A DNA stretch of 64,000 nt from Macrosoma leucophasiata. Lineage: Eukaryota; Arthropoda; Insecta; Lepidoptera; Hedylidae. Made by a program: the position numbers and the translations under genes. The stretch spans positions 8,122,001 to 8,186,000 of the forward strand of contig JAWQUS010000002.1 in the NCBI GenBank assembly GCA_036365455.1, read 5' to 3'. The number at the start of each line of letters is the position of its first letter. Within the stretch, counting starts at the first letter, position 1. This document shows, piece by piece, positions 1 through 64,000 of this stretch. The notes under the pieces are model-generated. The model did not search any database. It had not been told where the DNA came from and saw only the letters and a list, made by a program, of their open reading frames with translations.

Positions 1-1522
1 TTCGTCGCGTGTCTCCCCCCGAGAGGGGCAGAGCAGGAGGCGGTCGGGAGAGGGTGAGTTGGGGGTAAAACCCGCTCCAAGTGCGTGGCCAGGATCTCCG
101 CTGTCTATTTGCCGCTAACATCTATTACCCGCCCCGTCGATAAATCGGGATCGGGTCTCGATTTCTTTCGTGAGGGCAGGCTTGTGTCGTTATTTGCCGC
201 CCGGTGTATGGTACCATCCCAGGCAGTACCGCGCTTTATCCGCACTTGCGTTGCTAGAAGTGGAACTAGAAAAGCATTGGGTTACGAGGACTTGCGTTAC
301 GAGGCGTGCGCGGCGCATGTGCCTCGCAATGTCTGAAACAAATGGAAGTCAATAGTAGGACAGGTATACTCTTCCCGAAAAAAATTACTCTTGATTGTTT
401 AATAATATTGAGTATCTTAATTTAATCATATAAATACAATCTCTCTGAAATCAATACTCTCATAGAGTGAGCAGTTTATTTGGTTATAAGTATACGATGC
501 GATTCCCACTGTCCAGCGTTCACGATTCGTATCAATACATAAAATATACAGTTTAATAGAAGTGCTAAATGATTTGTCACGCAGCGAGATCACACATCAA
601 ACAACGTATGCGCACCCGTGTTTGGTCGGCGGCTGTTATTTGGTCAGCCCACTGGTGCCTACGCTGGTGCCACCTTACCTACTCGAGGAAATACCTCATT
701 GGTTGATTGTTTATTCAAAAGGTAAATTAACAAGAATCTTCGATAAAAAACAAAATTTGAATATGTGAATTTTTTCTTCTATTCCAATTTCATAATGAAA
801 ATTGTGTAATGTAAATCTTAGATTAGTAACAGGAATTAATTAATCAGTGTTTTGCCTTTTTGCCGACGAAAACTAAATATTGATTAACTCCTTGTACTAC
901 TGACTACGCTTATTAATAAGGGAGTAAAGATAACATGAATTGTCTAAATTTAAGATACATAAGTAGTCTCCAATCTTTTTGGCCAGCCTGAAGTCAGCGT
1001 AATGTCGAATTGGCGCATCGTACAGCCGTGTGGACAAATAGTGATTTCAAATATAACAGTTATTTTGTGTAAGTATGATAAAACTACTTACTTGAGTTTC
1101 ATGATAGATAATTTCATTTATAAGAACTTTTTTAAATATGTACATACTTAGATAGTTAAGAGTTCTGTTTATGAGAAAAATAATCGATATAGATTTGGTA
1201 ATAATTGGTAAGTATCATTACAAAACATTACTGTTCAATGGTGTGAGTGCCAGTGATGAAGCTACAGAGTGCAGGTACCTATGTACCTAATCAATCTGTC
1301 CCTAAATGTAAGTGTTTATTAACTACGATTGTACTTGAGTGTACTCTCAGTATGCAGGCGCGTGGTTCGCATTCGGACGTAATTCGCAGGGTCGCAGCAG
1401 TGTTCCCAACTCTTAAAATGAAATTACAGTGTTTCCAAGTTAAAATTATCGTAGATTTAACAAAATATAGTGTCACTATGAATACCGATCCATAGCGCAA
1501 CTATGGATTACTATAATACCTA
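1..1522. other. Intergenic, no gene recognised
   Basis: I see no convincing gene here. A short GC-richer stretch at 1-340 is open for about 80 codons on the plus strand, but it has no recognisable motif and no splice context that links it to the exons at 2.3 kb. The rest is AT-rich with scattered stop codons. Upstream exons of the gene ending at 2889 could lie here or before the window, but I could not identify any. Confidence 0.5.
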
Positions 1523-1646
1523 ATTCTCGTAACCCAAAGTCGTTGAATCGAAATAGAATCGATTCGCTGTCTTGCTTTAACCAATGCGCGCGGCCTATGT
1601 GAGAGCAGGACAACGCACCGATTCAACGACTTTGTGTTACGAGAAT
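1523..1646. mobile_element. Foldback MITE, 124 bp
   Basis: Two 28-bp arms (1523-1550 and 1619-1646) are inverted copies with one mismatch, beginning ATTCTCGTAA. The 68-bp centre has no coding potential. The structure is that of a miniature inverted-repeat element; the superfamily is not clear and I see no certain target duplication. Confidence 0.7.
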
Positions 1647-1746
1647 CAGGCCTCAGGGCCATATCAGATCATCTACGACGAACGAACAAAAAAAAAGGCC
1701 GCATATCCAAAAATTTACTACATTTTTATACTTTTTCGGTTTTCTA

Positions 1747-2078
1747 GGCTTGCCTCAGTAGCCTAGTGGTAGCGGGCCACTCTACTACGCTGGAGTCCTG
1801 GGTTCGATTCCCAGGTCGGGGGTTATCAGCGATAACGGTGTAAAATCCTTTATCTCTGGTTCTGTTGGTATTTTTCCATTTTCTGGAAGTTTCCCAGTAC
1901 CTCGGAGTTTGATAATATGCCCGAAAGTGTCAACAAGCTCGCCACCTGTTACATGGGCCAAAAACATAACGGGCGCATCGTGGGTGTTTGCATGTATGCT
2001 TGAATGCATGCATTTACCTCTGCCTTGGGTAGGCAGAGGTTATTATTATTGGATTACAGGCGTGAAGTTACGCTATTT
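1747..2078 (+). mobile_element. tRNA-derived SINE
   Basis: The head carries both halves of a polymerase III internal promoter: an A-box-like stretch (TAGCCTAGTGG near 1760) and a B-box-like stretch (GGTTCGATTCC near 1801). About 250 bp of non-tRNA body follows. A clear relative lies inverted at 25268-25590, matching along the whole length including the tail. More decayed inverted relatives are at about 2585-2800 and 54490-54703. This is a non-autonomous retrotransposon, not a functional tRNA. Confidence 0.75.
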
Positions 2079-2325
2079 TCTTTCAATTTTTCTATTGATG
2101 TGAAATGTATATGTATATATGTTTTACAGTAGGTTGTAAAAATGATCAAATTACACGCGCGGGGGAATGTGCCACACCCTTGCACTTCTTACAACCCGTT
2201 GACACCTGTAATTCGAGTTCTGCGCATCGTCTTGCGTTTACTTCAGGGTGGCCAAAAAGATTGGGGATTACTGTATCTTTCATACTTATACTTAGAGCTC
2301 ACATTATCAAATTCAAACATTGCAG

Positions 2326-2889
2326 CTGACCAAGAGTTGGACCATAAGTTACGGTGGAATATGTTCCGACTGAGCGAACTAGACTGCTACTCGGATATGC
2401 TGACCCGCCTCTACAAACAGGAGCTCCAGCTTATAGTTATGAAATATGAACAATACAGGTGAGTGAGATTCAGCTATAATGCCTAATTTACATTTTGTTA
2501 AGTGCAATTGCGAGTGTCGAGTGATTAGTTTAACACATTAATTTCTGGTCCAAAAACCGCGCTAACATACGCCGGATAGAGCTGGCTCAATAATTGACAT
2601 CTCCGGGCACATTACCAAACTCCGAGAGTGGCATTGAAAAACTTCCAGATAATGGAAAAATCCCAATAATACGAAAGATACAGGGTAATACACCTTTATC
2701 TCTAATAGCCCCCAACCCGCGGATCACATCCAAGACTGCAACGTACAACGTAACAGTATGACCTGCTACCACTAGACTATTGAGGCAGTTATTTAAAGCA
2801 TAATGGTAAAATATTGTTTCAGGTCAGCATTATTGCAAGAGTTGGAGAGGAGGAGGCAAGCAAAATGTCTTGCGCACTCGAATTACTGA
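2326..2889 (+). CDS. Unidentified gene, last two exons (5' end not found)
   Basis: Two exons join cleanly. Exon 2326-2458 is preceded by a TTGCAG acceptor and followed by a GTGAGT donor. Exon 2823-2889 is preceded by TTTCAG and ends in TGA at 2887-2889. The first begins in phase (two bases completing a codon), so at least one upstream exon is missing. The joined product is about 66 residues, helical and rich in Leu, Glu, Arg and Gln, with WNMFRLSEL near the start and QELERRRQAKC near the end. The spacing of Leu, Tyr and Glu recalls small ciliary microtubule-inner proteins such as CFAP141, but that is only a resemblance and I do not name it. The 364-bp intron contains a decayed SINE. Splice sites and frame support a real exon pair; function is unknown. 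Confidence 0.55.
2585..2800 (-). mobile_element. Decayed SINE copy
   Basis: It lies inside the intron between the two exons of the gene ending at 2889. Blocks shared with the SINE at 25268-25590 include CCGGGCACATTACCAAACTC near 2606 and the tRNA-like end GACCTGCTACCA near 2760. The element is inverted relative to the host gene and heavily mutated. Confidence 0.6.
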
Positions 2890-3110
2890 CTGCAAATATT
2901 TGCCTTATTGATCTGTGATGTTAATAATAAGATATTTTCTATATTTATCATTTTAAAAAAGTTATCTTATTAAGTGCCTTAATGTTCTTGTCTATGACAG
3001 CTTATTATAAATTATTAATTTGATTTTGTATTTTTATTCTATTATGAAATAATATTGTAGTAGTGTAGTATGTACTGGACATACTGGTATTTATGACACA
3101 TATTATGACA

Positions 3111-3149
3111 TTATACAAATGAAGGGGTTACGCCCCTTCATTTGTATAA
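3111..3149. repeat. Perfect hairpin
   Basis: Two 17-bp arms (3111-3127 and 3133-3149) are exact inverted copies, separated by a 5-base loop (TTACG). The stem contains ATGAAGGGG / CCCCTTCAT. Nothing else marks it as a MITE. Confidence 0.85.
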
Positions 3150-3719
3150 CAATTTAATAGCACCAGAACCAGACAATGCGGCGCCTGAATATACTAACCT
3201 TCAGAAAATAGACTAATGGACTCGTAAAACGTTGTCCTGTTCGATTGCAGCGCCATCTATTTTGAATTAATTGTTAATCTAATTCATCTCTGAACATTCA
3301 AATATATAATGTAATTTAACACACAAAAAAATCGAAATCATTGTACCATTTTTAGGGTTTTGTGAGATTTCCACGTCGCAATTCAAGTTAATCTAAAATG
3401 AAGTTAACAAGTTAGCCCTATTATACCATTGGGTCGTGGAAAATATATGTACTCTAAGATTTAGCTAGTTTAGCACAATTAAGCAAGCAATGTATGTTTT
3501 TTGTGAGAGAAGCATGGATAAAACTTGATAGGTGTAATTAATGCCATTTCACTCGCCCTGTGCCCCTCGTTATCAACCCCGTTACGAAAGTCGCTGCGAC
3601 AACAACCCAATGAAATATACATAAATGCCTTTAATATTTACTTTATTTTTATTATGAAAGGTAGGTAATATACAACTTAATATTCTGTGAAATTTTTAAG
3701 CATCTACCTACTACCGTAC

Positions 3720-4290
3720 CATAAAAAAAACGATCAAGTGCGTGTCGTGCCACGCGCAGGGTAGGGTACCGTAGTTAGACTAAGAGATGTACTCAAAAAA
3801 AAAATTCTATGGAGTTATTCGAAATTTTCGATCAAAATTCATTTGGTCGACTATTACTCGCAAATTAAGTGTGATAGTTTTCCTTTTAATTTCATTATAC
3901 ATATATGGCTACTATTGCCGAAACATTTGAATTTCTAACAACAACCGTTTAGTTGGTATATGGCACACTTGACCGAAAATTGGCACTTTAAAGCTTAATA
4001 AGTCACAAACCGTTAACTAAATCTAAAAATGATATTAGCACACTCCTTACATTTTTGAAAGACCTATCCAACGATATCCCATACTAAATAAAAACCTGGG
4101 GGTACCCTAAATAAAAAATAATTGTCATGTTTTTATTCTACCACTTTGTCCGCCTAATAAAGATGTATACTTGTGCCAAATTTGAAGTCTCTAGTACCAA
4201 TAGTTTTGGCGCTAAACCGCGGACGGACAGACAGACAGACGGACACGGCGAAACTATAATGGTTCCTTGTTTACTAAGGAATCCTAAAAA
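3720..4290. mobile_element. Interspersed repeat fragment
   Basis: Blocks around 3755-3990 (CGCAGGGTAGGGTACCGTAG, then the stretch before GTTTAGTTGGTA) recur at 28650-28885 with scattered substitutions. The right side carries the GACGGACAGACAGACAGACG type of purine/pyrimidine run that often lies near the 3' end of insect non-LTR elements. No open frame is kept. Confidence 0.5.
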
Positions 4291-4831
4291 CACGTTTATT
4301 GTACCCTTAATTTTTTTTTTTGATTTTTAGTATTTGTTGTTAAAGCGCCAACGGAAATACTTACATAATTTGTGAAAAATCCAGCTTTCTAGCTATAATG
4401 GTTTATGAGATACATCCTGGTGACAGACAGACGGACGGACAAACAGACAGCAGAGGCTTAGTAACTTCCAAAACAAAAGGTAAAAAGTATTCATAATAAA
4501 TAAAATACATAACTTAATTTTGTCCAATTTTAGGTTGTGCAAAGTTCTATCACACAATAATACATAACAGCCAACTTGTTTTTGTTCCATGACTACCAAT
4601 CACTCATTGGTTTTTAAAGTGAGAAAATATTTAGATGTGTACGATTTAGGCATTATTCTATTATTTTCATTGTTCTGTAATTTCACTTCAGCACCCCATT
4701 TTTTGCATTCTCTGGAACACTGCAAAAAATCTTCTTAATATATGGCCAAGATTCCTTGAGAGATTTATTTCCGTGGAAGTCTTACTTTTTCAATACAAAT
4801 CTTGTTTCACAGATATCAAAAGTCTTAAGTT

Positions 4832-4865
<34 letters not shown>

Positions 4866-5199
4866 CTCCATTTAAAGAGCTTGGTCAAAGACCATGACGC
4901 TCTATACATTTTAAGTTTCTTACTTTGGAAACACATCTTTAGTAAAGAACAGGCTAAGTAAAGTAAAACATGAGTCACATCCACGCAACAAAATAGGTAG
5001 TGAAAGTTCAACTCTAAATCAAAGCAGTGTGAATATTGTCCTAGACAGCCAACCCTCTTTCAAGCAGCTACATCAATGAGACATGAAGGTTGTTCAACTG
5101 ACTAGTATTTGGTTCATAATTGGTAAAGCCTCTACTGTACTTACAAAAGACTTTAATTTTTTTTTAATATGCATACTTATTTATATTTTAATATTTACA

Positions 5200-5205
5200 T
5201 TTATT
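5200..5205 (-). promoter_or_regulatory. Candidate polyadenylation signal
   Basis: AATAAA on the minus strand, about 30 bases past the stop codon of the small membrane-protein gene that ends at 5236. Confidence 0.45.
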
Positions 5206-5235
5206 GAATTAAATATTAATCTAACTTCATAAAAT

Positions 5236-6173
5236 CTACGAAATTAATTCATCTTTTTCTTTTCCACTATTTTCAGAGGCTGTGTTTCTCACTTCTTGGC
5301 CATCAACAATATCATATTCATCGACCTTTGTAAATCCTGACATTCTATAAACTTTGGCATTCTTAATACCTAAGGTGTTGGCCCATGCTCTAGCTGTAAC
5401 AAACAATACATGTCACATTAGGTAGGATTATACCAATTTGGAATTTGTAAAATCTTTGTTAGTTGTCATTGTGATCATCACTTCAGTCATAAGATATTTA
5501 TTACTGGACAAAAGCCAGACGAGGCACGAGAGGTTTGTCTGAACCGGGATATCTGGCGCTCTACACTCTCTGCCTACCCCGTTAGGGACCTGGCGTGAAG
5601 ATACACACACACACACACACACACACAAAAGCCATCCCCAAAGAATGTGTTTCATAGAGGTTGTGTTGTTGCCCAGGGTTGTGGGCCATTAGTGGAGTAT
5701 TACTATACATCGTAACCAAATGAAATGGCAAACTATCGACATGCACAGCACTATAGGTATTTATTTTCATACAATTTCTGTTTAGTACAATGTGAAAAAA
5801 TTGTACCCTAAACAAAGACGGACTAGCGCGAAGTCATACCGGCGGCGGAGTGGAGTTAGATATAGTGGATAATATTTGAGCATTGTTGTAGTTCAGGTTA
5901 TAATTTTAAAAGTTGTATAGTATACTTAGTACAACTTATTTAATGTTAATTACCTGGAGGCATAGATTTTTCTTCTTCTGTTTTCAGACCATAATAATCA
6001 GCCCAATCAATCTTGCCTTGATAAACGCTATACATTAAAATGCCAAATGCATTCCATGCAAAAAATCCATAAGCATAACTTAATCTCCGCTTCCACAATT
6101 CAGCAACATCTTCGGGAATCGGTTTTGTTCTACGGCGTATGAATTTATGCAACCATTTATGTATCATTTTCAA
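5236..6173 (-). CDS. Small single-pass membrane protein, SMIM26-like
   Basis: Two exons on the minus strand: 5954-6173 (ATG at 6173) and 5236-5393 (stop at 5236-5238). The intron has a GTAATT donor and a TTACAG acceptor, and phase 1 closes (G plus CT gives Ala). The product is 125 residues. A basic amphipathic N-terminus (HKFIRRR) is followed by WKRRLSYAYGFFAWNAFGIL, which runs into one hydrophobic segment at about residues 33-50, then a charged tail ending KEKDELIS. The order Trp-x-Arg-Arg-x-Ser-x-x-Tyr-Gly...Trp...Gly-x-Leu-x-Tyr matches what I recall of vertebrate SMIM26, a small mitochondrial inner-membrane protein. The gene structure is seen in the sequence; the family name is inference from that short fingerprint. 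The tail contains many Asp/Glu/Lys and is likely exposed to solvent. Confidence 0.75.
5602..5627. repeat. (AC)n microsatellite
   Basis: About 13 AC dinucleotides in the intron of the small membrane-protein gene. Likely length-polymorphic. Confidence 0.95.
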
Positions 6174-6295
6174 TTATAAAAAAATCAAAACAAATTATTA
6201 TGTAAGATTAAAAACTTTTTTTTTATTGACAAATTTGACTATTGTCTGTTGACATGACAGATATTTTTTTTTTTGGGATTATGGCATCGCTTATT

Positions 6296-6692
6296 GCCAG
6301 TGTCAAGTAAAACGATACTTCGTATTTATCCAAGCAGCGTAAAAGCCAGCATAATATAGTCATCAAGTATGTTAGGTAAGTATCAAGTATAATATGTCAG
6401 TCAAGTAAAGTAAAGTTATTCGAGTAGAGCGATGGCTACTTTACCAGAACATTTACTATGAAGTTTTTGAGGCAACACGAAAGGACGTGTTTTCGCACTA
6501 TTATTCTATTTCACTATACACGGGCACTGTAATAAGCCTATATCAAACAAAATGCCACCAACTCCATTTAATATAACTCAAAAATACACCAAGAAAATGA
6601 AATAAAATAAGAGCATATTGCCAGTGTCAAGTAAAACGATATTTCGTATTTATTTATGCAGGGTAAAAGTAAGTATATTATAGTCATCAAGT
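6296..6692. repeat. Direct repeat pair about 320 bp apart
   Basis: The block beginning ATTGCCAGTGTCAAGTAAAA at 6296 recurs at about 6616 with few changes, each time running into TTCGTATTTA and a GTAAAAG stretch. The pair encloses AT-rich sequence and could be a local tandem duplication or the ends of a repeat. Confidence 0.6.
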
Positions 6693-7065
6693 AGAGCACC
6701 ATACGCCTCTTTCAAGGTTTCCGCCAAAACTCCATGACATGACAGACGACAGACACATTGTAATATATTGATGCTCTCGAATGCTTTAAGATAAAAATCC
6801 CACCATTTTTACACATAAAAACGCGACTATACATAAATTTCGAATATAATATCACGCAGCGACACAGCTCTCCTCCGCGTTCCCGCCAAAAACTCTATTG
6901 ATTGACATTCGACATAGTGCTGCTAGCTACGATTTTCAGGTTTCCTGATAATAATAAATTAATGTATATTAAACGATCATTCTCTACATTAGCGTTCTTT
7001 GCCATGGCAGAGAATATGTAATAATACTACATATAGAATGGACACTTCGACGTCCCGCCCATTTG
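6410..7065 (-). mobile_element. Scattered repeat family fragments
   Basis: Three segments have inverted relatives elsewhere in the window: 6440-6620 pairs with 28110-28290 (TATTTCACTATACAC / GTGTATAGTGAAATA), 6770-6920 pairs with 32385-32545 (CGTTCCCGCCAAAA / TTTTGGCGGGAACG), and 7010-7065 pairs with 23050-23105 (AGAATGGACACTTCGACGTC). This suggests one or more old interspersed elements broken into pieces. No coding frame survives. Confidence 0.5.
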
Positions 7066-7840
7066 CCTAAAAACTTTTTAAATATTATAAATTCTTACCT
7101 TTACGCTATGTGATTGCATTGCATTAGTAATAAAAGTGTTTCAGTATATTGAATTGAAGTGACTTGTCGCCGTAATGAGTAGGTAATGAGTGTTATTTTC
7201 CAATCCTTGTGCTATTTGTTGAAGAAGTGTTTGTGTTTTTATGTTTTTAAAATGCACCGGTAAACTGGGTGAAACTGGTAAATAGAAATTTACCTTACTG
7301 TTGAGCCGTAGTTGGCCGATATCGGACAAGAACAATAAAATTAAAAAATCAATTGTCATATTTTTCTCGTGGCCTGACGGGGTGCATAGTGTAAACCGGG
7401 TGTCAAAGAATAGAAAGAAAGAAATATCTACGTAAGTACATAGTATTATTTTATTTCTTTAAATGTCGGTCCGAGGCCTAAAGTCATAACCTTATAATCC
7501 TACGTGCTACGCTGTGTGCGTGCATGTGTGACTACACGACACTGATTGATGTCTGTGTAATAGGTAACTAAAATAAGAGTTTGTATGGAATTTTGGCGGA
7601 GTGTCAGCGGTGTGACCATGGTCTGTGTTCTTTGCCTATACCTACTATACCTAGGTAATCATTTATTTGTGATCGATGATATTTGGTAAGTATTTGAGAT
7701 ATTTTCTATGGGAGAGGGGCACTGCGCTGCGTCATCTATACAATGATAACGACACGCATTATAGCCACAATTATTATGTGTTTATCTCTTGAGCTGCAGT
7801 AAATTACCTATGACAATTTATATCTTAATGTTCGTGGACG
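7066..7840. other. Intergenic, nothing recognised
   Basis: AT-rich non-coding sequence. A short segment (CAATTGTCATATTTTTCTCGTG at about 7352) recurs at about 11138, so part of it is repeat-derived. No gene can be supported. Confidence 0.5.
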
Positions 7841-8205
7841 ATACCGTCCACGCGTAGCTCAACCTATTAATAAAATTCTGGTATGACTTCGAACAGACTT
7901 CACTCGTGGATTGAAAAAAAAAACAGGATCTTAAAAGTCTGGCTGGTAGGTAGTTACTACAGGTACGTTAGTATGACGGAACAGATGTAATTGGTTGCGC
8001 TTAGTTTAAAATGAGGTATATAAAAATCTCGTGTCACAGTTTTCGTTGCCATACTCCTCCGAAACGGCTGGACAGATTCTCATGAAATTTTGTGAGCATA
8101 TTGGGTAGGTCTGAAAATCGGCCAACATCTATTTTTCATAACATTTTTGGTCATTTTTTTTTCTAGGGTGATACGAAGTTACCCGGGACAGCTAGTTTTC
8201 TATTA
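7841..8205. mobile_element. Non-LTR retrotransposon 3' tail-like repeat
   Basis: The stretch CCGAAACGGCTGGACAGATT near 8058, followed by TTTGTGAGCATATTGGGTAGG and closing with CCCGGGACAGCTAGTTT near 8185, has the form of the widespread insect RTE-type 3' tails I know. There is no open frame. The family assignment is from memory of that motif. Confidence 0.4.
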
Positions 8206-8687
8206 GAAAACATTAATTGCACCTGAACCTAACTCTACTTTTTTAAAAAATACTTGTCTAAAAATTGCCTTTGAATTACATACGTATTCTTAAAAATCGC
8301 CTAAAATGTTACAAAATTAACCTTCTGGCAACATTGATTCTACGTCGCAACAACGTTCCACTGACCGCCTACATCGATACCAAAGAGCAAAAAGAGTATA
8401 CAAATATGATCGATACGGCCAATAGAAGATGCATAGAAGCAACACGGGCCACCGGCGCGGTGGACCGGAGGGTAGTAGGTAGCCATAGCGTTTATTAGGT
8501 ACCGATGCAAAACAGTGTATTTCTTGCGGGGGGAAATACATGTGACACACTCACACACACACTACAAAAATCATCTATTACTAAGAAACTCACACCATTA
8601 CTTTAAATAAACAATTTCACGCAACATTTAAACATCTCGGCGACAGGCATAAAAGGCTATTACTACTACTACTCAATAACATCATTG

Positions 8688-9125
8688 CACGACACGGTAT
8701 TCAGGGTCCGACGTAGTATTTGTATACTCTTTGGTACGACAGAAAGGGCAGACGTGGCCTCGCGCCGGGTTGCCGCTTATTACACTATCCGGTCGACAGG
8801 GCCCTAACTCAGTCACAGTACAAATATGAACAGTATGGAAACTACGCACCAAACGTTGGAACGGCGTAATTACACAAACATGCCCATCAACGAAGCCCCT
8901 AAGTGGTTCTCGCGGTGCTGCAGCTCCGAGTCACTCGCTACTCGAGCGTCGATGCGGATGTTTGTGTGAGTGCGCCGTTTTGAACGTTTTGTACGTAGTT
9001 TCCATACTGTTCATATTTGTACCGTGTGTAGTTAGGGCGTTAGGTTGACTAATTAGGACCCTAACTCCCTAAATGTTATTACACTACCCTGACCCTCGCT
9101 ATCGTACCCTGAATACCGTGCCGTG
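8688..9125. mobile_element. MITE family B, interrupted copy
   Basis: Terminal inverted repeats of about 22 bp start CACGACACGGTATTCAGGGT and end in the inverse (ACCCTGAATACCGTGCCGTG). Its interior shares GACGTGGCCTCGCGCCGGGT-type sequence and CTCCCTAAATGTTATT with the copy at 31584-31763, but is about 205 bp longer owing to the nested element at 8818-9022. Confidence 0.75.
8818..9022. mobile_element. MITE family C, 205 bp, nested
   Basis: Perfect 29-bp terminal inverted repeats (8818-8846 and 8994-9022) begin GTACAAATATGAACAGTATG. There is no coding capacity. It interrupts the interior of MITE B and is therefore the youngest of the three nested insertions. The perfect arms also suggest recent arrival. 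Confidence 0.8.
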
Positions 9126-9186
9126 TATTTGTATTTGTACTTTGACAGAGGGGAAACTGGGGAAAGCCTGCATATGTATGGCTACT

Positions 9187-10437
9187 CTTTCTTTCCCTTT
9201 TTTGTCAATCTCCAATTTAAACCTTAAACGTGTAACATAATTCCATGGTGGAGGCCTGGTACCTGTAGCACAGGGAATCCTAGTTCGGGTATCAGTCTCC
9301 ACAAATAATTTGAATAGCATTTACCTCACGTTTTTGTAACCTTAATTTTTAAGATTTTATTTGTGGAGAATCAAATAAATAAACATTTCAAACATTTCAT
9401 TTCATTCCCCTCCGGTCCGCCGCGGCCGGTGGGGATGTGGCCGGTTACCTAAAATTTCCAAAAAAAAGAGTATACAAAATATACAATTAACGGTCTAAGA
9501 TCCGAACCTATGTTGACATTCACTCATCTGTTTATCGAATGGAACATCGTTTTTATCAAAAGTAAACAGATGGGTGAATATAGGTCGACTTAGGTTCGTC
9601 TCCCCCACAGACCAATCGGCCTTCTTTATGGTCTCCCCCTACTATTTAAATATGACCTTTGATAAAAACATTTTGAGCACTATGTGCAAGCCGTGCATAG
9701 AGATAGTAAAAAGGGGCCATAGGTATCTAGTGTCTACATCTACCTGTCATTATTTATGTCTTTATGTATAAACCGTAGTGCCGTAGTATTTGTTTAATCT
9801 TTGCTAATCAAAATTAAGTACTACATCTTCTTCTAAGTATCTTCTTAGCGATTGTGCAAAATTATAACTGTAAAGCCACATGATACATCAAGATCTGGAT
9901 AAATATACTTTACCTACATAGTAGATGTAGGCTTACATTCCGTCTTTGATCAAGAATTAGGTGGCGGTGGAATATTCGTTTTACTGAGTATGTTAAAAAA
10001 GTAAGCTGCGTTGTCGGTACTTATTAACGCATTTAATAACTTTAAGGTGTTACCTATATCTCTAGATAAAAATCAAAACTGATAAATAATTGTTGACACT
10101 ATAAGTAGATACTTAATTAGACCGTACGTACCTAGGTTTTTATTTTTGAAAATATTTCCGGTTACTTCCGACCTTCCTAGCGTTCTCCTTCGCCTGCCCT
10201 CCCTCCATAGCTATTAGGTAGTGTATGTAGGTACCATAATTATTTATGTTAGAATCATAATCATCCGTAAGTGCATCTAATTAAGATCTTTACCTACATA
10301 TTATAAAACAAAGTCCCCGTGGCATCTGTCTGTTCCCGATAAACTCTAAAACCTACTGCACGGATTTTCCTTTTGAAATGAATAAGCTCCAATAAATTCC
10401 GAGCTCACAAAACAGGGATCGAAGCCGGAACCTCATC
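9187..10437. other. Intergenic, repeat fragments
   Basis: No gene is supported. A degenerate foldback at about 9506-9598 pairs GAACCTATGTTGACATTCAC with GTGAATATAGGTCGACTTAG, with TCTGTTTA / TAAACAGA inside the arms. A short piece of MITE A end sequence (CCCCTCCGGTCCGCCGCGGC) lies at about 9408-9436. The remainder is AT-rich. Confidence 0.5.
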
Positions 10438-10445
10438 GTAGCAAC

Positions 10446-10711
10446 CATAGAGCAACACGGGCCACCGGCCGCGGCGGACTGGAGAGGAGTAGCCATAGAT
10501 TTTATTACCGATGCAAATGCAAAACAGTCTGTTTCAATTTTTTGCGGGGGGAAATGCGTATGACGCACACACACACTACTTGACTTTAAATACATTAACA
10601 ATTTCACGCACACATTTTAACATCTAGGCGACAGGTATAGGCCGAATTGGTCTTGTACTTCGATAGAGGGGAAAGCTTGCTTAAGGCTACTCCCTCCGGT
10701 GTTGCTCTATG
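10446..10711 (+). mobile_element. hAT-type MITE, family A, 266 bp
   Basis: The ends are CATAGAGCAACACGGG at 10446 and the inverse ..TGTTGCTCTATG at 10711. A perfect 8-bp direct repeat, GTAGCAAC, flanks it (10438-10445 and 10712-10719). Eight-base target duplications are the rule for the hAT superfamily. The element is non-coding, so it must have been moved by a transposase from elsewhere. Confidence 0.9.
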
Positions 10712-10719
10712 GTAGCAAC

Positions 10720-12002
10720 AGTGGCCTGTTAGCTGTTAGCCTGTATTACCATGTATAACGTTATAACCAGGACTGTGCCGGAAGGGCTACCAAGCCACCC
10801 GGGTGGCTCTAATACTGGATAATGGGCCCGGGCCTAAGATGGTGCTTGCAGTCCCGTTAGACAGACCCATCCGGCTGGCAAACTCCACCTCGACCCTATG
10901 GCTAGTACAATGCTAGAAAGACTAGAACGCTGGTAGTTACTACTACGCCATCGAGGCATTACATATTTTATTAATGTGTTCTAATATTATGTAGGTAATT
11001 CATTTATTTCACATAATTAGGCTCCTGGAGAGCACTTTTACATCATAATTTTTTTTTTAATTAAAAAGATACGAAACAATTATGTTTAATCCTTCAAGGA
11101 TCGTACGGCCACCGGCGGCGAGACACAATTGAATTTCAATTGTCATATTTTTCTCGTGTCTGGAGAGATTAAGCATATGATAGATTAAACAGTTCGAAAC
11201 ATTTATGTAAATCATATATTTCAGATCAATTAGTTTCATGTTTTATTTTTGTTAGGTAGGTATATGGCTTAAAATGGAAATAGCCTGCCTAAATAGTAAA
11301 TAACCCAACCAGTTGCTTAATGCAGTATATAAATAAAACCCTGAATATTTGTTTAAACATGACTTTGTTCTCGTGGGTTATATAAACAAGGTCGAAGGTC
11401 AATTCGAGTCAGCTTTCGTGTTTACCAGTACTAAATGCTTTGGTATATCCGTACCATGATCACCCTGGTACGGTCCTGTGCTTACATATTTTGACGAATT
11501 TTAATCCTTAGCTTAAAAATTGGTAGGTACCAGAGCCTATATAGTAACGTAGGGAATTCTAAGGTGAATCGACATGATGTAGGTAGTAGGTAACTCACGA
11601 ATATCTAGGTACTAGAACACCAACACCACAAGAAATATTTCCCATCGATCTTAGGAAGAAGACTTCGGTTTATTTCGGCTCTGTAGAGCGTTGTCTCTTT
11701 CGCACCATAACTATTTGTCGTTTGTCCACCATTTTGATCAAGTTTTGACCAATACTGGACTACCAGAGCTCACGTAGGCAGTGTGCAGCAGAAATAGCGC
11801 TCTGCGAAGTCGAAACTAGCCGATTGTCACTTTCATAGGCTTGATGTCCAATATTTCTTGATGAGCACTGTAAAAATCTCCTTGGATTCGTATTGACAAG
11901 TATTATTAAATACCTCAACATTCCAGTTATTAAAAAAATATTTTAAAAATCTGGTAAAATAGGAAACGTTTTCCCCCCGAAGGGATAAAAACGATATATA
12001 AA
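10720..12002. other. Intergenic, nothing coding recognised
   Basis: Sequence around 10770-10960 is GC-richer and may be old transposon sequence, but I cannot classify it. The rest is AT-rich. The minus-strand open frame near 11833-12048 is low complexity and continues out of the mariner relic, so I do not call it a gene. Confidence 0.45.
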
Positions 12003-13074
12003 GTTGGGGAAAAAGATAAAATATAAAAATTTTGAGACTTCTCATCAAAATACCGCGACAAGTGGATTTGGCAGTCCTCTCGTGATGTTAACCTAACATT
12101 GCATAAAGAATTCTGAAGAGACCGAAACAGGTGGAAATCTGAAGGTGCAAGGTCAGGACTATACGGCGGATGCATTAACACCTCCCAGCCAAACTCTCTT
12201 AATTTTTGCTGAGTGGCTATAGATGTGTGAGGTCTAGCGTTATCATGATGAAACACCACACCCCTTCTGTTGATCAATTCCGGCCGCTTTCTCTCAACTC
12301 CTTGCTTTAATCTCATCAGTTGTTCGCAGTAGAGTTCAGAATCGATAGTCCTGCCTGGTGGTAATAGCTCATAATGAATAATGCCCTTCCAATCCCACCA
12401 CACACACAACATCACCTTATTGCGAGTTAACCCGGGTTTCGCCACAGTCTGTGAAGCCTGACCGGCCTTTGACCACGACCTTTTTCGCACGTTCTTGTCG
12501 TACGTGATCCACTTTTCATCACCAGTTATCAGCTTCTCAAAAATGGTTCGGTAATAAAGAATCACAAATGAGTACACGGTTCATTAGGTTTCTTTCAGTG
12601 AGCTCGTGAGGTACCCAAATATCGAGCTTTTTTCAAATGCGCCAAAACTGTTTTGTGATCAATTCTCAGTTCTTCAGCTACGTCGTAACTACTGATATGT
12701 CGATCTTGCTCCACTTTTAACAAAATGGCATCCATTTTATCCGTAATAGGGCGACCAGAGCGAGGTGCATCTTTGACATCAAAATTTCCGGATTGAAAAC
12801 GCTTAAACCAAATTTGTGCTACTCTCACAGACACTGCACTAGGTCCATAAACATCGCAAATTTTTTTCGCGGCTTGCGTTGCATTTTTACCTTTTTTGTA
12901 GTGTTTTTGTAGTAATGAAAATCACACATTTGCCTAATTTGAATTTGGAATTATGTTCTTTAAAATTTTAACTTTCAATGATACCAAAACCAGCCAGATA
13001 CAAATACTACAGCCAAAGAGATTTTATTACAAGTTCCTACATACTATAATGCGAAAAGACTTTTTACCCAACCT
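12003..13074 (-). mobile_element. Mariner-family transposon, defective copy
   Basis: The outer ends match those of the intact copy at 26681-27969. The transposase 5' side ends at 13051-13074 with CGAAAAGACTTTTTACCCAACC, and the 3' side ends at about 12003 with GTTGGGGAAAAAG. The 3' untranslated part is mostly deleted: the terminal repeat follows the coding end within about 40 bases, compared with about 150 in the other copy. The right end directly abuts the truncated recombinase frame of the DIRS-like element. Confidence 0.85.
12040..12880 (-). pseudogene. Broken mariner transposase
   Basis: Two frames cover it. The upstream frame (12595-12834) holds the helix-turn-helix region and stops just before the WVPHEL region. 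The downstream frame (11930-12577) has TGDEKW, HHDNARPH and YSPDLAPSDFHLF. Compared with the 346-residue copy at 26859-27899, roughly 60 bases around the linker are missing and the frame is shifted, so it cannot give a full protein. It still has the normal first catalytic Asp in TGDEKW, which the other copy has lost. Confidence 0.85.
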
Positions 13075-13083
13075 ATTATATTT

Positions 13084-13757
13084 TTACCCATCGAACTGGA
13101 TTGAGTCTCTCATCTGGAGATTGCAAAAGTTTCCAGGCAGATTGCCTATGTAAGTGGATCCGAAGTCCGGCCAGAATGTTACCGATGATTCGTCTATCAT
13201 CATGCTGTTTTCGTCAATTTTGAGTAAAGTTAGATCGTGTATTCTTCTTCCAGATGCTAACAGTAGCAAAAGAGCTAGGTGGCGCGATATTTGAAATAGA
13301 TTTTCCTCTAGAATTGTTATACTTTTCCATTCCATCCATTTAATCAGATCTGTGACATCCCAAATTTGCTTTTTACCTGCTGGGGGTTTTGACAACTCAA
13401 TACCTTTAATTATTTGTTTAACAACTGGGCTGTCTGTGATAGAATTTCTAAGAACAGGATCAGCAAAAGTAGCAATTACTGATTTATGTAATTTTATAGT
13501 ACTAGGTGACAATCTCTTGACTCTAAAAAGAAAACTTAAATGTTGTGCTACTGATGCTGCGTCTGGTCTAGCCATGTTTTCCATGGAGCTTGATACGTTT
13601 TCAGTGAAGAATTACGCCAAGCTTTTAGGATTAAGTGGCAGTCTTCTCTAGCCCAGTTCTTCGTTAACAGAGACCACCCTGTACCTTCCAAGCCTCCAAA
13701 CGTAGGTTTAGAAGTTTCGATTGATTCATTGGGGATGTTAGGTAAAGACCACCTCAA
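13084..13757 (-). pseudogene. Tyrosine recombinase, truncated (DIRS-like)
   Basis: Two overlapping frames (13757-13548 and 13584-13084) together cover the N-terminal core-binding part, with LKTYQAPWKTWL and LSPSTIKLHKSVIATF, and the start of the catalytic part, with ASGRRIHDLTLL, which holds the first conserved Arg. The His-x-x-Arg and Tyr that complete the active site are absent because the frame ends next to the mariner insertion. A frameshift lies in the overlap. In an intact element this enzyme inserts the circular DNA intermediate. Confidence 0.7.
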
Positions 13758-15502
13758 AGGAGGTGGTGATGTAAATTCCGTATTTGAAATGGGTGATCTA
13801 TTGCTCGAACTTTCAGATCCGACCTACAAAACACTTTTTCCCAACGTGGAAGAATTAAGATGTAAGAGCCTTTGGCATGGTTCAGATGTGCTAGGACTTG
13901 GGGAATCAGCAAAGGGGGTGGGAAGATCCATGCTAACTTGAATTCCCATATTTTGCTGAAGGCGTCTGTGAAAAGGGTATTCTTGTCCTTCGCATCTTGA
14001 GATACGTAAATTGGAACCACCTTCGAATTGCTTGATGCAAACAGGTCTACTTCGAGGACGCCCCATTTCTGAAATATCCTGTTACAAATCTTTGGCGACA
14101 GATGCCAATCTGCTAGACGCGTCTTCCGGGATAAGCTGTCGGCAACATCGTTGTATATGCCTGGTATAAATTGAGGACAGATTATTGCATTTAGCTGTTT
14201 GGCTAATTTCAACAGTTGAAAGACAAGATTCGTCAGTTGTGGTGATCTTGTTCCACCCTGGTTTCTTATGTATGCTATTACTGTTCGATTGTCTGACTTA
14301 ACAACAACTCTTTTGTTCTTTATCGAATCTTTCTCGTAATATAGAGCTAGAATTACAGCAAACAATTCTTTTTTGTTTATGTGCCATTGAGACTGGTGAG
14401 CGGTCCAGGTGCTGTTGATGTGTTTTCCATTCACCTGTGCTCCCCATACTTTGTCTGAGGCATCTGATGTGATGAATATTGTTTCTGCACAATTGACTAC
14501 AATGTCTTTCTCTTCTAGGTTTTGAATCCACCAATTGCATTGTTGGAATGGCTTCTCCGGAATGGGATACTTTTTGTGGATTAAACTCTCTGGCAGAATG
14601 TTGGCTGCTCTTTGTATTTCTCTGGAGTGAAGTCTTCCCAGCGGTATTACGAAGGAGGCAAAGTTTAGTTTTCCTAGCAAACTTTTTGAGGACTGCCAAC
14701 TCCATTTTCGCGTTGAAATAACTTTGTTGAGGTCCCTCTCCAAAGACAGTATTTTTTGTTTTGACAGTGCCTTTGTATTGTGATATTTATGTATCCCAAT
14801 GTATTCCTAGATACTCTATGTTTTGAGATGGTTTCTGTAGAGTTTTGTCCATGTGGATTACCCAGCCTAGTTTTGTTAGAAATTGCATCGTTATGGCTGA
14901 ATCTGCCTGTAATTTTCTTGGTTGGCCAGCAAGAAATCGTCGAGGTAGACGATAACCCTTATATTTATCTGCCGCAGTCGCGAAGCTATCCAATTTGTTA
15001 CCCTTGTAAAGGTCAGTGGTGCCGTCGAAAGACCGAACGGAAGACATGCGAATTGATATACTTTCTTTTGGTAGACTATTGATAGGAACCTTCGATGGCG
15101 ATTGGCTACTGGAACATGAAAATGTGCCTGGGTAATGTCGATTTTTATGAGGAAATCTCCCTTCTGCAAGAAACGAGGTACTTTGAAATGGTTCAACAAG
15201 CGGAATTTCTTCGGGATAAGGTATTTGTTCAGACCTTTTAAGTTAATTATTGGACGGACTTTCTTGTTGGGTTTTGGAATAGGAAACATTGTTGATAAGA
15301 ATCCTGTCCGAAACTTTGATTCTTCCAAGACTCTTTGATGTATTAGCGTCCGAATTTCTGTATTTAGATTTTTTGTTTCGAATTTTGTTAACACCCGTGG
15401 ATGAAACGGTAGGAGAGGTGGCTTTTTTACAAATGGAATTATGTATCCTGTTATTATTTTCAGAACGTTTGCTGGTGCCCCCTTTTTTCCAAATATCCAC
15501 AT
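13754..15502 (-). pseudogene. Reverse transcriptase and RNase H (DIRS-like)
   Basis: The reverse transcriptase frame (15502-14891) has KVRPIINLKGLN, DITQAHFHVPV, FACLPFGLSTAP and the active-site YLDDFLLA. A frameshift moves it to a second frame (15047-14787), and a further break precedes the 329-codon RNase H frame (14743-13754), with ITSDASDKVWGA, HINKKELFAV and VKSDNRTVIAYI. The last of these holds catalytic acidic residues typical of the RNase H of this group. No methyltransferase-like domain is visible after RNase H, unlike classical DIRS1. Confidence 0.75.
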
Positions 15503-15531
15503 ATTCCCAAAGCCGCCCTCCTTTGAACTTG

Positions 15532-17065
15532 TCAGTCATTTCTATTCTTTCTGGGGGTCTTAGCGGACTTGCCACGGGACGAGAAATGACCGTGGTCTTT
15601 GTTTTTGGAGTTGAAAGGGCGTTTGAAGGTTTCTTGCGTTTTGCTGGAATTTGACTTTCGTGGTCGGGTAGCAAATTTGAACGCTTTTGACACTTTATTT
15701 GATGGTTTGATCGGACGCGAATGGTAGGTGTTATAGTTTCTTGGTTCAAAGGGTTTCTTATGCTGCTGACGAAAAAAGTTTTGTTGCGATGGTTGTTTCA
15801 TTAGTTCTGCCAGTCCATTTTCGCAAAAAAGATGCGTAGTTGACGGAGGGATTGCACCAAGAAGAACTGCTTGGTATTCATCTTTTGGAAGGAAACCATT
15901 TCTTCTTTGTTCAATGACCTCCGCTCTTCTACCACAGACATACTGAAGCAAATCATCTGATACAGATTTTAAAGTTGTATCTGTGGAAAATATATCTTTT
16001 ATTCTTGTTTCATGGCTGGATACTTGTTGGCTAAATCCTTAAGAGTATTTGTCAATGCCTCTCGTTGAAGCAGTAAGCCATGAGAGACTGTTCCCAAAGT
16101 ATAATCCATCCGAGCTAATTGATCGTGATTAGAGGAGGATCCGTTAGTAGAGAGGATAGGGTTTATTTTCAAACAATTGAAGACAGGGCTGGCATGTAAT
16201 TTCTTTTGGACTTCAGCATATCTTATTTGGTTGAAAGATATGTCACCTAAACGTTGACACTCAGTACCTTGTGTGGCAATGTGGGGTTTAGGGGCTGGTA
16301 TTTGCGGGTCTTGCTGCTTGGTGGCAGGAGTCCAATCAAAATCTTCAAGAACAGAAGACGTTGGGGGTTCCCAGGGTTTTGAAGACGGCTTAGTTGGTGG
16401 GGGTATATTTTCTTCTTCGCCTGACATATCTGAAGAAGTACACTCTTCTTCGGAACCAGAATAAACATTTTCTTGAGGTTGAAAATTTTTAATAAATTGC
16501 TGCATCATTGATTCTAGTTTCTGCAGACTCTGCTCTAATCTGTCTGTCTAGGTTGTTTCTTGGTCCTCCCAGAGGATGTTTGTGTAGATGGAATAGATAT
16601 ATCATCCTCAGATTGATCGGTTTGCCCAGTTAACTCTCGATTTGCCTCCTCTCTACTTTTCAGGAGAGGTTTCATCTCCGCTATCGATGCTATAACAAGT
16701 TCGTTTTGAACTGCAGAACCTCGAACCCTTGCAGCCAGTGACATCGGATGAATAATAAGACCAACACATAGCGGCCAATTCAAAAGTTTTAGTTTAATAT
16801 CCCGGTAAGTTTTTTCTCTTAGGGAAGTGCAGTCGGGTGAAAAGGCTCTTGCTAGTCCAACCGTCGGAATGGCAAATCGAATTTAATTCAGAATCAGGCA
16901 GTCTAATTCATTTCCCAGTAAATCTTCCTTGTTAAAGACCTTCACTCTCCATTGTTGCCATATTTCGGGTAGGTGCCTGTCTATCAACTTTATTATACTT
17001 TTGAGGATAAGTTTCTCCTCAGGATCGTCTGGTTCCCAGTCGAGAAGTGACTCGAGGGTGTGCAT
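15532..17065 (-). pseudogene. Gag-like region of DIRS-like element
   Basis: Four successive minus-strand frames (17065-16883, 16783-16535, 16508-15999, 15951-15532) are separated by stops or shifts. The composition is polar, with acidic SEEECTSSD and proline-rich IPPPTKPSSKPWEPP stretches and a basic, Ser/Lys/Arg-rich C-terminus that may bind nucleic acid. There is no zinc knuckle. The position upstream of the reverse transcriptase is the main reason to call it gag-like. Confidence 0.55.
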
Positions 17066-17169
17066 ATCCGCCGGGGATAAAGCCTAAAACAAGCAAAATA
17101 TTGTTCATAATATTATTCCAGAGCATAAGTCTCATGAAATGTCATTGTCATTAGGGTCTTGCAGCAACA

Positions 17170-17490
17170 GTTAACCCTTACGGTTCAGGGAATGAACGCG
17201 TACGGTTCATAGGATAAACGCGTACGACTATGATTGGGTCGTACGTCTCATGGAATTAACTCGTACGGCTCATTGATTGGTACGGCTCCCGAAATTTACC
17301 GTTACGGCTCACGAAATTGGCCCGTACGGTTCACGAGATTGGCCCGTACGGCTCACAAAATTGGCCCGTACGGCTCATGAAATTGGCCCGTACGGCTCAC
17401 GAACTCACGAAATTGGCCCGTACGGCTCACAAAATTGGGCCTTACGGCTCGCGGAGTTGTCCCGTACGGTTCGTGAATCCGAGCCGTTCG
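17170..17490. repeat. 22-bp minisatellite, CGTACG-rich
   Basis: About nine head-to-tail units of the form GAAATTGGCCCGTACGGCTC plus AC, tightest at 17290-17460 and degenerate on both sides. One unit is followed by an 8-base partial unit (GAACTCAC). Each unit contains the palindrome CGTACG or a one-base variant. It lies directly upstream of the gag-like region, where a leader or internal promoter would sit. Confidence 0.85.
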
Positions 17491-17530
17491 TCATGTTAAT
17501 TGACAGTGACGCATTCTGGTAAAAGTTTAT

Positions 17531-19853
17531 GGGTCATACTTTTATATTGGGATGAACTTTAAAATCTGGGCTGAGAGGCACGCAGATTTTGTCTTTGATA
17601 ATTACTTAATACTGGAAAAATTACAAGCACTTACAAACAATCCGTTATTCACAATGATAATCACTGACGATCCACTGAGGATCTCGAACGAACACTCGTC
17701 GTTAGTAGATTATTCTGCGTAGGAGCAGTGACACGCGAGCATCGCGGGTCAATCGAAAGCGTACTGACATGTCTGACATGCACCGCGCCACGGAATAGAT
17801 AAAGATGGAATGGTAATGTGGGCGTTGCAAGCGCACGACAACTATGCGTGAACACACACAGTTCGGCAGAACCATTCGTTCGCCGCTCATAGTGTCGTGT
17901 AGACTGCTTCGAACGACGCATCTCTTGGTAAAATACCATGTAGTGCCAATTTTAACATGTAATATGAAATGTCAGACCTCAAGTATATCTAAGCGAGGAG
18001 GTATATCTTTTGATCGGTAAGCGAGGAGGTATATCTTTTGATCGGTAATCACAAATAACATTTATTGTTGTAATACTTGTAAAAAGCACATAAATATACA
18101 AAGGAATATGAATATTCGAACTTAAACTGCATTATTTAAACGTTATTGCTAGCGAATACATTGCTCGTTAAGCACTCGCTCAATTAACGCTATTACTGTC
18201 TCCGCTGGCAATGTACAGCATGTAATGCGTTCGGTACACTTTGACTTGTTTATTGGTGAGTATATTGTTGTGTGCGTGCGAGTGTTTATTAGTGATTGTC
18301 GAGATGGTGTTACATTTGTGTAAGAAATTGCACGGTGGGAGAAAAGCGGCGACACTGGTTCTAATACTAAATTGAAGCAAAGGCCTTTCCATCCTTATTT
18401 ATCTATTCCGTGCACCGCGCGAACACCCGCCCGCGCGCCTCTCGCGGTCCGAGAAGCAATCGAGCGGTGTTGAGCGCGTCTAGACGGCACGGGAAGCTAA
18501 GACACGAGTGTATCTTAAGGTAAATCGAGAGAGGTAATCTCATAGGTCAAGCCGACGGCACAGACCGAGAAATGTATGATTTTTGTTACCCAGTAGCCCG
18601 GTAGTTTTTTTTATGTAATAGAAGTGTCCAACACGCATGCAGTTCACACTGATGTGTGATAACTGCAGCCTATAATCACTAACAAGACGAAGACCAAGGT
18701 CAAAATGCAGATGCGTTACCACTCCACCGGAATAAGATAGTGCTGAACACTACCATTTAGCGGCAAGTATATTAAGTAATGCTTTGGTGCTTACGCCCGC
18801 GAGCGTCGGCACTGGAGCTCTACCACCAGTTTCCGAGTGAAAAGGGGATACTTATGATTATTATCGTCTATTTACATCAGTGATTCCCAAAGTGGTCCAT
18901 ACCCATCGAGTACCACGGACCCCAGGGGTCTGGTCCATGGTACTCGATGGGGGTCTACGTAGGCGTGAATAAAATTTGGAAATATGGTAATGTGATATAA
19001 ATGTAGCAAGGAAACCAGAAAAAACTTGAAAGGGGTCTACAAGAAAAAATAGTTTGGGAGCCTCTGATTTACATAAACAACTGTTTATTTTAAAATTGTT
19101 TAAAATAATTTTGAGGTCTTTACAATAACGCCCTTTTAAGTATCTAATATGTCTCATGATGTATATATACCTATTATACCTACTTTGCAAAAATAAAAAT
19201 TAAACTTATTCGTTCCCTAAAAGGAGCCATAATGTTCTTAATTTATTTACGTTACTCGTTAAGGTTAGGCATACTTACTCATTCACATACGTGCCTTTCA
19301 TTCAACTCAATCGGCCCAGAAGTTACAGAGATTATTGGCTGAGACAAGGGTTTTTTTTAAACTAGCGGAAGAAGTTTCTTCTACTGGCAGATAATTCTTC
19401 CGCTAGTGCAGTCCGTCAACTGAACATAGTCGGTCAAACCATTCCAATAGGGCGGTAGTAAAAATAACAACGCGGGATGGGCACCAGCGTCCCGCGATAA
19501 AACTACCGTCACTGCGATCGCCAATCCCCCTGCCAAGCGTGGCGATTATGGCATATTCTCTCTCCTAATGATGCACAACACTGTTGTGGACGTCCTTGGG
19601 GAAGTCTTTGTCCAGCAGTGGGCGTCATTCGGCTGGAGTGATGAATTCGGAAATTAACTTAATTAATATTTGAAAGTGGAAAAATAAAAAACAAAATGCA
19701 GCTTATTGTGTACGATCATTATGCGTTGTTCGGTTGTAACAATCTGCGCCAACTTGCAAACCTTCGTGAAGGTCGTATCCACATCAGTTTGTTTACGTTG
19801 ATATAGAGAGCTATACTGCGAACTTCTCTCGGTGGTTAAAAATTATCGTGATA
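17531..19853. other. Intergenic upstream of the 651-residue protein gene
   Basis: No gene is supported. A GC-rich patch at 18400-18500 could mark promoter sequence. A foldback at about 19361-19409 pairs ACTAGCGGAAGAA with TTCTTCCGCTAGT. Around 19585-19650 is a GTCCAGCAGTGGGCGTC motif of the kind left by LINE 3' ends. Confidence 0.45.
17990..18045. repeat. 28-bp exact tandem duplication
   Basis: The unit beginning TAAGCGAGGAGGTATATCTT occurs twice with no change (17990-18017 and 18018-18045). Confidence 0.95.
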
Positions 19854-22751
19854 ATGGGCAAGTCCAACAAAAAGTACGTCTAAAGTCTAAATGATTAAAA
19901 ATGTGCTTATAATAAAAAATAACAATAAACAAAAATATTATAACTCTACTTATCTTAGCAAAATTAAGATATATTTTTACTATAAGTAGGTACAAGAATA
20001 AAACTAATAAAGCCATTCTAACATTATTCTGATTTTGTAACAGAATTAAAGCGGAGCGTATAAATATATTGAGAAAACAATTTGACGCCTTTCTAGAAGA
20101 CGACAAAAAACGCAAAGATAGAAATGAATATATTTTGGGAAGACTAGACAAGATGAGTTCAAGTACGGCAATGGTACCAATGCGTCACAATCACAAGGTA
20201 AGTCAATGTCAGTGCAAAACTAACTTGCAAAACTAACTTGATTCAGGGGCTCAACGCCGTGATTACCTTTGTTAGAACAGAAAATATGTAATACTTAATA
20301 CTGTTAATTCTTTGAGCCTCACGTCTTTTACGCCTACTACGTTGTATGTTGTAAATTGCCGCGTATTCAACGCGGAAATATACAACTGCAAAAATCTAAT
20401 CAACAAGACAATGTTATTTAGAAAGTAGGCGTAAAAGACGCGTGACAGTGACAAAGAATTAACAGTATGAATCTAAAAAATCTATCTAATCTATCTTTAC
20501 GGGTTGAATACCTACAGAAAATATCTATCTTTAAGATGTGATAAAACCGGGACGAGGTTAAAACATATTTAAAATATAAAAAATCTAGCATTCACATTCA
20601 AATAGTATGGACTGTTATTTCGAAAACCGAAAATTAATTAGGTATATAGTTTTCCTTATCATAGTTAATAAAATATATACATAGTTATTAAATAAACGTT
20701 GGTATAGTGCCAGTGTAGGAGCTAGAGGGCGTAGGCACCACCGCATTACCTAATCTATCTGCTGCCAAATTGTAGTGTTCAGCACTATCGTGTTCCCGTT
20801 TAGATGATAAAGAATAGTTTTTGTTTAAATGTCTATAAGTTGCAGTCATCACTTGAAATTTAGCTGCAAGCTTACTACCCTCGTTCCATAAAAAAAAGAA
20901 AAAAAGTTTATTTTACCCGATAAATCCCACAATCTTTAACTTCAACGTTTCTACTTATTCTTCTTTCAGATCAACGTTATTCCACTAAGCCGTCATGCTG
21001 TATTTTATGAACGACCAGACAATATCCAGAAATATGCCTCTACATACGATGAAAAATTAACTGCATGTGAGCAGAAAATTGACCCAAATATAAATCTGAC
21101 TACTAAATTTTTAGATGATTCAGAAATATTAAAGGAAGTGAGTAAAAAATATATTCTTATTCCACGAATCCAAACGAACAATATGCTAAACGAAAGTAAT
21201 ATAACCACCGCAGATCCTCTACTTGTTGACAATACTGACTGGAGGAGTAAATATAATATTTTAGACCAATTAAAAAGGAGTGAAAAAGAAGGTGCCGAAT
21301 ACTTTTTGAAACCAACTAAAGACGTCACACAGAACAGACCCGAGGAACTAAATAGTAATAACTATTCTCCTAGTGGTCGAACACAAATATCCCTAACTAG
21401 AGATAAAGATATAAATCAGGAAAATGATATTATTCCAATACACCACAATGCTCCCAAAGTCATATTCAATGAACGTAATGAAAAAGAGATAAATATTCAT
21501 AGTAAACCTTATGTAACGAAAGAAAAAGACCCTGATGTTGATATTGATTGCAATGACTTTAAAAATATTGAATATCACGCAGATGATCACAAAATAGAAA
21601 AGTCTACACCTGGTGTTGTAGAAATTATAAATGATAATGAAAAAGTTGATTACGATACCCAAGAATCACCAGTCGCTAAAACTGAAATGAAGATCGAAGG
21701 TATCTCTCAAAATGAGTCCATGGAGACTACTGATAATGTTAATTTAGACAACAATTTTAACAGTCGCAGCAAACAAGATGTTTTTGCAGAATATAGTGAC
21801 CACGTAACAATTCAAGATACAACGAAATTAGATAATACTGAACATGATACTAATTTACAGCAAACACAAGAGAAAAGTTTCTATGAACAAGAGAATCACA
21901 GTAAAGAAAATATTGATTATGCCAATGAATCCATAAGTGAACAAGAAATCTCTCCTGAAAATCAAGAGCCTCATCAAGAACAAAATATTGATCCAAGAGA
22001 ATATGAAAATTTAGTGACCACAGTAGAAAATTTACAAGATAACGATACAACTTCTAGATATATTGAAGACATAGATAATCATGCTTCTGAAATTGCAGCA
22101 TTTGATACGGAACAAAAAGAAATGTTCTACTCAGAACGGCAAGAAGAAAACTTTCCATATTCAGAAGTTCCCACTGAAGAACATACGACCACATATACGA
22201 ACGATGTAGAGCAATCTCAGCAAGATAACACATATGATTATTATGAAGGCGCCCAACAGGAAGGTCAAGAATATTCTACGGAAATTGATCAACACCAAGA
22301 ATCAACGGAACATTATGATCCTAATTATGAACAGCAGTATCAATATGATAATCAACAATACGAAGGTGACGGTTATGTAAATGAGCCTTATGAGCAAGAA
22401 GTTGCACAAAACGCAGATTATAATGATATTCAACAGACGCAAAATGTTTACGAAGAACATACTTCTCAGGAGGTAAATGCATATCCAGAGCAACAAATTG
22501 ATACCCAAAATTACTATGAAAATCAACAAATTGAAAATCAAGAAATACAGCAAGAACATATGCAAGACGGTTATGATAATGTCCCACAGGAATATTCTCA
22601 AGATGAATCAAATATTCAGGAACAAGTTGAGCAGCAGTTTGATGCCGAAGAAGGCTATAACTATAATGAAAATCTCGAAAGTAGTAACGTAGTTGAAAAT
22701 ATGAGTTCAACACCAACTGAACCAGGAATCCAACAAGTAATCGAAAAGTAA
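19854..22751 (+). CDS. Unrecognised 651-residue Gln/Glu/Asn/Tyr-rich protein
   Basis: Three exons: 19854-19873 (ATG, donor GTACGT), 20044-20197 (acceptor AACAG, donor GTAAGT) and 20970-22751 (acceptor TTTCAG, stop TAA). All phases close to give 651 residues. The N-terminus (MGKSNKKIKAERINILRKQF, about residues 1-50) is basic and helical. Residues 60-115 are mixed and look folded (VIPLSRHAVFYERPDN, KYILIPRIQT). From about residue 250 the chain is low-complexity and acidic, full of Gln, Glu, Asn, Asp and Tyr (EQQYQYDNQQYEGDGY is typical), so it should be disordered. There is no signal peptide, membrane segment, zinc finger or known domain that I can see. I do not recognise the family. The long final exon with no stop over 1.78 kb and good splice sites make it a real gene rather than chance. 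A 169-bp MITE sits in intron 2. An AATAAA signal lies 58 bases past the stop. Confidence 0.85.
20299..20467. mobile_element. Foldback MITE, 169 bp, intronic
   Basis: The ends are TACTGTTAATTCTTTG at 20299 and its inverse at 20467. The arms extend about 40 bp, including the shared block GTCTTTTACGCCTAC, with one small indel. It lies in the second intron of the 651-residue protein gene and is non-coding. Confidence 0.75.
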
Positions 22752-22808
22752 TAATAATTCTTGTCTACCTAATTGTAATTTGATAGGAACAGCATTTGAA
22801 AAGAAGAG

Positions 22809-22814
22809 AATAAA
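22809..22814 (+). promoter_or_regulatory. Polyadenylation signal
   Basis: AATAAA 58 bases after the TAA at 22749-22751, in the right place for the 3' end of the 651-residue protein gene. Confidence 0.6.
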
Positions 22815-23288
22815 TTATACAGACGTGAAAGATTACTTATCTCCTTTCAACTTATGATTTAGTCACACCGCGGACTCTGGGCTAAAATTCCATACAAACG
22901 CTTACTGGCTTATTCTGGTTACCTAACTACGCAGACATCAACCAGGACGTGTTTTTACACGCGCACACACACAGTTGCCCGCTCGCAACCTCAGTGCACG
23001 AGGCTTTCGGCATGGGACTCAAGGGGAGGTGCGGGCTGCAAGAGGGGAAATTAGGCGGGACGTCGCAGTGTCCATTCTATACGTAGTATTATTACATATT
23101 ATTATCTGATTTAGTTAAAAATTGTGGCACATAAATGCTAATCTTTTAGTTCTTTTTTCATTTGTATACAATCACCGTTCTTTGTGGCAATCTTTGGTCC
23201 CTCACGACATACTCAAACACAATGTTTCAAACAACTGATATATTATGACGCCATAAATGCTCCCGAGTTATTTTGCTTAAGTTGTTTG
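22815..23288. other. Intergenic, repeat fragments
   Basis: A 50-base segment near 23052-23105 recurs inverted at 7010-7065. The stretch at 22950-23050 is GC-rich with a short AC run. No gene is supported. Confidence 0.45.
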
Positions 23289-23927
23289 CAGTGGCGATTC
23301 CTGGTGATTATAATTGGGGTGGCTCCAGCTTTTGTTATATAGGGTGTAGTGTTAAGTGTGCAAAACTTGAAAACCGTTTTTTCAGACGGTCAATCTGAAC
23401 AACTTTCAGTCTTTCATTATGGAACGTATATTGGAAAAAAAGAAATTTCATACAATTTAACATTTTAATTTTTGTAAGAAAAAGCTCATATTTTTCGCGA
23501 TTTTATGGTTTAATCACTAAATAAAAAGTCAATTAAATCAATAGAAAGATAGAAAACGTAACAAACACTATCACAAATATACACTATCACGTAAAACATG
23601 CGAAAAATCGTCAGGTAGTGCGCCATTCACAGAGCCAGACCCGCGCTTCAAACTCTTTGAGTAATATTAGGCGATTGAGGGGGCGGGGCGACTACGCATG
23701 CGCTGGCAGAAGCGCATCGCTCGCCTCGGCCGCGTTCGGCGCCGACCGAACGAGACGACAATCGCGAGTTGCGTCCGTAATAGAAGACCGCAGCGCTCGT
23801 AAAATGCAATTATTTATGTACATAAGTCTAAGTAATTAGGTAGTAAATATATGATTATTTACATTTCAATGCTTAAAAATTATGGTATGGCGGCGCCATA
23901 CGCGTCATCTTAGAGAAATCGCCACTG
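23289..23927. mobile_element. hAT-type non-autonomous element, 639 bp
   Basis: Short terminal inverted repeats start CAGTGGCGATT and end AATCGCCACTG. A perfect 8-bp target duplication GTTGTTTG flanks it (23281-23288, 23928-23935). CAGTGGC-type ends plus 8-bp duplications are characteristic of hAT elements. The interior has a GC-rich block (23630-23790) but no transposase. It lies about 150 bp past the stop codon of mRpL9 and may overlap its 3' untranslated region. Confidence 0.85.
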
Positions 23928-24075
23928 GTTGTTTGGTATATAAAGTTGTACTTGCCTACATGTTGTGTGAATATTAAATAAAAAGGTGTTTCAAATAAAA
24001 AATTGGGTAACAGTTTATCTGATCATGATTTTCAAATACTACAACATATGACAACTACTTATGGTCTATACTAGA

Positions 24076-27000
24076 TTATTCAGAAAGAGGCATTTTCTCT
24101 AACACTGCGGCCTGCTCCGGTATAAGAGGTTCTAATGGTTTCTTCCAATGGAACTCTTCCCACGGTAACCTCTCTAACCCTGTTGCCCAGTGATGAATTC
24201 TGCATCGAACATTCACTTCTTCAGTGTTATTGATCTGTAGGAAAAATACATTTGCAACATTAAATTATACGAATTTAATAAAGAATTACTACGGAACCCT
24301 AACCACGTGACTTTAAGATCGTCTCAAGGAGGACTGAGATTTGTCTACGGTAGACATGTGTAAGTAATGTTTGTAATATCATCCGGGTCATAGAGCAACG
24401 CGGCTCACCGGTCGCGGCGGACTGGAGGGGAGTAGCCATAGCGCGTAGTACCGATGCAAAACAGTCTGTCATTTTTTGCGGGGAGAAATGCGTGCGACAC
24501 ACTACGAAAATCGTCTATTACTACGAAACTCACACCTGAATTTAACAAATACAGAAACAATTTCACGCACACATTTAAACATCTAGGCGACGGGAATAGG
24601 CCCATTTGGGCTTGTACTTTGACAGAGGGGAAAGCCTGCATATGGCTACTCCCCTCCGGTGTTGCTCTATGATTCGGGTAATATCACACAAGCGAGCGAT
24701 GCCCGAGCCCGATGCCACATCTAGACGCTCGGTAGCTTGTCAAACCAAGTTCAAGCAAACAGAACCGTTGAGCGGCACCAAGCGTTTGGAGCCACTTTTG
24801 ACTATCATCACACAACTTCAAAATACTTCAGATAAACCTGTCAAATTTATTATTGAGATTTGTCATATATGCACATAAATGTGCTCCAACGATTATTTTT
24901 ATAATAACATCCAAAAACATATATTTTAAGCCCCAAGGCTTCGAAAATAGGAGGGTTGAGAAGTTAATTTTCGGATATTTCATCATCATCATATCAGCCA
25001 TAGGACGTCCACTGCTGAACATAGGCCTCCCCCAATGACCTCCATGCCGACCGATCGGAAGCGACGTGCATCCAGCGGGTACCTGCAGCCCTGACTAGGT
25101 CGTCGGTCCATCTTGCAGGTGGACGTCCTACGCTGCGCTTGCCTATACGTGGTCTCCACTCGAGAACCTTTCTTCCCCAACGGCTATCGGTTCTCCGAGC
25201 TATGTGCCCTGCCCATTGCCACTTTAGCTTGGATATCTGCTTGGCTATGTCGGATATTTACTTAATAAAAAAAATACACGCAACTTCACGCCTGTAATCC
25301 CCGCAGGGCTAGGCAGAGTTAACTGTATGCATTCAAGCATACATGCAAACACCCACGATTCTCCGGTTACGTTTTGGCTCTTGTAACAGGTGGCGAGCCT
25401 GTTGACATGTCCGGGCACATTACCAAACTCGAGGTACTGGGAAATTTCCAGAAAATGGCAAAATCCAATTGAACCAGAGATAAAGGACTTTACATCATTA
25501 TCTCTGATAACCCCCTACTCGGGCATCGACCCCAGGACCTCAGCGTAGTAGTAGTGGCCTGCTACCGTAGGGCTACCGAGGCAATTATCAAAATATAATG
25601 TTTGAAGTTTTTACTTGAATAACTTCAAACATTATATTTTCGATCAGACAAACTAAGTAGCGCCAATATAAAACAGTTGTCTCCATTGGATACATCGACA
25701 CGGTTGCGGTCACTGTACTAACCGCAAATAAGTTTATTGATTATATTTTTAATTTACATTACAGTTACAAAATTTACAGTCTTTTCCTTTACGTGATAAG
25801 AAAAAAAGGAACTAGGTATGCCACAATCGCCACGTTTGGCATGCGAATTGGCGAACGCACTGGAGGCTGCAGTTCATCTCACGTTATTTTATTTACAAAC
25901 ACCTATGGAATTTATTTGAGCGCTATTGGTCGGTTGACTGGCTACATTAGCGGAGGAATTCCCCTCCATTTTCGCGCGGTAGGGTCGTCAATTCAAGACG
26001 CGACGCTAAAACGCCATAGCATAATACATCTAATTCGCTTCTGAATATTTTCGGAGGCTAATTCGCTTCTGAATATTTTCGGAGGTCCGTCGGTCTCCGA
26101 CAACTAGATGGAAAGCGATCGCTACGTCGGAAAAGTGAGGTAACACTTGTTGTTAGTAATCATAATAAAATACAGCCCCTGATATAATGTATCATACTCA
26201 CTTTTACAGTGACATAAAACTCCTTATTCTGCAGTGACAGATCAGGACCATTAATTTCCACTGGAGGCATTTGTATGGTGGATTCTGGCACCACAAAGCC
26301 TGCTTTGCGGAAGGAAGTACGGATATGCCATGGTTGAAGCGTCCAGGGTTCTGTTTTACTCATAGTGACTTGCAGCACCAAGCGTGACAAGCAATCCATT
26401 GTCTGAAACAGAATGATATACATCGAAAACGAAAAGTGTATGTATTACATTTAATTAAATATTGCATATACCTCGTTGTCTCATATTTACTTAATTAAGT
26501 ATGTTATTCTATAACATACAGGGCCAGTACAGTGATATTAAGGCCTATTAATACCCGCGCGTTGTTTACTACCTCTGTGGGTAGGAAAATATACCTCTCG
26601 GGTACTAGAGCGAAATAGCTGGTAGTGTTGGTTCGCTTATTCGGCAAAATAGGTTCCGCTAGTGGTAGAGAATATAATAGGTTGGGGAAAAAGTCTTTTC
26701 GAATTATAGTATGTATGAACTTGTAATAAAATCTCTTTGGCTGTAGTATTTGTATCTGGCTGGTGTTGGTATCATTGAAAGTTAAAATTTTAAAGAACAT
26801 AATTCCAAATTCAAATTAGGCAAATGTGTGATTTTTATTTGTTTTTCGTACTGTCAAGATGAGTGAATCTAATGAAGAAATTCGATACATTTTAAAATTT
26901 TACTACAAAAAAGGTAAAAATGCAACGCAAGCCGCGAAAAAAATTTGCGATGTTTATGGACCTAGTGCAGTGTCTGTGAGAGTAGCACAAATTTGGTTTA

Positions 27001-30000
27001 AGCGTTTTCAATCCGGAAATTTTGATGTCAAAGATGCAACTCGCTCTGGTCGCCCTATTACGGATAAAATGGATGCCATTTTTGAAAAAGTGGAGCAAGA
27101 TCGACATATCAGTAGTTACGACGTAGCTGAAGAACTGAGAATTGATCACAAAACAGTTTTGGCGCATTTGAAAAAAGGTGGGTACAAAAAAAATCTCGAT
27201 ATTTGGGTACCTCACGAGCTCACTGAAAGAAACCTAATGAACGGTGTACTCATTTGTGATTCTTTATTACGACGTAATGAAACCGAATCATTTTTGAAGA
27301 AGCTGATAACTGTTGAGGAAAAGTGGATCACGTACGACAAGAACGTGCGAAAAAGGTCGTGGTCAAAGGCTGGTCAGGCTTCACAGACTGTGGCGAAACC
27401 CGGGTTAACCCGCAATAAGGTGATGTTGTGTGTGCGGTGGGATTGGAAGGGCATTATTCACTATGAGCTATTACCACCAGGCAGGACTATCGATTCTGAA
27501 CTCTACTGCAAACAACTGATGAGATTAAAGAAAGAAGTTGAGAGAAAGCAGCCGGAATTAATCAACAGAAGGGGTGTGGTGTTTCATCATGATAACGCTA
27601 GACCTCATACATCTATAGCCACTCAGCAAAAATTAAGAGGGTTTGGCTGGGAGGTGTTAATGCATCCGCCGTATAGTCCTGACCTTGCACCTTCAGATTT
27701 CCACCTGTTTCGGTCTCTTCAGAATTCTTTATGCAATGTTAGGTTAACATCACGAGAGGACTGCCAAATCCACTTGTCGCGGTATTTTGATGAGAAGTCC
27801 CAAAATTTTTATAGCAATGGGATCATGTCCCTACCTACAAGATGGCTACAAGATGGCAAAAGGTTATCGAACAAATTGGTACATACATACTTTAGTTAAA
27901 TTTAAATGAACTATATTAAAAAATGTTTTGAATTATCTTAAAAAATGCGAAGAAACTTTTTCCCCAACCATCAAGTGGATCAATTAAAAGTCCACGTTGA
28001 CTTTTAATTGATCCACATGTTCCGGTCCAGCCAGCAATTATCTTATCAGTATGATATGTACAGTCAGGCCACTCTCCACTTATCCAAATTCAATCAAATT
28101 TATGAGTTTTTTGGCGGGAAGCTTGAAAGCTGCCTGTGGTGCTCTTATTTTATATCATTTTCTTGGCGCTTGTGTATAGTGAAATAGAATAACAGTGCGA
28201 AAAAATGATCTTTCGGGTTGCCTCCAAAACATCATTGTAAATTGTTCTGGCAAAGTAGCCATTGCTTTACTCGAATTACTGTGACTCTGACTGTCGGACT
28301 CATAAATTGACTGACTCTGACTTTTACGTTGACTAAGCCAGCCAGCAGCCAGTTCCCTGATAGTACGTTATTGTGAAATAATGTAAGTATATTTTTACCC
28401 TCTGTACATAAGGTGAACTGAACAAGATTTCATGTTTGGGCTTGTTTTCATCAACTTTATACTTTGCAATATTTTCAGGGCTTGCATAAACAGCCAGGCC
28501 AGGCAGAAGATAGTCCCTATAAGCTGCGTTTGGACGCACTAGAAGTATATCACCCGTGTCACCCACTCCTGAAAATGTTAGAATACAGCTAGAGTAATCA
28601 CCAATAAAAGTAAAATAAAATTTAAATAACCGGTCCGGTAAAGTGTTTTTCGAGCCACGCGCAGTGTAGGGTTCCGTAGTTTTTTAGGTTTGATTAATGT
28701 ATTGAAAAAATATATATATATTCTATGGAGTTGTTAAAAAATATTGAGTATTACAGTTGGTTGACTATTATTCGCAAATTTGTAAAGCCAACTTAGGTGT
28801 GATAGTTTTCCTTTTAATTTCGTTATATATAGATACTATTGCCATAACGTTTGAATTTCTAACAACAACCGTTTAGTTGGTAGAGGGGGGGACACTTGGA
28901 TTTCGTCATGGCAGATCTGCTAGTGATCTTCTAATATATCTCAGGCACCATTGGTCCCACTCCTTGGAGAAGAGTTGGGAGGCAATGGCTGTGCTGTGCA
29001 TTGCTAAGGCTTTTGACCGGGTCTGGTACAGGTCACTTCTCGCAAAACTCTGAACTCCCCAAGTGTTACAAATGTTCACAGGTAACAGTGACCACTTTCC
29101 ATCTGGTGGCCCGTTTGCTTGTCTGTCAACCTTCAGACATATAAAAATAACTCCAGATGTGAGTCGGCCAAGTCAGTCTTTTATCAAGATGTATGCCAAG
29201 ATATTTTGGCAGAATCGGCACAAGCAATATTCTCTCCATTAAGAATTAGTGGAGGACAAACTCTTTTTCTGAGTGCAAATGGGACTTGTGTGGACTTGGT
29301 TTGGTTAGCCTTCTCCTCCATACCTGACGCCATTTCTCTATTTCAGTCAGGTGCTCTTGGATATTTGTGGATGTTAATTCTGCATTACTGTTTATTGACA
29401 GTAATGCAGTGTCACCTGCATAGGTGGCTGTTATGATATTCATATTTGTTGAAATATTGGCAATAAAAAGGAGATAACGCACTGGTTCCAGTATGCCACC
29501 TTGGGGTACACCTGACCGAATATTGTAGAGATCTGAAGTGTCATTATTGTATTTGATTATTGCTTTTCATTAGGGCAAAGAAAGAGTGTGGTAGGTTATT
29601 TTTAATCTTGAACAGAATGAACAGAAGTCAGAAACTCCCGACTGATATCTAAGAAGACAACAGTACTGTTTATGTTCTAACGCACTGCTGATAATGTCCA
29701 CCAGTATATGGACCTGCTCTGTAGTGCCGTGCTTTTGTCTAAAGTCAAATTGGTGAACAGGTGACAGTATGTCATCGAGGTAGAGTAGCAATCTGTTTAA
29801 GACAATTTTCTGTAAAAGTTTTCCATTCAGAGGTAGTAGACAAATTGGTCTGTATGATGAAGTTTTATCTGGTGGTTTACCAGGTTTAAGTATCATAACG
29901 ACCTGGGCAAGTTTCCATTGACATGGAAAATGAGACAGCCTCAGGCAGGCATTGAAGAGAATTATGAGGAATTGCCCATGGTACATCTACTTAGTCAGAA

Positions 30001-30713
30001 AATTTTATTCCTGGTGAAAGAAGTAGGTGAACCATGGGCATTGTCCTAGAAACAATAGTAAATGATGCCTGCATAATCTTCAATATTCAAACATATGGTA
30101 ATTGACATGGAGCCGACCCCACCTATCCCTGATGCTTTTGTTTAAGATGTTATTTTGTCAGTTTCGTACTGCCTATTAAAACATTTTGCTCTGAAGAGTG
30201 TACTTGTGGACGAATACACTTCCAAAAGTTAGGCAGTACAAAACTGACAGGATGGCATCATAATCAAAACCATCAAAGAAGCATTTGAGAATTCTGAGTT
30301 AGGCAGTAGGCCCCCAGAAGTAATTCAAGTAAGTCAATAGTTAACGACTTGGTGTCATACTACGTTTACATTAAAAGTAAATTAGTTCTAACTCCTTACC
30401 ATCAACAAACTGCTTTAAAATAATCTTGATATCAGGTTTCGAAGTAGAATTCGTATCCTCCACTAAATCATAAACGAAATGTCTAGCTCTCATTTTAGGT
30501 AATTTACCACCTTTCTTGTGAAGCGGTGGGGGCCATCTCCTCTTCAGTATGAAGGTATTCTGGAATGGTAAAATTACGTAAAGAATACGAAAATTCCAGC
30601 CTAATCCTAATCCTAATTCCAACTTAAAATTATTTACTTACACGAATTTGTTGATTAATTAAATCCTGTCCAACTATAGCAATCCTATTGAACGTAGAAC
30701 GTACAGCAAACAT
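24076..30713 (-). CDS. mRpL9: Mitochondrial ribosomal protein L9 (bL9m)
   Basis: Five exons on the minus strand: 30642-30713 (ATG), 30400-30559, 28399-28568, 26202-26402 and 24076-24234 (TAA). All junctions are GT-AG and all phases close, giving 253 residues, close to the 267 of human MRPL9. Residues 1-24 (MFAVRSTFNRIAIVGQ..) look like a mitochondrial targeting segment. Residues 75-115 hold the L9 signature region: VGDTGDILLVRPNAAYRDYL then PGLAVYASPENIAKY. Exon 2 has RRWPPPLHKKG and HFVYDLVEDT, as in vertebrate MRPL9. The C-terminal half (WHIRTSFRKAGFVVPE, ..RIHHWATGLERLPWEEFHW) is the mitochondrial extension. The product is a component of the large mitoribosomal subunit that binds 23S-type rRNA. 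The introns are packed with transposons, including a complete mariner on the opposite strand in intron 3. Confidence 0.95.
24389..24671 (+). mobile_element. hAT-type MITE, family A, 283 bp
   Basis: The ends are CATAGAGCAACGCGGC at 24389 and TGTTGCTCTATG at 24671, flanked by the 8-base duplication ATCCGGGT / ATTCGGGT (one mismatch, 24381-24388 and 24672-24679). It is inserted in intron 4 of mRpL9. The interior is the same as in the copies at 10446 and 61169. Confidence 0.9.
24994..25247 (-). mobile_element. LINE ORF2 C-terminus (non-LTR retrotransposon)
   Basis: An uninterrupted minus-strand frame reads KLKWQWAGHIARR, VLEWRPRIGKRSVGRPPARW, TDDLVRAAGTRWMHVA and ends in QQWTSYG and a stop at 24994. 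This is the C-terminal region of endonuclease/reverse-transcriptase elements widespread in moths and butterflies. Typical 3' ATG/GAT trinucleotide repeats follow. Only the 5'-truncated end is present, as expected for LINE insertions, and the lack of stops suggests it is young. It lies in intron 4 of mRpL9. Confidence 0.85.
25268..25590 (-). mobile_element. tRNA-derived SINE, second copy
   Basis: Inverted relative to the copy at 1747-2078 and alignable along its whole length: CTCGGTAGCCCTACGGTAGC head, CCATTTTCTGGAAATTTCCC middle and GGATTACAGGCGTGAAGTTG end. The B box is mutated (GGGGTCGATGCCC). It lies immediately next to the LINE end at 24994-25247. Confidence 0.8.
25590..25640. repeat. Perfect 20-bp hairpin
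   Basis: AAAATATAATGTTTGAAGTT (25590-25609) is followed, after 11 bases, by its exact inverse (25621-25640). It begins at the tRNA-like end of the SINE. No target duplication is apparent. Confidence 0.9.
26030..26085. repeat. 28-bp exact tandem duplication
   Basis: The unit beginning CTAATTCGCTTCTGAATATT occurs twice, at 26030-26057 and 26058-26085. Confidence 0.95.
26681..27969 (+). mobile_element. Mariner-family transposon, full length
   Basis: About 1.29 kb with terminal inverted repeats (GTTGGGGAAAAAGTCTTTTC at the left; the inverse, CTTTTTCCCCAACC, at the right). A single uninterrupted transposase frame lies between. Its 5' untranslated region is almost identical to that of the defective copy at 12003-13074, so both descend from a recently active lineage. 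It is inserted in intron 3 of mRpL9 on the opposite strand. The TA target duplication is not perfect at the right side. Confidence 0.9.
26859..27899 (+). CDS. Mariner transposase, intact frame with altered catalytic residue
   Basis: 346 residues, the normal length for mariner transposases. The N-terminal half has two helix-turn-helix-type DNA-binding regions (AVSVRVAQIWFKRF at about 37-50, and SSYDVAEELRIDHKTV at about 85-100) followed by WVPHELTERN (116-125). The C-terminal half holds the DD34D core: HHDNARPH with Asp245 and YSPDLAPSDFHLF with Asp280, exactly 34 residues apart. The first catalytic Asp, normally in TGDEKW, is replaced: residues 151-156 read TVEEKW, so position 153 is Glu (codon GAG at 27315-27317). 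The broken sister copy keeps TGDEKW. The protein should bind its ends but is expected to be poorly active or inactive in cleavage. Confidence 0.9.
   Translation: MSESNEEIRYILKFYYKKGKNATQAAKKICDVYGPSAVSVRVAQIWFKRFQSGNFDVKDATRSGRPITDKMDAIFEKVEQDRHISSYDVAEELRIDHKTVLAHLKKGGYKKNLDIWVPHELTERNLMNGVLICDSLLRRNETESFLKKLITVEEKWITYDKNVRKRSWSKAGQASQTVAKPGLTRNKVMLCVRWDWKGIIHYELLPPGRTIDSELYCKQLMRLKKEVERKQPELINRRGVVFHHDNARPHTSIATQQKLRGFGWEVLMHPPYSPDLAPSDFHLFRSLQNSLCNVRLTSREDCQIHLSRYFDEKSQNFYSNGIMSLPTRWLQDGKRLSNKLVHTYFS
27975..28016. repeat. Perfect 18-bp hairpin beside mariner end
   Basis: GTGGATCAATTAAAAGTC (27975-27992) and its exact inverse (27999-28016) flank a 6-base loop. It starts 5 bases beyond the mariner terminal repeat. 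Confidence 0.9.
28110..28290 (+). mobile_element. Interspersed repeat fragment
   Basis: Inverted relative of 6440-6620 (shared GTGTATAGTGAAATAGAATA, GGGTTGCCTCCAAAACATC). Non-coding; lies in intron 3 of mRpL9. Confidence 0.55.
28650..28885 (+). mobile_element. Interspersed repeat fragment
   Basis: Shares CGCGCAGTGTAGGGTTCCGT and CTAACAACAACCGTTTAGTT with 3755-3990. Non-coding; truncated by the LINE fragment that follows. Confidence 0.55.
28895..29075 (+). mobile_element. LINE reverse-transcriptase fragment, plus strand
   Basis: A short frame reads GFRHGRSASDLLIYLRHHW and AKAFDRVWYRSLLAKL, which are the fingers/palm motifs of non-LTR reverse transcriptases. Neighbouring stops and truncation on both sides make it a dead fragment. 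It lies in intron 2 of mRpL9. Confidence 0.7.
29246..29986 (-). mobile_element. Jockey-like LINE reverse-transcriptase fragment
   Basis: The minus-strand frame 29986-29570 has ILKPGKPPDKTSSYRPICLL and FDFRQKHGTTEQ. A second frame (29482-29246) has YAGDTALLS, in which the usual catalytic YADD is changed to YAGD. Frameshifts separate the parts. This is a decayed non-LTR element, in opposite orientation to the fragment at 28895-29075. Confidence 0.75.
30156..30249. mobile_element. Short foldback element, 94 bp
   Basis: TGTCAGTTTCGTACTGCCT (30156-30174) and its near-exact inverse (30231-30249) enclose 56 bp. It is located in intron 2 of mRpL9 and is a MITE-like remnant. Confidence 0.6.
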
Positions 30714-30922
30714 ATTCAAAATTGAAGATTTCAAATATAATTAATGCTACTTAATGTGTGAATTCAATAATAACACAGTTCAATTGTTTAAAACCAAAAC
30801 TCCGTCAAATTAATAAGTCCCACGATTGAAATAATAATTGATTTAAACAGATTTAAAATTAAAATGAGGTTATGTTGTTTTTTTTTTTTCAATAAAGTGC
30901 TGGATCTAAGATGTGAAAAATA

Positions 30923-31023
30923 ATCGATTATTTAAAAAATCGATTAATAATCGATTTATTAGATCGATTTTTTTTCGAACATAATCGATTTTTGTTTTCT
31001 CTATTTTACGTAATGCTATCGAT
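30923..31023. promoter_or_regulatory. Cluster of six ATCGAT motifs upstream of mRpL9
   Basis: ATCGAT occurs at 30923, 30939, 30950, 30963, 30984 and 31018, that is 210-310 bp upstream of the mRpL9 start codon. In Drosophila the related TATCGATA element (DREF site) is common in promoters of housekeeping and mitochondrial genes. Five of the six sites lie in an AT-rich tract that could also be a decayed simple repeat, so a regulatory role is only a suggestion. Confidence 0.35.
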
Positions 31024-31583
31024 TTTTTTTATTTTATAAATAGATTATTAATTTATTTCGTAGTTTCCCATCGTAATTTTAATATTTTAACAGCAACTCA
31101 ATAACAGAATTATTTTCAACGCCATCTCGTTGAAAACATACTATAACTTAGTCGGTAAAACAATACAGTCATTTCGTCATTTCACATTTTGAATTGAATA
31201 GACTGTGGTTTTTTTAATTCATTTCCTCGTAAATTAAAACTTTATTTTGTACTCTTGGACCATCATTTATTTTATTTTGTTTACTTTGACATATTAATCA
31301 AGGTATCAGTTGTTATTCGCTTTAATTTTTAATTTTGTATTTAGATTGATTTTATGACTTACAGTTTGAGTTTAGTAAGTGTGCGTTCACCTTAAAGTGG
31401 TAAACGTAGATATGTAGATATTTTGATTCAAGAAAGGGGCGAGATACATTATGCTAGTTATATTTTTGCATGGTATTTTTGTGTGCAAATTGTCGGTGTG
31501 GACCATTGAGATATTTGGTGTGGACAATTATATTTCCGACAAAAACGACAATTATGAAATGATCTGCTTTATGCGGCTATTAT
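31024..31583. other. Intergenic, nothing recognised
   Basis: AT-rich sequence upstream of mRpL9 with no supported coding region or element. Confidence 0.5.
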
Positions 31584-31763
31584 ACAACACGGTGTATAGG
31601 GTCCGGTTGCAAGGGTGGGCGTGGCCTCACACCAGGTTGTCGCTTAGTAGTAAGGGAATTGGGCTGACCGAGCCGTGCCTGACGCTCTAATTAGGGACCC
31701 TAATTCCCTAAATGTTATTTCACTGCCCTGACCCTTACCACTGGACCCTGAATGCCGTGTTAT
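31584..31763. mobile_element. MITE family B, 180 bp
   Basis: The left end ACAACACGGTGTATAGGGTC and right end GGACCCTGAATGCCGTGTTA are inverted copies. The interior shares GGCGTGGCCTCACACCAGGT and CCCTAAATGTTATT with the interrupted copy at 8688-9125, and its size shows what that copy looked like before the nested insertion. Confidence 0.75.
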
Positions 31764-31788
31764 GAAAGAACCGCATAACGCCCTTACT

Positions 31789-31921
31789 ACACAACACGGT
31801 GTTCAGGGTCCGTGTCGTGTCGCTCTGGTCGCCCTAATTAGGGACCATAAATCCCTAAATGTTATTTAACTCCCTTGACCCTCGCCATCGGAATTCACCG
31901 GATCCTGAATACCGTGTCGTG
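31789..31921. mobile_element. MITE family B, 133-bp shorter copy
   Basis: The same ends (ACACAACACGGTGTTCAGGG and the inverse ending ACCGTGTCGT) with an internal deletion relative to 31584-31763. The two copies are 25 bp apart. Confidence 0.7.
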
Positions 31922-32626
31922 AAATAGGAGCATTACTTTTGAAGTTGGCAACACAAAGAGAATATAACCACCACAGACCAATTAACCACTACGTTTTTGA
32001 CACAGAATACATAGTATATATATGACTGGCATCACAGAGTTAATACCAAGAAGCTTGAAGGTAAAAATGGAGTCCAAACTTCAAACAAAAGTTTGAGTCA
32101 AATACCTACATATCTCTAACCTCCTCTTGGGGGGCCGATCTCTCTTTTTAGTGTGATCTGTGGTATTGCTATCTTTTTATTTATATCTCCTACGAAACTT
32201 TGTCAAAGAAACACCACAGTTACAGATTTACATGATAAACATAACTGCATAATTTATTTACAACTTATTAAATATATTCATTTAACTGTTTTAAAAATTA
32301 ATAGTAATATATCTCACATTAACTATTTTGAGTAAGTATAAGTTGAAATTATACACCGACTTCTATGGACTGTACGGAAATATATAGCACGGCAACATTG
32401 AATCTGCTTATCAGTAATGGGGAGTTTTGGCGGGAACGCGGAAAAGAGCTGTGTCGCTGCGTGATATTATTTTCGAAATTTGTGTATAGTCGCGTTTTTA
32501 TGTGTAAAAATGGTGGGATTTTTATCATAAAGCATTCGATAATGTTCACGAGTGTATGATAGTGATATTATGAAGTGAAAAGTGATTTTTCGTATTGCCT
32601 CCAAAACTTCGTAAATACTTCTAGTA

Positions 32627-32840
32627 AAGTCCCCATCGCTTTACTGGAGCCATCCCATCATCTTATCATATTCCTCATGGAAGCATTTAATCATCGTCAT
32701 CTTCCATATGGAAATTCATTAATTTAAAGAAATGTGAAATTCAAGTCCCCATCACTTTACTGGAGCCATCTCATCATATTCCACATGGAAGCATCCAATC
32801 ATCGTCATCTTCCATATGGATATTCATTATCATATGAAAT
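32627..32840. repeat. 116-bp imperfect tandem duplication
   Basis: AAGTCCCCATCGCTTTACTG at 32627 recurs at 32743 (one change), and both copies continue through CATCGTCATCTTCCATATGG. Confidence 0.85.
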
Positions 32841-35450
32841 GAAGATAAATAATTTCTAATAGTCTTACATCGAATTACATTGATTTATGCAATTTAAAAT
32901 AGGTTTGTTTCTATCATATCGTTATCAGTAGTGTTGAAGTAGTGTGACAATAAAATTTTATTAATTGAGAATGTCTTAAAGAATCGAGTTTAAAAAAAAA
33001 AACCAACACATATATTATTTTCAATCAAACTAAATAAACTATGCCCGGGTAGGTATATAGTTTCTAAGGGTATATAATTTTCTCGTTGCTTGAGAGGCTA
33101 ACCCGAGCGTGAAGTTACAAGTTGTATTTCATCCATAGATTTAAGTAGATAATAAATCTATGATTTCATCCACGAAATTTAAGAACAATAACTTCAAGTA
33201 GTACCTATGTATTAATAATTCAATAATGCAAGACGTTTGCAGAAAAAAATATTTTTTTATTGATTATGTTATACTTTAATGTATACATTAAAATCGAAAC
33301 TTACATTGTAAACCACTATAAATTTTGTTAATAAATTGATTATAATGGCTGTAAGTCCATTTTATTTTATCCCTATTTTCCTTAAGCTTAATTTAAAATC
33401 ATGGACTCGTAGCTGTCTGTGGAACTCATTTCGCTATGGATTTCTGCAAAAATAATCAACTAGAAAATAGAATCATCGCCACACCCATATAGTATCTACA
33501 CATAGTATGATACCATGGAATATTTCAAATTTAATGTTTAATTATTTAAAGTTTAATGTACGGCTCCGTAATTGCCAGGACCAGAGGCATAACACCTTAG
33601 GCCTCAGGCCTTAGTCATCACTTAACATCAATGTGAACTGCAAGCTTGTTTGCCACTTCCATTACATAAAAAAATGCGATTTACCACAATTCTATATATA
33701 TATATCGGCATGGACGTATTATTAGTTTCATCGTCCGACATAGTGGGCATATAAAGTGGGTAGTCGAGCAACGAAACAACGAATTACACAATTAATTACA
33801 CTCACAAGTCACTGTACACAACCACAACACAATATCAGACTGAAACGACAGAAACAGTTCCTAGCTTGGAGGAGAACTTATCACGAGAACGATCTAATGG
33901 TAAGTGAGCTTTGATCCGACCTTCCCTCCAACAGCTAGGCTCTGTTGTAGCACGAAGTTAATTGCAACATGGCGACGGTGGCGCCCTTTACCGGAACTTG
34001 TGCTTTGTCAGTTATCGGTCCGTACTAGTGACCGTCTCCGACAGATTATATGTATATATATATATATATATATCTATTTATAATAAACTTTGTTAAACAC
34101 TCTTAAATTCATAATTTTTACTTCATTCAATGTCTTGTGTACCACAAGAGATTTCGTCTTAAAGTTTGGGATTCATTGATAAATGTTTCATTATCGACAA
34201 GATTTTCATTCTTTTCCTATGCTTGGTTTCAATAAATTACTAACGTAGGTAGGCTTACATAGCTTTCTATCCGTTATAATTTGACATTTCATCCATACAT
34301 TAACTCTCACAATCAACCGTGCCTTACAATTGGTAAGTTATTGAAACCCGGCCCTAGCAATGCTATCTAACCAGAAAGAAGGTTTTAACAGACTGTTATA
34401 ATGGGGATCTTCGTATCAACTGAGATCTTCGAAATCCTTAACTACCACAGAGGCAGATCATCTTAAGCCTAAGGGGTGGCAACGCATCTGCACATTTACC
34501 ACTGGTTTTTGTGTAGGTGTCTTTAGGCTGCACTCGTCACTAAACATCCGTTCTGCGTGTTTGTCACCTTCGTTACATAAAAAAAAATATGTGTAGTTAT
34601 GTTTTATGTGTCAAATATGTGGGATTTTTATCATAAAGCAATCGATAGCGTGCACGGGTGTAGGAAAAATTTTTCGTGCTCCTCCGAGACTTCATAAGAA
34701 GGTTCTACTCCCCATTAGTTCACTGGACATCCCATCAGCTTCCATATGGAACCATCTCATCATCGCGATCGTCATCCTCCATAAATATATTCATTTACTA
34801 TGTTAGAGATATATCAAATGAGCAGTTGTATGTAATTATAATATTACTTGATCAATGGCGTTATAGTCTATAGCTGTCTCTTTGCCAAACGAGAAGAAAA
34901 ATTAAAACATTTTGTCATCTTAAATATAAATCACAGTCATGTCCCAGGAAAATTGCAACTTTATGGTTATCCTACTTAGAAAGAGACGGCCTGCCCCGGA
35001 GAGAGAGAGATAGCTATATTTAGGTTTGCTTCAAATAGGTATGGATTGTATGGTCTCTATTTTTACCTTCAAACTTCTTGGTTAATACACATGGAGAAGG
35101 CACATTCTACTATAGAAACAGTAGTTATACAATAATGGGTAAAATCGACACGTCTTGACAAAATCAGTTTTGACTCTTTCTAACTAACCAGTAGCTCCCT
35201 ATGTAAAAAGCTTAGACTAAGTACCTATAGACGTAGCCATGTTCGCCATATGCTTTGTGGAAGTGAGACATATACAAAGAACATAAGAAAGTTGAAATAG
35301 AGCATCGTATCTTTTGTCCCTTACGGCGTGCCGGTTTTTGCTTGGCGAACTTCGTAAGTGACAGCAAAAGTTAGCCAAACAAATATCTGTCATCGCAATT
35401 GCTGTAATAGATAACTTGCGTGAAGATACACACACATCTGCATTTTATGT

Positions 35451-35496
35451 AACTTTTTAAACATCGAGATCTAGAGATCTCAATGTTTAAAAAGTT
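35451..35496. repeat. 22-bp hairpin, one mismatch
   Basis: AACTTTTTAAACATCGAGAT.. (35451-35472) and its inverse (35475-35496) are separated by 2 bases. One mismatch (C/T). Confidence 0.9.
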
Positions 35497-35854
35497 ATCT
35501 ATAGGCTGCAGTTTTCATTTACTCGGCACCCACTTATCGATGTGAACAGGGCTAGCATTCAAAATGGTCGAGACCCTTCTGAACTTAGTATTTCCGTTCA
35601 TTCCACGGAAGTACTAACATTCCCACATTCTGAGATTTCATGACAGGACACTAACATTATAATTGTATAATGATTTATGTTTGATATTTATAATTTGAAT
35701 AATAAAGCGATAATCACACTGAAACTCTTAGTTTCATTTAACTATTACTTACACGCAAATATTGAATGCCTTACCCGATACAGCAATCGTTCTGATAAAC
35801 TATCTATAAGATCGCGGCCAAAGAAATAATACCCTGTAGATGATGTTCTGAAGT

Positions 35855-35897
35855 GCGAGCTGTGAATAATCTAGAACCTAGATTATGCACAGCTCGC
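35855..35897. repeat. 20-bp hairpin, one mismatch
   Basis: GCGAGCTGTGAATAATCTAG (35855-35874), a 3-base loop, then its inverse (35878-35897) with one mismatch. Confidence 0.9.
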
Positions 35898-36173
35898 AGC
35901 ATAATAAATGCTAATTCATGGTTACCTATTTCAAATTATGTACATTTTCTCGATATGTTCTTGATCTTTCAGCAAAATGTATAGAATTAATTGAATGGTA
36001 GATGCACATGTTTTAATTTATCCTTCAATCAATTCGTTACAATTCTAGTTGAATTGTCTGAATAAAAGTAAAATGCTTAGGAATTTTTAACATAAAAACT
36101 TGCCGAGATAAAGTAAATGGTTAGGAAGAAAATTGGGAAACTTTATTCACTAGCAACACTCATGATTTCATCC

Positions 36174-36988
36174 GGCTGTCTAATGAGCGGCCACACGCTG
36201 GCTACATCTATAAGTTCTTAATCTAAGGTAAAAAGAGACACAAGATGTATGCAGAGTATCAATTTTGGAAATGATTTGATGTGACGTCATACTTATGCCT
36301 TCGCGTGACGGTCGGCGCCGTTGTATGCGCCCGATTTGTGGTACATCTGTTGTCAAACAAACAGGTGCTCAGAATATTTTTGCTGTTTTCTTGAGAACTA
36401 AATCTTTTAACTAGTTATTGTGGTATTCTAGGTTTTGCTTTATGTTGACTGATTATGCTCTCGTATTGTTTAAACAGAGTGGTGCACGGAAAAACGAAAA
36501 TAATCTTGGATTGAACTTTGTGAGGTTATGTACAAATTTTCACGGATTGTGTCGTATTCGGTGGGATTTGGAAATATAGTGATATATAGTGATATGTTTT
36601 ATTAAGAGTTTTGAAAACCTGTGTAAGTTTCGTATGACTTAAACGACTTTTAATGCTATTCATTCTTTTCTAAAAATAGCACTTTTATATAGTGATGTAC
36701 GAATACTAACCTGATATATCAAAGTATCGATGTAAAAATATTTTTCATATCAATTTAAATTATGTAATATTATATTGAATTAGCATTATATTCGATAGAA
36801 TGTCTTGTTTGTTAATAAAATATCTAAGAAGAAATTGGTGTAAATTAAATAATTTTTGTTTTCTCCTTTTTTGCACCCACAGAGCACGGATTTTTTTCAG
36901 AGATTGTGAGAGTGTAAGTAGAAGCACAATCTTAAATTAAGTACCTGTATGTAGATGTAGCCAGCGTGTGGCCTCTCATGAGACAGCC
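36174..36988. mobile_element. Unclassified 815-bp element with 37-bp terminal inverted repeats
   Basis: The arms 36174-36210 and 36952-36988 begin GGCTGTCTAATGAGCGGCCA and match with 2 mismatches in 37. The 740-bp interior has no open frame above noise. No target duplication is obvious, so the superfamily is open. Confidence 0.75.
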
Positions 36989-37047
36989 AAGATTCTTTAA
37001 ACCGAATTTGCATGCAAATTACAGGATATATTTTAATACTACATCAT

Positions 37048-37410
37048 AATTGTTTTATATTATTTCGCATTAACACATGCTTGTGAAATATATTTATTTT
37101 AAAGAATAATGGAAAGAAAAATTTGACTTCAGGCGAGATGCAAAACTGCAAAGTCTATAATATCGGTTGCCTAACTAGCATAGTTTGGCAATAGATGGCG
37201 CTGTTGCCACCATAAGGCAATGCAATAAATGTGAAGGAAAGATTTGACAAATCGGGCAGGACTTCGGTAGCTCAGTTGGAAGAGCGGCTGGACTAGATTC
37301 CCAGTGGCCGCGAGTTCAAGTCTCGCCTGAAGACAAATTTTCTTCCGATTATTCTTTAAAATAAATATATTTCACAAGCATGTGTTAATGCGAAATAATA
37401 TAAAACAATT
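37048..37410. repeat. 90-bp inverted repeat enclosing a tRNA-like sequence
   Basis: The left arm 37048-37137 and right arm 37322-37410 are inverted copies over about 90 bp (for example CGCATTAACACATGCTTGTG and its inverse). The inner ends of the arms consist of the tRNA-like 3' end (CTCGCCTGAAG) and its inverse. A direct partial duplicate of the central part follows at 37449-37636. Confidence 0.8.
37262..37332 (+). other. tRNA-like sequence (pseudo-tRNA or SINE head), copy 1
   Basis: 71 bases with a 6-bp acceptor stem (CTTCGG / CTGAAG), a D arm (CTCAGTTGGAAGAG) and a perfect T arm (GCGAGTTCAAGTCTCGC). The anticodon arm is abnormal: CTGG / CCAG closes a 9-base loop, so no standard anticodon can be placed. 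I call it tRNA-derived, not a working tRNA gene. Confidence 0.6.
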
Positions 37411-37565
37411 ATTAAGGCTAAAAGCGACTTCTTTACGATATTCAATAAACTGCAAAGTTTATTATATCGGTTGCCTAACTAGCATAGTTTGGCAATAGAT
37501 GGCGCTGCTGCCATCATTAGGTAATGCAATAAATGCGAAGGAAAGATTTGACAAATCGGGCAGGA

Positions 37566-37636
37566 CTTCGGTAGCTCAGTTGGAAGAGCGGCTGGACTAG
37601 ATTCCCAGTGGCCGCGAGTTCGAGTCTCGCCTGAAG
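37566..37636 (+). other. tRNA-like sequence, copy 2
   Basis: Differs from the copy at 37262 by one base: GTTCGAGTC here against GTTCAAGTC, restoring the B-box consensus. It has the same abnormal anticodon arm. Its upstream 115 bp duplicates the sequence upstream of copy 1. Confidence 0.6.
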
Positions 37637-38284
37637 TCAAATTTTTCTTTCCATTTTTCTTTAAAATTAATATACATCATAATTATTACAATTATACTCA
37701 ACTCTAATTTAGTGAGTGGATTTTACTAGAACTAAGCATACATACTTTAAAAGAATAAGAATTCGTGTTGATAAAATATCGATATTAACCGCTCATGTAT
37801 TAGAAGATGATATCGATATTTATCAAAACAACCATAAGAAAGGCGGCTATTGTAATCGCCCAAATTTTTGTAGGCAATCAGGCAATTTCTACTCCATGTA
37901 TAGAGCTCAATGATTGGCATGGACTTATTGTTTTTGACTTTTGACAACATGGCAACACTACACAGATCGCACAGCATAGACGCCCATGTACTTTAAGCAG
38001 ACGCCCAACATGTCGCACACATCAGATCTTGGTTATTGGCATTGGTCTGTGGCATAGACTAGTATATATACTCGGTCTGTGGTTATTGGTCTGTGGCACA
38101 GATTTGCGGTGTGTGTATGTTCAATAGTTTAGGAAAATACTAAAATACTTGTATTTTATGAACTTTTGTGTGTACTCCGCTTCGACGGTGTTGAATTGTT
38201 GAATACTTTTCGCTTTTTGTTAGTTTTTCATATCAGTATTAGGTACCATTTGAGATTAGAAAAGGTTAGCGTTACAAAAACAAT

Positions 38285-41200
38285 ATGGATGATGAATCCA
38301 GTTTGGATTTACAGGTAAGTTCTGTCAGATGAGGTTATACAGTGGTCCATTAGTTGTATATAAAGCAATAAATCTATATTTTTCTCAGAAGTGCTTATCA
38401 GAGGGTGCAATGGATACGGATGAGGGACCGCTGATCAATGAGAACTCGAACGGGCTATCGCATTTGTTGACGGAGGGGGAGTTCGGAAGCGTGGACGCGG
38501 CGGTGGTGGACGAGTCGTCGGCGTCGAACCAAGGTTTTCTGAATGCGGTCGAGTTTTCAGCGGGTAGCGTGGGAGATTACTTGGAGAACAACAGCGATGC
38601 GTTCGACACGGGGACGTTTGATGTGGGCGACAACGCGGTCACCTTCCCTAGCGATTCTCTGAATAACGTGCTCTCCGACGGCGACTCGCGACTTAGTGAT
38701 ACCATGTATAAAAACACCACCTCTGATACTGATGGTGATTTTGCAGAAGCTCAAAAAGCTCCGCTGGACACTGACTGTGAGCGTGAAAACGCCAGTGAAA
38801 TGTCCAACGATGCTGGGCTGTCGATGCAATCGGATGTTCAGGTTAAATCAGAGGCTGCTGAGGAGAGCAACAGTGCTGGTGTTGCGACACAACCTGACAA
38901 CACAGAAGAAGTCACAAATGATACCGATTGTAACTCTGTGCAAGATGTCGAAATGAAACCTGTTGTCAAGGTATGTTAAGTATTATCTCTATCAATGATC
39001 AAAAATCAACATTACAAACAAAATTAGACAACACATTATGCAAAAGATAACCCAACATCTCCCTTTGTAATAGGCCTTTTCATCATAGGACAAGCACAAG
39101 CTTAGCCGCCATATTGAAATGATGGTAATTCAAAACATTCATACTGTTTTTATCAACAATTGCTGGGCAAGGAATATTATCTCCACAAATAAATAAATTA
39201 CTGGAAAAAATATAAAAAAAAACAATGTAACATTATAAACAATAAACATATTTTGTGAAAAAAAACATCCAGTGGTTTTAAGGTGCTACTTTATTTATTT
39301 CTTCAAAAATGAATTGATTTTAATATTTATTTTCACATTAAGTGGGCACATTTGTACAGTTGTTTGATGAAAAGGTCTATAGATGAACCTTCCATAAACA
39401 ATTGATTGACCTGACTAAATTTTTAAGATGGATGCAAAAATATATTAATAGTGGAAGGACCAGGAGTCTGACACCAGGCTGTTAAACAAGGTCATTTGTA
39501 AATATATGTCTTGACATATAAAACATTGTTTTAGGAGGAAGAAGTGAATGAAGATAAAAAATGTGATATTTCTAATACTAATGCATCAATCAAAGCTGAA
39601 CCAGAACTGGCTGATGAAACACTAGCAGAGATAAAACCGGTAATTGAAAAATCTGTGGAAGAAAAATCTACAGCAGAAAAATCTGCAGAAGAAAAACCTG
39701 CCAATGAAGAAAAAGTACTTTTATAGTTTACAATACTATTTAGATTTCTATACATGTAGTGTTGATGATTACTAAATTATTGCTCTTTTTCAGCCTTCTA
39801 TAATATGCAAGGAAGAAAAAATTGAAACTGAGGAACAGGAACCTGACCAAAAGATTAATTTAATAAAAGTGAAATCTGAGGTAAGAACAAGTTTATTCAA
39901 CATTTATAGGTATAGGTGGATCTGAGATTGCAGGGCATGCATTGTGCATGTCTTAATATTTGTGTTTTTTTTTTGCAAGTAAATACTTGCATCACTATAA
40001 CACCTACACTTTATGGAAGCATGCAAAAAGCCCAATATGTGGCACATGTCTTGCAGTCTGTATCCCCATTAATTTATTGCATCTGTAATGTTACTCTGAT
40101 CTCTATCTAGTCTTTTATCTAAGCTTGAGAGAAATGGTAAATAAAAAAGGTTACAACCTTTGCTTTCAGTTTTTTTTCTATCTAATATACAGTGGATGTT
40201 TATTTATTTATCTGTTGATGAGATAAACAGTTCTTAATATTTTCAAATTATCGATTTGCGATACAAAATGTGTGTCTATGATTTATTTATCAGGGTTGTT
40301 TGAATAAGAGTATTCTTCCTACAGTCTGCTTTTATAATTTACTCTGAAAAATATTAAGCACAAGAATCTATTTACTATTTAAGTGCTTAACTTTTGTAAT
40401 TAGATAATGATTATTTTTGTTAAGTTAAATCTCTCCATGTAGTTTTCTGGGATAGTTGTCAAAATATAGAAGAGAAGCCTATGAAAAAAAAAAAATTGTG
40501 TAACTGTAAATTCAATCTAACATTGGTGGATGTTAGATTGACTAACAATTTGGAACAAATTGGAATTAAAAGTCAAAAAATTATTGTGTATACAAAAAAG
40601 ACTGATTTACTACCTAATTAAAAACAAACAAAGAAAAGTAATGTATTTAGTAAACTATGAAATAAAAGAAATCTTGATTACTAAAACGGTAAAATGATTG
40701 TTTGATAGTATAATTAATTAGTAAAGATGGAAAATAGATTCTTCTTTCTTAATCAATTATAAAAACAGAAATAGGATATTCTTTGCTATCAAACTTTTTT
40801 CAAATTATGAGAGAATTATCTTTATATTATCTTATAACCAGTTTTAAGGTAGATACTAATAAATGAACACGCATTTAGCGCCACTTTTAGTTGTTTTTTT
40901 AAATACAGAAGATACATACTTTGAGAGGTATGGCATGTGTGTAAGGACTTGGTATTTTGACACTCCACACTTTCTGCTTACTCTGTAAGGGACTTTGCGT
41001 AAATAAAAATACACACATAGGTACTTACTTTAAATGTATGTATCTTTATGCTGACTCCCTAAGATACATACATACCTAGATACATATATACTTTAAAAAA
41101 ATATGTTTATCCATTAAAAAAGACTCCAAGTCATTGTTATATCATTGATTTTATTTTGCAATTAATTATTCATTATTCTTGACTCATGTGGTGTAGATTT

Positions 41201-44200
41201 AGGCAGAAATTATGTACTTAATAAAATCTTATATTTTTAACTAAAAAAATACAATTTCATTTTATTTTTGTACTCATGCACTCTGGATATGTGAGTATCT
41301 AATGTCACATTGTAAATTTATGTCATATCCATATATAAAAAAATGTCATGTATATGTGTAAAAAAATGATTTCCTCTGCAATAATTGTACTTATCAATAT
41401 TAACATGTGCAGGTGGGGTATGCAGAAGAAACTGAAGTGGTATCTGAAGATGAACTGCCAGCTGTTCAGAAACCAAGTGTAAAGGATGCTGAGAATGTTT
41501 CCGACGATGAATTGCCTGGACCGAAACCTGCAGAACTTCCGGCTGATACTGAGGTTACATTATAATTTTAAAATATTAAGATTCTATACATCTCATAATG
41601 TTATACTTCCTAGTTTCATGTGACGTAAATTTAGGCTGTCTTACGTAAAATATCAGATAATTTTATGATTTAAAACTCTACAGTTACATTATACCTTTGT
41701 TCATCCTTGACTTGCCTGGGCAGCTTTGGTGTAAATCACCAGAACTATAACAAACAACAATACACGTTATTGTACACCAGACATAAAATACAGAAGAGAG
41801 AACTTAACACAGTACAATAGGTGGCCTTATCGTTGTATGAGAGATTTCTACTTTCGATTTAGATCTAGATCTAGATAACCTTTGGGTAGAGGGAAAGATG
41901 TGATAAAAAATAAGATATAATTAGATGTAAAAAAAACATGGAAAGTATTTAAATATTTTAAACCAATTAAATAAGTAGTGGTTTTCTTTATCTATGCAAA
42001 CTTTATTTTTATTCAGTATGAAATTGTGTTTTTAAGACAACTGTTATTATAAAGTTGATTGGTGTAGGTTGTGTCAGAGGATGAGCTGCCTTCTTCAAAG
42101 AAAGAAGCTAAAGAAAATCGTAAACGGAAACCAAACGAAGAGGGAGATGGATATGATCCCGGATCGCCAACATCAGAGAGTGAACAATCTCTTAAAAAAC
42201 AAGCTATTGCAAAGGTAATTTTTCGTTTGGAAAAAGTTGTCACATAGTAAAGTGCATAAATATATGTTTATTGGCATTTATAAATGTCAAAATATTTGTG
42301 TTAAATATTAATGTCTTGTGTTGTTTGGACTTATTAAAACTCAGGGCAAAGATCTTCCTCTGAGCTATAAAATAACCCATTACAGGTCAATGTTGAGTTT
42401 TTAAGTTTACACTGATTCAACATGGAACACAACACTTTGAAAAAAACTTGCTTTTTTTTATCATACCTACTAGCTGTCTAGTGAACTTCGAATAGCTTTA
42501 GCGGCATGATATACTTTATGATCTAATATAAATTATGTACTATTATGTACCAAATACAAAAAAAAAACCGGTCGAGTTGTTTCGGAAGAGTGCGATACCG
42601 TGATAGTTACGATAATTTTTATATAATAGCTTGTCAATGTATTTTCCAATAAATATTATTGTTGAAAAGTGGATAATCTGTACTCTTGTTTGCAGAATGG
42701 CGAAAGCAAGCCTGTGCCTGCCGAAAAAAGATTGTCGATAGATGAGAAGCCCAAGAAGAAAACCCTTCCAGAATTGGACAAGTACTGGAAGGTTGTGAAT
42801 GATGATCCAACTGATTTCACTGGTTGGACATATTTGCTACAATATGTTGACCAAGAGGTGAGATTTTTATTTTGATAAAGTTTTAGTTTTCTTGAGTTAT
42901 ACCAGGCCTGGTTCACTCCGCACGGTCGCCGTGGTCTCCCACAGATCCAAGTAGGAGCGCTATTATTCTTGGACCGCGTGTCCCACCCGATATCACCCCT
43001 GTCCGGATATTTGACCAACCTGAACGCATCTACACTTCGCTGCATACGTCAATGCACGCGCTAAGGCTGCATTCGTGTTATCACCACTTCATTGTTTATT
43101 GAACAAATGTAGTAAACAATCGCCGCTATGTTACGCGTCGCCAGTCTTTTCCCACGCTAATAACAAAACAATCCATAGCTTACAGGTAATCCAAAATCGA
43201 TTACGATTTTTTACGTTGACGCATAGGCGCGCCTTGGTACGTACGTAACATAAATCTTCATGTCTATGCTAACTTGCCTACAATCCGGCAGATCACGAAA
43301 AGAGCATCCATAAGATATTTTGGCACCGCAAATCATCACCTGAACCCGCTCGTCATAGCGGCCGCGATTCACATTCATTTTGATCGTGCCAAAAGAAGAC
43401 GTCCAAATTGAAATCTTGGGCGGTACGTACCAAGGCACGTAGAGATTCCGACGATGAGGCCAAGTTAGCCATCGCCGCGATGAATTTCTCATACAACGTT
43501 CCAATAACACCGTCGTCACCAGCCCCGACGTGGTCGTTATTCCGGTTACTACCAACCTATGACTACAGCAAAAGTTGCACCGCCCCAATCGCATATGTTT
43601 TATGTGTGTCCCCCACACCGTTCTAAGCAGAGGATCAGACCTGTCAAGGAAGACCCCCTTAGGCAGTTGTGTTAAACTGTTAATCTATTTAACCTGAAAG
43701 CCCGTTGCGCTTCGCCAATTACCCGGCTAGTGCCGCCTCGAGACAAGCCGCTTACATAAGTCCATTCAAATAAAAAAATGCGACGTACCTTTACCTGTAA
43801 TCTAGATTATTTCTATAAAATTTTCCATTTAATTTTTCAATGTATTATCGGCGGCCGCGTCAGCTCTCGCGCCACTTATGTCTAGCAATCGGCTCCAGTG
43901 TTCTGCTTCGCCCGCTTCCCCGCAAGGCCCCTTGCGAGGATCGTTGCTCTATGCAAGTTTGTTCGTTGTTCATGTGTGAAGGGTTATTGTTATAGGTCGC
44001 GCCAGGTAAAAAGAACGCTGGCGGTCAAGCTGCGCGTCATGTGTTTTTATTTCATTTTATGTTATTCTATGTAATATAGTTTTCAATCTGCCTACCAATA
44101 CACGAAACCTCAAGCGAAAGCTAGATCAAAAATAAACCAATAGGGCTAGTACTTTCGTGCGCGAGTGTACCGATGCGCGAACACATCCCTTCTACTTTCT

Positions 44201-47200
44201 TCCAGCGTTCTTTTTACGTGGCGCGACCTATACACTATGGTAATCTAGCAAATGACCTGTAGGTTGTTTTACTTTAAATAGGAATCATAGGACATTTCGT
44301 GAATGTCGATTAATGTGATGAACCTTTTTGCTAGTCTTATTGCTTTATGAAGCAATGGGAACTGATTTTTCATGTTGATTGGCAAGGGCCAACTGATAAT
44401 TTTATCATGTTATCTAAGTATTTAAACAAACTGTTCAATTGTGTCTATTAATATTGTAATTTTTCTGCAGAGTGAAGTAGAAGCGGCTCGCGAGGCCTAC
44501 GATGCGTTTTTGTCGCACTACCCGTACTGCTATGGCTACTGGCGGAAATATGCCGACTATGAAAAACGTAAAGGAAGTAAAAAGAAGTGCCTCGAGGTGA
44601 GTACCTCTATTGTATATCCACATTATTTATTATTTAACATTGTGGTAAGTTCATATAATACCAAAAATAATGTGAATGAATGACTTTTATTAAAATGTGC
44701 TGTAGCATAATTGTTTTTATTTTAGTCATAACTGGTATTTTGCAATTATTTTTTTTCCCAACAGTGCATCGAGGTCTACGTTCGTAAGGCAAAGCCGTCA
44801 GTCGTTCCCACCGGAGAGTCGTATTACCTTCGTATAGTTTCCTTTCTTGTGGTTCATTACTTATGGTGTACATTTTATATACTAGTGCATATATTTACGA
44901 TGATTTGTACTCGCATGATGTATAATTATAATTTATCATGTATATTATTTAAGTACGTGATTGATTGGTGGATTTATTTAAGTGTTATGTTAACTAATCC
45001 GTGTTAGCGTGGGGCGCAACAGGTGTGCGTATATAGTTGAGTGGCGCGAAGAGGCTCCGCCGGGCGGCGCCACCGTCATCGTCGCCGTGCGAACAGGTGT
45101 AATATGCCCAACAACCATTCAATTTTATATTAAAACGAATGCCAGCGAAATGTTGACGCTCACTTGTCTGCCGCTCAACCTCTCGCTTCATTCGTGCAAA
45201 ATTACATGAGACATTTTATAATGCTATACAATATTCCCTTGCTTCATAGCGCAGTCGCGGGCGCGGCGGCGCTCTGACTCCCGTCGGACTAGGTTGATCA
45301 CGTCTCTGTGTTTCAGGTGTTGGAAAGAGGGCTCAAAGCCATCCCATTGTCAGTTGACCTTTGGATACATTACCTCAATCACATTAAGGCCACACGTACC
45401 GAAGAGCACATTTACATCAGGTCGCAATACGAGAGGGCCATAGGTGAGGAATGCAATTACTTCCTACATGCAGTTTCGTAGCTAGGGGTTAGCATCAGGT
45501 TTGCAAACTTCATGGGGACTTGCAGATCCTTACTCGCTGTTGTTCCTCACTAGTTTTGATGTGATTCAATATTCGAGACCCGCTGCTCGACCGCCTAACT
45601 CAAAAATTTTTCATTTTCTTCTATGAATAAATTGAAAAATTTGATGATTCACGTATCGGTTAAATATTATTATTAAATTGGTATTTATTAATACCTATTG
45701 AATTATTATTATAAGTCATTCTCTCTAGGTAGCTTATAACCCGACAATGCAAAAGTGTCCTTGTAGACCAATTTGAAATAAATGATTTGAATTTTGAATT
45801 TTCAATCTCGTTTATTTTGACCTTTCATGCCACCACTGAAAGCAATAACGATAGTATGATCATCGTTATCGCTTTAATGCCGTCTACAAAAGTAATAACG
45901 GTCAGTTATCCCTATTGCTCACATAGGTGGTACGGTACAAATGCAATTCAGTTAAGTGGTCGAGTCGCTAGGCCCTCATAACCTTAGCTATGCTATGACA
46001 CTTATGATATGTGTATGTCGCAGGGATTTCCCTTATAGGGAGGAGATCAGATTTTTTTACGAAATCCCTAGGGTTACCACGTAATCATAGTAGATGTCCT
46101 TCTGAGCACTAGAGAGAGCGAGAGAGATGTATGTCTCGATTATTATTCGGCAGTATCCACTTTTTTGATATTTCACTAGAAACGTGAAACGACATATCAT
46201 CACTAACGTATTTTAGTTAGAAGACATTGTAAATAAGAATATTAAACATCTGCCGTGATTTTGTGAAATCTCTGATATCCTGATTCTCCTGCGACATATT
46301 ATATACATAATTATTCCATAAAGTTGTGAATTAAACTTATGATAAACACTTAACGATCGTTCTACAGATGCTTGTGGACTGGAATTTCGTTCAGATCGCG
46401 TTTGGGAATCTTACATCAAGTGGGAGGCTGAAAATGGATCGGCTCTCAACGTCACCAACATTTACGATCGGCTACTAGCAACACCAACACTGGGTTACAC
46501 TTCGCATTTCGACAAGTTAGTAGATTTATTTTCTAAGGGTGTACTGTTCTGAGATTAATAATATTTGTTACAATGTGAGTGTAAAATAGGGTTGTTGAGG
46601 AAGTGATTATGAGGAAGAGGAGGAGGAAGCAGATGACATAAAAATAATAGCAACTCTTGAAACGTTCCACTGCTGGGCACGAGTCTCTTCCCTTCTTGAG
46701 GGGAGTTCTGGAGCTTACTCCACCACGCTGCTCCAATGCGGGTTGGTGGAGTTACTTGCAAGGGTTAGTGGCCAACCCGCTGTCGGATGTTTTCAAACCG
46801 CCCATAAAGCCTCCGACAAGGTTTAACGACTGCTATCTGTCGAAAGCAACCGGGACCGTCGGCGTCCTGCTCTCCGAAGCACGAAAATGCGCATTTTAAT
46901 TTGCCACTAGTGGTCACCCGTCACACACCCGACCGCACCCGTATCGCTTAATCGAGTAGATCGCTTGCGTTCTACACCAGCCGGGAGGCCTTGCGCGCTA
47001 CAGAAAGATGAGAAGAGGATGATACGAAGATATAAATACTAGCGGACCCAACCTAAAATCCGCTGTCCTGTCTCTATCTACTTAACTAAGTATATACGAG
47101 GGTGGATCCAAAAGTTCGTGGCCCAAGCTACAAGGAGATATGACATCTTTTTAAATTTACCGTCATTTGTTACTATGTCTCATATTGATTTATTGTGCGC

Positions 47201-50200
47201 AGTTTCATTCCGATACTCCTCAATATACATTTTCTGTGATTATTTGTTTGAAGCATTCTGACGCGATTTTCAATAATGGAGAAAATTGAACATCGTGCAG
47301 TCATTAAGTTCCTCAATAAAAAAGGCCTGTCACCAAAAGACATCCATCAAGATATGGTGGGCGGCCTGGCACCGTGCTGCGGCGTGTGCGTTGCCATCGA
47401 TACGCGACGCGCATGCGCAACAAAATTCCTCATAAATTCCTCATAAATTCCTCTTAAATTTTGAGGAAGCGGTAGCGGAAAAGGATTTTTTAATTTTAAT
47501 TTTTGAGAATGCGGAAACGGTTGAGGTATATTGCGGAACCAATATATTGCGGAACTTCCTCATTATGAGGAAGAGGAAGAGGAATCCTCAGCAACCCTTG
47601 TGTAAACCACTTTTTTCTGGGATATGATATTATAATAAATGAATAAATTTGTTTTGAAATGCCGTCCACTAAGGAAGCTTATTTTAAGAATCTGCGTACG
47701 TACTATGTCCTTTTGTTGCGAACCAAACTGAATCGTTACTCCCTAATGCTTTGTTTCGTTTCTTCATACGCGTATTATATATAATATACAAATGAAACGA
47801 AAAGTTAGAAGACAAATTGAATCACAATTTGTCCATTCATAAAAGTCGTATATTGTTCATCAGTGCATAAAGTTTCGCCATATAAAGCGAGATGGTGTTG
47901 TGTGGCTAGTTTTCAGGAACACGTAATGTCGGAGCCGGTGGCGGGCGTGGTGTCACGCGCCGAGCTCGTGAAGCTGCGGGCCGAGGTGCGCGACGCGGCC
48001 GGCGCCCAGCCGCAACTCGACCTGCCGCCCGGCGAGGACGAGCCCCTCGATCATGTTGTGAGTACTGCAGTCTGTTTACCGCCTCCCTGCAGTAACATAC
48101 CGCAGCCGCAACTCGACCTGTCGCCCTGTGAGGACGAGTCGCTCGACCACGTCGTTAACTTACGACCTGATGTTATTGAGCCTAGTCCTTCTAACATTAT
48201 CAAACAGGAGCAAATCCGGGCAGAGTGGACACAAGCCTCGGTTATCTTAATCCAGTTCAACCATGGACAATTTTTACTTACTTAATATTTTATTATTCAC
48301 TTGGATGAAGAAATTAAAATTCTGCATCCGCCACTAAATATTAGACTGTTTGAAGCTTTCGACGTTTAATTCATGACATCCGTGTCCAAATATATGTTAT
48401 ACTTTCTTTCCCCTTCTAGTCAAGAAGGGGATCATCAGACTCTCACTCCATTGATTTTCAACTGCGTTGTACTAGAACAGATTATTAACCTTCAAAAATA
48501 AGCGATAAAAATAATCGTTTTAAACATTTTCACCGACCGCACTTCTCTACTTCACCGCATCTTGATTACAGGCATCAGAGGAAGAAGCGCAGTCAATAAA
48601 GGAGCGAGTTATAGCGGCGCGCAGAAAACTACACAAGAATACCGGCGAAGAAGTCGCTGCTCGATGGACTTTCGAGGAAGGGGTAAGTTAAGTTACCTTC
48701 ACATTTATATCAACAAATATGTGTCTATTTTGTTTACTAGATCTATGATTAATGATTGGTTTCCGTTTCGCTACCTATAAGATACCCTCTCCGTTATAAT
48801 GGAGAGTGATAAAATGCTGATTCTAATCATTCCATTACGAAACCACCGAAAAAACTTGAATATCCATCAGTCAAAGGTTATGGTACGGTTTATTTGTGAC
48901 GTGATGTATGTGATAAAACCATTTGCGAAATTGACTTTCGGCTAGTGTATTTCAGTGTTTTGTGCCTTGGATTTGTTAAATTTAATTGGATTTTAAAGGG
49001 ATAAGTGTGAATATTATTATATAAAATGCTATTATTTCTTGTTCTATTGCTAAGTTAATAATAATTTGCCTGTTCACATGTTAGCATGTAAGTTGTTCAT
49101 GTAAACAGAAGCCTTAGAGAGGTAGGTACACTTAGCAACATAATAGTTTCATTTTTCAGATGGAGATAGAGATAAATTGATGCAGATCTAACAGCATATA
49201 AAGGGAGCAATAATTACAAGGCTTTTCTGGTATCTTTTTTTTAGATTATGAGTTTGGAATGGTTGAAAGAAAAGTAAGTACACAATACATAAATATACAT
49301 ATCACAGTACATTAAGTGATAATAATACATTGCTTTTTTGGTTATTGGAAACCTCTAACGCATTTTAGTTTTGTTTTTTTTTGTTATGTATAAGGAAGGA
49401 ATAAATCTGATACCAGCACATTAAATGCGCTATAATCACGCTGCTTAATTTGTGATCGAAAAGTATACAATGTTTGACTTAGTGTAATATACGCAAGAAA
49501 AATTTGTAAAAATAGTTTTATTTCAGCGAGTGTTACTCGCGAAAACCTAAGCACACTTCATGATTGTAAGTGTTTGTATAATTGGAATGGATTTGATTTT
49601 TTTTTGTTATTACAATGCGGCTATATTATTACAATGAAATTGCATTATTGCAATGAGGCAGTTATTCGATATTTCTCATCCAATAAATATGAAACAATCA
49701 ACAGTATGAAAAAATCTTGAATGTTCCTATTCTAGAAATAGATAGGGGACTTTAAAGATGAGCTTACAAGAATAATTTCGCTTCACGTGCGTGTGAAGTT
49801 ATGCCACCCCACTTGACCGCAAGAACACGGCTCAACATTACTTATAAGTTCATTGTTGAGCATCACTTGCGTCAAGTTTTGTCAGTCACACGATCAAGAG
49901 GAGACAAATTGCCTATAAATATTGTATTGTCCTTATGTGTCAAAGTACGACAAAAACCCTATCAAAATATTCCTTCCTGCCACTATCAAAAATTAGACTA
50001 CACTACTACCTACATTAAATAAAAAATAAATTAAATAATATAAATAACGTCAGAGTGCAAATTATGACAGAGTGTAATTGTCATAAATTAATGCATCTAT
50101 CACGAGTAGGGTGACGTCACAGGCGATTTGGAGACCATTCGACGCGTGAAAATATGTGCTCTTAAATATTCTGTATCTTCTATAATCTATATCTTTGTCA

Positions 50201-53200
50201 TTTATGGGCAGATTTCTAAATTGTTTTCAGAAATATTGAATGGAATGAAAATGCCATGTAATTTTCTAATTGTGCAGCTTTTTAGTTTGCACTTTAAATG
50301 CAAATTAAAGATGGTTTGTATCATTTTCAGGTACCCACAAACTTCTTAAGTGGATGAACTGCAGATGTCAGTTTGGCCTTTAAGCTACTGGGATGCCAAT
50401 GATGTAGGAATGCGGGTGTCAAAAGATGAAGATATAGAGATGCAGGTACCAGAGAATGAAGAAGTAATTTTTTTAATTTATTTTCTGCTTATGTTTGTAC
50501 ATACATTGTTAATTATATAGATTAACTTGCTACTTTTTGTAGGAGGATAATCGTCAACTCGTCTCTGACGCAACCTCCCAACGGGCCGTACGTTCGCGTT
50601 CCGTCTCGCCTGACAACGTTTTTGGCACTGTCTCGTCTGGTTCCAGCTCAGCACAAGTGGGAGCCATTTGTCTCTGTAAGTTCATTTGGCACACTGTCAA
50701 TAATTTTGTCATGTTAATCTGTCGGGAAGGATATTTCATACTGAGAATTGCTCGTTCTTTTCAGACGCGCGACATGTCAGGCACTGGCACCAGCATTGTC
50801 TTCAACCGTGAGAATCTCCGAGGACACTGGGAACGGAGGAGGAGGGGGGGAGGATGCTGCAACAAGATCAATGAGAAGATGTGCCTTCTGTCTCGAATTT
50901 CTAAGCCCTGTACCCACTGGTAATGAGTGAAAGTGGACATTCGCGTCAAAGTATCCGTGTGCGTAGAGGATATAGAGGGCGTGGGTCGCGTCGGGTTTCA
51001 CGGGCTGAGCAGGGGAGGTCGCATCGCAGAGTTGTCCGGCGTTCTGCACAAGTGTGGCGTGTGGGTCCATTAAAGTAGTTTTTAAAACCGATGACGACGA
51101 CACCCTTGCGTGCTAAGGATATCCGTTGAGGACGACAGGAAACGTAAGGAGAGAATGTGTGCAAACTCAAGGGGAATTTTGAGAAATTAACAAGCACGAG
51201 AACGGCGAAGGATCAGAGAAATTGATGATAATAATAGTTAAGCTGAGATAGATGATGAGGCATCATCCGAAAGGCCACCATACAGATTTTTTTCCGAAGT
51301 ATTTCGTAAACTTTTCACTAAGGATATTATAAGAGGTATAAGAGATTGTCCAGAGCATTTCGTGGAAGCCGATCGATTTGAATACAACAGCACGAATCCT
51401 ATCTCAATCCTTGACGCCGATGTCGCATAAGAGCCGATATCGTAACGGTTTTTAGAAAGAAGTGTAAATATGTAGTAGTATAATGTTTAAATGTGAGTGA
51501 ATATTTTCTACAGGGCTGGGTGTGAGTGCATGTCGCGTTGCGATTACGAATCTGTTGTGGCGATGTGATAGGTAGGTGATTTATAGTATGAAATAAAACT
51601 ATTTGAGCTTAGTTATGTAAGTCAGTAAATACGACGTGTTCTTTTTGTAAAATTAAAATATTACTCTGTATTTTATTGAAAATAATACACTATTCATGAA
51701 GCATTTTATTTCCTTTTTAATCATTCTTCCATCCCTAGGTTTGCTAGCGATGAATTAGATTTTTCCGTGGGAATATAGTGTCTTGCCGCATTAAATTGTT
51801 ACCTACTGTTATTTTGGCAGGCTCTAGAGAAGAGATGCTACGTATAGTGATTTTGCCGAATACCGAATATTCGACACGAGTGAAAGGTTGCAGGCTGTCT
51901 TATAACAGTGCATGCGGTGCCGGTGTGGTAGGCGTAATAGGGTATTTGACAATATTTTTTTTGAAACTACATAGTCCTAAAGTATAATGGAAATAAAAAG
52001 TATAAACTTAAAAATTATTAAAATTGCAGCATTACCTATTGTAAATGAGTTATAAACAAAAAAAAGGGAAAAAAAAAATCAGATTTGGTTTAAAAATATT
52101 AACAGTATTAGATTCTTTGTACATGTCTCAATAACTTTTGCTATGCAAACTATTTACAAAAACGCAATATTAACGAAGATAATTTAAAATTTCTTAAATT
52201 CGTCATTGACCTCGTAGGTGTGTGTACAATCGTGTGACGTGACAAGCAGGTACCATTTTGTATGACCCGTTTGAGATCATTTCATATGTGGAGGAACGGC
52301 TGGAAGTGTTCCTCCGACGAAAAGGAAGTTCCTTTTCGTTGGCCAGGCGAGATGTTAGGGCCTGGCGGGCCGCGGCTCAACGATTGACGTTGCAGTTGGG
52401 AAGTTGTATATATTCGATCGACACGCCATCTATCGTACTAAACAAGTAATGTGAGGTTTCGTCTGTGTTCCACTAGTTTGCGCCTTAATGTAGTGGACGC
52501 TACACATAACTTGCAACTTCCGAATGGTGATATCTCAAAAACTATTAGTTGTGGACTAGTGGTTCCAATGATGATATTTACTAACGTTTCTTATACTTTA
52601 TGAAATCACAATTTAAAAAATTTAGTCAAATACCCTATTGTTTCATTTACGAGTTGATTGTGTCACATCTTTGTTGCGCTGATTTTGTTGAACCAAAATA
52701 AAACAAGTCCCGTTCTAAGTCCTCTGCATAGAAATATAATCAAAGCATCATTATTCATGTTTCGAACATAGAAAAAAAGAAGATACATAAATGTAAATAT
52801 CATCGCCCGTAAAAGTGGATATTAAGTCGTGGCGCTACCGTTAAATTGGTCATATCATAAGTTCGATCATTTCATGAACTGCGACCGTTTCATGACCAGC
52901 TCAGCCGCGGCAGCGGGCGCCAGACTGCAGCTATATTTAATTCTTCGCATCGGGAACTATGATGGAACTGGGCGTGTGACCACATGGGCATATGTTCTTT
53001 ATTATGATCATATAAGGTGCCCATGTGGTCACTATATTTGATTGATTTTGAATAGGCAGAGAGGTCCCGATTTCCGAAAAAAATGTGTAAGTACCTCATT
53101 ATTATCAAAATTGAGTCGTGAATAGGAAATATCAACCTTTTTTATATAAACCAATTTTTGGCTTTCTTGTCATCAGAAAATAGATATTAACAACTGAGAT

Positions 53201-56200
53201 TAAAGTAAAGGAGATGTTGCAAAAATGTATGGACCTCCGGCCATGTATTGTAAACAATATCATTAACAGGCAAAATCAATATAAAAACTATTATTACTGC
53301 ATGTTTTCACTTATTGAGCTTTGTTTGCAGTCACCTAATAATATTTGCAGTTAGAATTGCAACTCAAACCAACATGGGGAATATGGCGGGCGATGATGAT
53401 TTGACATTTTCATTTTTTAAAATGTTTTGATTATATAGTACTTGGAGAAAAAAAAAAATATCTAAATAATATCGAAATCGATTTTTATGTGTTAATACTT
53501 AGCACTTAAACTAATCGATTTCCAATTTAAAGTAGCGTCGGCTGTATCGCCGCCATGTTGAATGTGGTTGAAAATTATAAAATCGTTTGAATTAAACTCT
53601 AAAATATATACTTGAATAAATTAATTGTATTTTTTTCGGATTCTTCTTCAGTTTACCCTTTTTTTGAGGACGTGTACGAACTAGAGCCGAGCTCGCTACA
53701 TCTCCTTTGTATGGAAGACAGGTTAGGTAATATTTATCTTGGAAACATTCTATATTTACAGAATGCAATTTGGTTGAATGGTAAGTTTTGATTAAGTTTA
53801 TCAAGTGACGCCGACCGCGACGGGATGGAAGAAAAAATAATTGGTGTTTACTGATGTTACTATTCAACGAAGTTCTACATCAAGCTTTTTATGGTGTATT
53901 CGAAATGAATTGTGTTAAATGTTATATTTTGACGGCTATTTTTGTGATAAAATTAATGCTTTAAAATTTAAATTAATTAAACGCTTGTGGTATCTAGCTG
54001 TAGCGTAAGCTTAAGCCAATCAGTAATCTTCAGTGTAACATAATGGATAAAATGTTTTTCATGTTATATAATTAAGTGAATCAAATATTATATCAACTGT
54101 CGTAATTTTCTCTTTTTTTTAATAATAATTTCGTATTTAGATCAAAAGACCGTATTTCCACGTGAAACCATTGGAACGATGTCAGCTGAAGAATTGGAAA
54201 TCTTACTTGGAGTGGGAGAAACAGCATGGTTCATTTAAACGGGCGCTCGTCTTACACGAAAGATGTCTCATCGCATGTGCACTGTATGAAGAATTCTGGA
54301 TGCGGGTATGTACAACACTTCACAAACTTTTAAGAATATGAAACACGATAATAGATATTATATTATAATTATAAATTATATTAATTATTACCTTGAAAGA
54401 TAAATATACACTTTCTGTTTAAGGGAATATATTTTAAATAAATGTTTACTATCATATTATTTTTCTATCTAATAAAGAATTTATACAAAATACTTCCCGC
54501 AAACCCACGGTACGCCAGTTACGTATTGTCCCATGTACAAGCTGTGAGCCTGTTGACGTTCTCTATTATCTAATTGGAGTGACATTGGGAAACCTCAGAA
54601 AAATATAAAAATCTCAATGACATTTATTTGCCAACCCAGGGATCGATAACACGATCACAGCGTGGAAGCAGTCGTCTGCTACCATTAGACTACAAAGGCA
54701 GTTAAAAAACTAATCGAAGACCATCTTTCAGCTCATAAAGTTTCTGGAAGAACGTTTGGATACTAACCCTGAGCTGGTGGCTGTCGAGCGTGAAGTATTG
54801 GAACGAGCCTGCACCGTGCATCACCTGGACAAGCCGGAGCTGCACCTGCACTGGGCACACTTCGAGGAGGCGCAGGGCAATCCGGCCAAAGCGGCGGAGA
54901 TACTAGATAGGATTGAGAAAACATGCCCTAGTCTCATGCAGATACAGTACAGGTTAGTGTTTTTCCAGCTTCTCTGGATTGGACTGGATTCCTTTTACGT
55001 TTTGTATATCTTGTGGGGAAAAGACTGAAAGACAAAATAAGAACTACAACAATAAGGAAACACACAAGAACAAAAGATGTCACAATAACCATCAAAAGCT
55101 GAAGTGGAAATGGGCAGGACATACTATCAGGGGAATAGATAAGTGGTCGAAATTAGTGATGAACTGGTACACATGCAACAGGAAAAGAAAACGAGGCAGA
55201 CCACTCAGGTGATGGGTTGACGAAATTAAAGCAGTGGCAGGCGGTACTTGGACATCGCTAGCCAGAGAAAGAGAAACGTGGAGTCAGGAGGAGGAGGCCT
55301 TTGCTATAGAAAAGCTCACAGATATGACAACTAATAAAACAACGAAATAACTAAACCGATTGTGAAATTATCTGATAGAAGGCTAATAAATAAAAAATAT
55401 AAATATCTTGTGAGTCAATAGATGATGATAGATGCTGGGATGAGATTCTCTAACATAATTTGTTTGTGTGTGGTTTTGAAGGTGTAAGAAGTGACATTTA
55501 TGGTACTTGCACTAAAGTCCAAGAATAAATTAATGTAAAAGCTTGTATATTTCAATTTAGATGACTTTGTTCAGGTATGACTGTTCGGATTTGAGTTTTC
55601 TTCTTCTTCTTCGTGAACATAAAAATTGTACACACATATTCTAGATAAACAAATAAGATACTTTTTATTATAATATAAAACACATTCAAATATAATCGTG
55701 GTGTTTTTACTGTCACGAAGTGGCAATCAAGCATAACTCTAATGTTCTATTGATGGTAAGTAGTACTCTAGCCTATATACATCAAATCAGATATTAATAT
55801 GTAGATGCGTTGCCACCCCTAAGGCCTTAGCTGTTATGCCTCTGTGCCGGAAATTGCAGACCTACAGTTAAGGCGTTTACATTACTAAAGATCAATTTTG
55901 GTTGTCAACAGACGCGTAAACTTAGAGCGGCGGCGCGGTGACTACGAGAAATGCTCGCAACTGTACGAGGGCTACATAGCGGCCGCCAAAAACAAGGCCA
56001 TCGCCTCCGCGCTCTCCGTCAAGTACGCGCGGTTCCTCTTCCACGTGCGTCGCGACCCGCCCGGCGCTCGGAAAATAATGGACGAAGCCATCGCTAAAGA
56101 CCCCCTGAACGCCAGACTGCATATGCAGAGGGTCGACCTCGCGCTGCATACGCCTGATACACCATTTGAAGTTTTGGAAGGTATGATTATACGGCAGCAG

Positions 56201-58841
56201 TAAAGTATGTGTATTTATTATACAAATATTTCTTCTTGTCTACAAGTGTCTTTGTCTGCCCGTCCTTTTTAAGTGTATAAAGACGAAGTTAAGTTTTTCA
56301 CTAGACATATTTATTGGCGATCGATCAGGGACTAAAAGCGTTCTTTTCTTACGGCATAACTTTTAAAAAGACATCGAGGCAATTTACTTCCTTAATAAAT
56401 ATTCATTGGGCACATTAACAATAGCAAACTTAAGCAATAACAAACTTGTTAAAGTACTGGTTAAGCAAGAGTCATACCATTTAAAATTGTTGAATGACGT
56501 CACTACTTTAACTCTTAACTATAACCGCCCAAGATACGCTGCTTGAAGTTGTTATTATAAATTATCTCTATGTATGTATCTTCACCCCAAGTCCCTTACA
56601 GGGTGGACAGCGAGTGTTTTTCGCCATATATTCCGGTCCTTACACCTCCTGCGCTTCGTCTACATTCATCATTATCTTCATACGTATGAAAGCCGATTCT
56701 CAAGACTCTTGACACCACCCTCAAACAGTACTCGACCTATTTGGCCAAGGTCCTCCTTGTCCTGGGTATTTGCGACCATTTCATTTATTGTAATTAGCGG
56801 TCAAATTTTTCACTTGATACATAAATATAACTGTGCCAATACTTCGCTGGTGCAACTCATTCAAATGTTTCTGTTATTGTTAAATATTTTATAAAAACTA
56901 TAACTGTGGTGCAAACGAACTTAAATACGCGATGTGTTGCAGAGCTGGTGTGCTCGTACGAGAAGCAGGACGGCGCGGAGGCGGAGACGAGCGCGGCGCT
57001 CGCGTGGCGGCGGCGCGAGCTGGCCGAGGAGATGGGGGGCGCCGCCGCCGCGCGCGCCGCCCTCACGCACGCCCGCGCGCTCGCCCGCCACCTGCGCAAG
57101 CGCCAGCGCAAGGACAAGCACGACCCGCCGCCGCCGCCCCAAAGGTACGCTCCCTACGCCACTGTCTCTACTGCACACTCCACACGCCACTCGAGCGCTC
57201 GCCCGCCACCTGCGCAAGGACAAGCACGACCCGCCGCCGCCGCCCCAAAGGTACGCTCCCTACGCCACTGTCTCTACTGCACACTCCACACGCCACTCGA
57301 GCGCTCGCCCGCCACCTGCGCAAGGACAAGCACGACCCGCCGCCGCCGCCCCAAAGGTACGCTCCCTACGCCACTGTCTCTACTGCACACTCCACACGCC
57401 ACTCGAGCGCTCGCCCGCCACCTGCGCAAGGACAAGCACGACCCGCCGCCGCCGCCCCAAAGGTACGCTCGCTTCGCCACTGCTCTACTGCACACTCCAC
57501 ACGCCACTCGAGCGCTCGCCCGCCACCTGCGCAAGGACAAGCACGACCCGCCGCCGCCGCCCCAAAGGTACGCTCGCTTCGCCACTGCTCTACTGCACAC
57601 TCCACACGCCACTCGAGCGCTCGCCCGCCACCTGCGCAAGGACAAGCACGACCCGCCGCCGCCGCCCCAAAGGTATGCTCTCCCTACGCCACTGTCTCTA
57701 CTGCACACTCCACACGCCACTCGAGCGCTCGCCCGCCACCTGCGCAAGGACAAGTACGACCCGCCGCCGCCGCCCCAAAGGTACGCTCGCTTCGCCACTG
57801 CTCTATTGCACACTCCACACGCCACTCGAGCGCTCGCCCGCCACCTGTGCAAGGACAAGTACGACCCGCCGCCGCCGCCCCAAAGGTACGCTCGCTTCGC
57901 CACTGCTCTATTGCACACTCCACACGCCACTCGAGCGCTCGCCCGCCACCTGTGCAAGGACAAGTACGACCCGCCGCCGCCGCCCCAAAGGTACGCTCGC
58001 TTCGCCACTGCTCTACTGCACACTCCACACGCCATTCGAGCGCTCGCCCGCCACCTGTGTAATGGCCAGCGCAACGCAAGTACAAGCATGACCCGCCGCC
58101 GCCTCAAGGATATGCTCCGTACACCACTGTCTTTACGACACACAACACACAACCGGTGCGCACAACACAGCATAAGCCCTTAACACAACCATACGCACGT
58201 TATGAGCGAGATTCACGGATCCCACTACGACTTTTTTTGACTTGGAGTAGAACTTTCCATGTTTATTTTGTTTCACAATATTTAACTCTTATTTTAGTTC
58301 ACCCAAAGTCAAAATGTTTATTAACGCACCCGCACGTTACCTATCTTTGTACCTTACCTAATTGATATAAACCAGTTACAGTCCACTTTTATATAATTTT
58401 ATTCCGGAGTAGTCACCCCCAGCTTTATTGATTAGGGACTACACCCCAACATCATCAACAAGTCAAAGTAAAATCGTGGTGCGGTCAATGTTGTGTGAAT
58501 CTCGCCCTTAGGTTCCGACTGCCTCTACGCACGGCCGGACGCAGCCTCACTATACACTATAGGCTCTCTTTTCGAGCTTTTCATTAACTTGTATCTATTT
58601 ATCGTGCAGTCAATCCACCGAGGTGAAAAAGAAAGAGGGGACCACGGCGTCAGCCAGCGCGACGCCGGCGACGGGCGGCAACAGCGCCTACTACCAGCCG
58701 CCGGCCGGCGCCGCGGCCCCGCACTCGTACGACCAGTCGTACGCGCAGCCCTACCAGCCGCCCTGGGGCTACCAGCAGCCGCCCGGGCCCTACCAGCACC
58801 ACCCGCACCCCTGGGGTACTGGGTACCCCAACTACTACTGA
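38285..58841 (+). CDS. PRPF39: Pre-mRNA processing factor 39 (PRPF39/Prp39)
   Basis: Seventeen exons: 38285-38314, 38389-38970, 39535-39714, 39794-39880, 41413-41553, 42068-42214, 42696-42857, 44471-44596, 45317-45443, 46368-46515, 47910-48057, 48572-48682, 54141-54305, 54732-54952, 55912-56180, 56943-57144, 58610-58841 (TGA). Phases close to 1025 residues; vertebrate PRPF39 is about 670. Residues 1-389 form an acidic, disordered N-terminal region with three VSxDELP motifs (exons 5-6). HAT repeats start in exon 7 ([20 protein letters not shown]) and continue through exon 10. A second block begins with [19 protein letters not shown] (exons 12-13) and runs to exon 16. The tail is Pro/Tyr-rich ([17 protein letters not shown]). 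The protein is nuclear and U1 snRNP-associated; it helps U1 engage 5' splice sites. Exon 11 is entered through TAG at 47907-47909, because the CAG seven bases downstream breaks the frame. The exon 16 donor is tandemly amplified. The 3' exons are much more GC-rich than the introns. Confidence 0.93.
39881..41412. other. PRPF39 intron 4
   Basis: AT-rich intron with no recognised element apart from the 11-bp hairpin at 40513-40540. No nested gene is seen. Confidence 0.6.
40513..40540. repeat. 11-bp hairpin in PRPF39 intron 4
   Basis: CAATCTAACAT, a 6-base loop, then the exact inverse. Confidence 0.8.
42858..44470. other. PRPF39 intron 7, foldback-rich
   Basis: Contains a 242-bp MITE (43991-44232). 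A separate weak foldback pairs CCTTGGTACGTAC near 43230 with GTACGTACCAAGG near 43422. Antisense open frames at 42656-43045 and 43211-43618 have no recognisable motif and are probably transposon-derived or chance. Confidence 0.5.
43991..44232. mobile_element. MITE, 242 bp, in PRPF39 intron 7
   Basis: Arms 43991-44021 and 44202-44232 begin TATAGGTCGCGCCAGGTAAA and match with one mismatch in 31. Non-coding interior. Confidence 0.8.
47096..47358 (+). mobile_element. Truncated mariner 5' end, second lineage
   Basis: A terminal-repeat-like start (ACGAGGGTGGATCCAAAAGT) and, at 47276, an ATG opening a frame that reads [20 protein letters not shown] then KDIHQDMV, the N-terminal DNA-binding part of a mariner transposase. 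It is cut off abruptly at 47358. It differs from the mariners at 12003 and 26681. It lies in PRPF39 intron 10. Confidence 0.7.
48103..48156 (+). repeat. Diverged duplicate of PRPF39 exon 11 tail
   Basis: 54 bases matching 48007-48060 (exon 11 3' end plus the first donor bases) at about 46 of 54 positions. The frame is kept ([18 protein letters not shown] against [18 protein letters not shown]). The original donor GTGAGT corresponds to GTTAAC here, so the copy lacks a good splice donor. The frame from exon 11 stays open through it to a stop at about 48283. Confidence 0.8.
50331..51430 (+). pseudogene. Possible nested gene remnant in PRPF39 intron 12
   Basis: Splice-like signals bracket three short open blocks: an acceptor near 50330 and donor near 50443; acceptor TTTTTGTAG at 50543 and donor GTAAGT at about 50679; acceptor TTTTCAG at 50765. 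The second block is Ser-rich ([20 protein letters not shown]). Further on, 51235-51430 is open and reads [15 protein letters not shown], then [15 protein letters not shown], ending in TAA. I could not join the blocks in one frame without a stop, and I do not recognise the protein. It may be a decayed gene or transposon. Confidence 0.3.
52976..53032. repeat. 15-bp perfect hairpin in PRPF39 intron 12
   Basis: GTGACCACATGGGCA (52976-52990) and its exact inverse (53018-53032), with a 27-base loop. Confidence 0.85.
54490..54703 (-). mobile_element. Decayed SINE copy in PRPF39 intron 13
   Basis: Weakly alignable to the SINE at 25268-25590: GCCTGTTGACGTT block, TTGGGAAACCTCAGAAAAAT block, and the tRNA-like end TCTGCTACCATTAGACTAC. 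Confidence 0.55.
55083..55330 (+). mobile_element. LINE ORF2 C-terminus remnant in PRPF39 intron 14
   Basis: Plus-strand frame with [18 protein letters not shown] and [16 protein letters not shown], interrupted by one in-frame TGA, then [14 protein letters not shown]. It is homologous in layout to the minus-strand LINE end at 24994-25247 but from a different and older lineage. Confidence 0.7.
56181..56942. other. PRPF39 intron 15
   Basis: AT-rich; nothing recognised. The segment near 56580-56780 is open on the plus strand but lacks any motif. Confidence 0.5.
57075..58115 (+). repeat. Tandem array of exon 16 end plus 5' splice site
   Basis: Units of 105-108 bp run head to tail. Each has the coding end of exon 16 ([16 protein letters not shown]) followed by CCCCAAAG and a GT donor, then about 45 bp of intron start. 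GT donors fall at 57145, 57251, 57357, 57463, 57568, 57673, 57781, 57886 and 57991 (GTACGC, or GTATGC at 57673). A tenth, degenerate unit ends CTCAAGGATATG near 58110 with GT changed to GA. The first unit and the tenth keep a 12-base CGCCAGCGCAAG-type insertion (57101-57112) that the eight inner units lack. Confidence 0.95.
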
Positions 58842-59122
58842 CGGGCCCAACAACGCCAAGGACATAACTCATGACGTGTCGACTACACGTCGGGTGTATT
58901 TTGAACATTTTATTTTTCACCACCGTTTTAGATAGCTCATAGTGTCCGACAATGAAGTACAGTTATGTATTTGAATGACGGCGATTGCCCATCGGATTTT
59001 ATCTGAATTGTGTAATTAATTTTTAAGTCTTTTTACAGTACGCTAATAATGGATATAAGAATGTAAATATCGAATGACGATTAAAGGGATTCACATAATT
59101 AATTTGTGTTTTACTTGCATGT

Positions 59123-59128
59123 AATAAA
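59123..59128 (+). promoter_or_regulatory. PRPF39 candidate polyadenylation signal
   Basis: AATAAA 282 bases past the PRPF39 stop. Confidence 0.5.
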
Positions 59129-59302
59129 ATATAACTTGCGATTAAGTACAGTCTGAATTATAATATACAATCATTAAGTTGCAGTTACACTGACCTTAAT
59201 CAAAAGTGTGCAAAATAAAATTGCCTCGAAATAAATTTAGATAGTAAAAGATTTGGAGCAGTTAATTATAAACAAATAAAATTGTCAAAGAAGGTAAAAA
59301 TC

Positions 59303-59308
59303 TTTATT
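59303..59308 (-). promoter_or_regulatory. ARID4-like gene candidate polyadenylation signal
   Basis: AATAAA on the minus strand about 870 bases past the stop at 60180. Confidence 0.4.
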
Positions 59309-60179
59309 CATAAATAACACTATTTAGTCTAGCTAAAGATATATTTAAAATCTTTAAAAGTTACATATAGATCAATGATTATATGTTTCAATTAATGCTA
59401 CATCTATGTACCAATTTATTGAACGTACAATTAAGCAACTTAAAGTCAATTTTGAATATGTACATAGAAATAAGAGAGATACATCGCTAAAAAATGACAA
59501 AATGTACTTTTATTATAAAACTTTTTTCTAATGAGTTGTACTAACGACGAAGCACTCAGAATCGCACATATAAAGTTAATTCTTACTTAGATGTGGACCA
59601 ACAAGTGACCTCCTCAAATATCTTGATTCCTCTCAAAAGACCGCTAGGAGAACGTTGCTATACCAAAAATAGTGAATTTAAAATCTTCGGTACATTTTAT
59701 TCTCTAGGTGTGATTCGATCTACAAATCTATATAATATCTACATATAACATATACCTTGACAATTTTTTCCATTAATGTCGATTAGGAAGATAAATTATA
59801 GCTTAAAAATATTTTCTGAAACTTTTATCAACTATATACATAAAAATCGAGTTTCATGTACGAATTATACGAAATTCGATTGTGATGCGTGACTACAAAT
59901 CGTATTATTCAATGTGACCAGGGACATATGGAACTTTTGAAATATATACAATCATAACGTTTACGTTTATAAAAAAGAAACGGTTCCATCGACGTTTCAT
60001 AAAAAAATCGGTTCCATTTAGGAATGATTACATTGTCGAAATATATCATATTTCTCCACTGTAGCATTTGAGAATTGTTAAAATATGTCTGCGTGTCTAT
60101 TCTATAACGAATAAACACAGTCGAGCCTTTTCGGCGCGTCCGGAGATCAATCTGCATCTGGCAGACTTCAGTAGCTTCA

Positions 60180-63100
60180 TCATGAGCACGCAGCTTTCGC
60201 TGCCTTTACGGCTGTAAATAAAGATACATATTATTACATTTTTCTTGAATGATAGTGAGATTGATTCTTATTGGTAATTCTATGAGCAATCAAACAAGTC
60301 ATGACCTATCTATGAGGATCTATTTAAGGATCCCAATATAGTAATAGTGGCCTGCTAGATTACCTACTGAAGCAGTTTATGTATAGAATGTACACAGTTA
60401 AATACATAGGACTCGAGAAGTTCAATTATGTGAAAATCTAACGTATCTAGTAGTAAATTAATTAAGAAAGTAGACAATTAAATTCATTTTTAATAGATAG
60501 ACTGTACATTTTGTGTATGTAGTTAACATTATAATATATATTATGTAATTATTATTTTAATTCTCAATTAAGTTTGATATCATTCCTTATTTGTAAAACA
60601 TACTAACCTTCTCGTTCTTTGCGGCGCAGCTTCTTGCGTCGGCGGTCGATGGCCGCCAGCTCCGCCTTGACGGAGTGGTAAGCCTTGCGCAGGTCCGCGA
60701 GCCTCGACGTCAGCACGCTGATACGAGTCTGACAATCCCATGTCGGATCTACGGTCAAAGAACACTGAATTATTTTTTTATTGATGAGTAGAAAACTAGC
60801 TGTTCCCTGTAATTTCGAACGTTCCGTCATAATTCCGTTTTTTATTGCTCTGCTACATTTCCGGAGGAACCCACATTACAAATTCCAGTTTTCGATGGTT
60901 TTTCAGTGGAATTTGTTTTAATCCATTATCTGTCTGTCACTCGGGAAGTAACGGAAGAATTTTATATATTAATATTACTGTATAATTATTAAATAAAACT
61001 AAATGAACTTAATCGTATCAAAGAGAGACAGATTCCTATAAAAACCAAAATATTTTAATGCAATCCACATCCACATTTACTCCCTAATATTGACATGAAT
61101 ATAGCATAGCATCGCGTCTAGTCCCGGCCTCACAAATCATGGCCGTACGAAAATCGATCAATCGAAACCATAGAGCAACACCGGAGGGGAGTAGCCATAT
61201 GCAGGCTTTCAACTCTGTGAAAGTACAAGCCCAAATGGGCCTATACATGTCGCCTACAGGTTTAAATGTGTGCGTGGAAATGTTTCTGTATTTTGTTAAA
61301 GTCAAGGTGTGAGTTTCGTAGTAATAGACAAATTTTGTAGTGTGTGTGTGTGTCGCACGCATTTCCCCCCGCCAAAAATGACAGACTGTTTTGCATCGGT
61401 AATAAACGCTATGGCTACTCCCCTCCGGTCCGCCGCGGCCGGTGGCCCGTGTTGCTCTATGATCGAAACAATCTCAACTGTCTGCGGAGTCCATAATTTT
61501 CCGTTAAGGCGTAGACATAATATATGCTTTGCCTGTCTTGTGCGACCGTACTTTTAGAAGATTAAATACATACCGAAGTCGACATAGAAGTTGTACTTGT
61601 GGGAGGCGTGGTGGTTGTTATGTGCGGCGTCGTCGGTGTCGCGGCGCGAGCGTCGAGCGCGGCGGCCCGCGCCGGAGCTCTCTGACGCTTTGCGCGAACG
61701 ACCGCTGCCTGTGTATGACATTTTTTTTTTATTATTTTTTTTTTTGGAGACTTATTACGAATGATATGTCAGTCCCATCGTGACTTACATTTAATACAAT
61801 CATAACAGCAGTTTAAGCAGTAACTTTGCATCTTCGGATGCAGATTTTGACAGCATATTAATATATACTCCAACATTGTATCGGCTTAACTTGAGCGCAT
61901 CGAATGAATTATTTATCTCCGCTGTGTTCCAAACATATTCTATAAGTAGGTGGTGAACGCCTTCTATCACTCCGCATTGCTCACAATTTGGTGAATATTC
62001 CTTTGTATGACAAAATTATTATTGAGTACAGGACGTTCCCAAGCAATTGTTGAATTTACTTGAGCGTGTCAGATTAACCTGGCATACTGTTGAGTACCTC
62101 CATCAAATCTAAGATTTCAATAAATAAAATACGCTTATACTCATAGCCCTACATTAGGTATAAACCTGTGTCGTGGGTGCCGTTGTACACATACACAAAC
62201 ACCCAAACCCGAAACAAATATCTGTAGGCCATACAAATATTTGTCACGGTGCGGAGATCGAACTCTTGACCCTTCGAATCAAACGGTCATCTCACAGCGC
62301 TGGACTAACCGGGTCGTCTAATCATATAACCGTAAGGTTTCTGTATAAGAGTATAAAACGACAAATTTATCTCTCTTATCAAATATAGCATTTATTACCA
62401 CCACACATGTGTTTAAGTGGCTAGTTCCCTGATAGTACAACCCGAAGCCGAAGCATGGACAGGAGGGCCGTTTATTTATGTGTCTATAATATGAGTAAGT
62501 ATATAGACAGTTTACGTATTTATTTATCTTGAATTAGCGGGTTCTATTTGGCTTACCATGTGGCTTGTCCAAATCCATAGCGGAAGGATCATGTGGCCGA
62601 CTGTCATCTTCGTCTTCTTTGCGGTCCAGGGGACTGTCCCGCTCAGATATACGCCGTTCCCTGTTGAAGTGAAAATATTAAAAAAAATATGCAATATTGT
62701 GTTGAGTGGTAGTTGGAGATTAGATTGGAGTTGAGTGACATACTGATAGTCTAATGGCCGAATACTCAAACGTCACTCAATTTTAAGCAACCCTCAAATG
62801 TGCGCTATCTCTATCGTTTGAACGTGTTTTATAAAGACAGAAGACTTTTAAGTCCCACATAGATTTGAGTGATGTTTGAGTATTTGGCCGTAAGAGAATG
62901 TAGACCTGTCAATATAATGACGGCAATCCATCACGACCAGAGAGAAATCAGGCGAGGGACCGACGGCAGTGGCGTAGCTAACATGGGTGCCAGCCGGGGC
63001 GGATGAGCAAAATAAAAAAGGAAATCCTTCACATTCTTTTGTATCTTATTTTTCCGTTCTCCACCGTTGCTCCCTTATTAAACCCTATCTAACTCAATTT

Positions 63101-63947
63101 TCTGACGCTCCCTGGTATTATAAATGCGAAAGTGAGTTTTATGTTGCACTCTCACGACTAAAAAGCTCAAATTTGGGTTATTACAAGAGAGGGTGTCACT
63201 CCCAATGGGTGGCACCTGGTGAGGGCTGCCCCCGCCGCTACTACGTCACTGACCGACGGCTTGACGTGCTCTCCGAGGAACGGGTACCAGTCTCGAATTT
63301 ACTCACAGAAAAACCTAATAACATGTTTTTTTCACCTGGGGATCGAATCGAGGCAGTTAGTTGAATGTCTTGTGTACTAACATATTGGTAATTATGCGAA
63401 TATATAATAAAATTACGGCCACTGAATATCTTTCGAGTATTTTGTATGGCAATGTTGCTGTCAGGTTTGGTCGTAGTAACTATCACAGAGACAACAATTT
63501 AGGTCCCAGGAGTAGAAACGCATCTACATTTCAACCTCTGGTTTTTGTGTAGATCTCTATAGGCTGTAGTAATCACTTAACATCCATGTGATCCGCAAGT
63601 TGCGGATGTGGGGAGGAGGCATGTTGCGGAGGTGGAAAGGGGACATGTTACGAAGGTAACAACTTGCGGTCCGCAACGTGCCATGAAAATGCGTGTAGTG
63701 AGGGCGTATGTTCCGGCGTACCTGTGTGGCGAGAGATCGAGACTACTATCCGGCGTGGTAGGCGGCGTGTTGTCCAACAAGGCGTGACGGCGTCCCCAGG
63801 CGCCCGCATCCTCGTCCCGCGGCTCGTTCCTCTCGGCCCTGTCCCGCGCCGCCTCCGGGACAGGTCCGGCGTTGGCACCACTCGCTCCGCCACCACTTCC
63901 TCCGGCGCCCGCCTCCCGTGATCCGCCCGAGTTGCGGCGCTCCTCAC
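60180..63947 (-). CDS. ARID4/hat-trick-like chromatin protein, last five exons
   Basis: Minus-strand exons 63722-63947, 62557-62660, 61574-61708, 60608-60748 and 60180-60211 (TGA). Phases close across all four introns. The first begins in phase, so the gene continues beyond the window. About 212 residues are visible: a Gly/Ser/Ala-rich stretch, then NTPPTTPDSSLDLSPH, an acidic/basic mixed region, KYNFYVDFDPTWDCQTRISV, and a coiled coil (TSRLADLRKAYHSVKAELAA, then IDRRRKKLRRKERE) to the C-terminus. The combination of a TPPTTP motif, a YVDF-like strand and an IDRRRK coiled coil agrees with my memory of the C-terminus of ARID4A/B, the retinoblastoma-binding subunits of the Sin3 histone deacetylase complex (hat-trick in Drosophila). 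The defining ARID, Tudor and chromo domains would lie outside the window, so the name is tentative. Confidence 0.75.
61169..61461 (-). mobile_element. hAT-type MITE, family A, 293 bp
   Basis: Flanked by perfect 8-base target duplications ATCGAAAC (61161-61168 and 61462-61469). The ends are CATAGAGCAACACCGG and GTGTTGCTCTATG. It is inserted in an intron of the ARID4-like gene and lies in the opposite orientation to the other copies in the window. Confidence 0.92.
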
Positions 63948-63957
63948 CTGTGGGAAT

Positions 63958-64000
63958 ACACATTTAAACATCTAGGCGACATTCATAGGTCTACTTGGGC
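63958..64000 (+). mobile_element. MITE family A, partial at window edge
   Basis: ACACATTTAAACATCTAGGC followed by GACATTCATAGG matches the interior of family A. It lies about 10 bp upstream of the acceptor of the first visible ARID4-like exon and runs off the window. Confidence 0.65.

Follow-up and report, generated by a model that had tools for sequence, protein, structure and literature searches.

In human IFI6 (6-16/G1P3), a minisatellite with multiple splice donor sites has been described (Turri, Cuin and Porter 1995, as cited in PMC4526556 and PMC2572611), and two downstream repeat units are reported to act as splice donor sites, giving rise to three mRNA species (PMC4526556). In intron 4 of DOK7, two unequal donor sites lie 11 nt apart, and the choice between donors is reported to be influenced by bound proteins, strength and distance, with SRSF1 favouring intron-proximal and hnRNP A1 intron-distal donors (PMC5585400). 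A literature search covering titles and abstract openings found no tandem donors in PRPF39. Here we describe such a locus, in which nine candidate donors stand at the end of exon 16 of PRPF39 in a 64,000-nucleotide stretch of Macrosoma leucophasiata DNA (the window).

The coding part of the gene was read by hand and comprises the following features:

38285..58841, + strand: PRPF39 coding part, 17 exons, hand-read
38285-38314, 38389-38970, 39535-39714, 39794-39880, + strand: exons 1-4, hand-read
41413-41553, 42068-42214, 42696-42857, 44471-44596, + strand: exons 5-8, hand-read
45317-45443, 46368-46515, 47910-48057, 48572-48682, + strand: exons 9-12, hand-read
54141-54305, 54732-54952, 55912-56180, + strand: exons 13-15, hand-read
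56943-57144, + strand: exon 16, 202 nt, 79% GC, ending in CCCCAAAG and carrying donor 1
58610-58841, + strand: exon 17, last coding exon of the model, with the stop codon and a Tyr/Pro/Gln-rich tail

Splicing from donor 1 yields, in this hand-built model, the ordinary PRPF39 protein of 1025 residues. Mouse PRPF39 (6g70) matches residues 412-1008 of the Macrosoma query with an E value of 2.7e-134, a homology that extends over the HAT domains and identifies the protein as a HAT-repeat U1 snRNP auxiliary factor related to a solved PRPF39, and yeast Prp39 (5zwn_U) matches it with an E value of 7.3e-26. Among the best 120 of 830 matches, the PRPF39 of Anticarsia gemmatalis is 82% identical to the Macrosoma protein over residues 600-1025, and the best-scoring relatives of the gene are from species which we take to be moths and butterflies. 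Because the donor-1 protein of the rebuilt model matches both 6g70 and the Anticarsia protein, the gene name, exon numbering and donor frame given in the initial annotation are correct.

From 57144 to 57990, the end of exon 16 and its donor are present nine times as CCCCAAAG|GT in units of 105-108 bp, and a further, altered copy follows:

57145..57990, + strand: eight tandem units, each an intron start and a copied exon end, with donors 2-9 (TRF and donor scan)
57991..58107, + strand: donor 9 intron start, then a tenth exon-end copy, GT changed to GA, 12-nt exon 16 segment kept

The last exonic bases of donors 1-9 are 57144, 57250, 57356, 57462, 57567, 57672, 57780, 57885 and 57990, with donor-to-donor spacings of 106, 106, 106, 105, 105, 108, 105 and 105. 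Exact CCCCAAAGGT was found 9 times in the array, and TRF reported a 105-bp unit in 9.0 copies with 97% matches and a score of 1731, far above chance; together they confirm to the base the nine tandem donors, the unit lengths and the positions noted earlier. In each unit, roughly 59 nt from the end of the exon are followed by the 5' splice site and by 46-49 nt from the beginning of the intron. The nine-base donor reads AAG|GTACGC in 8 of the 9 cases and AAG|GTATGC in donor 6. In having a tandem repeat at the end of an exon, with a candidate donor in each of nine units and none in a tenth, the array resembles the IFI6 minisatellite.

The units are not identical. The tenth copy, downstream of donor 9, has diverged and lost its donor (AAGGATATGC), while the segment of exon 16 that it retains is absent from copies 2-9. 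Because this deletion is common to copies 2-9, they descend from one founder which lost the 12 nt, and copy 10 is older. On the intron side, copies 1-3 carry one sequence and copy 6 a variant of it with one substitution and a 2-nt insertion; copies 4, 5, 7, 8 and 9 carry another type, 1 nt shorter than that of copies 1-3. The differences in unit length are indels of 1 and 2 nt, as would be expected without frame constraint. Within the exon-derived part of copies 2-9, 2 of 59 columns are variable, both C to T and both amino-acid-changing in the exon frame (Arg to Cys and His to Tyr), versus 7 of 48 columns in the intron-derived part (5 substitutions and 2 indels, counted by eye; Fisher p 0.075). 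For substitutions alone, the comparison is 2 versus 5 (p 0.24). The smaller number of exon-derived variable columns could mean weak coding constraint, which this test does not demonstrate.

The initial annotation had proposed comparing the locus in related species, and this was done with proteins. From a search in which about 8000 candidates sharing most words were scored, the best 120 of 830 matches were retained, and the C-termini of the first 54 were examined (49 of them species-named, several being isoforms from a single species; P0053 stops short of the junction). One of these, the Scirpophaga incertulas model ACJJTC_003404 (P0054), contains a long tandem array from the same PRPF39 exon 16 end. 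It is known as a protein model alone, in which the array is read through and exon 17 is missing. Seven exon-end/intron-start joints were located by eye, at residues 570, 683, 754, 824, 895, 1008 and 1125; three reading frames are represented among them, and they fit AG|GTACC, the nucleotides again being inferred by eye. None of the other relatives among the 54 whose model reaches the junction has an array-like insert. Searches with the donor-9 isoform (23 matches) and with the Scirpophaga array (36 matches), in which likewise about 8000 candidates were scored, gave no further protein matching an array over a long stretch, and in the last 45% of the 120 listed proteins repeated 10-mers were present in P0054 only, apart from one short repeat in P0118. 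An array removed by splicing at donor 1 would leave no trace in a protein model, so that absence from the other species cannot be scored. Separately, isoforms X1 of Cydia splendana (P0051) and X1 of Papilio xuthus (P0039) differ at the exon 16/17 junction.

The two arrays are alike in being tandem, in the same gene and at the same exon 16 end. The Scirpophaga units, however, are larger, mixed and start further upstream in the exon, whereas those of Macrosoma start at RALARHL; the Scirpophaga array also has an exon-to-exon joint (SWPRSG), and no joint in common with the Macrosoma array was found. Because the breakpoints differ, the arrays are most likely independent, a question which the relatedness tests leave unsettled. 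An initial tree, with 44 rows, left both proteins unplaced, and the Macrosoma protein had its top identity with Scirpophaga (81% over 559 columns). Once the poorly modelled regions of P0054 had been masked, its top identity was with Colias (89% over 622 columns), and Scirpophaga grouped with three crambids at low support (66/42). A sister relationship of Macrosoma and Scirpophaga was not rejected with the masked data (p-AU 0.436). Over 488 aligned residues, Scirpophaga was nearest to Diatraea (440), with Macrosoma 11th of 23 rows (433).

These data also bear on the reality of the array. Assemblies are notoriously prone to error where tandem units are near-identical, and the array might be an artefact or a haplotype expansion with a different true copy number. 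This seems to us quite improbable, given that the units carry distinct variants and end in a decayed copy, that the protein model of a second species contains a comparable array, and that a search of the 616-Mb, 61-contig assembly gave one match, at the array's own locus. As search counts are lower bounds, the latter result means that no further copy was found in the rest of the assembly by a lower-bound search.

The consequences of donor choice were followed in the model translation, which reproduced exactly the earlier frame arithmetic for the nine donors. Donors 1 and 4-9 (7 of 9) are in frame with exon 17, and donors 4-9 add 106, 141, 176, 212, 247 and 282 residues relative to donor 1, while donors 2 and 3 shift the frame. 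Depending on the donor, the stop lies at 58841, at 58867 (donor 2) or at 58626 (donor 3), in or after exon 17. Since no coding exon follows exon 17 in the model, no donor choice gives a stop before a later model junction; in the coding-exon model there is thus no stop more than about 50 nt upstream of a later junction, the mark of poison exons and unproductive splicing. Use of donors 2 and 3 is expected to alter the C-terminus without junction-dependent decay in the 17-coding-exon model. The earlier statement that the exon 16 frame stays open to about 58183 was borne out in that read-through ends in a stop at 58183, but it carries no coding evidence. All three forward frames lack stops across the nine units, and on shuffling one unit 610 of 5000 dinucleotide shuffles (12%) and 924 of 5000 simple shuffles were stop-free in every frame. 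Openness of all forward frames and the 12% of stop-free shuffles make the open frame a matter of composition, and on the same grounds coding selection on the array is not shown. Frame selection could be hinted at by the order of the units, in which exactly three of 106 bp come first and every later length is a multiple of three; the chance of such a pattern is about 1/27 if each length class is free, a figure that was counted post hoc.

A working source of length-variant PRPF39, in which donors 4-9 would be used appreciably and insert their 106-282 residues after the helical domain and before the Tyr/Pro/Gln-rich tail, is suggested by the seven in-frame donors without an in-frame stop, and by the downstream IFI6 repeat units reported as donors (PMC4526556). 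The position of the junction also speaks for it. The Anticarsia protein (P0001) was modelled with AlphaFold2, using an alignment in which 20 rows of relatives, but not the Macrosoma protein, were included. In this model, the mean confidence is low (54.5), residues 731-920 average at least 82 per ten-residue block, the last predicted helix spans 894-920 and confidence is below 50 from 927. The end of exon 16 corresponds to residue ~926, just past the last helix and at the start of the low-confidence tail, so that, by this model, an insert at the junction is more likely to lengthen a linker than to disrupt a fold. Nevertheless, we consider that the array is unlikely to serve as such a source: openness is compositional and extends to all frames, the first two additional donors (2 and 3) shift the frame, both exon-derived changes in copies 2-9 alter amino acids, and the array translation alone gave no confident fold (mean pLDDT 49.5, single sequence). 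Furthermore, among the relatives examined, array peptides were found only in the Scirpophaga model, which is without exon 17.

If instead the last donor were the normal one, the whole array would be exonic. The open frame and the preference of SRSF1 for the intron-proximal of competing donors (PMC5585400) are compatible with this, but exon 16 would grow from 202 to 1048 nt, and the 282 extra residues are absent from every examined relative model with a normal tail, which leaves this arrangement with very little probability.

For each of 16 exons, the terminal 150 nt were matched against the following intron and against 30 shuffled introns. Exon 16 scored 90 versus a shuffle maximum of 34, and exon 11 scored 65 versus a maximum of 20; the other 14 exons showed no exon-end/intron similarity above that of shuffled introns. 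The second case consists of two elements:

48007..48059, + strand: exon 11 end with donor GTT|GTGAGT
48103..48155, + strand: diverged second copy of the exon 11 end in intron 11, 96 nt downstream and in frame

The copy is identical to the exon 11 end with its GT at 45 of 53 positions, and its donor-like site GTC|GTTAAC has decayed (U1 pairing +0.5 kcal/mol). Exons 16 and 11 are the GC-richest of the 16 tested (0.79 and 0.70), with a chance of 1/120 if GC is unrelated. When local direct repeats were defined by a length of 35 nt or more, a distance within 400 nt and 12-nt seeds, 10 families were found in the window. Three are in PRPF39, two of these being the array, and all three straddle a donor; the exon 11 duplication is, at these thresholds (>=35 nt, <=400 nt), the sole local direct repeat in the gene besides the array. 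For a base rate, TRF was applied to 20 arbitrarily chosen 10-kb stretches and reported 7 rows with a period of at least 40, one of them GC-rich (L008 9705-9898), and this repeat, read by eye, showed no resemblance to an exon end. The exon 11 motif occurred twice in none of the 54 relative proteins, a count of little information as the motif was unmatched altogether in 37 of them. The exon 11 duplication and the Scirpophaga array point to recurrent duplication.

Donor strength was estimated as duplex energy with the 5' end of U1. Donor 6 pairs at -5.7 kcal/mol and the other eight array donors at -5.6, and 12 of the 15 other PRPF39 donors pair more strongly. As the array donors are weak for the gene and near-identical, the choice between them must depend on position and bound proteins. 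Predicted unpaired probabilities were 0.000136-0.00234 for the array donors versus 0.000115-0.0729 for the 15 others, and GC of the donor flanks was 66-69% versus 29-62%. The 276-nt stretch 57085-57360, approximately the first two units, folded worse than 200 of 200 shuffles (z +3.49). RNA structure hiding or exposing the donors was therefore discarded, no designed structure being apparent in the stretch that was folded.

Weak donors would suit an autoregulatory sensor, in which levels of PRPF39 and U1 set the number of units included and hence PRPF39 output or its C-terminus. The human PrpF39 homodimer is reported to bind U1C (PMC5648754), loss of Arabidopsis PRP39a to change the use of cryptic 5' splice sites (PMC9813592), and the array recurs at the same junction in Scirpophaga. 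The two reported properties make self-regulation an idea worth testing, although it has no specific support in the sequence: beyond overall unit identity there is no sign that the donors are specially conserved, a decay switch is not expected where the stop never precedes a later model junction, the stretch 57085-57360 is less structured than all its shuffles, and exon 11, with the same kind of duplication and a decayed site, argues for mutation pressure. We thus judge a sensor to be very unlikely. Equally improbable is the broader proposal that tandem weak donors arise again and again at the exon 16 end of PRPF39 in Lepidoptera and that the array counts U1/PRPF39 activity, factor level determining the number of units spliced in, so that PRPF39 would adjust the linker and tail at its own C-terminus.

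Out of a sensor, a source of isoforms and a minisatellite that captured a splice site, the three options of the initial annotation, the last is best supported, by the anatomy, the shared deletion, exon 11 and Scirpophaga. Our reading of the sequence is that the array is probably (probability about 0.68) a GC-rich minisatellite which arose when sequence on both sides of the exon 16/intron 16 boundary was duplicated in tandem and which is tolerated, with low use of the extra donors. We infer that a duplication spanning this boundary, at a GC-rich exon end, would have been the start. Duplications within the GC-rich exon would spoil the protein and be purged, whereas those straddling the 3' end of the exon would survive, because splicing from donor 1 to the downstream acceptor would go on producing the ancestral protein. 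The units may then have been multiplied and made uniform by unequal exchange or slippage, with a single old, inactive copy remaining at the far end. Donor 1 would most likely give the main mRNA product. Some use of further donors is likely because they are near-identical to donor 1, and use at some level is also likely by analogy with IFI6; donors 2 and 3 would then swap the C-terminal tail and donors 4-9 lengthen the linker before it. Selection could likewise explain why an array is present at this exon end in a second moth.

The locus amounts to a natural experiment, with nine near-identical 5' splice sites before one acceptor in a gene whose product itself takes part in choosing 5' splice sites, and junction counts would directly test the effect of position alone on donor choice. 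Recurrence at exon 11 and in Scirpophaga suggests a rule whereby duplications in GC-rich exons survive when they straddle the exon end, which would hand genes spare splice sites.

With DOK7 intron 4, the array shares the arrangement of several donors before one acceptor, but the pair of unequal, closely spaced sites reported there (PMC5585400) is replaced by nine near-identical sites about 106 nt apart. The closer likeness is to IFI6, where a minisatellite likewise supplies several splice donors, in Macrosoma PRPF39 as candidate donors. The IFI6 repeat units are short (12 bp), whereas those of Macrosoma are 105-108 bp long and each comprises a copied exon end and intron start. The Macrosoma array further differs from IFI6 in that its donors are predicted from sequence, that donors 2 and 3 shift the frame, and that the gene encodes a U1-associated splicing factor.

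Besides the array at the end of exon 16, PRPF39 contains another exon-end duplication at 48007-48155, where a copy of the end of exon 11 and its donor lies 96 nt downstream of the original and in frame with it, the downstream donor being decayed. Intron 8 of the same gene holds an acceptor-like site with a short open stretch (44765-44830). Since exons 8 and 9 are already joined in frame without this segment, it was omitted from the gene model.

Outside PRPF39, the window carries the following mobile elements and a tandem repeat detected by TRF:

11930-12921, minus strand: second copy of a mariner-like transposase, broken up across separate frames
13084-16547, minus strand: retroelement, matched by Pfam to reverse transcriptase and RNase H
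17199-17469: tandem array of the 22-bp unit GTACGGCTCACGAAATTGGCCC
26832-27899: mariner-like transposase, frame open over 355 codons, with Pfam matches to Transposase_1 and HTH_48

The frame at 13084-13611, which adjoins the matched frames of the retroelement, looked tyrosine-recombinase-like by eye, and Pfam gave no match for it.

Among the PRPF39 protein models compared at their C-termini, two depart from the sequence of related proteins where exons 16 and 17 meet: the tail of Cydia splendana isoform X1 (P0051) is frame-shifted there, and Papilio xuthus isoform X1 (P0039) has a short insert. These differences possibly reflect the use of alternative donors.
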